Both the position numbers and the translations under genes were made by a program. From positions 1-54,690 of the forward strand of contig JAUYJO010000078.1 of NCBI GenBank assembly GCA_030700315.1: DNA of 54,690 bases. The letters are read 5' to 3'. Under the pieces are notes generated by a model. That model ran no database searches. It saw nothing but the letters and a program-made list of their open reading frames with translations, and was not told the DNA's origin. This stretch comes from Gallionella sp. Its GTDB lineage: Bacteria; Pseudomonadota; Gammaproteobacteria; Burkholderiales; Gallionellaceae. Positions 1 through 54,690 of this stretch are shown here, one piece after another (the stretch's first letter is position 1; the number at the start of each line of letters is the position of its first letter).

Positions 1-138
1 TATGAATCGGGGGCGGGTTTCGTAGGTCGGGATTCATCCCGACAGAGCGCCGCATAACCCAACCCCGTCGGGATGAATCCCGACCTACATCATCGTGAGG
101 TTCATGACCAAACGGTACGTTTGTAATTTCTGTATCCC
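1..138. repeat. MITE-like palindromic repeat, partial copy (family 1)
   Basis: An inverted copy of the element at 44796-44955. It holds two inverted arms of the type GTAGGTCGGGATTCATCCC and ends near 138 with a terminal arm (GGTACGTTTGTAATTTCTGT). The other terminus lies before the window start. It sits just downstream of lpxH and its long hairpin could act as a terminator. No ORF is present. Confidence 0.75.
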
Positions 139-153
139 TAAGGCTGCCCAGTT

Positions 154-924
154 TTATTCGTTTGCCGAAGCTAATCCCGCAGCAGTTTCCCAACTTATAC
201 CGCGACTGTCGCCGCGTAACACCGAGCCTTGTTGATGCCAGTCGCTCAGCACCCAGCGTTCGCACGTACGCCCATCGACGATATGTTCATGGCGGCCGGG
301 GCGATGGGTGTGGCCGTGGATCAGGCGCGGATAGCCATATTCGCGCAGCAATGCGGCGACCGCTTCATTGCTCACGTCCATGATTGCGCTGTCTTTGCTT
401 TGCTTTTCCGCGATGCTGCGTTCGCGCAGCCCGGCGATATAGGCTTTGCGTTCCATCAGCGGTTTGGTTAGAAACTGCCGCTGGAAATCTGCGTCATGCA
501 CCTGGGCGCGATAGCGCTGATATTCGGCATCATGGGTACACAGCATATCGCCGTGGCTGAGCAGCGTCGGTACACCGTACAAGTCGATCAGCACCGGATC
601 ATTCAGCAGAGTCGCGTGGCAGGCGTCCGCCAGCGCTTCGCCCATCAACAGATCGCGGTTGCCGCGCAGCAGATAGACCTTGATACCTTGCTGGGCGAGG
701 CTGCGCAAGGCGGCAGTTACCCCGGCATTGAAGGCGTCTTCCAGATCGTCATCGCCTGCCCAGTAGTCGAACAAGTCGCCGAGTATGTAAAGGGCTTCAG
801 TTTTTTGGCTGAACTCGGGGCGATCCTGTGCTGTGGCTTCGGCGATGAAGCGCAGAAATGCCGCCATGCCGTGTGGCTGGTTGGCGCTGAGATGCAGGTC
901 GGAGATGAATAAGGAATGGGGCAT
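154..924 (-). CDS. lpxH: UDP-2,3-diacylglucosamine diphosphatase LpxH
   Basis: 256 aa, the usual length for LpxH, which hydrolyses UDP-2,3-diacylglucosamine to lipid X and UMP in lipid A synthesis at the inner face of the cytoplasmic membrane. Calcineurin-type metal-binding motifs are visible: SDLHL (D9, H11), GDLFDYW (D50), GNRD (N89) and HGHTHRP (H203, H205). It is the last gene of a minus-strand run TPR protein, L,D-transpeptidase, cyclophilin, lpxH, but the 180-bp repeat-filled gap upstream could separate its transcription. It starts at ATG 924. The function is well supported by the ordered motifs. Confidence 0.95.
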   Translation of the reverse strand: MPHSLFISDLHLSANQPHGMAAFLRFIAEATAQDRPEFSQKTEALYILGDLFDYWAGDDDLEDAFNAGVTAALRSLAQQGIKVYLLRGNRDLLMGEALADACHATLLNDPVLIDLYGVPTLLSHGDMLCTHDAEYQRYRAQVHDADFQRQFLTKPLMERKAYIAGLRERSIAEKQSKDSAIMDVSNEAVAALLREYGYPRLIHGHTHRPGRHEHIVDGRTCERWVLSDWHQQGSVLRGDSRGISWETAAGLASANE

Positions 925-1104
925 TAAAATCCCTTCTCCCGCAGGCGGGAGAGGGCTAGGGTGAGGGGCGTTGAGCAGAAATTACGTTTTTGCATCGCAT
1001 AAACCCTCATCCCCAACCCTTCTGATAAAACTACTAGCCATTCGACTAATCCATCAAAAAACGATGGCCAAGTCGTTGGTTATCCCGCCTGCGGGAGAAG
1101 GGAG
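925..1104. repeat. GC-rich palindromic repeat cluster (CCCTCTCCCGC family)
   Basis: The lpxH-cyclophilin gap is filled by two facing copies of a dispersed repeat: one near 931-965 with CCCTTCTCCCGCAGGCGGGA, the other in reverse orientation near 1001-1104. Related copies occur at 11675, 20003, 24871 and 27071. They may form hairpins in the transcript. No gene is seen. Confidence 0.7.
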
Positions 1105-1680
1105 TTACTTCACCGCTTCCGCTTTGGTGATGATGACATCTTCTTCGGGCACGTCCTGATGGCCGGCGCGGAAGCCAGTGCTGACGTTGGTTATCTTGTC
1201 CACCACCTCGGTGCCTTCCATTACCTTGCCAAACACGCAGTAACCCCAGCCATCCTGCCCAGGGTAATCGAGGAAATGGTTGTCTTTTGTGTTGATGAAA
1301 AATTGCGCGGAGGCGGAATGCGGGTCGGAAGTGCGCGCCATGGCAATAGTATAAGTAGCGTTGCTCAAGCCGTTGGCCGCCTCGTTCTTGATGGGCGCAT
1401 TGGCTTTTTTCTGCTTCATGCCGGATTCGAATCCGCCGCCCTGGATCATGAAGTTGTCGATGACACGATGGAAGATGGTGTTGTCATAGAAGCCGCTGTT
1501 CACGTATTCCAGAAAATTCTTGACGGTGAGCGGGGCTTTTTCGGCATCCAGCTGCAAAGTAATGATGCCGTGATTGGTGTGTAGTTTGACCATGGTTTTT
1601 TTGCCTTGAGTTGATGAATAGGAAGATTGCATCGCGCAGCACAGCAGCAATGCGAATAGGGCGGTAAACAGGCGTTTCAT
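1105..1680 (-). CDS. periplasmic cyclophilin-type peptidyl-prolyl cis-trans isomerase
   Basis: 191 aa. It catalyses cis-trans isomerisation of Xaa-Pro bonds. The cyclophilin core carries [13 protein letters not shown] (F70, H71, R72) and QFFIN (Q126-F128), both around the active site. Residues 1-22 are a hydrophobic signal peptide ([14 protein letters not shown]...). An internal ATG at 1593 would give a cytoplasmic PpiB-like form starting MVKLHTNHG, so two products are conceivable. The stop of the L,D-transpeptidase gene is 1 bp upstream, which indicates one operon. It belongs to the PpiA/PpiB group; which symbol applies is not decided. Confidence 0.92.
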
Positions 1681-1681
1681 A

Positions 1682-2869
1682 TTAAACGGCTCCTTCGTAA
1701 ATGATCTGCCAGCGCTTGTTCTGCTTGATCCAGTACTGGCGCTTTTTCATGCGGTTGGACAGGTTGTTGCTGGTGTAATCCTGCTCGAAATTGACCACCA
1801 CCATATTGGGGTGTTCCGGGTAGGTGAACACGCTGATATTCGAAAGACCGACCTTGATCCAGGATTTCGCGCTGTTCACCAGTTGTTTCTGTTTTGCCCA
1901 CGCCCGGAAATTCGCGCTGCCGCTGGAGAAATCGCGCGAGTAATGTTTGAGATAAGCGCCGGTATCGAGGCTGGCCCAATCTTTGCGCCATTGTTCGATC
2001 TCTTGCAGCAGCGCGTCGCGCTCGCCCTGATCCTGTTCGCTGTTCCATTCCATGCTGTTGGTGATGATGACCGGCGTGACGCCGACTTGCAGATAGGGGG
2101 CGAGCTTGTCCAGGTCGTCGTTTGCCAGCACCACGCAGCCGTCGCTGGCGCGCGGCGGCCGGCTGTACGTGTCGCTGGGTGTGCCGTGCAGCCAGATGCC
2201 GCTGCCGGTGCGTTTGTTCTTGCGGTCCCATTCGTTCGGATAGCTGAGCGGGTAGGCGCCGTTGCCGTACATGTCGGCAAGCTTGTTTTTCGGCAGGTCT
2301 GCCTTGACGAAATACACCCCGATGGGGGTGCGCTTGTCGCCTTCGGAAAGTTTATCGGTGCCGAGTTTGCCGATGGTGATGTAAAAGTCGGTGACATAGC
2401 GCGGTTCGCCATTCATGTTCTCGTAAACGAACAGCGTGGCGCGGCTGGTATCCACCACCAGCGCATATTTCTGCCGCGCATCCATTTTCCACAGGAAACG
2501 CGGCACAAGCTTGCTGTCCGGTTGCGACAAGGCGCGCTGCAGACGCATCCGCGCCTCGTCGCGCAGTTCCTCGATCTTGTCGCGCGGCGCATGCGCCGCA
2601 CTGCCAAAGTTGTCGATCGCGCCGGCGCGCGCCATCAGCACATCGCCCTTGACCAGGTGCGCCAGCTTGAAATTGGGATTGATACGCAACAGGCTGTCCA
2701 CCTCGTTGAGCGCAATGTCGAGGCGGCTGTTTTTGATGGCTTGCAGACTTTTCGCCAATTGTGCTTCGGTGTTGTACGGGGCTTCGGCATTGCGCAAGTC
2801 GGGCGCTGCATACGCCATACCCGCCAGCAGGCTGCACAGGAAAAAAGGGATCAGGGCACGGCTCGGCAT
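1682..2869 (-). CDS. L,D-transpeptidase (YkuD domain) with C-terminal NTF2-like domain
   Basis: 395 aa with a signal peptide (residues 1-21). The YkuD catalytic domain spans about 132-270, with the His in WLHG (H228) and the Cys in SDGCV (C245) that form 3-3 cross-links or attach proteins to peptidoglycan. Residues 285-395 form a second domain resembling the NTF2-like tail of Cds6-type L,D-transpeptidases, and the neighbouring TPR protein ends in a similar tail (AYRxS/Y...NKxLLLVKS against [13 protein letters not shown]). The upstream gene stops 2 bp before this ATG, so they are co-transcribed. A peptidoglycan-remodelling role in the periplasm is inferred from the family. Confidence 0.9.
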
Positions 2870-2871
2870 GG

Positions 2872-4005
2872 TTATTTGGTGCGCTCTTCCTGGATCAGCC
2901 AGTTAGCGCCGGATTTCACCAGCAGCAGGGTCTTGTTGCCCGAGGTTTGCAGGTGGCTGGCGCGATACGACTGGCGGAATTTTACCGTGGCATGGTTGGC
3001 GTCGCCAAACTTGACGGCCACATTGCTGATATCGACCTGGATGAATTCCGGCTTGCTGATGCGCTCTTTCCGGCTAGCTTCCCACGCCGCACGGCTTTGG
3101 CCGCCCGGTCTCTTGAAATCGGCAGCATAGAACGACAGGTATTTATTTACATCCTTGGCCGACCATGCGGCGGCCCAGGCATGGACAGTTTTCAGCACTT
3201 CGCCGCTGCTGTCCGCCATGGGCGCAGGCTCCGTGCTCTTCTCGGCGGGAGCCGGCTTGGATGCAACTGCCTCTGTGCTCTTCTCGGCGAGAACCGGCTT
3301 GGTTGCAACTGCCTCCGGCTTGGCGGGAGCTGGCTTGTTTTCCGCCTCATTGCCGGCTGGCGCTGTGGCTTCGGCTTTGCCCTGAACGGGCGCTTCGGCT
3401 TTACTCAGAACTGGGGGGCTGTGTGCCGGGGCTGCTTTGCCGCGCGTGCCGCCGGCAAACAAATCCTGAATCATGGACAGCTTGGTCTGCGTCGCGGTAT
3501 TGCTGCGGTCCAGTTGCAGGGCGCGGTCATAAGCCTGGCTGGCCATCTTGGCATAGATGTCGCCGAGGTTCTCGTGCGCGGTGGCATAACTGGGATGGGT
3601 GCGTATTGCCATTTCCAGCGCCAGTTTGGCCTTGTCGTACTGGCTCTGGCTGGCATACAGCACGGCGAGGTTGTTGTAGGGCTCGGGCAGCTCCGGGTAA
3701 TCTTCGGTCAGTGCCGCAAAGGTCTTGATCGCCTCTGCGGCTTTGCCTTGCTCGGTCAGGATCAGGCCTTTCAAGAAGCGCGCTTGCGCATCCTTGGGCT
3801 TGCCGGCCAAAACCCCATTCACCTTATCCAGCGCCTGGCCGTGCTGGCCTTGTTTAAACAACTTGCTGGCATCCTGGATGTCATCAGCATGGGCTGCGGA
3901 ATTAGCGCTTAACAACAATACCCCCGCAATCAGGGCGGCATGACGGTGAAAACGAGCGAAGCGAGTTTCGCCAATACGGCTGAACATATTCATCGTGTAA
4001 TTCAA
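2872..4005 (-). CDS. TPR-repeat periplasmic protein with C-terminal NTF2-like domain
   Basis: 377 aa and first gene of the minus-strand envelope operon. It starts with a positively charged, hydrophobic signal sequence (cleavage likely after AAHA, about residue 40). About four tetratricopeptide repeats cover residues 42-165 (for example PEPYNNLAVLYASQSQYDKA). A low-complexity Ala/Pro/Lys/Glu linker follows (about 175-265), containing a near-duplicate block KPVLAEKSTEAVAS/KPAPAEKSTEPAP. The C-terminal domain (about 270-377) resembles that of the downstream L,D-transpeptidase, so the two may share a partner at the cell wall. An alternative start is Met6. Confidence 0.85.
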   Translation of the reverse strand: MNYTMNMFSRIGETRFARFHRHAALIAGVLLLSANSAAHADDIQDASKLFKQGQHGQALDKVNGVLAGKPKDAQARFLKGLILTEQGKAAEAIKTFAALTEDYPELPEPYNNLAVLYASQSQYDKAKLALEMAIRTHPSYATAHENLGDIYAKMASQAYDRALQLDRSNTATQTKLSMIQDLFAGGTRGKAAPAHSPPVLSKAEAPVQGKAEATAPAGNEAENKPAPAKPEAVATKPVLAEKSTEAVASKPAPAEKSTEPAPMADSSGEVLKTVHAWAAAWSAKDVNKYLSFYAADFKRPGGQSRAAWEASRKERISKPEFIQVDISNVAVKFGDANHATVKFRQSYRASHLQTSGNKTLLLVKSGANWLIQEERTK

Positions 4006-4134
4006 TTCCTTGAGTGCGCAGGTTTAGGCATCGGTAGATTCTACCAAATTGCGCGCACATTTTCACCCTCATATGGTGTCTTCCATGGGCAATCGCATCA
4101 AATTCCCTCCAAACCAAGCAATGCCTCACGGTAT

Positions 4135-4290
4135 GAATCTGAAGATGCCGCGAGGATGCGTTTGGTTGGGATGCCATATCTGGCCAAGCTGCTGGAGAAC
4201 AAGGCCGCTGTCCGGTATTTGAAGCAACGACATCCAGAGGTGCTGGAGCAGTTCGAGAGTATCGTTGAGACGACATCGCTGGAACAGTAA
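4135..4290 (+). pseudogene. C-terminal fragment, possibly of a RepB/ParB-like plasmid protein
   Basis: The reading frame open from 3940 ends with a well-formed protein-like stretch (RMRLVGMPYLAKLLENKAA ... HPEVLEQFESIVETTSLEQ). This resembles, from memory, the C-terminal end of plasmid partition proteins of the RepB type. The upstream part overlaps the promoter region and start of the TPR gene and does not look like protein. I read it as a remnant left by integration of mobile DNA. The family assignment is tentative. Confidence 0.35.
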
Positions 4291-4305
4291 AATTAAGCGC
4301 GTGAG

Positions 4306-4428
4306 CTACTGAGTGGTTTGCACCTCTTTTACAAGCCATTCTTCAGCCGTGATTTCAACACCGTTCTCCGGTGACTTCGCAATCGTTAGTTCTGACTCAT
4401 CGCTCAGTAGGATGAAAGCTGGTAGCAT
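4306..4428 (-). pseudogene. small hypothetical protein remnant
   Basis: A 40-codon minus-strand frame starting at ATG 4428 with protein-like composition (MLPAFILLSDESELTIAKS...). The same frame is open a little further upstream (HGCQEG), which suggests the 3' end of a longer gene. It is convergent with the fragment at 4135-4290 with a gap of 15 bp. No family is recognised. Confidence 0.3.
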
Positions 4429-4498
4429 TCCCTCTTGGCATCCATGATTTACTTGGCTTCAGCATGGCTGACCGCTATAAAAAATCCAGGGAAGTCTG

Positions 4499-4579
4499 AT
4501 GGCAAAAGCAGCAACGAAAAACTCCACAGCCAACACCGGTTTCGAGGCCATCCCGCGCCTCGATCTATGCGTACGATAA
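4499..4579 (+). pseudogene. N-terminal fragment of a type I R-M methylase (hsdM-like)
   Basis: The 26-codon frame begins MAKAATKNSTANTGFE, a beginning I associate with many HsdM proteins (normally continuing into the N6_Mtase N-terminal domain). Homology is lost after residue 16 and a stop follows at 4577. This is the left-most piece of the broken defence-gene zone. It is distinct from the intact hsdM at 10494. Confidence 0.45.
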
Positions 4580-4588
4580 AAACTGATC

Positions 4589-5400
4589 ATGAATGTTTTC
4601 CAAACACATGCAGAAATAGTCAATGACTACGCCACCTACAAGCGAATTGTCCGAGTTCTATCCCTACCGCTATCTGGCTTCCGAGGGATTTCTCCCCGGC
4701 TACAATTTCACACGTTTGCCAATTCGCGTGTTTCTGCCTACTGGCGACTCATCCGGCGAATTTGTTTCGCGCCCGAGATCAATTGCGCTGCGCGAGTTCG
4801 GGCCGTTAAACGCCATCTATCACAATGGCCGCAAATACCGTGTCTGCCAACTGGTCTCCAGGATGCAGAATCAGCGCTGACAGAAGCCAAAATCAGCAGT
4901 AAAACAGGCTATTTCATGGCAGGGGATGCGCTTCAGAATAGCGTCTGCCCGTTCTCCGGAATTGATCTTGCCGACAATGCAGCAAAAGAGCATCTGCATG
5001 ATTTGATCGAAATGGCCGAGTCACGTGCCGAAGAAATAGATCGCATCTCCTGCGAAGAGGAAGAGCGGGTTTCCAGGGGTTTTGAAATACGCACCTATTT
5101 CGCGGTTGACGGTGGGCAAATTGATCGTGTGCGTAAAGCCATCGCGAAAACGACTGAAAACCCGATGCTCAATTTGCGTTACATTCCGGCCGCACGCCTG
5201 ATTCATGTCAACACCAAGTGGCGCGCCCAACAGAACGAGGGCTTTCTGATCGGGCTGGTCTCGGGTGATTGGCGCGCATCAATACCGGATGCCGACAGCA
5301 ACATTAAAGAAGAATTTCGTCTGGTCAAACTGTGGACATCGAATCTGGCTGATGTGCTGTACATCGAACCTATTCAACCGTTGGGATTGAACACGCTGCT
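4589..5400 (+). pseudogene. broken DUF1998-type superfamily 2 helicase (DISARM DrmA/DrmB- or Druantia-like)
   Basis: Pieces of one large helicase in two frames. 4589-4640 reads MNVFQTHAEIVNDYATY, a typical N-terminus of long DEAD/DEAH helicases with a C-terminal DUF1998 domain. From about 4640 the frame at 4623 reads a region normally far downstream (SEFYPYRYLASEGFLPGYNF, ALREFGPLNAIYHNGRKYRV). From about 4860 the first frame resumes (CPFSGIDLADNAAKEHL, RGFEIRTYFAVDGG ... NTKWRAQQNEGFLIGLVSG) to about 5400. So there is one large internal deletion and at least one frameshift. The family call is from remembered motifs; DISARM is favoured because of the neighbouring SNF2 and methylase fragments. 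Confidence 0.6.
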
Positions 5401-5556
5401 GCCGACCTTGTGGATACCAGCTCCGCCCGCCTGCTGTATGACTCGGCGCGGCTCGCCTTTCGCAATGGTGCGGGGTCGTTTCGTGCGCTGGCCAAACTTC
5501 CTTTCCGGCCTCGCTCCTGCCAGATGGTGCCGCTCATCATGGCCTTGCGGCAGGAG
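5401..5556 (+). pseudogene. N-terminal fragment of an SNF2-type helicase (DrmD-like)
   Basis: The frame reads [19 protein letters not shown] then [16 protein letters not shown]. This matches the start of the ATPase domain of large SNF2-family helicases such as DISARM DrmD, where RPR(S/P)YQLVPLLMAL is followed by the Walker A segment. The Walker A is missing: homology stops at about 5556, where the sequence switches to an inverted piece of the same protein family. It abuts the DUF1998-helicase fragment directly. Confidence 0.55.
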
Positions 5557-5880
5557 TCGGCCACCAGCACCCGTAGCGGCGACTTGCCCATTTCTTCAAT
5601 GCGCTGCTTGCGCAACTTGTCCGGCAGCTCACTGGTGATGACTCGCAGGTCGAGCTTGGGAAATTTCTTCTTGAGCGCGGGCGCAAGCTGTTCGCCAACA
5701 TATTTTGCCGTGGCGATGTAGCGGCAGAAGATGACAGGGTTCAAACCGCTATTCAGCCAGTCGTCGAGGATCAGTTCGGCGAAGGAGAGTTTTAGATCTT
5801 GTTTTAATGTTGCCGAGTTGTTCCAGTTGTTTGGCAAAATCGCGCAGCTCTTCTCTTTGCTGTTTCGTCCAACCGCTCAT
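5557..5880 (-). pseudogene. inverted C-terminal helicase fragment of the same SNF2-type protein
   Basis: On the minus strand, from ATG 5880, one frame reads KQQREELRDFAKQLEQLGNIK. After a frameshift near 5805 another reads [31 protein letters not shown] ... [21 protein letters not shown] ... LRVLVADS. That is the helicase_C lobe of SNF2-type enzymes (motif IV region NPVIFCR and motif V region VLVAT/D). It is cut where it meets the plus-strand N-terminal fragment at about 5556. Head-to-tail inversion plus frameshift shows the gene is dead. Confidence 0.6.
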
Positions 5881-5972
5881 CAAGCACTCACTCGACTACC
5901 TGATTGCCGAGCGCCTTGAGAAGGCGAGGGAGTTAGCGAATAGCGAAGTAGCGATTAAGGGAAGGAATATTT

Positions 5973-6053
5973 ATGTCCATCAACTCGTATCAAGACCTGA
6001 CCGTGTGGCAGAAAGGAATGCAACTGGCGGAGGACTGTTATCGGCTCACGTGA
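5973..6053 (+). pseudogene. truncated four-helix-bundle (S23/IVS-type) protein
   Basis: Twenty-six codons (MSINSYQDLTVWQKGMQLAE...) match the beginning of the about 120-aa four-helix-bundle proteins often found as 23S rRNA intervening-sequence proteins or near mobile elements. A purine-rich stretch (GGGAAGGAA) lies 5' of the ATG. The frame stops at TGA 6051, where homology is lost. The 5881-5972 stretch before it has no recognisable gene. Confidence 0.6.
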
Positions 6054-6065
6054 CGGTTCGCGACG

Positions 6066-6557
6066 ATGCCCGGCAACGACAAGGACACCGCCGCGCTGCT
6101 CAGGAAGCGCAATAAGCAGGAGCGCAAGGATCACGAGGCTGGCCAGTTGCCGCTCTCGCCCAGCTTGCAAAAACAGCTCGATGATATTCTGCGCGGCTGG
6201 CGCGATCTCGCTACGTTGCCGGAACACACGCCCGACGAAATCGAGGCCAAGAAGGCCCGCTACCTCGCCTTCAGCCAGAGCGATGACGCATGGTTCCTGA
6301 ACCAGATCGCCGCCATTCCCATCGCCCAGTTCTACCTGCCCAAGGCGGCGGACAACCTGCAAAAGTTCATTACTGATGCCACCTACCGGCGCTACTGGAA
6401 AGGCGAGATCATCCCGCAAGGTCAGGCCACCGCCGAGGCCTGGGTGATGGCCGAGCGCAAGCGCTTCTTCCACTGGTTTCTGGAATTCCCAGAGATCATC
6501 GGGCGGGGTGGGTTTGACTGCATCCTTGGCAACCCGCCGTATCTCGGCGGCACATAA
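6066..6557 (+). pseudogene. middle fragment of an N6-adenine DNA methyltransferase (DrmMI/Eco57I-like)
   Basis: The 163-aa frame contains a helical region followed by RKRFFHWFLEFPEI and FDCILGNPPYLGG. The latter carries the catalytic NPPY motif of N6-adenine methylases. The FHW(P)LEFPE(V/I)...NPP(F/Y)(M/L)GG arrangement is typical of the large methylases of DISARM and BREX-like loci. The SAM-binding motif I half and the target-recognition part are absent. The frame ends at TAA 6555 inside an attC-like site, so it looks cut there by recombination. With the SNF2 and DUF1998 helicase pieces it completes the set expected for a DISARM locus. Confidence 0.65.
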
Positions 6558-6608
6558 CCCTGCGCTCAAGCAGGGCTGCGCAAAAGCGCGCAGCCCCATA
6601 CGTTCGAC
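6551..6608. other. attC-like integron recombination site (degenerate)
   Basis: Starts CATAAC (R''-like, giving the stop of the methylase fragment), then TGCGCTCAAGC, a GGGCTGCGC-AAAAGC-GCGCAGCCC hairpin, and ends CGTTCGAC (R'-like, G^TTCGAC). The layout R''-L''-hairpin-R' is that of attC sites. R' departs from the GTTRRRY consensus and the L' part is poor, so I call it a relic. Confidence 0.45.
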
Positions 6609-6664
6609 ATGGAGTAGCGAAGCGCGCTAGAATTGCCCCGTTAGTTTTGAATGGAGTCCAGATC

Positions 6665-6892
6665 ATGAACACTCAACTCTTGCAGCAAGCTCGTGTGCTC
6701 GACATTGACGAGCAGATCGAGCTGGTTGAAGCCATCTGGGACGGTATTGTTAGTCGTGGTGCCGCGCCATCGTTGACCGAAGCGCAGAAAACAGAACTCG
6801 ACCGCCGCCTCGCAGATCATCTGGCGAACCCTAACGATGTGGTTTCCTGGAGCGAAGTAAAAGCAGCCGCTCTTGCCAAAATCAGGCAATGA
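6665..6892 (+). CDS. antitoxin of a ParE/RelE-type toxin-antitoxin pair
   Basis: 75 aa from ATG 6665, preceded by GGAG at 6653-6656; the frame is open upstream from a TTG but the RBS points to this ATG. It matches the 'putative addiction module component' antitoxin family (short helical protein with LELVEAIWD-like and WxEV motifs; here QIELVEAIWDGI and VVSWSEVKAAAL). Its stop overlaps the toxin ATG (ATGA at 6889-6892). It would bind and neutralise the downstream toxin and probably autorepress. The pair lies between attC-like sequences and could be an integron cassette. Confidence 0.85.
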   Translation: MNTQLLQQARVLDIDEQIELVEAIWDGIVSRGAAPSLTEAQKTELDRRLADHLANPNDVVSWSEVKAAALAKIRQ

Positions 6893-7185
6893 GCCTGCCC
6901 ATCACTTTTCATCGTGCCGCGAGCGCAGAGTTTATCGAAGCAAGTGCATGGTATGAGAACAAGCGAGTTGGCCTTGCTCTTGAGTTCATGGCCGAGATTG
7001 ACCGTTGCGTGTCGCTGGCATCCGAACACCCTCTCCAGTTTGCCGTTGTTCGCGAGGACATTCGGCGCGTCGTCGCCAATCGTTTTCCGTACAGCGTTTA
7101 TTTTTGCGCAGAGGAACATCGTATCGTTGTCTTGGCAGTATTTCATGGCAGCAGAGATCCCGCCATTTGGCAGGCCAGAGCCTAA
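6889..7185 (+). CDS. ParE/RelE-superfamily toxin
   Basis: 98 aa with the ParE/RelE fold signature: an N-terminal helix with FHRAASAEFIEASAWYE, a middle LQFAVVREDIRRVVANRFPYSVYF and a C-terminal beta strand IVVLAVFHGSRDPAIW. ParE toxins inhibit gyrase and RelE toxins cleave mRNA; which applies cannot be told. It overlaps the antitoxin stop by 4 bp. Its stop codon TAA is inside GCCTAAC (7180-7186), a perfect attC R'' core, again cassette-like. Confidence 0.88.
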   Translation: MSLPITFHRAASAEFIEASAWYENKRVGLALEFMAEIDRCVSLASEHPLQFAVVREDIRRVVANRFPYSVYFCAEEHRIVVLAVFHGSRDPAIWQARA

Positions 7186-7193
7186 CGAGTCTC

Positions 7194-7260
7194 GTAGGGT
7201 GGGCAGGGTTTATATGCCCACGCGGTTTGAATCCGCGTGGGCACAAAGACGTGCCCACCC
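7194..7260. repeat. palindromic repeat (GTAGGGTGGGCA family)
   Basis: Runs from GTAGGGTGGGCAGG through TGCCCACGCGG, TTGAATCCGCGTGGGCA to GTGCCCACCC and can fold into long hairpins. A related copy is embedded in the hsdM coding sequence at 12111-12150. It directly follows the GCCTAAC core after the ParE-type toxin and may have interrupted an attC site. It could also end transcription of that operon. Confidence 0.7.
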
Positions 7261-7266
7261 TTGTTG

Positions 7267-7294
7267 TTGATGATTATTCCCATATGGGTATAAT
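7267..7294 (+). promoter_or_regulatory. promoter with embedded palindromic operator for the HigBA-like operon
   Basis: TTGATG (7267-7272), 16-bp spacer, TATAAT (7289-7294). The spacer and -10 are covered by a palindrome at 7273-7294: core CCCATATGGG flanked by ATTAT and ATAAT, 20 of 22 positions symmetric. It is a good candidate operator for the antitoxin at 7663. The -10 is 6 bp from the ATG at 7301, so the transcript should be leaderless or nearly so. Confidence 0.7.
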
Positions 7295-7300
7295 GCGCCC

Positions 7301-7666
7301 ATGAACAAATCTCTGTTTAAGCCACTGGAATGGGTGGCGTCCTCAAAGAAAGACTTATTGTCCATGCCGCCAGATGTGGTGGATGTGTTTGGATATGCGC
7401 TCCACTTGGCGCAGCAGGGTGGGAAGCACGCACAGGCTAAACCACTCAAGGGGTTTGGTTCGGCGGGCGTACTGGAAGTCGTTGAGGATGACGACGGCAA
7501 TACCTACCGGGCGGTTTATACCGTGCGATTCAGCAATGCAGTATATGTGCTGCATTGCTTCCAGAAAAAATCGCACAAAGGCATCGCAACGCCAAAGCAG
7601 GACTTGGACTTGGTACATGACAGATTGAAGCTGGCGCAACAACATGCGGAAGGAGTGAAGAAATGA
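7301..7666 (+). CDS. HigB-like toxin (phage Gp49-like, DUF891 family)
   Basis: 121 aa. Gp49/HigB-like family features: KPLKGFGSAGVLEVVED, YRAVYTVRFSNAVYVLHCFQKKSHKG and a Lys/Gln-rich end. HigB-type toxins are ribosome-dependent mRNA endonucleases of the RelE fold. Toxin-first order is typical of higBA. The ATG lies about 6 bp after the -10 hexamer with no Shine-Dalgarno, suggesting leaderless translation. Its stop overlaps the ATG of the antitoxin gene (7663-7666). Confidence 0.87.
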   Translation: MNKSLFKPLEWVASSKKDLLSMPPDVVDVFGYALHLAQQGGKHAQAKPLKGFGSAGVLEVVEDDDGNTYRAVYTVRFSNAVYVLHCFQKKSHKGIATPKQDLDLVHDRLKLAQQHAEGVKK

Positions 7667-7983
7667 GCAACATCGAACGTGGAAGCGCCAATGTATATGC
7701 TGATCTTGGTCTGGATAATGCCGAAGAAATGCTGGTTAAGGCGCAATTGGCCACAAAGATTGGGGACATCATCAAGCGGCGTAAATTGACTCAGGTGCAA
7801 GCTGCTGAATTGCTGGGTATTACACAGCCGAAATTATCTGGTTTGCTGCGCGGGCAATTTCGAGGTATTTCAGAAACTAAAATGCTGGAATGCCTTACTC
7901 GGCTTGGTCGTGATATTGAAATTATCGTTAAATCCGCACCCCGTTCACGTGCAGAAGGGCATGTAACTGTGGTGTTTGCTTGA
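7663..7983 (+). CDS. HigA-like XRE-family antitoxin
   Basis: 106 aa with a helix-turn-helix of the Cro/C1 type at about residues 35-90 (LTQVQAAELLGITQPKLSGLLRGQF). This domain architecture and the upstream Gp49-like toxin fit the HigA antitoxin group. It should neutralise the toxin and bind the palindrome in the promoter at 7273-7294. It is translationally coupled to the toxin by an ATGA overlap. No second promoter is obvious. Confidence 0.88.
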   Translation: MSNIERGSANVYADLGLDNAEEMLVKAQLATKIGDIIKRRKLTQVQAAELLGITQPKLSGLLRGQFRGISETKMLECLTRLGRDIEIIVKSAPRSRAEGHVTVVFA

Positions 7984-8110
7984 TTGCCAATCTGTATCAA
8001 GGTAACAAAATCATTGTTTCACGATGCCAAGATTTATCTTTTCGGGTGCGCTCCGTGATTCACCCTCGGGGGAGGGCGCGAATGACAATTCGCAAAGCGA
8101 ATTATCACTA

Positions 8111-8263
8111 ATGGCTATGCACAATCCACCACATCCCGGAGCATTTATTCAAGAGGTTTATCTTGCGCCAAACGGAATCAGTTGCAGGGAGCTCGCTCTC
8201 AAATTGGGCGTTGCAGCCTCGACCCTTATTCAAGCTCGAGCACTTGAAGAAGGTATGCCATAG
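8111..8263 (+). pseudogene. truncated HigA-type antitoxin fused to an antitoxin-tail fragment
   Basis: From ATG 8111 the frame reads MAMHNPPHPGAFIQEVYL then LALKLGVAASTL, the first 40 residues of a HigA/VapI-type antitoxin. It then switches to IQARALEEGMP, which resembles the middle of a CopG/BrnA-type antitoxin, and stops at 8261 just before an attC-like site. It lacks most of the HTH and has no toxin partner. It looks like a recombined cassette remnant. Confidence 0.6.
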
Positions 8264-8323
8264 CCTCCTTGTTCAAGCGGGGCGCGCCAAAAGCGGCGCG
8301 CGCCTTAACTCAAACATTAGGTA
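8264..8323. other. attC-like integron recombination site
   Basis: Contains TTGTTCAAGC, a GGCGCGCC-AAAAGC-GGCGCGCGCC hairpin, CTTAACTCAAAC and ATTAGGT. The order and several cores match the attC of aadA-type cassettes (TTCAAGC ... GCTTAACTCAAGC-GTTAGAT). The R' core has A for the usual G at the crossover point, and R'' (GCCTCC) is partial, so it may be inactive. Confidence 0.55.
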
Positions 8324-8365
8324 TTCGATTGCAGTCCGTTCCGATGGCGAATTGAGAGATTCATT

Positions 8366-10117
8366 GTGAAAAATGGTTTGATTACGCACGCCGTGCTCGA
8401 AGACCTTGCCGGCACTACCGCATTTCAGCGCGGCGAGGAATATTTTTCCGCCGGAGCCGTTGAGCGTCTACGAGTTTCCGGCGACAAGATCACTGCCCGA
8501 GTTGAGGGCACAGAAACCTATCAGGTCGAGTTGAGGGACGAAGGCTGCGAGCTGGCCTACGACTGCACCTGCCCGCGTGCGGCTGACGGTTATTTCTGCA
8601 AGCATTGCGTGGCGATCGGTTTGGCGTGGTTGGCCGAAAATTCAGCCGCACCGAAAACCGGCGCAGCATCCGGTAAGAAGAAGCGAAGCGATCCGTGGCG
8701 CGACATCAGGGAGTATCTGACCACGCAACCGCCGGAAGCTTTAGTCGATCTCCTGCTCGATGTGGCACAGCGCGATGATCGGCTCTACCAGTCGTTATTG
8801 CTCAAGGCCGAACGTACCGGCGGTGGCGGGAATGTGGCTAAGGCATTCCGGCGGGCAATTGACGGCGCGACGCGCATTCATGGTTTTGTCGACTGGCGGG
8901 AGGTGGGTACCTTTGCCAGCAATATCGAACAGGTGGCGGATTCGCTGGCGGAATTGCTCAAGCCAGACACAGCTGCCACGCTGGTCGAATTGACCGAATA
9001 CGCCATCGAGCGAGTTGAAAATTCACTGGAGCAGGTTGACGACTCGAACGGCGAGATTGGCGACATCGTCTATCGTCTGGGCGAGTTGCATCTCAAGGCC
9101 TGTACGATGGCGCGACCCGATCCGGCAGGGTTGGCAGGACGCCTGTTCCACTTCGAGACGACGTTACCGTTCGGTCTGTGCAGCTTCGATGCAGCTACTT
9201 ATCGCACTGCCCTCGGCAAGGAAGGCCTGCGCCGCTATCGTGAGCTGGCGGAAGTTGAATGGCGCAAGCTCAAACCACGGGATGCGAAGGATGGCTACGA
9301 TACCCATCGGGAAAGAATCACTCGCATCATGGAGCGACTGGCCGAGGCGAGCGGCGACGTGGAGGAACTGGTCGCGATCAAGTCACGCGACCTTTCCTCG
9401 GGCTACAGTTATCTCGACATCGCGGAAATCTGGATCAAGGCCAAGCAGCCGGACAAGGCGCTGGAATGGGCGGAACGCGGCCTGAAGGCATTCCCCGAAC
9501 GCCCCGACAATCGGCTACGGGATTTTCTGGTGGCGGCCTACCTCAAACGCAAACGCAATGACGAGGCACTGCAACTCACTTGGGTTCAATTTGAAGAGCG
9601 GCCGATTCTCGAACACTACAAGAAGCTGCACGATGTCGCCGACAAGCTCGGCATTTGGCCGGAACAACGTAATCGAGCACTGGCACGGATTGTCGAGACG
9701 ATAGCGCACGAGGCGAGCACAACAAGCCGCTGGAAGCCGAAACCATCGGCTCCAAATTACTCGTTGCGGGTGGAAATCGCGTTGTGGGAGAACGATCTCG
9801 ACGCTGCATGGGAGTTCTCGCACGAAGGCATCTGCGACCGGAATCTGCTGATCGCTCTGGCTGGGAAGCTCGAAGCTTCGCACCCCGACGGCGCGATCAG
9901 CCTATACCGTCGCGTGGTGCCGCCCATCGTCGAGCAGACCAACAACACCGCTTATGAAGAGGCGATCAAACTGATCCGCAAGGTGAGCGGGCTGATGAAA
10001 GCGCAGGGCAAGTCACAGCAATTTGGCGATTATCTGGCGGAGCTGCGGGTGCAGTTCAAGCCGAAGCGGAATTTCATCAAGTTGCTGGATGGGGTGGTGC
10101 GGAGCGCTGCGAAATAA
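8366..10117 (+). CDS. SWIM zinc-finger protein with helical C-terminal region
   Basis: 583 aa from GTG 8366, preceded by GAGAG. A SWIM-type zinc finger (CxCx8CxH) is at residues 67-80: C67, C69, C78, H80. Such domains bind DNA or proteins. The rest (about 100-583) is largely alpha-helical, with TPR-like segments (WIKAKQPDKALEWAERGLKAFPERPDNRLRDFL), and is often annotated as an uncharacterised SWIM protein. The following 186 bp to the RHH gene contain no clear gene. A link with the R-M operon downstream is by position only. Confidence 0.85.
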   Translation: MKNGLITHAVLEDLAGTTAFQRGEEYFSAGAVERLRVSGDKITARVEGTETYQVELRDEGCELAYDCTCPRAADGYFCKHCVAIGLAWLAENSAAPKTGAASGKKKRSDPWRDIREYLTTQPPEALVDLLLDVAQRDDRLYQSLLLKAERTGGGGNVAKAFRRAIDGATRIHGFVDWREVGTFASNIEQVADSLAELLKPDTAATLVELTEYAIERVENSLEQVDDSNGEIGDIVYRLGELHLKACTMARPDPAGLAGRLFHFETTLPFGLCSFDAATYRTALGKEGLRRYRELAEVEWRKLKPRDAKDGYDTHRERITRIMERLAEASGDVEELVAIKSRDLSSGYSYLDIAEIWIKAKQPDKALEWAERGLKAFPERPDNRLRDFLVAAYLKRKRNDEALQLTWVQFEERPILEHYKKLHDVADKLGIWPEQRNRALARIVETIAHEASTTSRWKPKPSAPNYSLRVEIALWENDLDAAWEFSHEGICDRNLLIALAGKLEASHPDGAISLYRRVVPPIVEQTNNTAYEEAIKLIRKVSGLMKAQGKSQQFGDYLAELRVQFKPKRNFIKLLDGVVRSAAK

Positions 10118-10303
10118 TTTTGGCCTACGTGCATGGAAGGTGTCTGGAAAGAAGATTTGCGGGAAGCTGATCATCGAATTGGTCAGACGACTTCACAGAC
10201 ACGAAACCCCACATGCTGCAAAGTATGGTTTACAGCGCATTTTTCATTGCTATCACCAGTGAAAGGCAGTACATTTGCGAGGCCTTCAAAACTGGATTGA
10301 TCC

Positions 10304-10489
10304 ATGCCCCGCAACAAGTGTGAAACCCTGTCCATTCGGACGACTGCTGAAATCAAAGACTTGATCCGCCAGGCCGCCGAGCGGGAGCATCGCTCCGTGG
10401 CTTCCATGGTGGAGGTGCTGGTTCTGGCTCATGCAGAGCAGTCCGGCATCAAGGCCCGCACCAAGCCGAAAAAATCCAACAAGAAATGA
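10304..10489 (+). CDS. small ribbon-helix-helix (CopG/Arc-like) protein
   Basis: 61 aa. An RHH pattern is visible: a basic strand (ETLSIRTTAEIKDLIRQAAEREH) followed by helix RSVASMVEVLVLAHAEQ and a lysine-rich tail. RHH proteins bind operator DNA as dimers. Its stop (10487-10489) is 4 bp before the hsdM ATG, so it heads the hsd operon and could be the operon's regulator. No toxin lies beside it. Confidence 0.75.
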   Translation: MPRNKCETLSIRTTAEIKDLIRQAAEREHRSVASMVEVLVLAHAEQSGIKARTKPKKSNKK

Positions 10490-10493
10490 GCCG

Positions 10494-12674
10494 ATGAGCG
10501 CCAACGCCTTGCAGAATATTTCCAAAATTGAAGACAGCCTGTGGGAGGCTGCCGATCAGTTGCGTGCCAATTCCAAGCTGACCAGCAGCGAATACTGTAT
10601 GCCGGTGCTGGGGGTGATTTTCCTGCGCCATGCCACCAACCGCTATCAGGCCGCGTTGCAGGCTATCGAGGCCGATCAGGCTGCCGGGAAAATGCCCAAG
10701 CGCACACTGGTCAAAAGCGATTTCATCAAGCGCCGGGCGCTGATGCTGCCCGAGATCGCGCGCTACGATCATTTGCTCAAGTTGCCTTCCGGCGCCAATC
10801 TCGGCGCGGCATTGGTCGAGGCCATGAATGCCATCGAGGCCGACTTCGAGCCGCTGGCCGGGCAATTGCCCAAGGACTACGACCGTTTCGAGAACAAGCT
10901 GCTCGAAGACCTGTTGCGCAATTTCGACTCGGAGGCATTGCGCAAGGCATCGGGCGATGTGTTCGGTCGCATCTACGAATACTTCCTGATGAAATTCGCC
11001 ATGCAGGGCGCGCAGGATAACGGCGAATTCTTTACCCCGCCCTCGCTGGTGCAAACCATCGTCAATGTCATCGAGCCTGACCATGGTGTGGTATTCGATC
11101 CCGCCTGCGGCTCTGCGGGCATGTTCGTGCAGTCCAGCCACTTCATCGAGCATGAAGGGCTGGACACCATGAAGCGCGTCACTTTTTATGGTCAGGAAAA
11201 AACCGCCACCACCATCCGCCTCGCCAAGATGAATCTGGCGGTGCATGGGCTGGAGGGCGACATCCGCGAAGCCAATTCCTTTTACGACGACGTACACCGC
11301 TTGCAGGATGGCCGCGCGTTGTGGGGCAACTGCGATTTCGTCATGGCCAATCCGCCGTTCAACGTGGACATGGTGGATGCCGAGCGCGTCAAGGACGACC
11401 GCCGCCTGCCCTTCGGCCTGCCCGGCGTGAACAAGGACAAGCGCGTTTCCAACGGCAACTACCTGTGGATTTCCTACTTTCACAGCTATCTGTCGGAGAA
11501 GGGGCGTGCCGGTTTCGTCATGTCTTCGCAGGCCAGCAACGCCGGCCATGGCGAAAAAGAAGTGCGGCGCAAGCTGGTGGAAACCGGCGACGTGGACGTG
11601 ATGATCGCCATCCGTTCCAACTTTTTTTACACCCGCACCGTGCCATGCGAACTGTGGCACTTCGATAAAAATAAACCCCCTCGCCCTCAGGGAGAGGGCT
11701 GGGGTGAGGGTGGGTTGTTGAACCACAAAGGCAACGTCCTGATGCTCGACGCCCGTAACATCTACCGCAAGGTCACGCGCAAGATTTACGATTTCAGCCC
11801 CGAGCAACAAGCCAACCTCACCGCCATCGTCTGGCTATATCGCGGGCAGCGGGAACGCTTCCTCGGACTGGTGCAGGACTACTGCATCCGACTCGCAAGC
11901 GAAAGCGCCGCCATCACCCCGGCGCTCACCGCCTTTGAAACCCGGCTCACCGCCAGTCGTGCACCGCTGGTGGCCGCGTTTGCCGATAGCGCCATCGCGC
12001 TCAATACGCTCACATCGGAAAAGCAGCGAGCCTTTGCCGATGCCATGGCCGAATGGGCAGAAGCCGCCAACGCCTACGTCACCGACCGCACCGCCCTGAC
12101 GGAAGCTCTTGTAGGGTGGGCACGCACCTGTGCCCACGCGGATTCAAAGACGACCAACGAAGCTCAACACACCACAAGACAAACCTTCGACCCTTTGGCA
12201 GATGCCGCGCGCGGCCTCATCAAACAGATAGACCTGCTCTACAAACTCGCCGCCCGCGCCGCACAGTTGGCGAATGAATTAGCGACGGATGAAACCGCCG
12301 TCGAGCTTTTCGACCGCCGCGCCACCAGCAAACTCATCAAGCAACTCGACGAAGAGCGCAAAACCGCCGTCGAACAACTCAAAGCCGCGACCTACATACA
12401 CCGCCAGATTGCCTGGTTGCAAGACCGCTTTCCCAACGCCGAAATGCAGGACGTGCCCGGCCTGTGCAAGGTTGTCAGCCGCACCGACATCGAAGCCGCC
12501 GATTGGAGCATTACCCCCGGCCGTTACGTCGGCGTCGCCCCGGTGGAAGTGGACGAGGACTTCGATTTCGAGCAGGCGTTGCGCGACATCCATGTGGAAT
12601 TGGCTGACCTGAATCGGGAGGCTGTGGGGCTGGCCGCGAAGATTCAGGAGAACTTCGAGGAGTTGGGGGCATGA
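10494..12674 (+). CDS. hsdM: type I restriction-modification system methyltransferase subunit HsdM
   Basis: 726 aa from ATG 10494 (MSANALQNISKIEDSLWEAAD; 5' extension of the frame covers the RHH gene and is rejected). N-terminal HsdM helical domain, then the N6-adenine methylase domain with SAM motif FDPACGSAGMF (about 201-211) and catalytic NPPF (about 286-289). It methylates adenine in the site set by HsdS. Two dispersed palindromic repeats are built into the frame: PPRPQGEGWGEGG (DNA 11675-11714) and VGWARTCAHADSK (DNA 12111-12150). Both fall after the catalytic core in a region of low complexity. Its stop overlaps the hsdS start. It is longer than many HsdM proteins, partly because of these inserts. 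Confidence 0.95.
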   Translation: MSANALQNISKIEDSLWEAADQLRANSKLTSSEYCMPVLGVIFLRHATNRYQAALQAIEADQAAGKMPKRTLVKSDFIKRRALMLPEIARYDHLLKLPSGANLGAALVEAMNAIEADFEPLAGQLPKDYDRFENKLLEDLLRNFDSEALRKASGDVFGRIYEYFLMKFAMQGAQDNGEFFTPPSLVQTIVNVIEPDHGVVFDPACGSAGMFVQSSHFIEHEGLDTMKRVTFYGQEKTATTIRLAKMNLAVHGLEGDIREANSFYDDVHRLQDGRALWGNCDFVMANPPFNVDMVDAERVKDDRRLPFGLPGVNKDKRVSNGNYLWISYFHSYLSEKGRAGFVMSSQASNAGHGEKEVRRKLVETGDVDVMIAIRSNFFYTRTVPCELWHFDKNKPPRPQGEGWGEGGLLNHKGNVLMLDARNIYRKVTRKIYDFSPEQQANLTAIVWLYRGQRERFLGLVQDYCIRLASESAAITPALTAFETRLTASRAPLVAAFADSAIALNTLTSEKQRAFADAMAEWAEAANAYVTDRTALTEALVGWARTCAHADSKTTNEAQHTTRQTFDPLADAARGLIKQIDLLYKLAARAAQLANELATDETAVELFDRRATSKLIKQLDEERKTAVEQLKAATYIHRQIAWLQDRFPNAEMQDVPGLCKVVSRTDIEAADWSITPGRYVGVAPVEVDEDFDFEQALRDIHVELADLNREAVGLAAKIQENFEELGA
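11675..11714. repeat. palindromic repeat inside hsdM (CCCTCTCCC family)
   Basis: CCCTCGCCCTCAGGGAGAGG followed by GCTGGGGTGAGGG; the same GC-rich element is intergenic at 925-1104. Here it is read through in frame as PPRPQGEGWGEGG between the helical part HFDKNK and LNHKGNVLMLD of HsdM. Confidence 0.75.
12111..12150. repeat. palindromic repeat inside hsdM (GTAGGGTGGGCA family)
   Basis: GTAGGGTGGGCACGCACCTG followed by TGCCCACGCGGATTCAAAGA, closely related to the intergenic copy at 7194-7260. It is translated in frame as VGWARTCAHADSK within a predicted helical segment of HsdM. Confidence 0.75.
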
Positions 12675-13834
12675 TGGACAACAGATGGAATGCTGTACGC
12701 TTGGCTGACTATTGCTCGAAGATCGGAAGTGGCGCAACGCCGCGAGGTGGAGAGACGGTCTATTTGGAAAGCGGCATCTCGTTTATTCGAAGCCAGAACG
12801 TCTACAACGGGTACTTTGATAGTGATGGCCTTGCCTTTCTTGACGAAGATCATGCGGAACAGCTCAAAGGCGTAGCGGTCGAGCCGGGAGATATATTACT
12901 CAATATTACTGGTGACTCGGTGGCTCGAAGTTGCCGTGCACCTGACGGCCTCCTGCCCGCACGAGTAAATCAGCATGTCGCGATCATTCGACCAAGAAGT
13001 GAGGATTTTGATTCGCGCTTTGTTAGCTACTTTTTTATCTCTCCATTCATGCAAGATACGATGTTGTCCCTTGCGGGAAGTGGTGGGACACGTAAGGCGC
13101 TTACAAAGGAAATGATTGAACGGTTCGAGATACCCAAGCCATCGCTACCGGTACAAGAAAGCATTGCCGACACCCTCTCTGCCTACGACGACCTGATCGA
13201 AAACAACCAGCGGCGGATGACGCTGCTGGAGGAGTCGGCGCGACAGCTTTACCGCGAGTGGTTAGTACGCCTACGCTTCCCCGGCCATGAGCATACCCGC
13301 ATCATCAACGGCGTGCCGGAGGGATGGGAGCGGGTGCCGTTGGAAGATGCACTGGTTTTGCAACGTGGATTCGACCTCCCAACTCAGGACAGACAGGAAG
13401 GGAACGTGCCGATATATGGTTCCACAGGCATCGTTGGATACCATGACAAGGCTAAAGCATCTGCACCCGGCGTGGTTACGGGACGAAGCGGAACCCTGGG
13501 GGAAGTGCAATACGTTGCCGATGACTACTGGCCGCTCAACACAGCGCTATGGGTCAAAGAGTTTAAACGGGTGACACCGTTGTTTGCTTTGTTTCTGCTA
13601 CGTGAAATGGACTTAAAACAATACAACGGCGGTGCGTCCGTTCCAACTCTTGATCGCAAGTCGGTGCATAAGATTGAAATCACAGTTCCCTCAAATATGC
13701 TGCTTAGCGCATTCGATGAATTTGCGACTGACGTTTTCGCGCAAATCAAGAACCTCAATGTCCAGAACCAAAAACTCCGCGCAGCCCGTGACCTGCTGCT
13801 ACCGCGCCTGATGAGTGGGGAGATCGCCGTATGA
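12671..13834 (+). CDS. hsdS: type I restriction-modification system specificity subunit HsdS
   Basis: 387 aa. Two target-recognition domains separated by long helices: TRD1 about 1-160, ending in the conserved helix IADTLSAYDDLIENNQRRM, and TRD2 about 205-345, ending in QNQKLRAARDLLLPRLMSG. These give the bipartite DNA target of the enzyme, which cannot be read from the sequence. Start ATG overlaps the hsdM stop (ATGATGG at 12671). Its own stop overlaps the next gene (ATGA at 13831-13834). Translational coupling at both ends argues for one mRNA. Confidence 0.93.
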   Translation: MMDNRWNAVRLADYCSKIGSGATPRGGETVYLESGISFIRSQNVYNGYFDSDGLAFLDEDHAEQLKGVAVEPGDILLNITGDSVARSCRAPDGLLPARVNQHVAIIRPRSEDFDSRFVSYFFISPFMQDTMLSLAGSGGTRKALTKEMIERFEIPKPSLPVQESIADTLSAYDDLIENNQRRMTLLEESARQLYREWLVRLRFPGHEHTRIINGVPEGWERVPLEDALVLQRGFDLPTQDRQEGNVPIYGSTGIVGYHDKAKASAPGVVTGRSGTLGEVQYVADDYWPLNTALWVKEFKRVTPLFALFLLREMDLKQYNGGASVPTLDRKSVHKIEITVPSNMLLSAFDEFATDVFAQIKNLNVQNQKLRAARDLLLPRLMSGEIAV

Positions 13835-15885
13835 ACATCCAGACAAACCTTAAAGGGCGGCTGAGGAATACTCCGCTTCCACTAACCAGTGGCCTGCTGC
13901 CATTGTTCGAGGCCGTCGTTAATTCGATTCATGCGATTGAGGAAGCATGTTCGCCCTCCACGGAAGGACTCATCCGAATCAGGATAGATCGCGCGCCCGT
14001 GCAAACGGGTCTTGCGCTTGAAGAGGACAAAAAAAGGCGGGGACCGGAGCCGCAGGGAGAGATTCTCAGCTTCACCATTACCGATAACGGAATCGGTTTT
14101 AATGATGAAAATCTTACGGCATTTAAAACCCTCGATACAGATCACAAGGTGAACAAGGGATGCCGTGGCATTGGTCGCCTGCTATGGTTAAAAGCATTTG
14201 AGAAGGTCGAAATCAACAGCCGCTTTATCAACGCTGAAGGGCAGCTAATGCGCCGTTCGTTTGCATTTGATGCTAAATCGGGGATTCAGAGAGAGTCTCT
14301 CGAAGAAACTTCGAATGACGGCGGATCAGGAACAACGGTGTCCCTGACAGGGTTCGACAAGAAGTACCAGAAATACGCATACAAGAGTGCAGAGGCCATT
14401 GCGAATGCAATATTTGAACATTGCCTTTGGTACTTTGTCCGGGCAGACGGTACGTCGCGAATAGTGATCGAAGATGAAAGCGAAACAATTGATCTCGACG
14501 ATGTTTTTGAAGCCCATATGCACTCATCGGCAGTGCCCGAGGAAATCACCATAAAGGATGAGCCGTTCGAGTTGCTTCACATCAAGTTACGCACTACCTC
14601 GTCTTCAAATCACGGTATCGCATTTTGCGCCGACAGCCGACTGGTGTTGCAGGAAAAGCTGAGCGGAAAGATTCCAGGATTGCATGGCCGACTGACCGAT
14701 AACAACGGAGATTTTGTCTATGTCTGTTATGTCAGCGCCAACGTCCTTAACGAAAGCGCACGACCGGAGCGAACCAGCTTCGACTTGGTCGGTGATATTG
14801 GTGAGCTATTCGCCGATACGGAAATCAGTTGGGAGGATATTCGTTCTGCTGTCTCGGCGAGGGCATCCGCACATCTGGAATCCTATCTGGAGGTTGTAAA
14901 ACAGAAGGCTCACGAAAGAGTCCACACCTTTGTTTCAACCAAGGCCCCCCGCTATCGTCCGATCATGGCGCGAATTCCCGAGGCGGCGCTCTACGTTGAC
15001 CCGGACATCTCGGACAAGGAGCTTGATTTAACCCTCCATAAACATCTGGCTGACATCGAAAGCCAGATGCTTGCCACTGGGCATGATTTGATGAAGGTCA
15101 GAGAAAATGAGTCCGCAGACGATTATCAGACCCGTTTGAATGCTTATCTGAAGACTGCGGAAGATATCAAGAAATCAGATCTCGCCAATTACGTGGCGCA
15201 CCGAAAGGTCATTCTTGATTTGCTGGAATCTGCCATTCAGCGCAAGTCTGATGGCCGGTACGCTCGGGAGGATGTGATACACAGCCTTATCATGCCGATG
15301 CGGTCGGACTCGACCGAACTATTGCTGGACAGTTGCAATCTTTGGCTCGTGGATGAACGCCTCGCGTTCCATGATTATCTTGCTTCCGATAAACCGCTTT
15401 CGGCAATTCCAGTAACCGGCTCCAGCGAGACCAAGGAGCCGGACATCATGGCGCTTAATGTTTTCGATAATCCGATGATCGTTGCCGAGGGGCCGTCCAT
15501 GCCCATGGCGTCAATTGTCGTCGTTGAAATCAAACGACCGATGCGAAACGATGCGCGCGCCGGAGAAATTGACGACCCCATAGAGCAGGCGCTTGGGTAT
15601 CTTGAGCGAATTCGCGAAGGTAAAGTCACGACTGCCAGCGGGCGTCCAATCCCAAGATCGGAAGACATACCCGGCTTCTGTTACGTCATATGCGACATTA
15701 CGCCATCTATCGAGAAACGCTGTGTCATGCACGACCTGACCCGCACGAGCGATGGCTTGGGATTTTTTACGTTCAAACAAAACTTCAAAGCCTATGTCGA
15801 GGTGATTTCGTTTGATCGGCTTATCAATATGGCGAAGGAAAGAAACAGGATGTTCTTCGACAAACTTGGTCTCCCTACGTCTTGA
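13831..15885 (+). CDS. GHKL ATPase with C-terminal PD-(D/E)XK-like nuclease motif
   Basis: 684 aa. The N-terminal GHKL (Hsp90/MutL/histidine-kinase type) ATPase has the N box FEAVVNSIHAIEE (E27, N31), G1 box DNGIGF (D85-F90) and G2 box GCRGIGRLLWLK (110-121). The middle is helical. Near the C-terminus EPDIM (D538) followed by VVVEIKRP (E566, K568) and IEQALGYL fits the D...ExK...Q pattern of PD-(D/E)XK nucleases. The joint architecture suggests an ATP-gated nuclease. Start codon overlaps hsdS stop by 4 bp. It is probably a defence accessory of the R-M operon, or a separate defence gene using its promoter. No characterised homologue is recalled. Confidence 0.75.
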   Translation: MNIQTNLKGRLRNTPLPLTSGLLPLFEAVVNSIHAIEEACSPSTEGLIRIRIDRAPVQTGLALEEDKKRRGPEPQGEILSFTITDNGIGFNDENLTAFKTLDTDHKVNKGCRGIGRLLWLKAFEKVEINSRFINAEGQLMRRSFAFDAKSGIQRESLEETSNDGGSGTTVSLTGFDKKYQKYAYKSAEAIANAIFEHCLWYFVRADGTSRIVIEDESETIDLDDVFEAHMHSSAVPEEITIKDEPFELLHIKLRTTSSSNHGIAFCADSRLVLQEKLSGKIPGLHGRLTDNNGDFVYVCYVSANVLNESARPERTSFDLVGDIGELFADTEISWEDIRSAVSARASAHLESYLEVVKQKAHERVHTFVSTKAPRYRPIMARIPEAALYVDPDISDKELDLTLHKHLADIESQMLATGHDLMKVRENESADDYQTRLNAYLKTAEDIKKSDLANYVAHRKVILDLLESAIQRKSDGRYAREDVIHSLIMPMRSDSTELLLDSCNLWLVDERLAFHDYLASDKPLSAIPVTGSSETKEPDIMALNVFDNPMIVAEGPSMPMASIVVVEIKRPMRNDARAGEIDDPIEQALGYLERIREGKVTTASGRPIPRSEDIPGFCYVICDITPSIEKRCVMHDLTRTSDGLGFFTFKQNFKAYVEVISFDRLINMAKERNRMFFDKLGLPTS

Positions 15886-15899
15886 AGGAATAAATACTT

Positions 15900-17123
15900 G
15901 TGAACACCAGTTCAGCGTATCGAGACTACCAGTTCGGACTCAGCACAGTGATGGTGAGCGAGCTTCGCCGGATGGAGGAGAGCCGCCATGACTGGCTCAA
16001 ACACATCCGTCCGCTGGACACGATTGCGGATTCGCTGCATTCCATAAATGCTTCAGCCAGTTCGGCCATGATGCCTTCGCTATCAGCACAGACATCCCTC
16101 CAGAGTATGGCCGAGCAATGGCGGCAGTTGGAACAGGAGCAACTCAAGCGGATGCTTGATCCCATTACAAGCATTCTTAAACATTTTGCAGTTGATGAGA
16201 ATCTGAAAAATCTGATTGAACAGGCCACGAAGCCCGTCGCTTTGAGTATGCAGATTGCGGATGTTTATAAGCAGGCGAATCTTGACGCAAGTGTCTTGGC
16301 CGCTTACAAGAATAGTGCGCTTGCCAGCCTTGACCAGACAAGAAGCATCCTTGCTTCCTCGGGTATTGATAGCCATTTTGCCCAGCTTGCCAAAACCTTT
16401 AGCGAGGCCAACAAGCAATGGACAATTCAAAAGGAACTCGCGGAAAGTGTTGCCTCATTACGGGCGTTGCAGGATTCCATCGGCAAGTTGACTCTGCCTG
16501 TAATTGATTGGTCTTCTGCTGCGACTTTGTCCCACTTGTTGGGAACGGAGGGTATCGCCTCGCAGCTTGCTGCGCTGGGAATTAGTGCAGATGGTAGCTT
16601 ACTTGCAGAGGACGAGGAAGCTACCGAGATCGAACAAGCCGTACATGAGAAAGGGATTGGACTCAGTCGCAAGACCATGGAGTTGATGACTCTCATTAGT
16701 TTTGTCGCAACCTTTTTGATCCCTATCTTTCAAGAGTTATCTTCCAACGCATGGCAAGCCAAGACGGATACAGAACTGGAGGCGCATCGCCAGTTGCTGG
16801 AGAAACAGCAGAAAACTCTCGACGCGCTATCGAACCTGATTTTGAGTGCGCTTCAAAAAGAGGTGGCGCGTACTGATGAGCGTTTTGTCGTGTTAGAGCG
16901 GGTAGCAACGATTCGGAGCAAACCCGAGAGCGGAACGGCTTTAGTAGGCAAATTATTGCCGCGTGAAGTCGTGCAGCCAATAGCAGAAGAAGGCAAATGG
17001 ATCGAGGTTCGGTATTACGATTGGCTTCGTCAGGACTACCATACGGGGTGGGTATTGAAGAAGTATTTGAAACGGGTTCCGGCAAACCACCGCCAACAAC
17101 GTGATGTTCAGGAAGAGCAATGA
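15900..17123 (+). CDS. membrane-associated coiled-coil protein with C-terminal SH3-like domain
   Basis: 407 aa from GTG 15900, preceded by AAGGAA. Long helical and coiled-coil N-terminal region (about 1-215), a hydrophobic segment about 255-272 (LMTLISFVATFLIPIF) likely crossing the membrane, a coiled coil about 283-325, and a bacterial SH3-like domain about 330-392 (VATIRSKPESGTALVGKLLPREVV ... WIEVRYYDW ... GWVLKKYL). SH3b domains usually bind peptide or cell-wall ligands. It lies 14 bp after the GHKL gene and its stop overlaps the next start (ATGA at 17120), so it is co-translated within the hsd operon. Function unknown; it may tether or sense for the GHKL protein. Confidence 0.7.
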   Translation: MNTSSAYRDYQFGLSTVMVSELRRMEESRHDWLKHIRPLDTIADSLHSINASASSAMMPSLSAQTSLQSMAEQWRQLEQEQLKRMLDPITSILKHFAVDENLKNLIEQATKPVALSMQIADVYKQANLDASVLAAYKNSALASLDQTRSILASSGIDSHFAQLAKTFSEANKQWTIQKELAESVASLRALQDSIGKLTLPVIDWSSAATLSHLLGTEGIASQLAALGISADGSLLAEDEEATEIEQAVHEKGIGLSRKTMELMTLISFVATFLIPIFQELSSNAWQAKTDTELEAHRQLLEKQQKTLDALSNLILSALQKEVARTDERFVVLERVATIRSKPESGTALVGKLLPREVVQPIAEEGKWIEVRYYDWLRQDYHTGWVLKKYLKRVPANHRQQRDVQEEQ

Positions 17124-18760
17124 CCCTCGAAGACCAGCACACCGACCGCAAATCCCTGCGCACCATCAGCGGCAAGTCCGCCGATTGGGAAGCCTTGGCG
17201 AAGGACTGCGTGTGCTTCGCCAACAGTGCGGGTGGCCGCTTGCTGATCGGCATTGAGGACGGCGAGGCATTGCCGCCTGCCGGTCAGATTGTGCCGCCGG
17301 AATTGCTGGATCGTTTGCGCAAGCGTATCGGCGAGCTGACGGTGAATGTGCAGGCGCTGCCGAGTTTGCAGTGTGCGCCCAACGGTGGCGAGTTTATCGA
17401 GTTGGTGATCGAGCGTTCGCCCAGCGTGGCTTCGACGCGCGACGGACGTTATTTCCTGCGGGTGGGAGATACGTGCCAGCCGGTGCTGGGGGATGATGTG
17501 CTGCGGCTGGCCAACGAGCGACCGGGGCGGCCATGGGAGGCGATGGATAGCGGTGTGCCGCGCAGCGCTGCCGACGCCGACAAGCTCGCCCGTTTCGTGC
17601 AGGGTATCCGCGCTTCCGACCGGGTGAAGGATGCAGTGAAGGAGAAAAGCGCCGACGAGTTGCTGACTCATTACGGCCTCGCGCTGGGTAATACGCTTAC
17701 CCGCCTGGGTGTGCTGCTGCTTGGCACCACTGCCGACCGGCGGGCGCTGGGCACCGCGCCGCTGGTGCAGGCGATCAAATACGACGAGCGGGGACAGAAG
17801 ATCAACAAGTGGGTTTGGGACGATTGCGCGCTGTCGCCTGTCGAGTTGGTGGATGCGATCTGGCGCGAGGTGCCGGATTTTCGCGAGAGCTACGAGGTGG
17901 CAGAGGGGCTGTATCGGCGCAGTGTTCCGGCATACGATGAGAAGGTAGTGCGCGAGCTGCTGGTCAATGCGCTGGTGCATCGGCCTTACACGCAGCAGGG
18001 CGACATCTACCTCAATCTGCATCCGGAGCGGCTGGAGGTGGTGAATCCGGGACGCCTGCCGCTGGGTGTAACACCGCGCAATATTCTGCACGCCAGCCGC
18101 CGCCGCAACGAGGCGCTGGCGCGGATATTTCACGATCTTGGCCTGATGGAACGGGAAGGCACCGGTTTCGATTTGATGTACGACCGGCTGCTATCGCACG
18201 GTCGTCCTGCGCCTGTGCCGGAAGAAGGGGCGGACTGGGTGAAGGTGACCATTCAGCGGCGCATTGCGAAACCCGAAGTGATGCGGCTGGTCATGGAGGC
18301 GGATGAACGCTTTCAATTGACGCAAAGGGAGCGGATTACTCTCGGTGTACTGGCGCAAACGGAAGGCATGACGGCGAGGGAATTTGGCGCATTGCTGGAG
18401 ACAGATGGAGCGGATGAGCTCGCTGTCTGGCTGGGACGCTTGCAGGCGATGGCTTTGGTGCAGAGTGCCGGGCGCACACAGGGCATGCGCTATTTTGTTG
18501 ATCCGAGCTTGTTGCGTGGTGCCGATCTTAAGTTGCCTACCACTCTGTTGCGTATTGAGCCGCATCGCTTGATGGAACTTGTCCGTGAGGATTTGCGGCG
18601 TTACCCGCGTTCTAAAATTGGCGAGATTAGCGACCGCATTGGTTCGGAGTTGAATAGGTCGCAACTTAAACGGGCGCTGGCGGAGTTGGTAAGTCTTTCT
18701 GTTGTGGTTATGGAAGGCGAACGGAATGGTGCGCGTTATCGGCTGGCGGTTGAAAAATGA
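17120..18760 (+). CDS. AlbA_2 (Schlafen-like) DNA-binding, RecG-like C-terminal protein
   Basis: 546 aa. Residues 5-120 form an AlbA_2 domain (ADWEALAKDCVCFANSAGGRLLIGIEDG). A COG2865-type segment follows (VRELLVNALVHRPYTQQGDIYL, ARIFHDLGLMEREGTGFDLMYD). Winged-helix-like repeats end the protein (ITLGVLAQTEGMTAREFGALLE, IGEISDRIGSELNRSQLKRALAELVSL). These proteins are commonly found between hsdS and hsdR and are annotated as transcriptional regulators or helicase-related, with no proven activity. It could bind the inverted repeat just downstream (18768-18826) to control hsdR, which would delay endonuclease until methylation is established. That is inference. Confidence 0.8.
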   Translation: MTLEDQHTDRKSLRTISGKSADWEALAKDCVCFANSAGGRLLIGIEDGEALPPAGQIVPPELLDRLRKRIGELTVNVQALPSLQCAPNGGEFIELVIERSPSVASTRDGRYFLRVGDTCQPVLGDDVLRLANERPGRPWEAMDSGVPRSAADADKLARFVQGIRASDRVKDAVKEKSADELLTHYGLALGNTLTRLGVLLLGTTADRRALGTAPLVQAIKYDERGQKINKWVWDDCALSPVELVDAIWREVPDFRESYEVAEGLYRRSVPAYDEKVVRELLVNALVHRPYTQQGDIYLNLHPERLEVVNPGRLPLGVTPRNILHASRRRNEALARIFHDLGLMEREGTGFDLMYDRLLSHGRPAPVPEEGADWVKVTIQRRIAKPEVMRLVMEADERFQLTQRERITLGVLAQTEGMTAREFGALLETDGADELAVWLGRLQAMALVQSAGRTQGMRYFVDPSLLRGADLKLPTTLLRIEPHRLMELVREDLRRYPRSKIGEISDRIGSELNRSQLKRALAELVSLSVVVMEGERNGARYRLAVEK

Positions 18761-18767
18761 CGCGCTT

Positions 18768-18826
18768 CCATTTGGCTCAAATGCCCTCCAATCGAACCAA
18801 TAATTTCTATGTTTTGAGCCAAATGG
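18768..18826. promoter_or_regulatory. inverted repeat upstream of hsdR
   Basis: CCATTTGGCTCAAA (18768-18781) and its exact complement TTTGAGCCAAATGG (18813-18826) form a 14-bp perfect inverted repeat with a 31-nt spacer. A third half-site TGAGCCAAATCC lies at 18891-18902 and AACCAATA occurs twice (18795, 18903). This is the only sizeable non-coding gap (168 bp) inside the hsd operon and precedes hsdR. It may be an operator, or a hairpin attenuator. Confidence 0.55.
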
Positions 18827-18927
18827 TGCCATGGTTTATCCGTAACACGCTATTTTCAGGCTATTTCTTTATCTGCCAACGCATGGCAAATGAGCCAAAT
18901 CCAACCAATAGATGAGCTAATAAACGC

Positions 18928-21900
18928 ATGGCCTATACCGACATCAACAGCGAAGACCGCCTAGTTCAGACGACCTTTGCCGATCATCTGGAAAAGGTGC
19001 TGGGCTGGGAGAGCGTTTACGCTTGGAATCAGGAGACCTTCGGCCCGGACGGTACGCTGGGGCGCGCCAGCGAGCGCGAGGTGGTGTTGGTGCGCGATCT
19101 GCGCACGGCGCTGGTGAAGCTCAACCCCGCGTTGCCGGAGGCGGCGATCAATGAGGCGGTGGTCAAGCTCACCCACCACGATTATTCGCGTTCGCTGCTC
19201 CAGCATAATCAGGCGTTTTACAAACTGATCCGCGACGGTGTGCCGGTGAGCTACCGCGATGCGCAAGGGGCTTTGCGGCACGCACAGGCGCGGGTGATTG
19301 ATTTCCGCAATCCGGGCAACAACCGTTTTCTGGTGGTGCGCGAGTTCAAGATCACCGGGCTGCGCACGCCAAATTACAACCGCCGCGCCGATCTGGTCTG
19401 CTTCGTCAATGGCCTGCCGCTGGTGTTCATCGAACTGAAGGCGGTGTATAAAAATATCCGCGCTGGTTTCGATGGTAATCTGCGCGACTATCTCGACGAG
19501 AATGTCATCGCCCATGCTTTCCACCACAACGCATTCCTGATTGTCAGCAATGGTGACAACGCCCGCTATGGCTCGATCACCAGCGCGTGGGAGCACTTCG
19601 GCGAATGGAAGCGGTTGGACGAGCGGGACAAGGGCAGCGTGGCGGCGGAGGTGTTGCTCAACGGCATGCTGGCCAAGGATAGGCTGCTGGACATCATCGA
19701 GAATTTTATTTTGTTCGACGCCAGCAAAGCCGGATCGGTGCGCAAGGTGGTGGCACGCAACCATCAGTTGCTGGGGGTGAATCAGGCGGTGGCGGCGGTG
19801 GTGCGGCAAGAGGAGATCAAGCGCCAATTCCCGCCGGGCGAGCGGTTGAAGTATCGCGTTATTGAATTGCCCATGGACAGTGCCGAGCGCGCGGCAAATG
19901 ATCCGATGAGCGCTTATCCCAAGGCGGCGGAGCCTCCTGTGCCCGCCTACCTTGGCGGGGGTGTTGCTGAGATTGACGGGCATGATGAGTATGATGAATT
20001 TGGCCGTGCCCGTTTCCCTCTCTCCAGCTCTCTCCCGCAAGCGGGCGAGAGGGATGATGTCTCGCTGCGCGAGCTTCATACTAATCTGCGCACCTTGCAG
20101 ATCGTCGAGCGGGCGCATCCCGACCTCGGACGTTTGGGTGTGGTGTGGCATACACAGGGCAGCGGCAAATCATATTCGATGGCCTTCTTCGCCGAGAAAG
20201 TGCGGCGCACGGTGGAGGGCAACTTCACCTTTGTGCTGATGACCGACCGCGATGATCTGGACAGCCAGATATACAAGAACTTTGTTGGCTGCGGCGTAGC
20301 GGACGACCAGACACCGCGCGCGGGTTCCGGCAAGGAGCTGAAGTTATTGCTCAAAGAAAATCCGCGCTACCTGTTCAGCCTGATACACAAATTCAACCAG
20401 GATGTGAAACCGGGCGAGCCGTACAGTGATCGCGACGACATCATCGTGATTTCGGACGAGGCGCACCGCACTCAGTCCGGAAAGTTGGCGCGCAACATGC
20501 GGCTGGCGCTGCCCAATGCGGCCTTCATCGGCTTCACCGGCACGCCGCTGTTCAAGCACGATGAACTGACCAAACGGATTTTCGGCGATTACGTTTCTCG
20601 CTACGACTTCAAACGTAGCGAGGAAGATGGCGCGACCGTGAAGCTGGTTTACGAAAATCGAGGTGAAAAGCTGGGGCTGGCGCGACTGGATTTGAACGAG
20701 AAAATTGCCCGTGCAGTGGATGCAGCCGACCTCGATCCAGACCAGACGGCGTTGCTGGAGAAGCTGCTCGGCAAGGATTACGAGGTCATCACCGCCGACG
20801 AGCGACTGGAGAAGATCGCTGCCGATTTTGTCGAGCATTGCAGCACTCGCTGGGAATCCGGCAAGTCGATGCTGGTGTGCATAGACAAGGTCACCTGCGC
20901 CCGCGTGCTGATGCTGATCGAGCCCATGTGGAAAGCCAAAGCGGCTTTGGTTCGTGCTGAGGCTAAGGGCAAGCTGGCCGAGATCGCCGCCGCGCCCGAT
21001 GACGAGACACGGCAACGCCTGCACGCGCAACGCGACCGCTTGCTGGCGAAAGCCGCATGGCTGGATGAGACCATCATCGAGATCATCATCAGCGAGGCAC
21101 AAAAGGAGGTTGAGGAATTCAAGAAATGGGGCTTCGACATCATTCCACACCGAGCCCGCATGAAGCAGGGATTCGAGACGCCGGACGGCAAGCGCGTGGA
21201 TGTGGCGTCGGCGTTCAAGAATCCGCAGCACCCGTTCCGCGTGGCGATTGTGTGCGCCATGTGGCTGACGGGCTTTGACGTTGAATGCCTGGCTACGCTC
21301 TACATCGACAAGCCGATGCGGGCGCACACCTTGATGCAGGCCATCGCTCGCGCCAACCGGCGTTATCCGGGGAAAGATTTCGGCCTGATTGTTGATTACA
21401 ACGGCATGCTGAAAAGTCTGCGCGAGGCGCTCGCGCAATATGCGCTGGGCGAAGACGGTGGCGCTGATGAAATCGTGGCGCCGTTGGAAGAGCGCGTGGC
21501 AGCACTGCACGATGCCATCGAGACAACGGAAGCGCATCTGCGTGGGCTGGGATTCGAGCCAATAGGATTGGTGGGGGCAACGGGGTTCGCGCGAATTCAA
21601 GGGCTGGCGGATGCTGTGGATGCGGTCTATACCAATGACGAATCCAAGCGCCGTTTCGAGATTTTGGCGCGGGTGGTGTTCAGCCGCTTCAAAGCGCTGC
21701 TGGTGGAGCCATCGGCGCTGACGTATGCCGAGCGCCACGACAACATCGAGGCGATTTACAAGAAGCTCACCGAACGCCGCGATACTTCCGACGTAAGCGC
21801 GCTGCTCAAGGAGCTGCACCGCATCGTCAATCAGGCGATTACCGCCCAAGCGCCCGGCGACGATCAGGCGAAGGGACTGACGGTTGATCTCTCGCTCATC

Positions 21901-22473
21901 AACATGGAAAAATTGCGCGAGGAATTCAGCAAGAAAGTTAAGCGCAAGGCGACCGTGATTGAAGACATACGCAAGATTGTGGAAGAGAAACTGGCACAGA
22001 TGCTGGCCAACAACCCGCTGCGTATGAACTACGAGAAAAAATATCAGGAAGTCATCGCGGCCTACAACGCCGACAAGGATCGCGCCACCGTGGAAGAGAC
22101 CTTCGCCAGGCTATGGGATGTGGCTAACAGTTTAGACGAAGAGCAAAGGCGCGCTGTTGAATTGGGATTGACCGAGGAACAGTTGGCATTATTCGATTTG
22201 CTCAAAAAGGAGTCCCTGAGTGGATCGGAGCGGGAGAAGATCAAAACTGCAAGCCGCGAACTGCTTGCGGAGTTGCAGCGCCTGATTGCCCCGCTGGAAC
22301 AATGGACGGAAAAGGAACAAACGCAGGCCGAGGTCGAGGTGTTTATCCTCGATCATGTCTATCAGGCGCTACCCGAGCCGCCTTACACGGCGAATGAAAA
22401 GAAAGAGGTCGCCGATCTGGTCTATCGCCATATCTGGCAGCAGAGCGCGAGCGGCTTGTTCGGAACAATGTGA
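18928..22473 (+). CDS. hsdR: type I restriction-modification system endonuclease subunit HsdR
   Basis: 1181 aa. N-terminal PD-(D/E)XK nuclease (RRADLVCFVNGLPLVFIELK, about 152-172). Superfamily 2 motor with Walker A HTQGSGKS (about 408), DEAH box DEAH (about 510), FTGTP (motif III) and QAIARANR (motif VI). C-terminal helical assembly domain to 1181. It translocates DNA and cleaves unmodified DNA with HsdM and HsdS. Residues about 358-383 (RARFPLSSSLPQAGERDDVSL) are encoded by a dispersed palindromic repeat inserted in frame between nuclease and motor. A separate promoter is possible in the 168-bp gap upstream. Confidence 0.95.
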   Translation: MAYTDINSEDRLVQTTFADHLEKVLGWESVYAWNQETFGPDGTLGRASEREVVLVRDLRTALVKLNPALPEAAINEAVVKLTHHDYSRSLLQHNQAFYKLIRDGVPVSYRDAQGALRHAQARVIDFRNPGNNRFLVVREFKITGLRTPNYNRRADLVCFVNGLPLVFIELKAVYKNIRAGFDGNLRDYLDENVIAHAFHHNAFLIVSNGDNARYGSITSAWEHFGEWKRLDERDKGSVAAEVLLNGMLAKDRLLDIIENFILFDASKAGSVRKVVARNHQLLGVNQAVAAVVRQEEIKRQFPPGERLKYRVIELPMDSAERAANDPMSAYPKAAEPPVPAYLGGGVAEIDGHDEYDEFGRARFPLSSSLPQAGERDDVSLRELHTNLRTLQIVERAHPDLGRLGVVWHTQGSGKSYSMAFFAEKVRRTVEGNFTFVLMTDRDDLDSQIYKNFVGCGVADDQTPRAGSGKELKLLLKENPRYLFSLIHKFNQDVKPGEPYSDRDDIIVISDEAHRTQSGKLARNMRLALPNAAFIGFTGTPLFKHDELTKRIFGDYVSRYDFKRSEEDGATVKLVYENRGEKLGLARLDLNEKIARAVDAADLDPDQTALLEKLLGKDYEVITADERLEKIAADFVEHCSTRWESGKSMLVCIDKVTCARVLMLIEPMWKAKAALVRAEAKGKLAEIAAAPDDETRQRLHAQRDRLLAKAAWLDETIIEIIISEAQKEVEEFKKWGFDIIPHRARMKQGFETPDGKRVDVASAFKNPQHPFRVAIVCAMWLTGFDVECLATLYIDKPMRAHTLMQAIARANRRYPGKDFGLIVDYNGMLKSLREALAQYALGEDGGADEIVAPLEERVAALHDAIETTEAHLRGLGFEPIGLVGATGFARIQGLADAVDAVYTNDESKRRFEILARVVFSRFKALLVEPSALTYAERHDNIEAIYKKLTERRDTSDVSALLKELHRIVNQAITAQAPGDDQAKGLTVDLSLINMEKLREEFSKKVKRKATVIEDIRKIVEEKLAQMLANNPLRMNYEKKYQEVIAAYNADKDRATVEETFARLWDVANSLDEEQRRAVELGLTEEQLALFDLLKKESLSGSEREKIKTASRELLAELQRLIAPLEQWTEKEQTQAEVEVFILDHVYQALPEPPYTANEKKEVADLVYRHIWQQSASGLFGTM
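20003..20078. repeat. palindromic repeat inside hsdR (CCCGCAAGCGGG family)
   Basis: GTGCCCGTTTCCCTCTC ... CTCTCCCGCAAGCGGGCGAG ... TCGCTGCGCGAG. The same outline, including both flanks, occurs between genes at 24871-24946 and, reversed, at 27071-27149. In hsdR all of it is translated without a stop. Confidence 0.8.
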
Positions 22474-22668
22474 TCGCACACGAGACAAATACTGGAACAA
22501 CATTTCATCCGCAGCCTTGAGCGGCTTCATCGCGCAGAGGATAATGCAGGTTTCCCGGTGTCGGTTGTCGGTGCGGTTTCCAAGCGCCGAAAAAACCGGA
22601 CAAATTACCGGATAAAATTCAATGATTCAGTAACGAACTAATTGTATATTCAATAGGATAAGCTAAAC
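22474..22668. other. hsdR-trpG intergenic stretch
   Basis: 195 bp at the right edge of the hsd operon. A short repeat-like motif (CCGGACAAATTACCGGATAA, 22597-22616) and an AT-rich stretch before trpG (TTGTATATT near 22641) that could hold its promoter are visible. No terminator hairpin or gene is seen. Confidence 0.4.
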
Positions 22669-23238
<570 letters not shown>

Positions 23239-23408
23239 ACAATCAGCCGACGGAGAAATACGGGTCGAGAGGCGCTCCCTCCCATATCGGTATGTGGAAT
23301 TTGCCGGATCAGCCGCAGAGAGCTGCCGTTTGATCGGCAGGATGCACCTTGTTGAGCCGCGCGACAATCTGCCCAGAGGCAAGCCGGTTTTTTGCTGTAA
23401 ATTCGTTT
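23239..23408. other. trpG-STAS intergenic stretch
   Basis: 170 bp with no recognisable gene or clear terminator. It precedes the promoter assigned to the STAS gene. Confidence 0.3.
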
Positions 23409-23436
23409 TTGGCAGCGGGCAAGTTCGCTATATAAT
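23409..23436 (+). promoter_or_regulatory. sigma-70-type promoter for the STAS/MBL/SpoIIE cluster
   Basis: TTGGCA (23409-23414), 16-bp spacer, TATAAT (23431-23436). GGGCAA upstream and TTGCCC just after the -10 form a short inverted repeat over the core promoter that could be an operator. The STAS reading frame starts about 55 bp downstream. Confidence 0.55.
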
Positions 23437-23496
23437 TTGCCCGTCCAGCCTTCGCTCCGCAAGGTTTCTGCCACACCCTTCTAATGGAGAATTGAC

Positions 23497-23865
23497 ATCT
23501 CGACCCAGCACACAATTGATCTCGCGCCACGCCGGCAAGGCAATGCCGTTATCCTTTCGCCCGAAGGCCGGATCGATCATTCCAATGCCGTTGCGCTTCA
23601 ATCAGCCCTGGAGCCTTTTTTACTGGAATGCAAGCCAGGTGGACCCCGGCTTGTTCTCGATTTTTCCAGGCTGAATTACATCAGCAGCGCCGGGCTGCGC
23701 ATACTCATGATCGCCGCCAAGCAGGTCAAGTCGCAGCAGGGTATTATCGCCGTGGCCGCCATGCAGCCTGTGGTGCGTGAGATTTTCGACATCAGCAAGT
23801 TCACGTTTGTTTTAAACTGCTTCGATACGGTCGATGAAGCGTTAGCGCAGTGCCCCGACCAATAA
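23497..23865 (+). CDS. STAS-domain anti-sigma factor antagonist, apparent AUC start
   Basis: 122 aa STAS protein of the SpoIIAA/ARAF type: GNAVILSPEGRID, LVLDFSRLNYISSAGLRIL and AMQPVVREIFDISKF. Ser64 in ISSAGL aligns with the phosphorylated serine of SpoIIAA. There is no ATG, GTG or TTG start in this frame: the stop TAA at 23482 is followed by ATT (23491) and ATC (23497). GGAGA at 23486-23490 is correctly spaced for ATC 23497, and ATC is one base from ATG. Either a rare AUC start, a point mutation or a sequence error. The gene ends 1 bp before the next start. Partner of the SpoIIE phosphatase two genes downstream. Confidence 0.8.
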   Translation: MSTQHTIDLAPRRQGNAVILSPEGRIDHSNAVALQSALEPFLLECKPGGPRLVLDFSRLNYISSAGLRILMIAAKQVKSQQGIIAVAAMQPVVREIFDISKFTFVLNCFDTVDEALAQCPDQ

Positions 23866-23866
23866 C

Positions 23867-24832
23867 ATGACTCTACGGGTTCGCATATGGGGTTGCCGCG
23901 GATCGCTGCCGGTAGCCATGAACACCACAAAGCTCCGCTCCCGGCTGATCAAGGCGCTGCGGGCAGCGCAGGGCAAGAAGCTGGCAAGCGAGGAAGAAAT
24001 TGCCCGGTTCATGGACACGGATCTGGATTTTGCCGTCTCGCATACTTTTGGCGGCAACACCTCGTGCGTGGAAATTGAAAGCGGCGGAAGCGATTATGTT
24101 GTATGCGATCTGGGCAGCGGCGCGCGGGAATTCGGCAACCAGGTGTTGGCCAGCCACGGCTCGGAAAAACCCCATACCTTCCACTTTTTCATGTCCCACC
24201 TGCACTGGGACCATATCATGGGCTTCCCCTTCTTTTTTCCGGCCTATCTCGCGGGCAACAAGGTGCGCATTTATGGCTGCCACCCCAATCTGGCGGAAGG
24301 CTTTAACCGCCAGCAGCATGCGCACCATTTTCCGGTGCAGTTGTCACAGATGGCGGCGGACATCCAATTCATTCAGCTTGAAGCAGGTGTTGCCAGCGAA
24401 ATTGCCGGCTTCAAGGTCACGCCAAAACTTCAATTGCACTCCGGGGATTCCTACGGCTACCGCTTCGAAAAGGACGGCAAAATTATCGTCTACTCCACGG
24501 ACTCCGAGCACAAGCTGGAGCACACCCAGCATACCCAATCTTTCGTGACATTTTTTCAGGATGCTGATCTGGTTTTGTTCGACGCGATGTATTCCCTTGC
24601 CGACACCGCCTCGATAAAAGAAGACTGGGGACATTCCAGCAATATCGTCGGAGTCGAGTTGTGCCAGATGGCAGGCGCTAAGCATTTGTGTTTGTTCCAC
24701 CATGAACCCATCTACGAAGATGATCAGATCGAAACTCTGTGGCGCGATAGCCAGCGCCTGGAGGAGATTACCCGCAGCGGTCGCCCGCTGCGTATTTCGT
24801 CCGCCTTTGACGGAATGGAAATTCCGGTCTAA
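23867..24832 (+). CDS. metallo-beta-lactamase-fold hydrolase
   Basis: 321 aa. HxHxDH metal motif SHLHWDH at about 109-115, further metal ligands in VYSTDSE and in CLFHHEP. It begins VRIWGCRGSLPV, typical of a family of MBL proteins similar to phosphodiesterases/RNase Z that sit beside signalling genes. Substrate unknown; cyclic nucleotide or phosphodiester hydrolysis are possibilities. Lies between the STAS gene (1-bp gap) and the CHASE2-SpoIIE gene, so is presumably part of the same signalling module. Confidence 0.85.
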   Translation: MTLRVRIWGCRGSLPVAMNTTKLRSRLIKALRAAQGKKLASEEEIARFMDTDLDFAVSHTFGGNTSCVEIESGGSDYVVCDLGSGAREFGNQVLASHGSEKPHTFHFFMSHLHWDHIMGFPFFFPAYLAGNKVRIYGCHPNLAEGFNRQQHAHHFPVQLSQMAADIQFIQLEAGVASEIAGFKVTPKLQLHSGDSYGYRFEKDGKIIVYSTDSEHKLEHTQHTQSFVTFFQDADLVLFDAMYSLADTASIKEDWGHSSNIVGVELCQMAGAKHLCLFHHEPIYEDDQIETLWRDSQRLEEITRSGRPLRISSAFDGMEIPV

Positions 24833-24870
24833 CGGGCATGGCGAGTAGCCACCCCATATAATGAAACTTG

Positions 24871-24946
24871 CCATGCCCATTCCCTCTCCTCAATCCTCTC
24901 CCGCAAGCGGGCGAGGAGGCGATCGAATCGCTGCGCGAGATTCACG
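24871..24946. repeat. palindromic repeat (CCCGCAAGCGGG family), intergenic
   Basis: CCATGCCCATTCCCTCTCCT ... CTCTCCCGCAAGCGGGCGAG ... CGAATCGCTGCGCGAGATTC. Close relative of the copy in hsdR (20003-20078) and of the reversed copy at 27071-27149, so the CHASE2-SpoIIE gene is flanked by two inverted copies. Confidence 0.75.
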
Positions 24947-24970
24947 TTAACCACTGAAGTGGAAAAACTC

Positions 24971-27049
24971 ATGTCCCTGCGGATGGGATGGATCATTTTT
25001 TCCTTGCTCCTGCTGCTGGTAGCCATTCAGGCAGCCTGGCAAGATACCACCCTCCGCCTCGCTTGGTTCGACATGTGCCAGCGCATATCACCGCGCGAGA
25101 TTCGGAGTTTTCCTGCCGTGATCGTTGCCATAGATGAAGCCAGCCTGGCGCGCAAGGGTCAGTGGCCGTGGCCACGCACACAACTTGCGGCGTTGGTCGG
25201 GCGCATCTCTGCTGCCGGGCCTGCCGCCATCGGCCTCGACTTGATTTTTCCGGAGGCGGACCGCTATTCCCCGGATAAGCTGTCCGATACGCTGCCGGAT
25301 ATTCCCCCCGATCTTGCCGCCAGATTGGGCAAGCTGCCCAACAGCGATAGCGTATTCGCACAATCCCTGCAACAGGCGCCCACGGTGCTTGGACTGGCGG
25401 GGCTGGAGGTTGCGCCGCCCGGCGGTGCGCGCAGCGGCAAATCCACACCCGCCCTGATCAGCGGCGCGGCCATGCCGCGCACCTTGCGCGATTACCCTTA
25501 CAGCCTGCGCAGCATTCGGGCGCTGGATCAGGCCGCCAGCGGCCACGCGATACTCAGCGCCGAGCTGGAAAATGGCATGGTGCGGCGGGTGCCGCTTGCC
25601 GCCAGCGTGCAAGGGCAAGCCTTTCCGGCGCTTTCCATCGAGCTGCTGCGCGTCGCATCGGGAGAGCCAGCCTTTCGCATCCGCAACGATAGCCGGGGCG
25701 TGCTATCGGTCGGCGTGGGAGATGTGGAAGTGCCCACTGAAGCGGACGGCAGGGTCTGGGTGTATTTCAGCCCGAGCAATGCCGCCCGCTTTGTTTCTGC
25801 CGCAGACGTGCTGGATGGAAACATTGCTCCTGACTTGTTACCAAACAAATTGGTGTTGCTGGGCGTGACCGGAGTGGGGTTGCTCGACGATCAGGCCACG
25901 CCCATCGGAGAGCGCATGCCCGGCGTGGAGATTCATGCCCAAGTGCTGGAAAATATTTTTGACGGCCAGTTCCTGCGCCGCCCTTATTGGGCAAACTGGG
26001 CAGAGGCCGGTCTTCTTGCCATCACCGGCCTGGCCGCCATTTTCTGCGCATTTTTCTGGTCGCCGCGCCGCGCGGTGGCTGCCTTCCTGTTATTGCTTTG
26101 CATCCCGCCGGCTATCAGCTTGGCCGCTTTCCGCTGGGGGCTATTGCTGGTGGACGGGGTAACGCCCTCTGTCGGCCTGTTCATTATTTTCAGTGCCTCG
26201 TTAGCCGTCGCGCTGACCCAGGCCCACTCGCAGCGCCGTTACCTGGAAAGAAAATTGCAGGCCGAACGCGAAGAGGCCGCACGCCTTGCCGGAGAAATGG
26301 ATGCCGCGCGGCGTATCCAGGCAGGCATGTTGCCCAAGGCCGAAAATGCCTTTCCGGGCGAGCCCCGCTTCCACCTGGAAGCCTTCATGCAATCGGCAAA
26401 AGTGGTTGGGGGAGATTTTTACGACTTCTTTATGCTTGATACGGACCGGCTGTTTTTCATGATCGGCGATGTTTCCGGAAAGGGTTTGCCGGCCAGCCTG
26501 TTCATGGCGGTAAGCAAAACCCTTTGCCATAGCCTGGCGATCCGCCACGAGGGTCGCCTGGAAGAAATGGCGCAGGCTTTCAATACCGAACTGTCGCATG
26601 AAAACCCTGAAATGCTGTTCGTCACGGGCGTGATTGGCGTTCTCGATTTGCGTGATGGCAGTTTGATTTATTGCAATGCCGGCCATGATGCGCCCTACCG
26701 CATGGCGGCAGCATCGGATGCACTGACGCGGCTGGAAGGGGAGGGAGGCGGGCCGCCTTTTTCGGTGATCGAAGATTTTCCCTATTGCAGCGCACAGGCC
26801 AACCTGCAACCCGGAGACAAGCTGGTTCTGATTACGGATGGCATTACCGAGGCAATGAACCCGGCGGGTGAATTGTTCGGATCGGCGCGCCTGATAAACT
26901 GTTTGGAGAAAGCCATGGCATCTTCTCTGTCTCCAGCCGGGCTATGCGAAGCACTGCAGAACGAAGTGCTGAAGTTTGAAGATGAGACAAGCCCGGCGGA
27001 CGACAAGACCATGCTGGTCTTGCAGTGGAACAACTTTCATCGAAGCTGA
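24971..27049 (+). CDS. CHASE2 sensor fused to SpoIIE/RsbU-type protein phosphatase
   Basis: 692 aa from ATG 24971 (GTG 24959 in frame is the alternative). N-terminal membrane helix, periplasmic CHASE2 sensor domain about 35-325, three membrane helices about 345-425, a short coiled coil, and a PP2C-like SpoIIE domain about 445-690 (AARRIQAGMLPK, VVGGDFYDFF, GDVSGKGLPASLFM, NAGHDAPY, LITDGITEAMN). It should dephosphorylate the STAS protein in response to an outside signal (partner switching). No anti-sigma kinase gene is nearby. Confidence 0.92.
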   Translation: MSLRMGWIIFSLLLLLVAIQAAWQDTTLRLAWFDMCQRISPREIRSFPAVIVAIDEASLARKGQWPWPRTQLAALVGRISAAGPAAIGLDLIFPEADRYSPDKLSDTLPDIPPDLAARLGKLPNSDSVFAQSLQQAPTVLGLAGLEVAPPGGARSGKSTPALISGAAMPRTLRDYPYSLRSIRALDQAASGHAILSAELENGMVRRVPLAASVQGQAFPALSIELLRVASGEPAFRIRNDSRGVLSVGVGDVEVPTEADGRVWVYFSPSNAARFVSAADVLDGNIAPDLLPNKLVLLGVTGVGLLDDQATPIGERMPGVEIHAQVLENIFDGQFLRRPYWANWAEAGLLAITGLAAIFCAFFWSPRRAVAAFLLLLCIPPAISLAAFRWGLLLVDGVTPSVGLFIIFSASLAVALTQAHSQRRYLERKLQAEREEAARLAGEMDAARRIQAGMLPKAENAFPGEPRFHLEAFMQSAKVVGGDFYDFFMLDTDRLFFMIGDVSGKGLPASLFMAVSKTLCHSLAIRHEGRLEEMAQAFNTELSHENPEMLFVTGVIGVLDLRDGSLIYCNAGHDAPYRMAAASDALTRLEGEGGGPPFSVIEDFPYCSAQANLQPGDKLVLITDGITEAMNPAGELFGSARLINCLEKAMASSLSPAGLCEALQNEVLKFEDETSPADDKTMLVLQWNNFHRS

Positions 27050-27070
27050 ATGCCAGAACGTGGCAGCTTA

Positions 27071-27149
27071 ACGTGAAACTCGCGCAGCGATTCGTTTGCC
27101 CTTTCTCCCGCTTGCGGGGGAAAGTTGGATAGGGGGAAACGGGCATGGC
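27071..27149. repeat. palindromic repeat (CCCGCAAGCGGG family), inverted copy
   Basis: CGTGAAACTCGCGCAGCGAT ... TTTCTCCCGCTTGCGGGGGA ... AACGGGCATGGCA, the reverse complement of the element at 24871-24946. The rest of the gap to rnfB (27150-27290) has another CCCTTCCCTCGGAAGGGGGA hairpin near 27226 that may be a terminator. No gene is present. Confidence 0.75.
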
Positions 27150-27290
27150 AGTTTCATTATCAGGGGTGGCCGCTGCCATGCCCGTTGGGTTGGGACGATA
27201 GGCTCAAAAATAGCTAAAACGCCAGTCCCTTCCCTCGGAAGGGGGAGAAAAACTGACGCACCTGAGCCGTTACGCAAAAAGAGCAAATCC

Positions 27291-28058
27291 TTACTCCTCG
27301 GGCGGCGTGACGCCGGGACGCGTCAGTTCGTGAGCCTTGGCGCGGCGCGCTTCAATCTCGGCAATTTGTGCTTGCTGTGCGGGAGTCAATCGCTCGATAT
27401 TCTGTGGTTTTACGGCAGCAGCCTGAGCCTTGGCACGCTCCAAGGCAGCCTGAATGAGGGATTGTGCATCGGTATTGGGCGCAGCCGCTGATTGTGTAGC
27501 AGCCTGCTCTTTTTTCGCCAGTTTCTCGGCCTTGTCGCGTTTGTCGCGTTCGATGCGTTCAAGACGGAATTGGTAGCGCTCCCTGGTGGCTTTTGCTGCG
27601 GCATGTTTTTTATCACGCGCCGATTGCTCGCTCCGGGCGGTTGGCGGCAACGGCAGCATGCTGATGCAATCCACCGGGCAGGGCGCGATGCATAGTTCGC
27701 AGCCGGTGCACAGTGGGGCAATGATGGTGTGCATCTGCTTGGATGCGCCGGAAATTGCATCTACCGGGCAGGCTTGCAGGCACAGTGTGCAACCGATGCA
27801 AAGATTTTCGTCGATGAAAGCGACTGATGGAGGCTGGAGTACGACGCCTTCATCAAACGGTTTGAATTCGACGCCGAGCAACGCTGCCAACTCGCGTATG
27901 CCTTCTTCGCCGCCGGGCGGACATTTGTTGATGTCGGCCTCACCCGATGCTATCGCTTCGGCATACGGCATGCAGCCCGAATAGCCGCACTTTCCGCATT
28001 GCGTCTGCGGCAGAATGGCATCTATTCTGGCGGCCATAGCCAGCATTGCGCTCAGCAT
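27291..28058 (-). CDS. rsxB: RnfB/RsxB-type iron-sulfur electron transport protein
   Basis: 255 aa. A 4Fe-4S domain (CGKCGYSGC ... NKCPPGG), then two ferredoxin clusters [14 protein letters not shown] and [14 protein letters not shown], then a long charged helical tail ([18 protein letters not shown]). RnfB is the multi-FeS subunit of the Rnf/Rsx complex. The usual N-terminal membrane helix is short here, as in betaproteobacterial RsxB-like proteins. No other full rnf gene is present; only a possible rnfA remnant lies directly upstream. It probably acts with other redox partners. Confidence 0.88.
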
Positions 28059-28183
28059 TGTTTGATGAATCCTGATTGTTTGATGGACCTGGAAATAACC
28101 TTGAACGGGCGGCGGTCGAGAGTTTTACCTCTCATGATGGTCGCAAATACCGCGCCAAGCAGGATGAGCAGATATTGGGTCAT
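28052..28183 (-). pseudogene. possible rnfA N-terminal remnant
   Basis: A 43-codon frame whose first 13 residues (MTQYLLILLGAVF) resemble the start of RnfA/RnfE membrane subunits (MT(D/E)YLL(L/I)F(V/I)G(T/A)V). The rest ([17 protein letters not shown]) shows no similarity. It overlaps the rnfB start by 7 bp. It would indicate that an ancestral rnfAB pair was deleted down to rnfB. The match is short, so chance is possible. Confidence 0.35.
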
Positions 28184-28270
28184 TGATGTGGCCGATGCCG
28201 GAGTAAACCTCCCGCTGGAGGGCGATGAGCTACGCCGCCTGGCACCCACTTTTTGTTATTCGTCACGAGT

Positions 28271-28510
28271 TTAGTGATGGCACAAGTTGTGAGACTCTGC
28301 CCACTGATAGAGCGTTTTAGGTTCAATATCCACAGCGCCATTCTTGAATTCTAGGCAACCCCAATCCGGGTCAATACGAGCAGAGTTCGCCTCTGAAACA
28401 TCCACATGATTTTCGATCAAAGGTGAAAGATCAGTTTCCATGAATTCACCATTATTGAATGTCAGGGCGAACACATAACTGCCACGATGTTCAAATTGTT
28501 TGAGTTTCAT
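28271..28510 (-). CDS. DUF2442-family protein
   Basis: 79 aa from ATG 28510 (an 18-residue upstream extension overlaps the neighbouring gene and is less likely). Family features: YVFALTFNNGEFMETDLSPLI, ARIDPDWGCLEFKNGAVDIEPKTLY. DUF2442 proteins are commonly encoded just after DUF4160 proteins, as here (4 bp between genes), and the pair is thought to behave like a toxin-antitoxin module. Activity not shown. Confidence 0.85.
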   Translation of the reverse strand: MKLKQFEHRGSYVFALTFNNGEFMETDLSPLIENHVDVSEANSARIDPDWGCLEFKNGAVDIEPKTLYQWAESHNLCHH

Positions 28511-28514
28511 TTCG

Positions 28515-28769
28515 TTACTCCAAAGGCTCAACAGGATGAAATTTTTGCGTATCCCAAATATCAATGAGTTCAGTTTGATGTAACTCTGCCCACTCCCTCA
28601 CCAGAGTAAAGCACTTATTGGGTAACCGTCCTTCAATTAAATCCAAGCTGACTAAATTCATCACTGCTTCATGCTCGCCATATTTTATGTGAATGTGACG
28701 AGGTGGATGCTCGCGATCAATCAAGAACATGCGGATAATGATTCCATAGAAGCGCGCTATTTCCGGCAT
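28515..28769 (-). CDS. DUF4160-family protein
   Basis: 84 aa. Family features: MPEIARFYGIIIRMFLID, HPPRHIHIKYGEHEAVM, and a C-terminal WAELHQTELIDIWD. Upstream partner of the DUF2442 gene. The two form a small operon of lower GC than the flanking housekeeping genes, consistent with acquisition. Putative toxin-antitoxin-like role is inferred from the usual gene pairing only. Confidence 0.87.
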   Translation of the reverse strand: MPEIARFYGIIIRMFLIDREHPPRHIHIKYGEHEAVMNLVSLDLIEGRLPNKCFTLVREWAELHQTELIDIWDTQKFHPVEPLE

Positions 28770-29997
<1,228 letters not shown>

Positions 29998-30305
29998 CAG
30001 AGCACGTTGATCGAAGAAAGAAAAATTCATAATTTGCGAGCAGTCGCTGCGCGACTTGTCTGCCTAACCCGCTGCTAAGCCAGACTAGGTGAGCGAGACA
30101 ATGGGTTTTTTTTGTTGCGGTGCATGCTCATGCCGCGATGCTGCGTGATGCCGGGGCCAAAAATCGCAGCGCAGCATATGCGGTATATGTAAGCAAGATT
30201 TATAAGTGCGGCGAATATCGCACCCGTCGCTTGGTACTGGAGGCGTGGGACAGATTGCCATGACTGACACTTTACATAATTTCAACTCGGATTGGAGTAA
30301 AACGC
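29998..30305. other. argB-dynamin intergenic region
   Basis: 308 bp at the left edge of the inserted dynamin-like gene. GGAGTAA (30294-30300) is its likely ribosome binding site and TACATAAT (30273-30280) a possible -10. A TTTTTTTTG run at 30106-30114 follows GCGAGACAATGGG without a strong hairpin. No gene is recognised. Confidence 0.35.
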
Positions 30306-33062
30306 ATGAAGACCAAAAGCCCAAGACAACTTCGCACCGACATAGAACGCATTCGTGGCAAGGTGCAACTGGTGATCGGTGTGCTTAGCCGTAATACCGA
30401 GGAGCGCATGTGGGGATTGGGCGACGAGTGCCACCGTACAGCAACCGAGCTGAAGAAATTGCTTGACGAGAATGTTGTGCCGACAGAGTATCGTGTTGCA
30501 GTGGTCGGGCGTTTTAAAGCGGGAAAATCTTCTTTTGTCAATGAAATGCTTGGCCAAAAATTGGCCGGAGCAAAGCCAAGCAGAGAGACCGCGGCGGTAA
30601 CGACTTTCCGATATGGCCAGGAAGTACGAGCCCGTATCAGCTTTATCTCGAAATCACAGTGGGACACCCTCAAGGAACTATACAAAGTAGATGCCCGTGA
30701 TCCAGATGCTCACAGGGTAGTGAATTGGCTAAAGGTCGGTTCAGGGCAAGCGACGGCTACTGGAGGCGGTGTCAAATTTGATCTTGATGCTCTTGAAAGC
30801 CAATTCATTGCCGATCGGCCCTTAATTTATGAGTTTGCTCTAGACACTACAGGCCGAGAAGGTGAAAAGGCCTTCCGTAAGAACCTTGAATTGTTCACGA
30901 GCAGTACAAAACCTCATCATTGTCTGGTTGAGAAGATCGAGATAACAGCGCCATCGCCTTTACTTGAAGATGGAGTATTGCTAATTGACACGCCTGGGCT
31001 TGATGATACTGAACGCCTTCGTGTCGAGTTGACAGAGCAAGCAGTTCAGGATGTCGACGCGATTTTATTCCTTGCAAAAAGTGAGACAGGCTACGGCCAG
31101 TCGGACAAGGATTTCTTGCTTTCATTACTGCGCAAAGGAACTGTAAAGCAGTTCATATATATCGCTACACAAGTCGATCAGGTCTATGCGCAGCACACAG
31201 CCGACGCGTTGGCAGATGATGAGGAGCCGCAATCAGTCGCCAAACGGATTGAGCTCGAGAAGGCCAGAATCAGGCGGGAGATTGCTGAAACGCTCGATCA
31301 GCTTTCGGACAACGATCAGTCGGCATCGATGCAACGCTATAGAGAGCAGTTGGGGGACATCGATATTCTGTTTACATCGGATCTCCATCATCATGATTGG
31401 GTAAAAAAAGTTTCTGTTCAATATCCAATCAGCCCAACTGATCCAAGGGGGATTGCAGAAGTTAAATCGACATTGATGAACAAGCTTTCCACGGAGTCAC
31501 GTTTGGCGAATACCACCAGAGCAATAGAATCTGGTGCACGTTCTTTGCTTTTACGCATGCAGCGCCTAATTGAGGGTCGTCGACAAGCAGTCCGGAACAT
31601 AAAAGACAGGGAGGTGGCCGAGCAGAAGCTCGGCTCCTTTCGTTTGCAATTTAGAAAAGCTTGTGAGGAGTTTTTGGCTCTAACGAATGCTGACGTAGGT
31701 GTCCATCGCAATGCTCTTGCATCGAAGCGCCCTTTGGCGGAACAAAGCGGAAAGCTCGTAGCGCTCCAGGCTGATGCCGTTCTGTCGGAATTTGAGCGTA
31801 ACGATGTAGGTCGCCACTGGCGCACACGGCGGAGTGGTTATTGGGGTCATATGCATCAATTGCAGCAGAAAGTAGCTAACCAAATATTCCCAACCGTCGC
31901 AGAGCAATTGCAGGTGTACAACCAAGAGTTTTCTGACTTCCTAGATCGTTTCCGCTCTCATCTCGGCAACCTAACTACAAACGGGAATACGTTGGCGGCA
32001 AGACTGGAGTTGGGTGACGATGTGCAACTTGATCTCGAAGGGCGACTCAATGATTTCCTGTCTGCAACACTGGAGTCAGCGCAGTCGATGGTGGAAAATG
32101 CCGAAGTCGAGATCGTTAGCTTATTGGACGAATTTGTTAGTGAGGAAGTGCAGGAACGAATCAGTAAAGCTCGCCAGGAAGTAGCGCATGTTTGGGGGGC
32201 GGGGACAACTCACAGACAATCCTCTGAAGTCATTCAGTTCTATGCCAATGTAAAGACGATTCTTCGTGATGCCCTGATCGAACATGTAAGGAAACATTAC
32301 GCAGATTACTCAAACTATTTGGTAACGGAAACAGAGCAATTGCCGAGTCGTGCAATAGCTGAGGCAGAGGCCGAGCTTTCGCGCATTCAGGGCAACATCA
32401 GAGCGGCGATGGAGGCGGCTATCCATGGGCAGCGGGAAATGTTCGATCAAGCCTCCAGTGAAATCAATGAGGTGATTGTTTCCGCACATCGGGATATTGT
32501 GGATACGTTTGGCGGTGATATGCCCGTCGCCAGCGATGCAGCCGCAAGCACCGCAACTAGTGAAGTCACTACAGAGCCAGTCACGCCGCCAATTATTCGC
32601 GATGAGCAAGAGCCTACGCTTCCCTATCTAGAAGAGATCATTCCATCTGCTACCGAGTTGATGCATCGCTTCGAGCTGATCAGCGGCAAGACTGGGTGGT
32701 CTTATGGCCGTATATTCCTTCCTCATCTTCTGAGCGGTGCACAGAGTGGACTACTCATTGAGCCTTACTTGCTTAAGTCGCATCAGGTTAAAAACCTGAT
32801 TGATTTCTTTACTGCCATTCAAAGTGCCACGAAGTTGAAGTCGTTCTGGCTAGTGACAGGTGAAGTCACTGAGGAAAAAATGGCAGGCACTGATGCGCGA
32901 TTGAATGACCTCGCAAAAGACCTCTTCCATCAGGCGGCATTACTCTTAATTGGCGGCGTGAGCCGGGGCTACATGATCGCTATGCAGTCTTTGACAACGG
33001 TGTTTTATTCAAGCTGGGGCGAGGACTCGATATCTTTCAGCCTGCGGGTGGATTGGCACTGA
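30306..33062 (+). CDS. dynamin-like GTPase with MIT_C-like tail, frameshifted near the 3' end
   Basis: 918 aa as read. GTPase motifs: G1 GRFKAGKSS (about 68-76), G3 DTPGLDD (about 229-235), G4 TQVDQ (about 289). Long helical stalk about 330-740, low-complexity linker (AASTATSEVTTEPV), then about 785-880 a region resembling the MIT_C/PLD-like domain (WSYGRIFLPHLL, SHQVKNLIDFF). After about residue 877 the frame goes wrong: the +1 alternative frame continues with the expected end of that domain (see 32938-33130). One missing base in the run GGCGG at 32934-32938 explains it. No membrane helix is obvious. Its lower GC and position inside a conserved argB-HAD-slmA block suggest transfer. A membrane-remodelling or anti-phage role is plausible but unproven. 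Confidence 0.8.
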   Translation: MKTKSPRQLRTDIERIRGKVQLVIGVLSRNTEERMWGLGDECHRTATELKKLLDENVVPTEYRVAVVGRFKAGKSSFVNEMLGQKLAGAKPSRETAAVTTFRYGQEVRARISFISKSQWDTLKELYKVDARDPDAHRVVNWLKVGSGQATATGGGVKFDLDALESQFIADRPLIYEFALDTTGREGEKAFRKNLELFTSSTKPHHCLVEKIEITAPSPLLEDGVLLIDTPGLDDTERLRVELTEQAVQDVDAILFLAKSETGYGQSDKDFLLSLLRKGTVKQFIYIATQVDQVYAQHTADALADDEEPQSVAKRIELEKARIRREIAETLDQLSDNDQSASMQRYREQLGDIDILFTSDLHHHDWVKKVSVQYPISPTDPRGIAEVKSTLMNKLSTESRLANTTRAIESGARSLLLRMQRLIEGRRQAVRNIKDREVAEQKLGSFRLQFRKACEEFLALTNADVGVHRNALASKRPLAEQSGKLVALQADAVLSEFERNDVGRHWRTRRSGYWGHMHQLQQKVANQIFPTVAEQLQVYNQEFSDFLDRFRSHLGNLTTNGNTLAARLELGDDVQLDLEGRLNDFLSATLESAQSMVENAEVEIVSLLDEFVSEEVQERISKARQEVAHVWGAGTTHRQSSEVIQFYANVKTILRDALIEHVRKHYADYSNYLVTETEQLPSRAIAEAEAELSRIQGNIRAAMEAAIHGQREMFDQASSEINEVIVSAHRDIVDTFGGDMPVASDAAASTATSEVTTEPVTPPIIRDEQEPTLPYLEEIIPSATELMHRFELISGKTGWSYGRIFLPHLLSGAQSGLLIEPYLLKSHQVKNLIDFFTAIQSATKLKSFWLVTGEVTEEKMAGTDARLNDLAKDLFHQAALLLIGGVSRGYMIAMQSLTTVFYSSWGEDSISFSLRVDWH

Positions 33063-33130
33063 ACAACCAAGAGCTACGCAGGGTGCGAAGCTGTAGCATC
33101 GATGTTTTCCGGTCAAAGGCAGAAAAGTGA
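32938..33130 (+). other. out-of-frame C-terminal end of the dynamin-like/MIT_C protein
   Basis: Read in the shifted frame this stretch gives GITLNWRREPGLHDRYAVFD, NGVLFKLGRGLDIFQPAGG and NNQELRRVRSCSIDVFRSKA to TGA 33128. HDR...DNG...LGRGLDIFQ is the conserved end of MIT_C domains. The in-frame product instead ends in 40 unrelated residues. So the intact gene would run 30306-33130 with one extra G. Confidence 0.75.
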
Positions 33131-33178
33131 TCTTGGTACTAAATGGTTCATGGCTTTCTGCAGTAGGCACAACAACGC

Positions 33179-33820
33179 ATGACGACGAAATTATGGATTT
33201 TTGACCTGGACAACACGCTGCACAACGCGACGCCGCACATCTTTCCGCATATCAACCGCAGCATGACTGCCTATTTGCAGCAGCATCTGCAGCTGGATGA
33301 GGCGGCGGCAAACGCGTTGCGCGTGCATTACTGGCGGCGTTACGGCGCGACGCTGAGCGGTTTGATGCGCCACCACGGCACTGATCCGGCGCATTTTTTG
33401 TGGCATACCCACCAGTTCCCGGAGCTGGAGCGGATGGTGCTGCGCGAACCGCGTTTGCGCCATGTGTTGAAGGCGCTGCCGGGCAGGAAGGTGGTGTTTT
33501 CCAATGCGCCGCAGCACTATGCGCAAGCGGTGTTGAAGCTGTTGCGCGTGGCGGATTTGTTCGATGATGTGATGGCGGTGGAGCAGACGCGCTTTCGCCC
33601 CAAGCCCGACAGTTTCGGCTTCCTGCGCCTGCTGCAGCGGCATCGTGTCGCGGCGGCGCAATGCGTGATGGTCGAAGACAGCGTGGAAAATCTGGTTGCG
33701 GCCAAGCGGCTGGGAATGCGCACGGTGTGGGTGAATGGCGGCAACAGGAGCGCGCCGTGCGTGGATGTGAAGATACGCGATGTGATGCAGTTGCCGGGCG
33801 TGCTGCATCGGTTAAATTGA
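33179..33820 (+). CDS. HAD-family hydrolase, pyrimidine 5'-nucleotidase type
   Basis: 213 aa. HAD motif I FDLDNTL (nucleophile D9, D11), motif II VVFSNAP, motif III RFRPKPD and motif IV VMVEDSVENL. A variant of the pyrimidine 5'-nucleotidase (SDT1/PYN) group, which dephosphorylates pyrimidine nucleotides. Its stop is 10 bp before slmA. The argB-HAD-slmA order is usual in Betaproteobacteria, here split by the dynamin-like gene. Confidence 0.9.
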   Translation: MTTKLWIFDLDNTLHNATPHIFPHINRSMTAYLQQHLQLDEAAANALRVHYWRRYGATLSGLMRHHGTDPAHFLWHTHQFPELERMVLREPRLRHVLKALPGRKVVFSNAPQHYAQAVLKLLRVADLFDDVMAVEQTRFRPKPDSFGFLRLLQRHRVAAAQCVMVEDSVENLVAAKRLGMRTVWVNGGNRSAPCVDVKIRDVMQLPGVLHRLN

Positions 33821-33830
33821 AGAGGAAAAC

Positions 33831-34502
33831 ATGGCAAGTAAACCGGGCGAGAGAAAATTACAAATCCTGCAAGCCGTGGCGCAGATGCTGGAGCAACCCA
33901 AGGGCGAGAAAATCACCACGGCCGCGCTGGCGGCCAGGCTGGAGCTTTCCGAGGCGGCGCTGTACCGCCACTTCGCCAGCAAGGCGCAGATGTTCGAGGG
34001 GCTGATCGAGTTCATCGAGCAGACCGTGTTCGGCCTGATCAACAAAATCACCCAGGAAGAGAAGAGCGGTTTGCAGCAGGTCGAGGCTATCGTGTCCATG
34101 CTGCTCGGCTTCGCGCAAAAAAATCGTGGCATGACGCGCGTGCTGATCGGCGACGTGCTGGTGAACGAGAACGAGCGTTTGCAGCAGCGCATCAATCAGA
34201 TGCTGGACCGCATCGAGGCGACGCTCAAGCAATCCTTGCGCATGGCCGCGACGCAGGGCGAAATGGGCGAATCGGTGGGCGGCCAGGCTCAGGAAGCACT
34301 GGAGTCCGGAACAGGAATGCCGCCTTCTTCCCCTTCCCGCACCGCCGCTACGCGCACCGTGTCAGGGGAAGACATCTCTGCGCACGCCAATCTGCTGGTG
34401 TGTTATGTGATCGGCCGCTGGCAGCAGTTCGCCAAGAGCGGTTTTACACGCGACCCGATGGCGCAGTGGGCGGCGCAGTCGGCGATCTTGCTGGGCAAGT
34501 AA
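33831..34502 (+). CDS. slmA: nucleoid occlusion factor SlmA (TetR family)
   Basis: 223 aa. N-terminal TetR HTH (KITTAALAARLELSEAALYRHFASKAQMFEGLIEF). It has the general SlmA layout and the C-terminal LLVCYVIGRWQQFAKSGF...P motif typical of SlmA. An insert of about 45 residues around 145-190 (GGQAQEALESGTGMPPSS) is unusual relative to the about 200-aa homologues. SlmA binds chromosomal sites and blocks FtsZ assembly over DNA. RBS GAGGAAA 5' of ATG 33831. Confidence 0.9.
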   Translation: MASKPGERKLQILQAVAQMLEQPKGEKITTAALAARLELSEAALYRHFASKAQMFEGLIEFIEQTVFGLINKITQEEKSGLQQVEAIVSMLLGFAQKNRGMTRVLIGDVLVNENERLQQRINQMLDRIEATLKQSLRMAATQGEMGESVGGQAQEALESGTGMPPSSPSRTAATRTVSGEDISAHANLLVCYVIGRWQQFAKSGFTRDPMAQWAAQSAILLGK

Positions 34503-34512
34503 TTTCAGAACC

Positions 34513-34624
34513 GTAGGTCGGGTTCACCCTAAAGGGTACAAGAGCGGCTTTATCGCGTAACCCGACAAAATCTGGTGCAAAACGTCGGGTTACGACGCAA
34601 AAAACGCGCCTAACCCGACCTACA
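34513..34624. repeat. palindromic repeat (GTAGGTCGGGTT variant)
   Basis: Starts GTAGGTCGGGTTCACCC and ends TAACCCGACCTACA, with CGTCGGGTTACG in the middle. It is a divergent relative of the arms at 1-138 and 44796-44955. Fills the slmA-DAHP synthase gap and may fold as a terminator for slmA. Confidence 0.65.
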
Positions 34625-34640
34625 TATTCAAGGGATAAAA

Positions 34641-35750
34641 ATGATTCTGATTCTCAGTTCCAACACCAGCGAGCAGTCGCCGGAATACCGGCAGTTGCTG
34701 GCGCACCTTGCTACTCTGCAAGGCATCCAGGTCCGCGTGCATGTCGAGCGCGGCAGCGAGCAGGCGCTCACGGAAATCTACCTGATCGGCAACACCAAGC
34801 TGCTGGACATCGAGGATATGCAGAGCCTGCCGTGTGTCGAGCGCGTGGTGCGGGTTTCCGAGGAGTACCGCATCCTCGGGCGGCACAAGGACGACCAGCG
34901 CCCCACGCATTTCGAATACAACGGCGTGCGCTTCGGCCAGGACACGCTGCACGTGTTTGCCGGGTTATGCGCGGTGGACAACCGCGAGCATGTCGAAATG
35001 ATGATGAAAGCCGTGGCTGACAACGGCCAGGTGTGTACGCGCATGGGCGCATACAAGCCGCGCACCAGCCCGTATGCGTTTCAGGGGCACGGTAAGAATT
35101 GCCTGCCCTACGTGTTCGAGTTGGCGGGCAAGTACGGCATCAAGGTGATTGCGATGGAAATTACTCACGAGTCGCACCTCAACGAAATTAAGGAGGCATT
35201 GCATCAGACCGGCAACCCGACCGGCGTGATGCTGCAAATCGGCACGCGCAACACGCAGAATTTCGAGCTGCTGAAAATCGTCGGGCGGCAAACCGAGATG
35301 CCGGTGCTGCTTAAACGTGGCTTCGGCATCACCCTGGACGAATCGCTGAATGCGGCGGAATACCTGGCCTCCGAAGGCAACCGCAACGTGGTGTTCGGCC
35401 TGCGCGGCATGAAGACCAACATGGGCGACCCACACCGCAACCTGGTGGATTTCGCGCATGTGCCGGTGGTGAAGCGGCTGACGCGCATGCCGGTGTGCGT
35501 CGACCCGTCGCACTCGGTGGGATCGCGGCAAGCGTCGCCGGACGGCATACTCGACACGATGCACGTCACCGCGCAGGGCGTGTTGGCCGGCGCCAACATG
35601 GTGCTGGTGGATTTTCATCCCGCGCCGCCCAAAGCCTTGGTGGATGGCCCGCAAGCCATGCTGCTGAAGGAGTTGCCGTATTTCCTGGAAGATGTGCAGA
35701 TCGCCCGCGAGGCGTATCTCAAGCGCGTCGCGCTGCGCCAAAAACAATAG
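34641..35750 (+). CDS. aroF: 3-deoxy-7-phosphoheptulonate (DAHP) synthase, type I-beta
   Basis: 369 aa. N-terminal ferredoxin-like regulatory domain (about 1-75) followed by a TIM-barrel of the KDO8P/DAHP synthase type: FAGLCAVDNREH, MRMGAYKPRTSPYAFQG (here RMGAYKPRTSPYAFQG), VLLKRGFG, PVCVDPSHSVGSR, MVLVDFHPAPPKALVDGPQ. Condenses PEP and erythrose 4-phosphate in the first step of aromatic synthesis; the fold and length match the Bacillus/Thermotoga-type enzyme. Regulation by the N-terminal domain is known for the type I-beta enzymes. Confidence 0.9.
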   Translation: MILILSSNTSEQSPEYRQLLAHLATLQGIQVRVHVERGSEQALTEIYLIGNTKLLDIEDMQSLPCVERVVRVSEEYRILGRHKDDQRPTHFEYNGVRFGQDTLHVFAGLCAVDNREHVEMMMKAVADNGQVCTRMGAYKPRTSPYAFQGHGKNCLPYVFELAGKYGIKVIAMEITHESHLNEIKEALHQTGNPTGVMLQIGTRNTQNFELLKIVGRQTEMPVLLKRGFGITLDESLNAAEYLASEGNRNVVFGLRGMKTNMGDPHRNLVDFAHVPVVKRLTRMPVCVDPSHSVGSRQASPDGILDTMHVTAQGVLAGANMVLVDFHPAPPKALVDGPQAMLLKELPYFLEDVQIAREAYLKRVALRQKQ

Positions 35751-35790
35751 CTTTCAAACCTCTTTTTTATCCATAAAACGTAAGCAAACA

Positions 35791-35819
35791 AAAAGCCGCA
35801 GGTGTCTCCTGCGGCTTTT
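35791..35819. terminator. bidirectional intrinsic terminator between aroF and hemE
   Basis: AAAAGCCGCAGG, loop TGTCT, CCTGCGGCTTTT: a 12-bp perfect stem. A-run on the left and T-run on the right make it usable by both convergent genes. Confidence 0.92.
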
Positions 35820-35836
35820 GTTCATGCGGGCAGAGA

Positions 35837-36901
35837 CTAGTGGTATTTGCGGCTCAGTTCATGCACCGCCGCAACCAGTGCCGCGACATGTTCCGGGTTG
35901 GTATGTTGCGAGATGCCGTGGCCCAGGTTGAACACGTGGCCGCTGCCGTAGCCGTAGCTGCTGAGCACTTTTTCCGTTTCGGCACGGATCGCCTCGGGCG
36001 AGGCAAACAATACCGCCGGGTCGAGGTTGCCCTGTAGCGCGACTCTATGTCCGACCTTTTGCCGCGCGATACCGATGTCCATGGTCCAGTCCAGGCCGAT
36101 CGCATCGCAGCCGGTGTCGGCGATACTTTCGATCCACAGGCCGCCTCCCTTGGTGAACACGATGTTCGGGATGCGCACGCCGTCTTTTTCCTTGATCAGG
36201 CCGTCGACGATGCGCTGCGTATAAGCCAGCGAGAATTCGTGGAACGCCGCATGCGACAGCACGCCGCCCCAGGAATCGAAAATCATCACCGCCTGCGCAC
36301 CCGCCTCGATTTGCGCATTCAGGTAGGCGATCACCGCCTGGGTGGTCACTTCGAGAATGTGGTGCATCAGCTTGGGCTCGTTGTACATCAAGGTCTTCAC
36401 CTTGGCGTAATCGTCGCTGCCGCCGCCTTCGACCATGTAGCAGGACAAGGTAAACGGGCTGCCGGAAAAACCGATCAACGGCACGCGCCCATCCAGCGTC
36501 TTGCGAATCTGCGTCACGGCATCGGTGACGTATTTCAAATCCTTGCCGATATCTGGCACACGTAATGCCTTGATGTCCGCTTCCGTCTTCAGCGGGCGCT
36601 CAAATTTCGGGCCTTCTCCATCGGAAAAATACAGACCCAGCCCCATCGCGTCCGGCACGGTGAGAATGTCGGAGAACAGAATCGCCGCGTCCAGAGGGAA
36701 ACGGTCCAGCGGTTGCAGTGTCACTTCGGTGGCGTAATCCGGGTTTTTGCACAGGCCCAGGAAGCTGCCGGCGCGCTGGCGCGTTTCGCGGTACTCCGGC
36801 AGGAAGCGCCCGGCCTGGCGCATCATCCACATCGGCGTGTAGTCGGTCGGCTGGCGCAGCAATGCGCGCAGGAAGGTGTCGTTTTTCAGTTTGAAGTTCA
36901 T
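35837..36901 (-). CDS. hemE: uroporphyrinogen decarboxylase HemE
   Basis: 354 aa. Family motifs: [10 protein letters not shown] form (here [18 protein letters not shown]), [58 protein letters not shown]. Converts uroporphyrinogen III to coproporphyrinogen III in heme synthesis. Third gene of the minus-strand gltB-gltD-hemE group, with a 57-bp gap from gltD that carries a palindromic repeat. Confidence 0.96.
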
Positions 36902-36929
36902 ATGTACCTTTGTTAATTCTTCGTGTCGT

Positions 36930-36956
36930 TCGGGCGGGATGAATCCTGCCCCTACA
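36930..36956. repeat. small palindromic repeat downstream of gltD
   Basis: GGGCGGGATGAATCCTGCCCCTACAGG: a short self-complementary element of the GGGCGNNATGAAT type, found also at 38446-38467 at the end of gltB. It follows the gltD stop and precedes hemE. Confidence 0.55.
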
Positions 36957-36958
36957 GG

Positions 36959-38428
36959 TCAGCGCGGCAGCACCGACGAGCCCATCAGGAACTCGTCCAC
37001 CGCCCGTGCGCACTGGCGGCCTTCGCGGATCGCCCACACTACCAGCGACTGGCCGCGGCGCATGTCGCCTGCCGCAAATACTTTATCCCGGCTGGTGCGG
37101 TAGTTTTCGGTGTCGGCCTTGGCGTTGCCACGCGCATCTTTTTCGACGCCGAACGCATCCAGCACCGGCTGCAACGGATGGGTGAAGCCCATCGCGAGGA
37201 ACACCAGGTCGGCCTTCAGCTCGAACTCGCTGCCCGCGATCTCGCTCATCCTGCCGTCCTTCCATTCGACGCGTACCGCCTTGATGGCCTTGAGCACGCC
37301 CTTCTCGCCGATGAACTCTTTGGTGGCGATCGCCCAGTCGCGCGCGCAGCCTTCCTCGTGCGAACTGGAAGTGCGCAACTTGAGCGGCCAGTTCGGCCAC
37401 ACCAGCGATTTATCCTCTCGCTCGGGCGGACGCGGCATCACTTCGATCTGCGTGACCGAAGCCGCACCGTGGCGGTTCGACGTGCCGACACAATCGGAGC
37501 CGGTGTCGCCGCCACCGATCACCACCACATGCTTGCCCTTGGCGCGGATCGGATTTTTGCCATCTCCCGCCACTTCCTTGTTCTGCGGAATGAGGAATTC
37601 CAGCGCGTAATGCACGCCGTCCAGCGCACGCCCCGGCACCGGCAAGTCGCGCGGCTGCTCCGAGCCGCCCGCGAGGATCACCGCGTCGAACTGCTTCAGC
37701 AATTCGTCCGGCGCGACGGTTTTCTGCGCGTCGTTCGCCACCCCCTTGGGCAATTTATCTGGGCATGGCGCTTCCTTGCCGACGAACACCGAAGTTTGAA
37801 AGGTCACGCCCTCGGCCTGCAATTGCGCCATACGCCAGTCGATCAGCCGCTTGTCGAGCTTGAAGTCGGGAATACCATAGCGCAGCAGGCCGCCGATGCG
37901 GTCGTTCTTTTCGAACACGGTGACCGCGTGGCCGACGCGCGCCAGTTGCTGCGCTGCCGCCAGCCCTGAAGGGCCGGAGCCGACTATGGCCACTTTTTTG
38001 CCGGTCTTTTTCGCTGCGGGCTGCGGCAATACCCAGCCGTTCTCGCCGCCCTTGTCGATGAGGAAATGCTCGATGGATTTGATGCCCACCGCATCGCCGT
38101 CGATGTTCACCGTGCAGGCCGCCTCGCACGGTGCGGGGCAGATGCGCCCGGTGAATTCCGGGAAATTGTTGGTGGAGTGCAGCACCTCCAGCGCTTCGCG
38201 CCAGTTGCCCCGGTACACCAGGTCGTTCCAGTCTGGGATGATGTTGTTGACCGGACAGCCCGAAGTGCAAAAAGGAATGCCGCAATCCATGCAGCGCGCG
38301 CCTTGTATTTTGGCCTGCTCGTCGGTCAGGTGCAGCACGAATTCGCAGTAATTTTTCAGCCGTTTCGCCACTGGCAAATACTCTTCGCTCAGGCGGCTGA
38401 ATTCCATAAATCCGGTTGGTTTGCCCAT
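36959..38428 (-). CDS. gltD: glutamate synthase [NADPH] small subunit GltD
   Basis: 489 aa. N-terminal Fe-S-binding helical domain with CMDCGIPFC...[19 protein letters not shown], and two FAD/NAD-binding Rossmann motifs ([21 protein letters not shown] and [15 protein letters not shown]). Supplies electrons from NADPH to GltB. The start is 1 bp from the gltB stop, so the two are co-translated. Confidence 0.96.
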
Positions 38429-38429
38429 A

Positions 38430-43127
<4,698 letters not shown>

Positions 43128-43253
43128 GGTGTTCCTTAGTCAATACATCAAAACCAAAAAATGGCGGCACACGCCGCCACTGCAAACACAAAAGCGAAAG
43201 GGCGCGAATTTTACCTTGTCTGGGGGTGATGGGCAACCGCAAAGTAATGACAG

Positions 43254-43345
43254 GGGTGCGATCAAAAGTGTTGGTGCATCTTACGTAGGGCGGATGAGCG
43301 CAGCGTTATCCGCCGTATGCTGACCTCTCGCGCAACTTTCATTCG
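43254..43345. repeat. MITE-like element, family 2, partial copy
   Basis: Begins GGGTGCGATCAAAAGTGTTG, followed by GTGCATCTTACGTAGGGCGG, matching the end of the complete copy at 47288-47449. The other end is missing; similarity fades around 43345 before the transposase. No ORF. Confidence 0.65.
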
Positions 43346-43391
43346 GCGGATATCTGCGGTTGAAAATCATGACTTGCATGCTACCAGCCCT

Positions 43392-44447
43392 ATGAAAAAA
43401 CCAATTAACTACCAAAATTTACCCCAGAAAAACGCGATGAACCAGTATTGCCATCGGCCAAGAAATCGAGCGCAACGATGAGTCCCGGTACGATCACCGG
43501 CTGCACGGCGTATTGCTGGTGGCGAACGGCATGAGTGCGCGACAGGCCGCGTTGTGGCTGAACGAGAGCGAGCGCACGGTGCAGCGCTGGGTCAATCGCT
43601 TCGAGGGAATCGGATTTGCCGGATTGCGGGAAGGTGAGCGATCCGGGCGGCCGAGTCGATTGACCGATGCGCATTGGCAATCCCTGGAACGCGACTTGCG
43701 GCGTAGCCCGCGTGAGTTCGGCTTTGCCCAGACCCTGTGGGACGGCAAACTGCTGGCCGAGCATTTGCGCCAGAGTTATCAGGTCTCGCTGGGAACGCGC
43801 CAATGTCAGCGGCTGTTCGGCCAGATGGGATTTCGGCTGCGCAAGCCCCGCCCCGTCATCGCCAAGGCCGACCCGGAAGCGCAGGCGGCCTTTAAAAAAC
43901 TGCGGCGTCTGGCCGCCGATCCAAGGGTTGACCTATGGAGTTCCGACGAATGCCACTTCCAGCAACACGGCACCCGCTGCCGTATGTGGGTGCCGCCGGA
44001 AGACAAAGCCCACATCCTCTTGCATGCGCCCACTCGCAAGTCCGTGGCGTGCTTTGGCGCAGCCAACATCCGCACCGGCAAACTGGTTACCGCCTTCGAG
44101 CCGATATTCAACGGCGAGTTCTTCCAGCGCTTCTTGATGCGCCTGCCCAAGCACCGCTCCCGTGGCAAACGCCTCGTCTGCTGGTTCTGGACAACGCCAA
44201 GTACCACCATGCCCGTTTGCTCCAGCCCTGGCTGCACACGCACCGCAAGGTGCTCACGCTCATGTTCTTGCCTCCATACAGTCCCGAACTCAATCCGATC
44301 GAGCGGGTTTGGAAACTGACCCGCTGGCTGGCGACCCGCAATCGGCACTTCCCAACCCTCGGCCATGTTGTCGAAGCCGTGCAGGAGCGCTTCAATCTCT
44401 GGGCCAAGCCCAACCGACAGATGGCGAGACTATGCGCCATTATTTAA
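43392..44447 (+). pseudogene. IS630-family transposase, two frameshifts
   Basis: Restoring two frame changes gives a protein of about 350 aa. Start ATG 43392 in one frame (MKKPINYQNLPQKNAMNQ). From about 43445 a second frame (IAIGQEIERNDESRYDHRLH, GMSARQAALWLNESERTVQRW: HTH; then LWSSDECHFQQHG with the first catalytic Asp). From about 44175 back to the first (RLLVLDNAKYHHARLL, LPPYSPELNPIERVWKLTRW: DDE motif Asp and Glu). The DDE triad is intact if the frames are joined. IS630 elements target TA; ends and terminal repeats were not located. It lies between the gltB promoter side and a MITE. Confidence 0.85.
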
Positions 44448-44795
44448 GACGCTATGTATAAAATCCTCCGCCAACGACAAACGCTCACCCGCAGCCCTGT
44501 GGTTATCGATCCCCATCATTTTCTCCCGGAAAAGATGGGTTATCGGAAACAATCCGTTAATCTATAGCGTCAGTTGCGATTTATGCTTTTACTCTACTTC
44601 GATTTTGATGCGGTTGCCCTGCCCGGTTACTACCTCAAGGGCAGAAAACAGTGAAATTGAGCTACACTTGCGCGCAGCCGCCACCACGAACTACGGCTAA
44701 AGTGCCTGGGTAAAATTCAACGCGCAGGGCTGGGTAATTTAAACGCGCATCAACACGTAGTTTCAGATAGCTTCTTGGCCACGATAGCGTTAAGG
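44448..44795. other. intergenic stretch between the transposase and the MITE
   Basis: 348 bp with no recognisable gene. It presumably contains the right end of the IS630-family element, but I could not define its terminal repeat. Only short unlikely frames exist. Confidence 0.35.
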
Positions 44796-44955
44796 GATAC
44801 AGAAATTACAAACGTACCGTTTGGTCATGAGTCTCACGATGATGTAGGTCGGGATTCATCCCAACGGGGTTGGTTTATGCAACGCTCTGTCGGGATGAAT
44901 CCCGACCTACGAAACCCGCCCCCGGTTCATAAAAGGTACTTTTACAATCTCTGCA
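44796..44955. repeat. MITE-like palindromic element, family 1, complete copy
   Basis: About 160 bp. Left end GATACAGAAATTACAAACGT ACC; right end GGTACTTTTACAATCTCTGC: imperfect terminal inverted repeats of about 25 bp. Inside are two inverted arms GTAGGTCGGGATTCATCCC and GTCGGGATGAATCCCGACC. It is non-coding. The inverted relative is at 1-138. It interrupts the 5' part of the first DUF1566 gene. Confidence 0.75.
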
Positions 44956-45912
44956 TCACTCAGCGGTGAGGGCTGCGCCACTGGCGCCGCCACGGGCATG
45001 ACCTGGAACGCCGCCCTGGCTGCCGCAAAAGATGCGAATTTCGCTGGTCACAGCGACTGGCGCTTGCCGAATATAAAGGAGCTCGAATCCATCGTCGAGT
45101 CTTGCGGCTACAACCCGGCCATCAACCGGACTCTGTTTCCGGCCACACCTGATGAGTATTTCTGGTCGGGTTCGTCGTATGTCCCGGATACTTCCCAAGC
45201 GTAGTACGTCGGTTTCGGCTATGGCGATATTTATGGCTACAATAAGACGTTCGTCCACTATGTGCGCTTGGTTCGTGGCGGGCAGCCCTTCGATTCTTTC
45301 GATGCGCAGGATGACACCACCCCCGCCCCCTTCAGCTTCACCGCGCAAACCGGCGTGGCGCTTTCCAGCGTAGCAACTTCCAACACCATCACCGTGTCCA
45401 GCATCAACGGCGGGGGCTACACCGCCGTGGCCGGTACGGTGAACAACGGTGACGAGGTGGCCGTGCAACAGACCTCCTCCGCCAGCTATAGCACCCTCAC
45501 TACCGCCACCCTCACCATCGGCGGGGTGAGCGACGTGTTCCAAGTCACCACGCTCAATCTCGCGGTCAGCAGCATCGTCGTCGATCCGGCCGCGCCAGCG
45601 ATCCTTTACACCGGCCTCGACGATGCCGGCATATACAAAAGCACCGACGGCGGCGCAAGCTGGATCGCCGCAAGCACCCAGCCGACCAACACGCGCATCA
45701 AGGCTCTGGTCATCAAGCCGGGCGGCGGCGTGTTCAAGAGCAGCGACAGCGACATGATCTGGAGCGCCTGCACCCAGCCGACCAACCTGAACCTGCTTTC
45801 CCTGACGATGGATGCCAGCGGCAAGCTCTACGCAGGCAGCGAGGCGGGGGTGTTCGTCAGCAGCGACGGCTGCGCGAGCTGGGCGGCGATAAACACCGGA
45901 TTGCCGTTCTGA
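44956..45912 (+). pseudogene. DUF1566/C-type-lectin-like protein A, 5' truncated and with an internal stop
   Basis: Begins in mid-protein after the MITE (EGCATGAATGMTWNAALAAAKD), continues through WRLPNIKELESIVESCGYNPAINRTLFPATPDEYFWSGSS to an in-frame TAG at 45202-45204, then resumes in the same frame to 45912. Domains: DUF1566 lectin-like fold, one Ig-like repeat (FSFTAQTGVALSSVATSNTI) and a YCF48/sialidase-like beta-propeller segment (LYTGLDDAGIYKSTDGGASW). No signal peptide remains. The TAG falls inside the 126-bp variable segment (45160-45285), where A-directed mutagenesis could create it. Confidence 0.8.
45160..45285 (+). other. DGR-like variable region A
   Basis: 126 bp from TTCTGGTCGGG to GGCGGGCAG. 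Same length and flanks as region D (50641-50766), with which it shares the last 24 bp exactly. Differences lie mostly in first and second codon positions of NNY codons. Confidence 0.7.
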
Positions 45913-45943
45913 CCGCCATGAACGATCTTTTCAGGAGACTTAC

Positions 45944-46096
45944 ATGAGTTTTCCCGCCCTTTTCTTGCCCGCTTCCGCCCGCGCCCTGTGCGCAGCCGCC
46001 CTGTGTGCCCTCGCCACCGGCTCCGCTCTCGCTGCCGCGCCGTTTGTCGATAACCTCGACGGCACCGTCACCGACACCTCCACCGGGCTAAACTAA
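45944..46096 (+). pseudogene. N-terminal fragment of another DUF1566-type secreted protein
   Basis: 50 codons from ATG 45944 (RBS CAGGAGAC). A signal peptide (SFPALFLPASARALCAAAL ... GSALA) followed by FVDNLDGTVTDTSTGL, the usual start of a DUF1566 domain (DGTVTDTxTGLMW). Homology is cut at TGL and a stop follows in AAACTAAATC. It lies 31 bp after copy A, so paralogue genes were probably tandem here before a deletion. Confidence 0.75.
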
Positions 46097-46201
46097 ATCA
46101 ATTTTGATATATCGTCAAGGCTAAATGATTAAAGGTTTATCGCGGACGATCATGTCGGCTTTGCCCCAGCGCGCTCAATAACCAGGCGCAAGCGGGGTGG
46201 G

Positions 46202-46375
46202 CTACCGGGCTTCGCTGCGCCGCGAAGAATCCGGCTTTCTTGTCGAGCCCCTGGCCGCGACGAGCATGATCTCCCGCACCTCCGGCGACGCGGCGCGATA
46301 GCCCTGCAACAGCTCGTTTTCGTCGGGTGTGGTGCGATTCGAACTGATGAGTACCGGATAGTCAGACAAGCTGGA
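46202..46375 (-). other. remnant of a regulatory-protein C-terminus, uncertain
   Basis: Minus-strand frame reading DENELLQGYRAASPEVREIM, similar in style to the end of XRE/S24-type regulators, lacking any start. The interval 46097-46376 otherwise has no gene. The DNA lies between the truncated DUF1566 fragment and the LuxR gene. Confidence 0.25.
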
Positions 46376-46376
46376 A

Positions 46377-47189
46377 TCAGAGGCCGGTTTTTCCGCCGCG
46401 CAGCCAGAGCGTCATCAAGCCCATCCGCCCGCGCACACCGAGTTTCGCGTAGATGCTGGCGGCGTGCTGGTGGGTAGTGCGGTAGCCGATGCCAAGATGC
46501 CGGGCGACTTCCTTTTCGCTGGCATCCGTCAGCAGCAGCTTCAGGACATCGCGTTCGCGCAGGCTGAACAGCGAGGAGACGTTCGCCAACCCCTTGGATA
46601 GCAGCAGCTCGCGCTGGAACGTCCGGCTGCCGAGCAGGAAGAAGCAAAGCAGGTCGCGCTCGTAGTCGTCGAACGGCTGTTCGCCGTGGCATCGGTCCAG
46701 GGCGAAATGGGATTCGCAGTTTGCCGAGATGACATGCCCGCCTTCCAGCCGGTCGTCGATGCGCTCCTCTTCCAGCGCCTCGCGCACGATCCAACTGCTG
46801 CGCCAGCATTTATCATCCACCAGCTCGCGGCGCAGGTTGCTGCGCGTCTGACCGGCGCGGCGGGCGATCGCGCCGACATAAGGGTCGGCCTGCCCGGCGT
46901 CGAGGCGTCCTGCAAGCTCGCGTGCCATGGACAGCCGCCGTTCCTGGTGGTGCAAGTGTTCCACGCCGCGGATGCGCCAGCCGAGCAGCGGATCTTCTGC
47001 CGCTACCTCCGGCTGGCGGCAGATGCCCACCCACGTGGCATTGCATGCGCCGACCAGACCGCGCAACTGCTCCAGGCAATGGCGCAGCGCGGCATCGCAT
47101 TCGGCGGCGGGCGCATCCGCCAGATCCCACCACAAATCAGCCAGCAGGCGCATGTCCGCATCCTTGAGCATTCTCGTTGACGACGCCAT
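46377..47189 (-). CDS. LuxR-family transcriptional regulator
   Basis: 270 aa. C-terminal LuxR HTH about 205-262 (FSLRERDVLKLLLTDASEKEVARHLGIGYRTTHQHAASIYAKLGV). The N-terminal about 200 residues look like an uncharacterised sensor domain: GHVISANCESHFALDR, with no receiver or autoinducer motif recognised. It is transcribed divergently from the DUF1566 gene B and could control that array; a family-2 MITE lies between them. No target is proven. Confidence 0.85.
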   Translation of the reverse strand: MASSTRMLKDADMRLLADLWWDLADAPAAECDAALRHCLEQLRGLVGACNATWVGICRQPEVAAEDPLLGWRIRGVEHLHHQERRLSMARELAGRLDAGQADPYVGAIARRAGQTRSNLRRELVDDKCWRSSWIVREALEEERIDDRLEGGHVISANCESHFALDRCHGEQPFDDYERDLLCFFLLGSRTFQRELLLSKGLANVSSLFSLRERDVLKLLLTDASEKEVARHLGIGYRTTHQHAASIYAKLGVRGRMGLMTLWLRGGKTGL

Positions 47190-47287
47190 ATCACCCCCGT
47201 TTCGGCGCGGCCCGGCGGGTTGCCGTATCCGCTAATCGGCGGATTGTAGCAATGCCGGGCAACCGCGACAATCAGCCGCTGCTTGCC

Positions 47288-47449
47288 GGGTGCGATCATA
47301 AAGTGTTGGTCAAAGAAGTGGAAGTAGGGCGGAAAAGCGTAGCGCCTTCCGCCGTATGGAGGCTTGGCTATGACGAAACATTCGGCGGATAACGCCTTCG
47401 GCTCATCCGCCCTACATAAGAAGATGCACCAACACTTTTGATTGCACCC
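47288..47449. mobile_element. MITE-like element, family 2, complete, with target duplication
   Basis: 162 bp with terminal inverted repeats GGGTGCGATCATAAAGTGTT and (reverse) GGGTGCAATCAAAAGTGTTG. Flanked by a direct repeat CTGCTTGCC at 47279-47287 and 47450-47458. The paralogous stretch at 49612-49700 (CCGCTGTTTGCCGACCC) is the same sequence without the element: an empty site. Internal arms GTAGGGCGGAT. No ORF. Confidence 0.85.
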
Positions 47450-47557
47450 CTGCTTGCCGGCCCAGAGCTTGAATTTTCTGGGACAAGAAACCGAAAGAAA
47501 CCGAAGAGGAAATACCATGCGACACACAGCGACCAGCTCAACAGCTCCGCCACACAC

Positions 47558-47584
47558 GGCTATCGGGGGCAAGCCCCCTCCTAC
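47558..47584. repeat. REP-like palindrome in the leader of gene B
   Basis: ATCGGGGGCAAGCCCCCTCC then TACC. It lies in a frame open from ATG 47517 (reads GGKPPPT) upstream of the signal-peptide start. The same leader with a similar REP occurs in gene D. Confidence 0.6.
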
Positions 47585-47618
47585 CTTGCAAAACCATCCC
47601 TCCACGGAGCCACAAACC

Positions 47619-48356
47619 ATGATCCGCTTTTCGCGCGTTGTTTCGTTCGCCCTGCTGCTCGGCGTCAGCCTCTCCCTCCACGCGGCGCCCACCGGACTGC
47701 TCAACGACACCGGGCAGGACACTTGCTACAACGACACCGTAGCCGATGGCGTGGCCGCGTCCGGCCCGGCCAGCATCGCGCGCGATGCGGGAACCCATCC
47801 GCGCCAGGATTGCCGCTTCGGGCGCGACGCCGCTGCTGCTGCCGGGGTGCTGACCAAAACCGGCGCGGGCGCCAAAGGTTTCGACTACACCAGAGTGTGC
47901 TTCAACGGCGATCCGGAAGGCAGCGGCGCCTGCACCGGCGCGCTCGTCGCCAACACCACCGATACGGCGACGGGGACGCCGTCCACCGACTGGGCCTGCA
48001 CCAAAGACAACGTCACCAACCTGATCTGGTCGCTGCAAAGCGGTTATGGCGACTGGACGACCTACGCCAACGCCACGCTCCCCAATGCGACCAATGCCGC
48101 CGCCCGCTGCGGCTACGGCACCGGCTGGCGCCTGCCCACGCGGCGCGAACTGTTCTCCATCATGCATAACGGCGCATCAATTCCCGCCATCGACAGCGCC
48201 TATTTCCCCAGCACGCAGAGCAATTGGTACTGGAGCGCCGACACTTATGCGCCTGTTCCGGCCGTCGCCTGGGGTGTCGTTTTCTACAATGGCGGCGCCG
48301 GCGCCAGCAATGAGTCCAATAGCGGCTATGTTCGGCTTGTGCGTAGCGGACAGTGA
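47619..48356 (+). CDS. DUF1566/C-type-lectin-like secreted protein B
   Basis: 245 aa from ATG 47619 (signal peptide IRFSRVVSFALLLGVSLSLHA). An in-frame ATG at 47517 with a strong RBS (GAGGAAATACC) is the alternative start; its leader contains a REP and is conserved with gene D, so the true start is unresolved. Cys-rich N-terminal segment (GQDTCYNDT, HPRQDCRFGRDA), then DUF1566 (WRLPTRRELFSIMHNG) and a variable 126-bp segment ending YVRLVRSGQ at the very C-terminus. Unlike copies A, C and E there is no beta-propeller tail. Likely exported and exposed, binding an unknown ligand. Confidence 0.8.
   Translation: MIRFSRVVSFALLLGVSLSLHAAPTGLLNDTGQDTCYNDTVADGVAASGPASIARDAGTHPRQDCRFGRDAAAAAGVLTKTGAGAKGFDYTRVCFNGDPEGSGACTGALVANTTDTATGTPSTDWACTKDNVTNLIWSLQSGYGDWTTYANATLPNATNAAARCGYGTGWRLPTRRELFSIMHNGASIPAIDSAYFPSTQSNWYWSADTYAPVPAVAWGVVFYNGGAGASNESNSGYVRLVRSGQ
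48228..48353 (+). other. DGR-like variable region B
   Basis: 126 bp, TACTGGAGC to AGCGGACAG. With region C it shares the last 36 bp except two, and 16 of the 21 codons that differ in the slightly longer aligned stretch keep the third base. Confidence 0.72.
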
Positions 48357-48403
48357 TTTTGCCCTTCGATTGCTTGACATCTTCTACCCCGCAGAGGCCC
48401 GAC

Positions 48404-49603
48404 ATGATCCGTCCATCCCGATTTTTCAAAAGCGGCGCGCTGGCGTTGCTCGCGCTCCTTTTTGCCCTGCCCGCGCAGGCCGCCTACAACGACAACAATG
48501 ATGGCACCGTCACAGACACGGTCACCGGCCTGATGTGGGACAAGTGCTCCTGGGGGCAGAGCAACAATGTGACCTGCGCCGGCGGCGCGGCCAGCACCCA
48601 TACCTGGACACAGGCGCTGGGCGTGGCGGTCAGCGCCAATAGCGCGAGCTACAAAGGCCACAACGACTGGCGCCTGCCCAACAGGAACGAGCTGGAATCG
48701 CTGGTGAAGATCGACGTGAGCGATCCGGCCATCGATGCCACGGCCTTTCCGAATACGGTATCGGATTGGTACTGGACTTCGACCAACTATGCGCCTGATC
48801 CGACCGCCGCCTGGCTTGTCTATTTCTACGATGGCTACCCCGACGCCAACGGTAAGACCTTCTACGGTTATGTTCGGCTTGTGCGTAGCGGACAGTCTTT
48901 TGACTCTTTTGATGCGCAACCGGATTTCACCCCGGACGCGTTCAGCTTCATCGCCCAGACTGGCGTGGCGCTCTCCAGCGTGGCGACCTCCAACACCATC
49001 ACCGTCGCGGGCATCAACAGCGCGGCGAACATCAGCATCGTCGGCGGAACTTACTCGATCAACGGCGGGTGCTACACCAGCACGCCCGGCACGGTGAGCA
49101 ACGGCGACGAGGTGACGGTGCGGCAAACCTCCTCCGCCAGCTACAACACGCTCACTACCGCCACCCTGACCATCGGCTGGATTGAAGGGTCGTTCCATTT
49201 CGTCACGCTCAATCTCGCGGTCAGCAGCATCGTCGTCGATCCGGTCGCGCCAGCGACCCTTTACGCCGGCATCGACGGTGCGGGCGTGTACAAAAGCACC
49301 GACGGCAGCGCGAGCTGGAGCGCCGCAAGCACCCAGCCGACCAACACGCGCGTCAAGGCACTGGTCATCAAGCCGGGTGACAGCGCCGCGCTGTTCGCCG
49401 CCACCTACGGCGGCGGCGTGTTCAAGAGCAGCGACAGCGGCGTGAACTGGAGCGCCTGCGCCACCCAGCCGGCCAACCTGAACCTGCTTTCCCTGACGAT
49501 GGATGCCGCAGGCAAGCTCTACGCAGGCAGCGAGGCGGGGGTGTTCGTCAGCAGCGACGGCTGCGCGAGTTGGGCGGCGATGAACGCCGGATTGCCGCTC
49601 TGA
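48404..49603 (+). CDS. DUF1566/C-type-lectin-like protein C with Ig-like and beta-propeller tail
   Basis: 399 aa from ATG 48404. Signal peptide 1-27 (ALLALLFALPAQA), DUF1566 fold about 30-165 (DGTVTDTVTGLMWDKCSW, WRLPNRNELESLV) including the 126-bp variable segment (YVRLVRSGQSFDSFDAQ follows), one Ig-like repeat about 185-265, and a YCF48/BNR-like repeat region about 275-399 with LYAGIDGAGVYKSTDGSASW and VFKSSDSGVNWS. It is 48 bp after gene B and probably co-transcribed. Exported; function unknown. Confidence 0.85.
   Translation: MIRPSRFFKSGALALLALLFALPAQAAYNDNNDGTVTDTVTGLMWDKCSWGQSNNVTCAGGAASTHTWTQALGVAVSANSASYKGHNDWRLPNRNELESLVKIDVSDPAIDATAFPNTVSDWYWTSTNYAPDPTAAWLVYFYDGYPDANGKTFYGYVRLVRSGQSFDSFDAQPDFTPDAFSFIAQTGVALSSVATSNTITVAGINSAANISIVGGTYSINGGCYTSTPGTVSNGDEVTVRQTSSASYNTLTTATLTIGWIEGSFHFVTLNLAVSSIVVDPVAPATLYAGIDGAGVYKSTDGSASWSAASTQPTNTRVKALVIKPGDSAALFAATYGGGVFKSSDSGVNWSACATQPANLNLLSLTMDAAGKLYAGSEAGVFVSSDGCASWAAMNAGLPL
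48770..48895 (+). other. DGR-like variable region C
   Basis: 126 bp, TACTGGACT to AGCGGACAG. See region B for the codon pattern. Confidence 0.72.
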
Positions 49604-49797
49604 CGGAAGCGTCGCGACACAGCCCGACGGGCTGCCGCATCCGCTAACCGGCGGATTGTAGCGATGCCATACAACCGGGACAATCCGCCGCTGTTTGCCG
49701 ACCCAAGCTTGAAATTCCTGGGGCAAGAAACCGAAAGAAACGAAGAGGAAATACCATGCGACACGCAGCGAGCAGCACAACGGCTCAGCCACATACG

Positions 49798-49919
49798 ACC
49801 GTCGGGGGCAAGCCCCCTCCAACGGGTTCGTGCCCCGCCGTAGGAGCGGGTTTACCCGCGATTGCAACCATCATCGGGGCTAACACGCCCATCGGGGCTA
49901 AAGCCCCTCCTACAAAACC
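49798..49919. repeat. REP-like palindromes in the leader of gene D
   Basis: Three units: ACCGTCGGGGGCAAGCCCCC; GTAGGAGCGGGTTTACCCGC; ATCGGGGCTAAAGCCCCTCC. All three can be read in frame from ATG 49756 (GGKPPPT, VGAGLPAIA, IGAKAPPT). Between gene C and the signal-peptide start of gene D. Confidence 0.7.
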
Positions 49920-49971
49920 GCATCACGCCACCTTCCATCACGCCACTCTCACGAACCACGGAGCCACAACC

Positions 49972-50772
49972 ATGACCCTGTTCCCGCGTGTTTTCCTATT
50001 CGCACTGTTGCTTGCCAGCGCTCCCGCTCACGCCGCCGGCCTGCCCGACACCGGCCAGGACACCTGCTACAACGACACCGCCGCCGATGGCGTGGCCGCG
50101 TCCCATGCCGCCAGCATCGCCCGCGACGCGGGCAGCCATCCGCGCCAGGACTGCCGCTACGGGCGCGATGCGGCGGCGGCTGCGGGGCAGCTCATCAAGA
50201 CCGGCGCAGGCGACAAGGGCTTCGATTACAGCAAGATCGCCAACGACGGCAGCACGCTCGCCGCCGGAGCCGCGCTCGGAACCGCCGCCACCGATTGGGC
50301 CTGCACCAAAGACAACATCACCGGACTGACCTGGGAGGTCAAGGTCAACGACAACGCTCACCTGCGCCATCAGGGGCATACCTACACCTGGTACAACAGC
50401 GACGGCGCCACCAACGGCGGCAATGCAGGCAGCACCGGCGCCAACACCTGCAATGCCACCCTGCCCGGCAACCTGTGCAACACCGAGGCGTTCGTCGCGG
50501 CGGTCAACGTCGCCGCGCTCTGCACCTACACCGACTGGCGCATACCATCGCCGCGCGAACTCCTCACTCTGGTGCATGCCGGCACGTCCCTTCCGAGCAT
50601 CGACACGACCTATTTCCCCAACACACTGTTCGCGTCGCCCTTCTGGTCGGGTTCGTCGTATATCCCGAATCCTATCAGCGCGGCGTACGTCTATTTCCAC
50701 AATGGCGGTACCAGCGCCGGCAATAAGACGAACGTCCTCTACGTGCGCTTGGTTCGTGGCGGGCAGTTTTAG
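49972..50772 (+). CDS. DUF1566/C-type-lectin-like secreted protein D
   Basis: 266 aa from ATG 49972 (signal peptide TLFPRVFLFALLLASAPAHA); an in-frame ATG at 49756 behind GAGGAAATACC is the alternative. Same N-terminal module as B (GQDTCYNDTAADGVAAS, HPRQDCRYGRDA). DUF1566 with WRIPSPRELLTLVHAG, then the 126-bp variable segment. The gene ends right after it (GGQF stop); the sequence beyond (GCTCTTTTGATC) matches the SFDSFD codons of copies C and E, so D was cut short by a change at TTTTAG. The avd-like gene follows after 23 bp. Confidence 0.82.
   Translation: MTLFPRVFLFALLLASAPAHAAGLPDTGQDTCYNDTAADGVAASHAASIARDAGSHPRQDCRYGRDAAAAAGQLIKTGAGDKGFDYSKIANDGSTLAAGAALGTAATDWACTKDNITGLTWEVKVNDNAHLRHQGHTYTWYNSDGATNGGNAGSTGANTCNATLPGNLCNTEAFVAAVNVAALCTYTDWRIPSPRELLTLVHAGTSLPSIDTTYFPNTLFASPFWSGSSYIPNPISAAYVYFHNGGTSAGNKTNVLYVRLVRGGQF
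50641..50766 (+). other. DGR-like variable region D
   Basis: 126 bp, TTCTGGTCGGG to GGCGGGCAG. Compared with A, 17 codons differ and 13 of them keep the third base. AAT and AAC codons occur at several positions (aat cct; cac aat; aat aag; aac gtc) as expected of a template with AAY codons. Confidence 0.72.
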
Positions 50773-51115
50773 GCTCTTTTGATCTTTTGACGACATGGCA
50801 CGCTACGACCACCTCCCTATCTGGAAAGACGCGGTCAGCCTGGCTGCGCTGCTGGAAGAGGCGGTGCGGCGTTTTCCCCGTTACCACAAATACGCGCTGA
50901 ACCGCCAGGCCTACGCGGTGTGCCGTGGCGTGGTGGTGGCCGTCGAAGAACTCGAATTGCTGGTGCAAATGGGCAAGGAAGCGAAAATTGTAGGAGGGGC
51001 TTCAGCCCCGACAGCAGCACCAATCGCGGCTAAAGCCGCTCCTACAGTGGGAGGTGATGGTTTTGCGGGCGGCGATGGTTTTGTAGGAGGGGGTTCACCC
51101 CCGATTCGCCATGCG

Positions 51116-51589
51116 TCACAACCAAACCGCGTCCCAATGGGAATACTCCCGGACGGAACCGGCCAAACCGGCGCGCACGGGATTGGCGACGATGTAGCGG
51201 GCGATATTCTGCAAATCTTCCCCGTCGCGGACGGCCCGGTCGTGGAATCCGGCCTGCCAGACCGTGATGCCAGGTGTGCGGCGGCTCCGGTTGAGGGCGC
51301 CGCCGCTCAAAGATTTGAAGCGCCCGAGCAGATCGGGGAGCGTGGCATGGTTGAGTTGCAGCAACCAATGCAAATGGTCGGGCATCAGCACGAAGGCCAA
51401 GGTTGCGCACAGCCCCGCTTCATCGCAGGCGCGCAGTTCCCGTATCGCCAACCTGGCCAGATGGAAATCGGCGAACAAGGGCAAACGATTTTGCGTCACC
51501 GTGGTGACGAGATAGCCGCGCCCGATTTCGGAGACGCGACCAACGCGCAGATTGCCGCCGTGGGGACGTGTTGTCATGCCGACAATCAT
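51116..51589 (-). CDS. REP-associated tyrosine transposase (RAYT, Y1_Tnp)
   Basis: 157 aa; Met5 (51577) is an alternative start. HUH motif HLH (H72, H74) in FVLMPDHLHWLLQL, and the catalytic tyrosine Y132 in IARYIVANPVRAGL. These single-strand transposases bind and move REP palindromes. REP copies of the GTAGGAGGGGGTTCACC type flank it on both sides. It overlaps, antisense, the open tail of the avd-like frame. It looks intact. Confidence 0.88.
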   Translation of the reverse strand: MIVGMTTRPHGGNLRVGRVSEIGRGYLVTTVTQNRLPLFADFHLARLAIRELRACDEAGLCATLAFVLMPDHLHWLLQLNHATLPDLLGRFKSLSGGALNRSRRTPGITVWQAGFHDRAVRDGEDLQNIARYIVANPVRAGLAGSVREYSHWDAVWL

Positions 51590-51733
51590 GCCAGAAATAC
51601 CGGCGCTGTTGTAGGAGGGGGTTCACCCCAGATTCGCGGCAAACAAAACATCGCGGGTAAACCCGCTCCTACAGTGGGTGGCGATGGTTCCGCGACCGGC
51701 GATGGTTTCCCGACCGGTGATGGTTCCGCGACC

Positions 51734-51868
51734 GGCCAGATGGAAATCGGCGAACAGGGGCAAACGATTTTGCGCCACCGTGGTGACGAGATAGCCGCGC
51801 CCGATTTCGGAGACGCGGCCAACGCGCAGATTGCCGCCGTGGGGATGTGTTGTCATGCCGACAATCAT
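51734..51868 (-). pseudogene. duplicated N-terminal fragment of the RAYT gene
   Basis: About 45 codons (MIVGMTTHPHGGNLRVGRVS ... QNRLPLFADFHLAG) nearly identical to the start of the intact RAYT (51455-51589), cut where tandem 18-bp repeats begin. It is part of a direct duplication with an offset of 279 bp. Confidence 0.8.
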
Positions 51869-52433
51869 GCCAGAAATACCGGCGCTGTTGTAGGAGGGGG
51901 TTCACCCCCGATTCGCGGCAAGCAAAACATCGCGGGTAAACCCGCTCCTACAGGGGGTGGCGATGGTTCCGCGACCGGTGATGGTTCCGCGACCGGCGAT
52001 GGTTTTTCGACCGGCGACGGTTTTGTAGGAGGGGGTTTACCCCCGATCAGCATGGCGGCCAACCCCGCCCCTACCATTCCGGCCTCACACCTGCCGCGCT
52101 TGATTGCGGCGCTGCGCCGGGCGGGGCGAGCCTACGTCATTGTGCGTGAAGAAGGTTATCTCAAACAGGGCCTCAAGCGCCGTGTTTTGTCTGAAATCGG
52201 CTGGCATGGCAACGAAAAAGGCTTCCTGTAGGAGCGGCTTTAGCCGCGAATGCTGCACCCGAGACATCGCCATGACAACAAAAAAACGCCTCCCCGCAGG
52301 AGCTGCTTCAGCCGCGAATGCGAACGCCGGATTATCGCGGCTGAAGCCGCTCCTACAAAAATGTTCCACGAATTTATCCCACGTTAAATCCAGATTTTCA
52401 TTCTTCAAGCCGCATCCCTATCAGGAGTCCGAC

Positions 52434-53669
52434 ATGCATCGTAAACCATACCTTATCGCCGCCCTGCTCGCCCTGCTGTCCGCCGCTTTCGAGGCGGGCG
52501 CCGCCTGCACCGCAGGCAACCCCAATGCCAGCGTGGCCGAATCCACGCCGACCAGCGCCTTCACCGACAACGGCAACGGCACGGTCACGCATAACCTGAC
52601 CGGCCTGACGTGGAAGCAGTGCGCGGAAGGGCTGTCCACCACCACGACCGCTTGCGACACAGGTTCCGCCACGGCCATGACCTGGAGCGCCGCCCTGAGT
52701 GCTGCCGCCACGTCCGGTCTCGACGGCGGCGGCTGGCGTCTGCCGAACAAAAAGGAACTCGAATCCCTCGTCAAGCGCTGCGGTTACACCCCGTCTATCA
52801 ACCAGACCCTGTTCCCGGCCACGCCTCCGATGCTCTTCTGGTCGAGCTCGACGTATGTCCCGAGTTCTCCGAGCGCGTGGGGCGTGGTTTTCGACGTCGG
52901 CGATTCCGGTGCCGACGGTAAGACCAATGGCGGCTACGTTCGCCTCGTGCGTGGCGGACAGTCTTTCGACTCTTTTGATTCCCAGACGGGTATCACCCCG
53001 GACGCCTTCAGCTTCACCGCGCAGACCGACGCGGCGCGCTCCGGCGTGGCGACCTCCAACACCATCACCGTGACGGGCATCAATAGCGCGGCGTACATCC
53101 GCATCGTCGGCGGGACTTATTCGATCAACGGCGGAGCCTATACCGCCGTGGCGGGCACGGTGAACAACAACGACACGGTGACCGTGCGGCAGACCTCGTC
53201 GGGCAGCTACAGCACGCTCACCACCGCCACCCTGACCATCGGCGGCGTGAACAGCGCGTTCCAGGTCGCCACGCTCAATCTCGCGGTCAGCAGCATCGTC
53301 GTCGATCCGGTCGCGCCAGCGATCCTTTACGCCGGTTTCGACGATGCCGGCGTGTACAAGAGCACCGACAGCGGTGCGAACTGGACGGCGGCCACCATCC
53401 AGCCCGCCAACACGCGCGTCATGGCGCTGGTCATCCAGCCCGGCGACAGCGCCAAGCTCTACGCCGCCACTTACGGCGGCGGCGCGTTCAAAAGCGCCGA
53501 CAGCGGCGCGAACTGGAGCGCCTGCGCCACCCAACCGGCCAACCTGAACCTGCTTTCCCTGACGATGGATGCCGCAGGCAAGCTCTACGCAGGCAGCGAG
53601 GCGGGGGTGTTCGTCAGCAGCGACGGCTGCACGAACTGGGCGGCGATAAACACCGGATTACCACTTTAA
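52434..53669 (+). CDS. DUF1566/C-type-lectin-like protein E with Ig-like and beta-propeller tail
   Basis: 411 aa from ATG 52434 (RBS CAGGAGT; the longer frame upstream crosses REPs and is rejected). Signal peptide 1-24, DUF1566 domain about 30-175 (DNGNGTVTHNLTGLTWKQC, WRLPNKKELESLVKRCGYT), variable segment 52836-52961, Ig-like repeat about 190-275, then BNR/YCF48-like repeats (LYAGFDDAGVYKSTDSGANW, AFKSADSGANWSACATQ). Full-length counterpart of copies A and C. Exported; ligand unknown. Confidence 0.85.
   Translation: MHRKPYLIAALLALLSAAFEAGAACTAGNPNASVAESTPTSAFTDNGNGTVTHNLTGLTWKQCAEGLSTTTTACDTGSATAMTWSAALSAAATSGLDGGGWRLPNKKELESLVKRCGYTPSINQTLFPATPPMLFWSSSTYVPSSPSAWGVVFDVGDSGADGKTNGGYVRLVRGGQSFDSFDSQTGITPDAFSFTAQTDAARSGVATSNTITVTGINSAAYIRIVGGTYSINGGAYTAVAGTVNNNDTVTVRQTSSGSYSTLTTATLTIGGVNSAFQVATLNLAVSSIVVDPVAPAILYAGFDDAGVYKSTDSGANWTAATIQPANTRVMALVIQPGDSAKLYAATYGGGAFKSADSGANWSACATQPANLNLLSLTMDAAGKLYAGSEAGVFVSSDGCTNWAAINTGLPL
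52836..52961 (+). other. DGR-like variable region E
   Basis: 126 bp, TTCTGGTCGAGCTC to GGCGGACAG. Its flanks match the others but its 3' flank differs slightly (TTCGCCTCGTGCGTGGCGG). Confidence 0.68.
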
Positions 53670-53676
53670 CGGGAAT

Positions 53677-54690
53677 ATGAAAATGACAACCCTGCGATTT
53701 CTTACGCTGTCCCTGCTCTTGTTCGGCACGTCCGCCCACGCCGTCGATTCCTGGGAGGGCTCCACCCCCTTCGCCACCGGCCTGGGCAACCGGGTCATTG
53801 GCGCACTGGCTGTCAGCCCCGACAGCATGACCGCCTACGCCGGAACCGGCAGCGGCACGGTGTTCAGGTATGTCTACTCCGATGCCGTACCCGATGCCTT
53901 CACCTTCACCGCACAGACCGGCGCGGCGTTGAATTCGGTAGCCACCTCCAACGCCATCACCGTGGCGGGCATCAACAGCGCGGCGAACATCGGCATCGCG
54001 GGCGGAACCTACTCGGTCAACGGCGGCGCTTATACCGCCGTGGCGGGCACGGTGAACAACGGCGACACCGTGACGCTGAAGCAGACTTCATCGGGCAGCT
54101 TCAGCACGCTCACCACCGCGACCTTGACCATCGGCGGCGTTGCCGGGGCGTTCGACGTCACCACGCTCGCGGCGGACACCACCCCCGACCCCTTCAGCTT
54201 CACCGCGCAGACCGGCGCGGCGTTGAATTCGGTAGCCACCTCCAACGCCATCACCGTCGCGGGCATCAACAGCGCGGCGAACATCAGCATCGCGGGCGGC
54301 ACTTACTCGGTCAACGGCGGGGGTTATACCGCCGTGGCCGGTACGGTGAACAACGGCGATGCGGTAGCCGTGCAACAAACATCCTCCGCCAGCCACAGCA
54401 CGCTCACCACCGCCACCTTGACCATCGGCAGCGTTGCCGGGGCGTTCAATGTCACGACGGTCGCCGCACCGGTTGTCGCTTCCCCGGTCCATGGTGTTTG
54501 CGGTGCCGCAAACGGTGTTGCCGCCAGCAGCGCGCCATCCGCCAACCGCTGCGCGACAGGCTCGTCCAGCGCAGTCGTCGGCTCCGGGCCGTGGACGTGG
54601 AGCTGCTACGGCAGCGACGGCGGCAGCAACGCAAGTTGCTCGACGCCACTCGCCCTGCTCAATCAAACCGTCAGCTTTGGCGCAGCACCC
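53677..54690 (+). CDS. secreted repeat-domain protein, runs off the window
   Basis: At least 338 codons from ATG 53677 (or 53683) with no stop before the window end. Signal peptide (MTTLRFLTLSLLLFGTSAHA), a short beta-propeller-like start (IGALAVSPDSMTAYAGTGSG), then two tandem Ig-like repeats of about 87 residues (FTFTAQTGAALNSVATSNAI ... and FSFTAQTGAALNSVATSNAI ...). These are the same module as in copies A, C and E. Then a VCGAANGVAASSAPSANRCA...GPWTWSCYGSDGG segment with paired cysteines, common in secreted repeat proteins. It follows gene E after 7 bp and is probably co-transcribed. Confidence 0.85.
   Translation, partial: MKMTTLRFLTLSLLLFGTSAHAVDSWEGSTPFATGLGNRVIGALAVSPDSMTAYAGTGSGTVFRYVYSDAVPDAFTFTAQTGAALNSVATSNAITVAGINSAANIGIAGGTYSVNGGAYTAVAGTVNNGDTVTLKQTSSGSFSTLTTATLTIGGVAGAFDVTTLAADTTPDPFSFTAQTGAALNSVATSNAITVAGINSAANISIAGGTYSVNGGGYTAVAGTVNNGDAVAVQQTSSASHSTLTTATLTIGSVAGAFNVTTVAAPVVASPVHGVCGAANGVAASSAPSANRCATGSSSAVVGSGPWTWSCYGSDGGSNASCSTPLALLNQTVSFGAAP

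Follow-up and report, generated by a model that had tools for sequence, protein, structure and literature searches.

Variable regions of lectin-like genes in a Gallionella genome and the diversity-generating retroelements that putatively rewrite, or once rewrote, them

Five variable regions in lectin-like genes

How diversity-generating retroelements (DGRs) find their targets while sparing the template is an open question beyond Bordetella phage BPP-1, and homing is still called incompletely understood in a 2026 paper (PMC12875486). The stretch of DNA analysed here, hereafter the window, corresponds to positions 1 to 54,690 of a Gallionella sp. contig (JAUYJO010000078.1, assembly GCA_030700315.1) and gives this question a concrete form: which retroelement rewrites, or rewrote, its five variable regions (VRs; A to E), and how can some of them lie inside genes?

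An earlier note, made from the letters alone, had placed these regions in DUF1566 proteins, and they indeed fall in five of the ten matches of the genome to the Lcl_C domain (PF07603, formerly DUF1566). Our recounts reproduced its codon differences: A and D differ in 17 codons, 13 of which keep the third base, and B and C, compared from positions 48222 and 48764, in 21, with the third base kept in 16. The 5' flank described as common to A and D (TTCTGGTCGGGTTCGTCGTA) occurs exactly at 45160 and 50641, and with three mismatches at 52836, against a chance expectation of 0.00. The uniform length of exactly 126 bp turned out to be only an alignment frame; B and C share 101 nt with their template (48249-48349 and 48791-48891, respectively).

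A complete DGR on another contig and its probable remote targets

The earlier note had regarded the absence of a reverse transcriptase (RT) and a template from the genome as fatal to its interpretation; both were found, together with Avd, on contig C157. This contig carries the only complete DGR of the genome, in the order DUF1566 target 1, avd, template repeat (TR), RT and target 2, with a TR of 101 nt containing many AAC and AAT codons between avd and RT. The RT has the motifs IGNLTSQ and YVDD, in agreement with the DGR-type I/L/V-GxxxSQ and YxDD, and matches the PHROG reverse transcriptase (E 6.4e-89) and, as top PDB hit, 8ub7 (E 2.9e-34); we take the I/L/V-GxxxSQ motif and 8ub7 to be markers of DGRs. 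The product of avd, a gene present in most DGRs, reached 40.4 bits with the bAvd profile (cut-off 40) and E 8.5e-19 with the PHROG Avd, and 36.2 bits with the NCBIfam DivGenRetAVD model, under its cut-off of 80. REP-like inserts occur within the RT ORF and may impair the enzyme. The VRs of the two C157 targets (V1 and V2) mismatch the TR exclusively at adenines (13/13 and 16/16), all 70 non-adenine sites being identical in each; the C22 copy shows 12 non-adenine changes. Since contigs C157 and C151 come from a metagenome-like assembly (243 contigs, 95.5% complete, 5.4% contamination), that they belong to one cell is an assumption of our analysis.

Two regions of the window fit the C157 template. 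Target gene B (47619-48356, + strand; Lcl_C E 2e-24) has a C-terminal VR, and target gene C (48404-49603, + strand; Lcl_C E 1.7e-36) an internal one, followed by Ig-like and propeller-like parts, the latter matching 3b7f (E 4.6e-8); a structure prediction of this protein, based on an alignment of 6 rows, was discarded (mean pLDDT 32.5). The 19 sites at which B differs from the 101-nt TR are all TR adenines, as are 17 of the 20 that distinguish C; the non-adenine sites are identical in 70 of 70 cases in B and in 67 of 70 in C, which has three non-adenine changes. The C157 TR is thus located near an RT and has copies, there and in the window, with mismatches concentrated at its adenines. Upstream of the VR, B and its C157 homologue have 501 of 605 bases in common, and C and the V2 gene 318 of 371. 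Because B and V1 both retain all the non-adenine sites of the TR despite this upstream divergence, B appears to have been rewritten in trans. Sequence comparison indicates present or past rewriting of the VRs in the lectin-like surface-protein genes of the window by a DGR situated elsewhere in the genome. The adenine-specific mutagenesis proposed in the earlier note for all five regions holds for B and C with this template, but A and D do not fit it and E does so only in part.

Remains of a second DGR

A and D were ruled out as targets of the C157 TR as their mismatches to it lack adenine enrichment (14/34, P 0.11, and 16/38, P 0.064, respectively); those of E are enriched (21/38, P 0.0001), yet 17 other changes accompany them. 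A genome of the same genus (G039) retains, on its contig C43, the TR, RT and target 2 of a relative of a second DGR, and two of its VRs mismatch their own TR at adenines in 13 of 14 and 12 of 13 sites. D is 76% identical to this TR over 131 nt, and mismatches to the relative's TR are enriched at adenine sites in all three window regions: in D with 14/31 (P 0.007), in A with 17/35 (P 0.0006) and in E with 19/39 (P 0.0002).

Target gene D (49972-50772, + strand; Lcl_C E 7.8e-25) has a C-terminal VR (50641-50766). It is followed by an avd remnant (50795-50986, + strand) with an internal deletion, to which the C157 Avd aligns in tblastn with 36% identity (E 1.2e-10) and which continues into REP-derived sequence; the fused ORF had no match in Pfam, NCBIfam, PADLOC or PHROG. 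REP-like repeats, a RAYT gene (51116-51589, minus strand) and a tandem 279-nt duplication (50988-52358 overall) occupy the expected place of the TR and most of the RT, whose C-terminal remnant (52049-52231, + strand) shares 67% identity with the contig C43 RT across 52 aa. Target gene E (52434-53669, + strand; Lcl_C E 4.1e-30) comes next, with an internal VR (52836-52961) and a translated T-rich flank (52962-52979). This succession of D, the truncated avd, the REP/RAYT repeats, the RT remnant and E follows the order of C157, with only avd and RT remnants in place of a complete DGR with its own TR and an intact RT. A search of the 95.5% complete genome assembly for a TR of the A/D type found none.

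Region A (45160-45285) lies in a 5'-truncated DUF1566 gene (44956-45912, left end approximate, + strand), upstream of Ig-like and propeller-like parts. The Lcl_C match begins at profile position 15, and an in-frame start upstream of it was looked for without success; since the 5' part is gone and no such start precedes the match, we consider A a pseudogene. The single TAG in this match, within the VR, had been attributed to mutagenesis and does fit an AAG in the template; this template, however, has been lost, and the gene carrying the codon is dead. Adenine enrichment against the relative's TR, together with the avd remnant and the RT tail between D and E, identifies A, D and E as apparent leftovers of a second DGR, one that has decayed within the window.

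Could these patterns have arisen otherwise? Ordinary duplication of B and C followed by positive selection on the lectin binding face, the C157 TR-like stretch being a broken target copy, would agree with the ten DUF1566 matches of the genome and with the mostly conserved third bases, which selection at the protein level would also yield. Nevertheless, it is extremely improbable, as the mismatches to the C157 stretch fall at adenines in B, V1 and V2 alike, the other sites are identical while the gene bodies differ by 17%, and the stretch sits between avd and an RT whose motifs are of the DGR type. D and E, in turn, might still be rewritten by a second DGR simply missing from this fragmented and incomplete assembly, the more so as D retains a flank array (see below). 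We consider this unlikely, given that the avd and RT remains are found exactly between D and E and that, elsewhere in the genome, the RVT_1 matches comprise only C157 and two group II intron maturases.

We regard as very probable a joint explanation that makes B and C remote targets of C157. By analogy with the biochemistry established for BPP-1, an RT-Avd complex would copy the TR transcript of C157, inserting random bases opposite adenines, and the resulting cDNA would replace the VRs of B and C, and likewise those of both C157 targets. Between D and E would lie a ruined second DGR, its TR and most of its RT having been supplanted by REP/RAYT sequence, and A would be a further dead copy. The DNA required behind the VR would be a short T-rich array with a phase of 8-9 bp, translatable as a linker and hence permitting the internal VRs of A, C, E and C157 target 2.

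Internal variable regions and a T-rich array

The internal VRs of A, C and E had been described as unusual, as they are in print, but they recur in relatives: 13 of the top 80 RT-related loci in named genomes have them, in addition to C157 and the G039 relative. In an RT tree of 48 of the 62 named-genome loci having a pair (14 more distant loci were left out by hand), VR position, internal or C-terminal, requires at least three changes. In 15 internal tails of the related loci, T occupies the third position of the nine leading codons in 74 of 135 cases, compared with 2126 of 9625 elsewhere in the same ORFs. The T-rich flank of C (48896-48913, + strand; TCTTTTGACTCTTTTGAT) is translated as SFDSFD and has T-runs 9 bp apart; the E flank is alike in both respects.

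Directly behind many VRs we detected an array in 8-bp phase, approximately NATTTGRN, which has no counterpart behind TRs. Counting one VR per locus, 27/60, 8/13 and 19/52 VR flanks were positive in three locus sets, in contrast with 0/60, 0/13 and 0/52 TR flanks. These are the lower counts of two scorings (the other, which preceded a new draw of shuffles and the removal of rows lacking a TR, gave 29/60, 9/13 and 22/52); the controls were shuffled sequences, the flanks of TRs and stretches 60 nt further on. With the octamer model behind these counts (threshold 7.9 bits), B and D pass in the window. The B array (48354-48377, + strand) begins at the stop codon (hit GATTTTGCCCTTCGATTGCTTGAC, 9.9 bits), and the T-rich flank of D (50767-50792, + strand) scores 9.7 bits; A, C (2.8 bits) and E (3.8 bits) fail.

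Hairpins (stem of at least 6 bp, 60% GC, loop of 3-6 nt, within 80 nt) were found behind 13/96, 3/14 and 15/75 VRs, versus 1.6, 0.6 and 1.1 in shuffles; for these per-VR counts, VRs with less than 80 nt of flank and duplicates of the same first 40 nt were excluded. They are above chance, yet their minority share led us to reject hairpins as a replacement for the array, and they seldom coincide with phased T-runs (2, 2 and 1 VRs). By these criteria, no BPP-1-like hairpin was present in the A to E flanks; that of V1 has one 6-bp stem at +63. As the hairpin is reported to be efficient and not strictly required (PMC12875486), its absence is no bar to DGR membership.

About three such octamers, spaced by 8 or sometimes 9 bp, might constitute a general DGR homing signal, of which the BPP-1 IMH would be a degenerate case and whose translatability would let VRs sit inside genes. 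We propose this only tentatively, with slightly less than even confidence, because just 7 of the 15 internal flanks reach the threshold of the octamer model. It is a somewhat doubtful but serious possibility that the array is instead a by-product (of slippage, T-rich 3' ends or relics of cDNA integration) and no recognised signal: the arrays of loci L096 and L203 resemble simple tandem octamers, individually significant VRs amount to just 40/96, 8/14 and 25/75, and most DGRs are held, with reference to unpublished data, to use hairpins rather than arrays (PMC3240598). Arguments against a by-product are, however, the absence of arrays behind TRs and 60 nt downstream, their retention in coding sequence with a matching codon bias, and the coincidence of the top BPP-1 match with the VR end, the site of the IMH. 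Moreover, what distinguishes IMH from IMH* reportedly keeps the TR from acting as recipient (PMC4891356).

Implications and comparison with known systems

If true, the array signal would be common to the DGRs of bacteria and viruses, would set VR clearly apart from TR, and would weaken the stated reason for C-terminal VRs (PMC8144416). In this genome, one RT appears to serve several surface-type proteins, and a dead DGR to have left targets behind. Searches limited to gene ends would, these results suggest, miss internal targets. The surveyed DUF1566 targets share with ours the domain and the use of several targets per TR, but their VRs are reported as C-terminal (PMC4159848, PMC6642488); one of these surveys took only VRs at most 60 bp from the gene end (PMC4159848).

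BPP-1 resembles C157 in its target-avd-TR-RT order and adenine mutagenesis, and has, as here, an element that follows the VR outside the homology to the TR and that it needs for homing; unlike A to E, it bears a GC hairpin behind the IMH (PMC3240598). The nanoarchaeal DUSEL4 DGRs also place a cis element within the target gene, under both coding and DNA constraint, although it is a hairpin with a GRA loop instead of a T-rich phased array (PMC4372165). Thiohalocapsa PB-PSB1 has multiple DGR loci per genome, rewriting in trans from a remote TR, and degenerate loci with RT or TR replaced by MITE-like arrays, all as in Gallionella; its lectin domains are C-terminal, and the available part of that paper mentions neither a phased flank array nor internal VRs (PMC10907252). 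Despite its different host and target type, Treponema denticola likewise combines remote targets with a target left from a lost DGR (PMC4891356).

A complete DGR on another contig and its imprint on B and C

The five variable regions (A–E), their flanks and their codon counts were, when rechecked in the sequence, all as the earlier note had given them; of the genome's ten Lcl_C (DUF1566) matches, five contain them. The assembly has 3.52 Mb and 243 contigs, with completeness at 95.5% and contamination at 5.4%. The reverse transcriptase (RT) and template repeat (TR) that the same note had proposed to look for are present, within a complete diversity-generating retroelement (DGR) on contig C157 (13000-21099, locus L029). 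RVT_1 matches the genome three times, in this RT and in two maturases of group II introns (TIGR04416, with E 6.5e-112; for the other, a piece of 99 aa, E 1.9e-26). In locus coordinates, the DGR comprises target 1 (3436-4152), with its variable region at the gene end, avd (4178-4612), the TR (4851-4951), an RT of 625 aa (5013-6890), and target 2 (from ~6888), which has an internal variable region and runs to the contig end. The Avd match is slightly above the Pfam cut-off and under that of NCBIfam, and among PDB sequences the RT is closest to 8ub7 (E 2.9e-34), which we take to be the BPP-1 enzyme. By eye, the RT frame carries in-frame REP-like sequences (~5394-5610 and 6400-6510), between motifs and in its C-terminal part, and none is seen at these places in the RT of G039, another genome of the genus. 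The DGR may be active at present.

The TR comparison covered 101 aligned bases, 31 of them adenines. The variable regions of targets 1 and 2 (V1 and V2) differ from the TR at 13 and 16 bases and window region B at 19, in each case exclusively at adenines; 17 of the 20 mismatches of window region C are at adenines. The non-adenine sites equal those of the TR at 70/70 positions in V1, V2 and B and at 67/70 in C. A further, drifting target copy (contig C22, 10908-11255, L031) has 29 mismatches, 17 of them at adenines, with 58/70 non-adenine sites conserved. Upstream of the repeat, B shares 501 of 605 bases with V1 and C 318 of 371 with V2. The repeat has been overwritten while the gene bodies drifted, which matches the outcome of retrohoming in trans, and the pattern is the trace that this process leaves. 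B and C adjoin each other like the C157 targets, without the intervening avd-TR-RT core.

Other features of these loci deserve mention. Another Lcl_C gene (contig C230, 1679-2116, L030) has no match to the C157 TR. The window and C157 both terminate in Ig-like repeats of the kind found 3' of the variable regions, those of the window belonging to another exported-type gene (53680-54690). Between A and B lies a 270-aa ORF (46377-47189, minus strand) that by eye has the look of a LuxR-type regulator.

Remains of a second DGR

A and D have a common flank type, other than that of B and C, which E shares with 3 mismatches; no TR of this type was found in the 95.5% complete assembly. D is followed directly by what remains of an avd gene (36% identity, E 1.2e-10), and the ORF end 5' of E matches the C-terminus of an RT of G039 (67% over 52 aa). 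Between the two remnants there are REP-like repeats, a REP-associated tyrosine transposase (RAYT; 51116-51589, E 3.1e-40) and a tandem 279-nt duplication (51455-52012). When D and its downstream sequence were compared with 76 genomes of the genus, seven matched at E 0.001, including the present one; G039 matched D's variable region, and in the other five the only matching stretches, 33-45 nt long, lie outside it.

In G039, contig C43 bears an avd end, TR, RT and target 2. Target 2 differs from this TR at 14 bases, 13 at adenines, and a remote variable region on contig C574 at 13, 12 at adenines (a second one on C574, which has an indel, was left out). Against the same TR, adenines account for 14/31 mismatches in D (P 0.007), 17/35 in A (P 0.0006) and 19/39 in E (P 0.0002). 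The segment from D to E thus holds the remains of a second DGR, now dead. G039 has DGR-like RTs at three loci and, on C574, the two remote variable regions just named (C43, C507, C422 and C574; L069-L072).

Internal variable regions recur

Published surveys call the C-terminal position of variable regions near universal, the stated reason being that cis elements must be intergenic (PMC8144416, PMC7517822). We scanned named genomes with the C157 RT as query; of 308 relatives the top 80 were retained, and 62 of these have a repeat pair by our own criterion. Among these best 80, 13 loci have a target with an internal variable region (L076-L080, L084, L088, L089, L094, L098, L102, L103 and L107), followed by 185 to 1094 in-frame residues; the upstream target, wherever found, has it at the C-terminus. 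The frame behind reaches the contig end in L094, a stop lies within the variable region of L084 (403 residues open behind), and the frame 5' of it is broken or short in L077 and L103. L102 has two tandem variable regions in one ORF (12118-12258 and 12553-12696), both internal. Target 2 of C157 and that of G039 bring the internal cases to 15, which in a 50-row RT tree (quick search, SH-aLRT support only) need five changes, at least three forced by well supported branches. Internal variable regions therefore recur. An in-frame TAG occurs within the variable regions of two internal targets, A (45160-45285) and L084 (3833-3966); it is the price of rewriting AAG codons where a domain follows.

A phased T-rich array behind variable regions

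A T-rich tract lies 3' of the variable region, past the TR homology, whether the gene stops or runs on (CAG TGA TTT GGC CCT TTT GAT in C157 target 1, CAG TCT TTT GAC TCT TTT GAT in window region C). Third-position T makes up 74/135 in the first nine codons of 15 internal tails, taken from 11 named-genome loci (without L084 and L102), C157, G039 and window C and E, versus 2126/9625 in the rest of the same ORFs (P 3e-16), and TTT:TTC phenylalanine codons are 21:2 versus 155:159. In 11 cassettes with both a non-coding and a coding flank, the two agree at 108/198 bases over the first 18 nt and at 57, 53 and 57 in the next blocks; five of the 11 have at most 7/18 alike in the first block.

Self-identity in the 40 nt 3' of the variable region, one per locus, was high at lag 8 (z 11.9 in 60 named-genome loci, 8.3 in 13 relatives, 8.9 in 52 viral loci). 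Lag 16 was raised in the first two sets (4.9 and 4.3) but not in the viral one (1.1), which also showed lag 7 (8.0); 60 nt farther 3', the signal was flat. Individually, 40/96, 8/14 and 25/75 flanks were significant at 0.05, so most single flanks fall short, versus 5/96, 1/14 and 2/75 at +60. Fixed TTT pairs 8-9 nt apart occur at 48/96, 6/14 and 23/75 variable regions versus 20.7, 2.5 and 8.4 in shuffles, and at 5/80, 1/14 and 1/63 TRs. We also trained a model of three octamers on the first of these sets. Its threshold (95% of shuffles) was exceeded by 27/60, 8/13 and 19/52 loci, the second and third sets being outside the training, though relatives may overlap the first, and by no TR flank in the three sets. 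Many variable regions are followed, statistically, by an array.

In the window, B (9.9 bits) and D (9.7) pass; A (1.4), C (2.8) and E (3.8) fail, mainly because betaproteobacterial T-runs tend to 9 bp. The array might have a role in homing-site function and be what permits internal variable regions, although the failure of A, C and E and the pass rates of internal flanks (7/15) and of their upstream partners (8/13) count against this reading.

By title and abstract, no phased array appears in the DGR literature among the matches listed, an earlier description being possible, nor in the parts available of PMC3240598, PMC3521204, PMC4372165, PMC4891356, PMC10907252, PMC12875486 and PMC7290462. 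In BPP-1, a single case, the best 24-mer at the 3' end of the variable region, TCTGTGACCACCTGATTCTTGAGT, covers the annotated end of that region and scores 7.0 bits, short of the 7.2-8.0 bits required in the sets; 9 of 2000 shuffles scored as high, and the TR reached 4.2 bits. The BPP-1 TR and variable region differ there at 7 of 22 aligned bases. Three of these differences fall on adenines, one in each of three GA steps at intervals of 8 and 7 bp.
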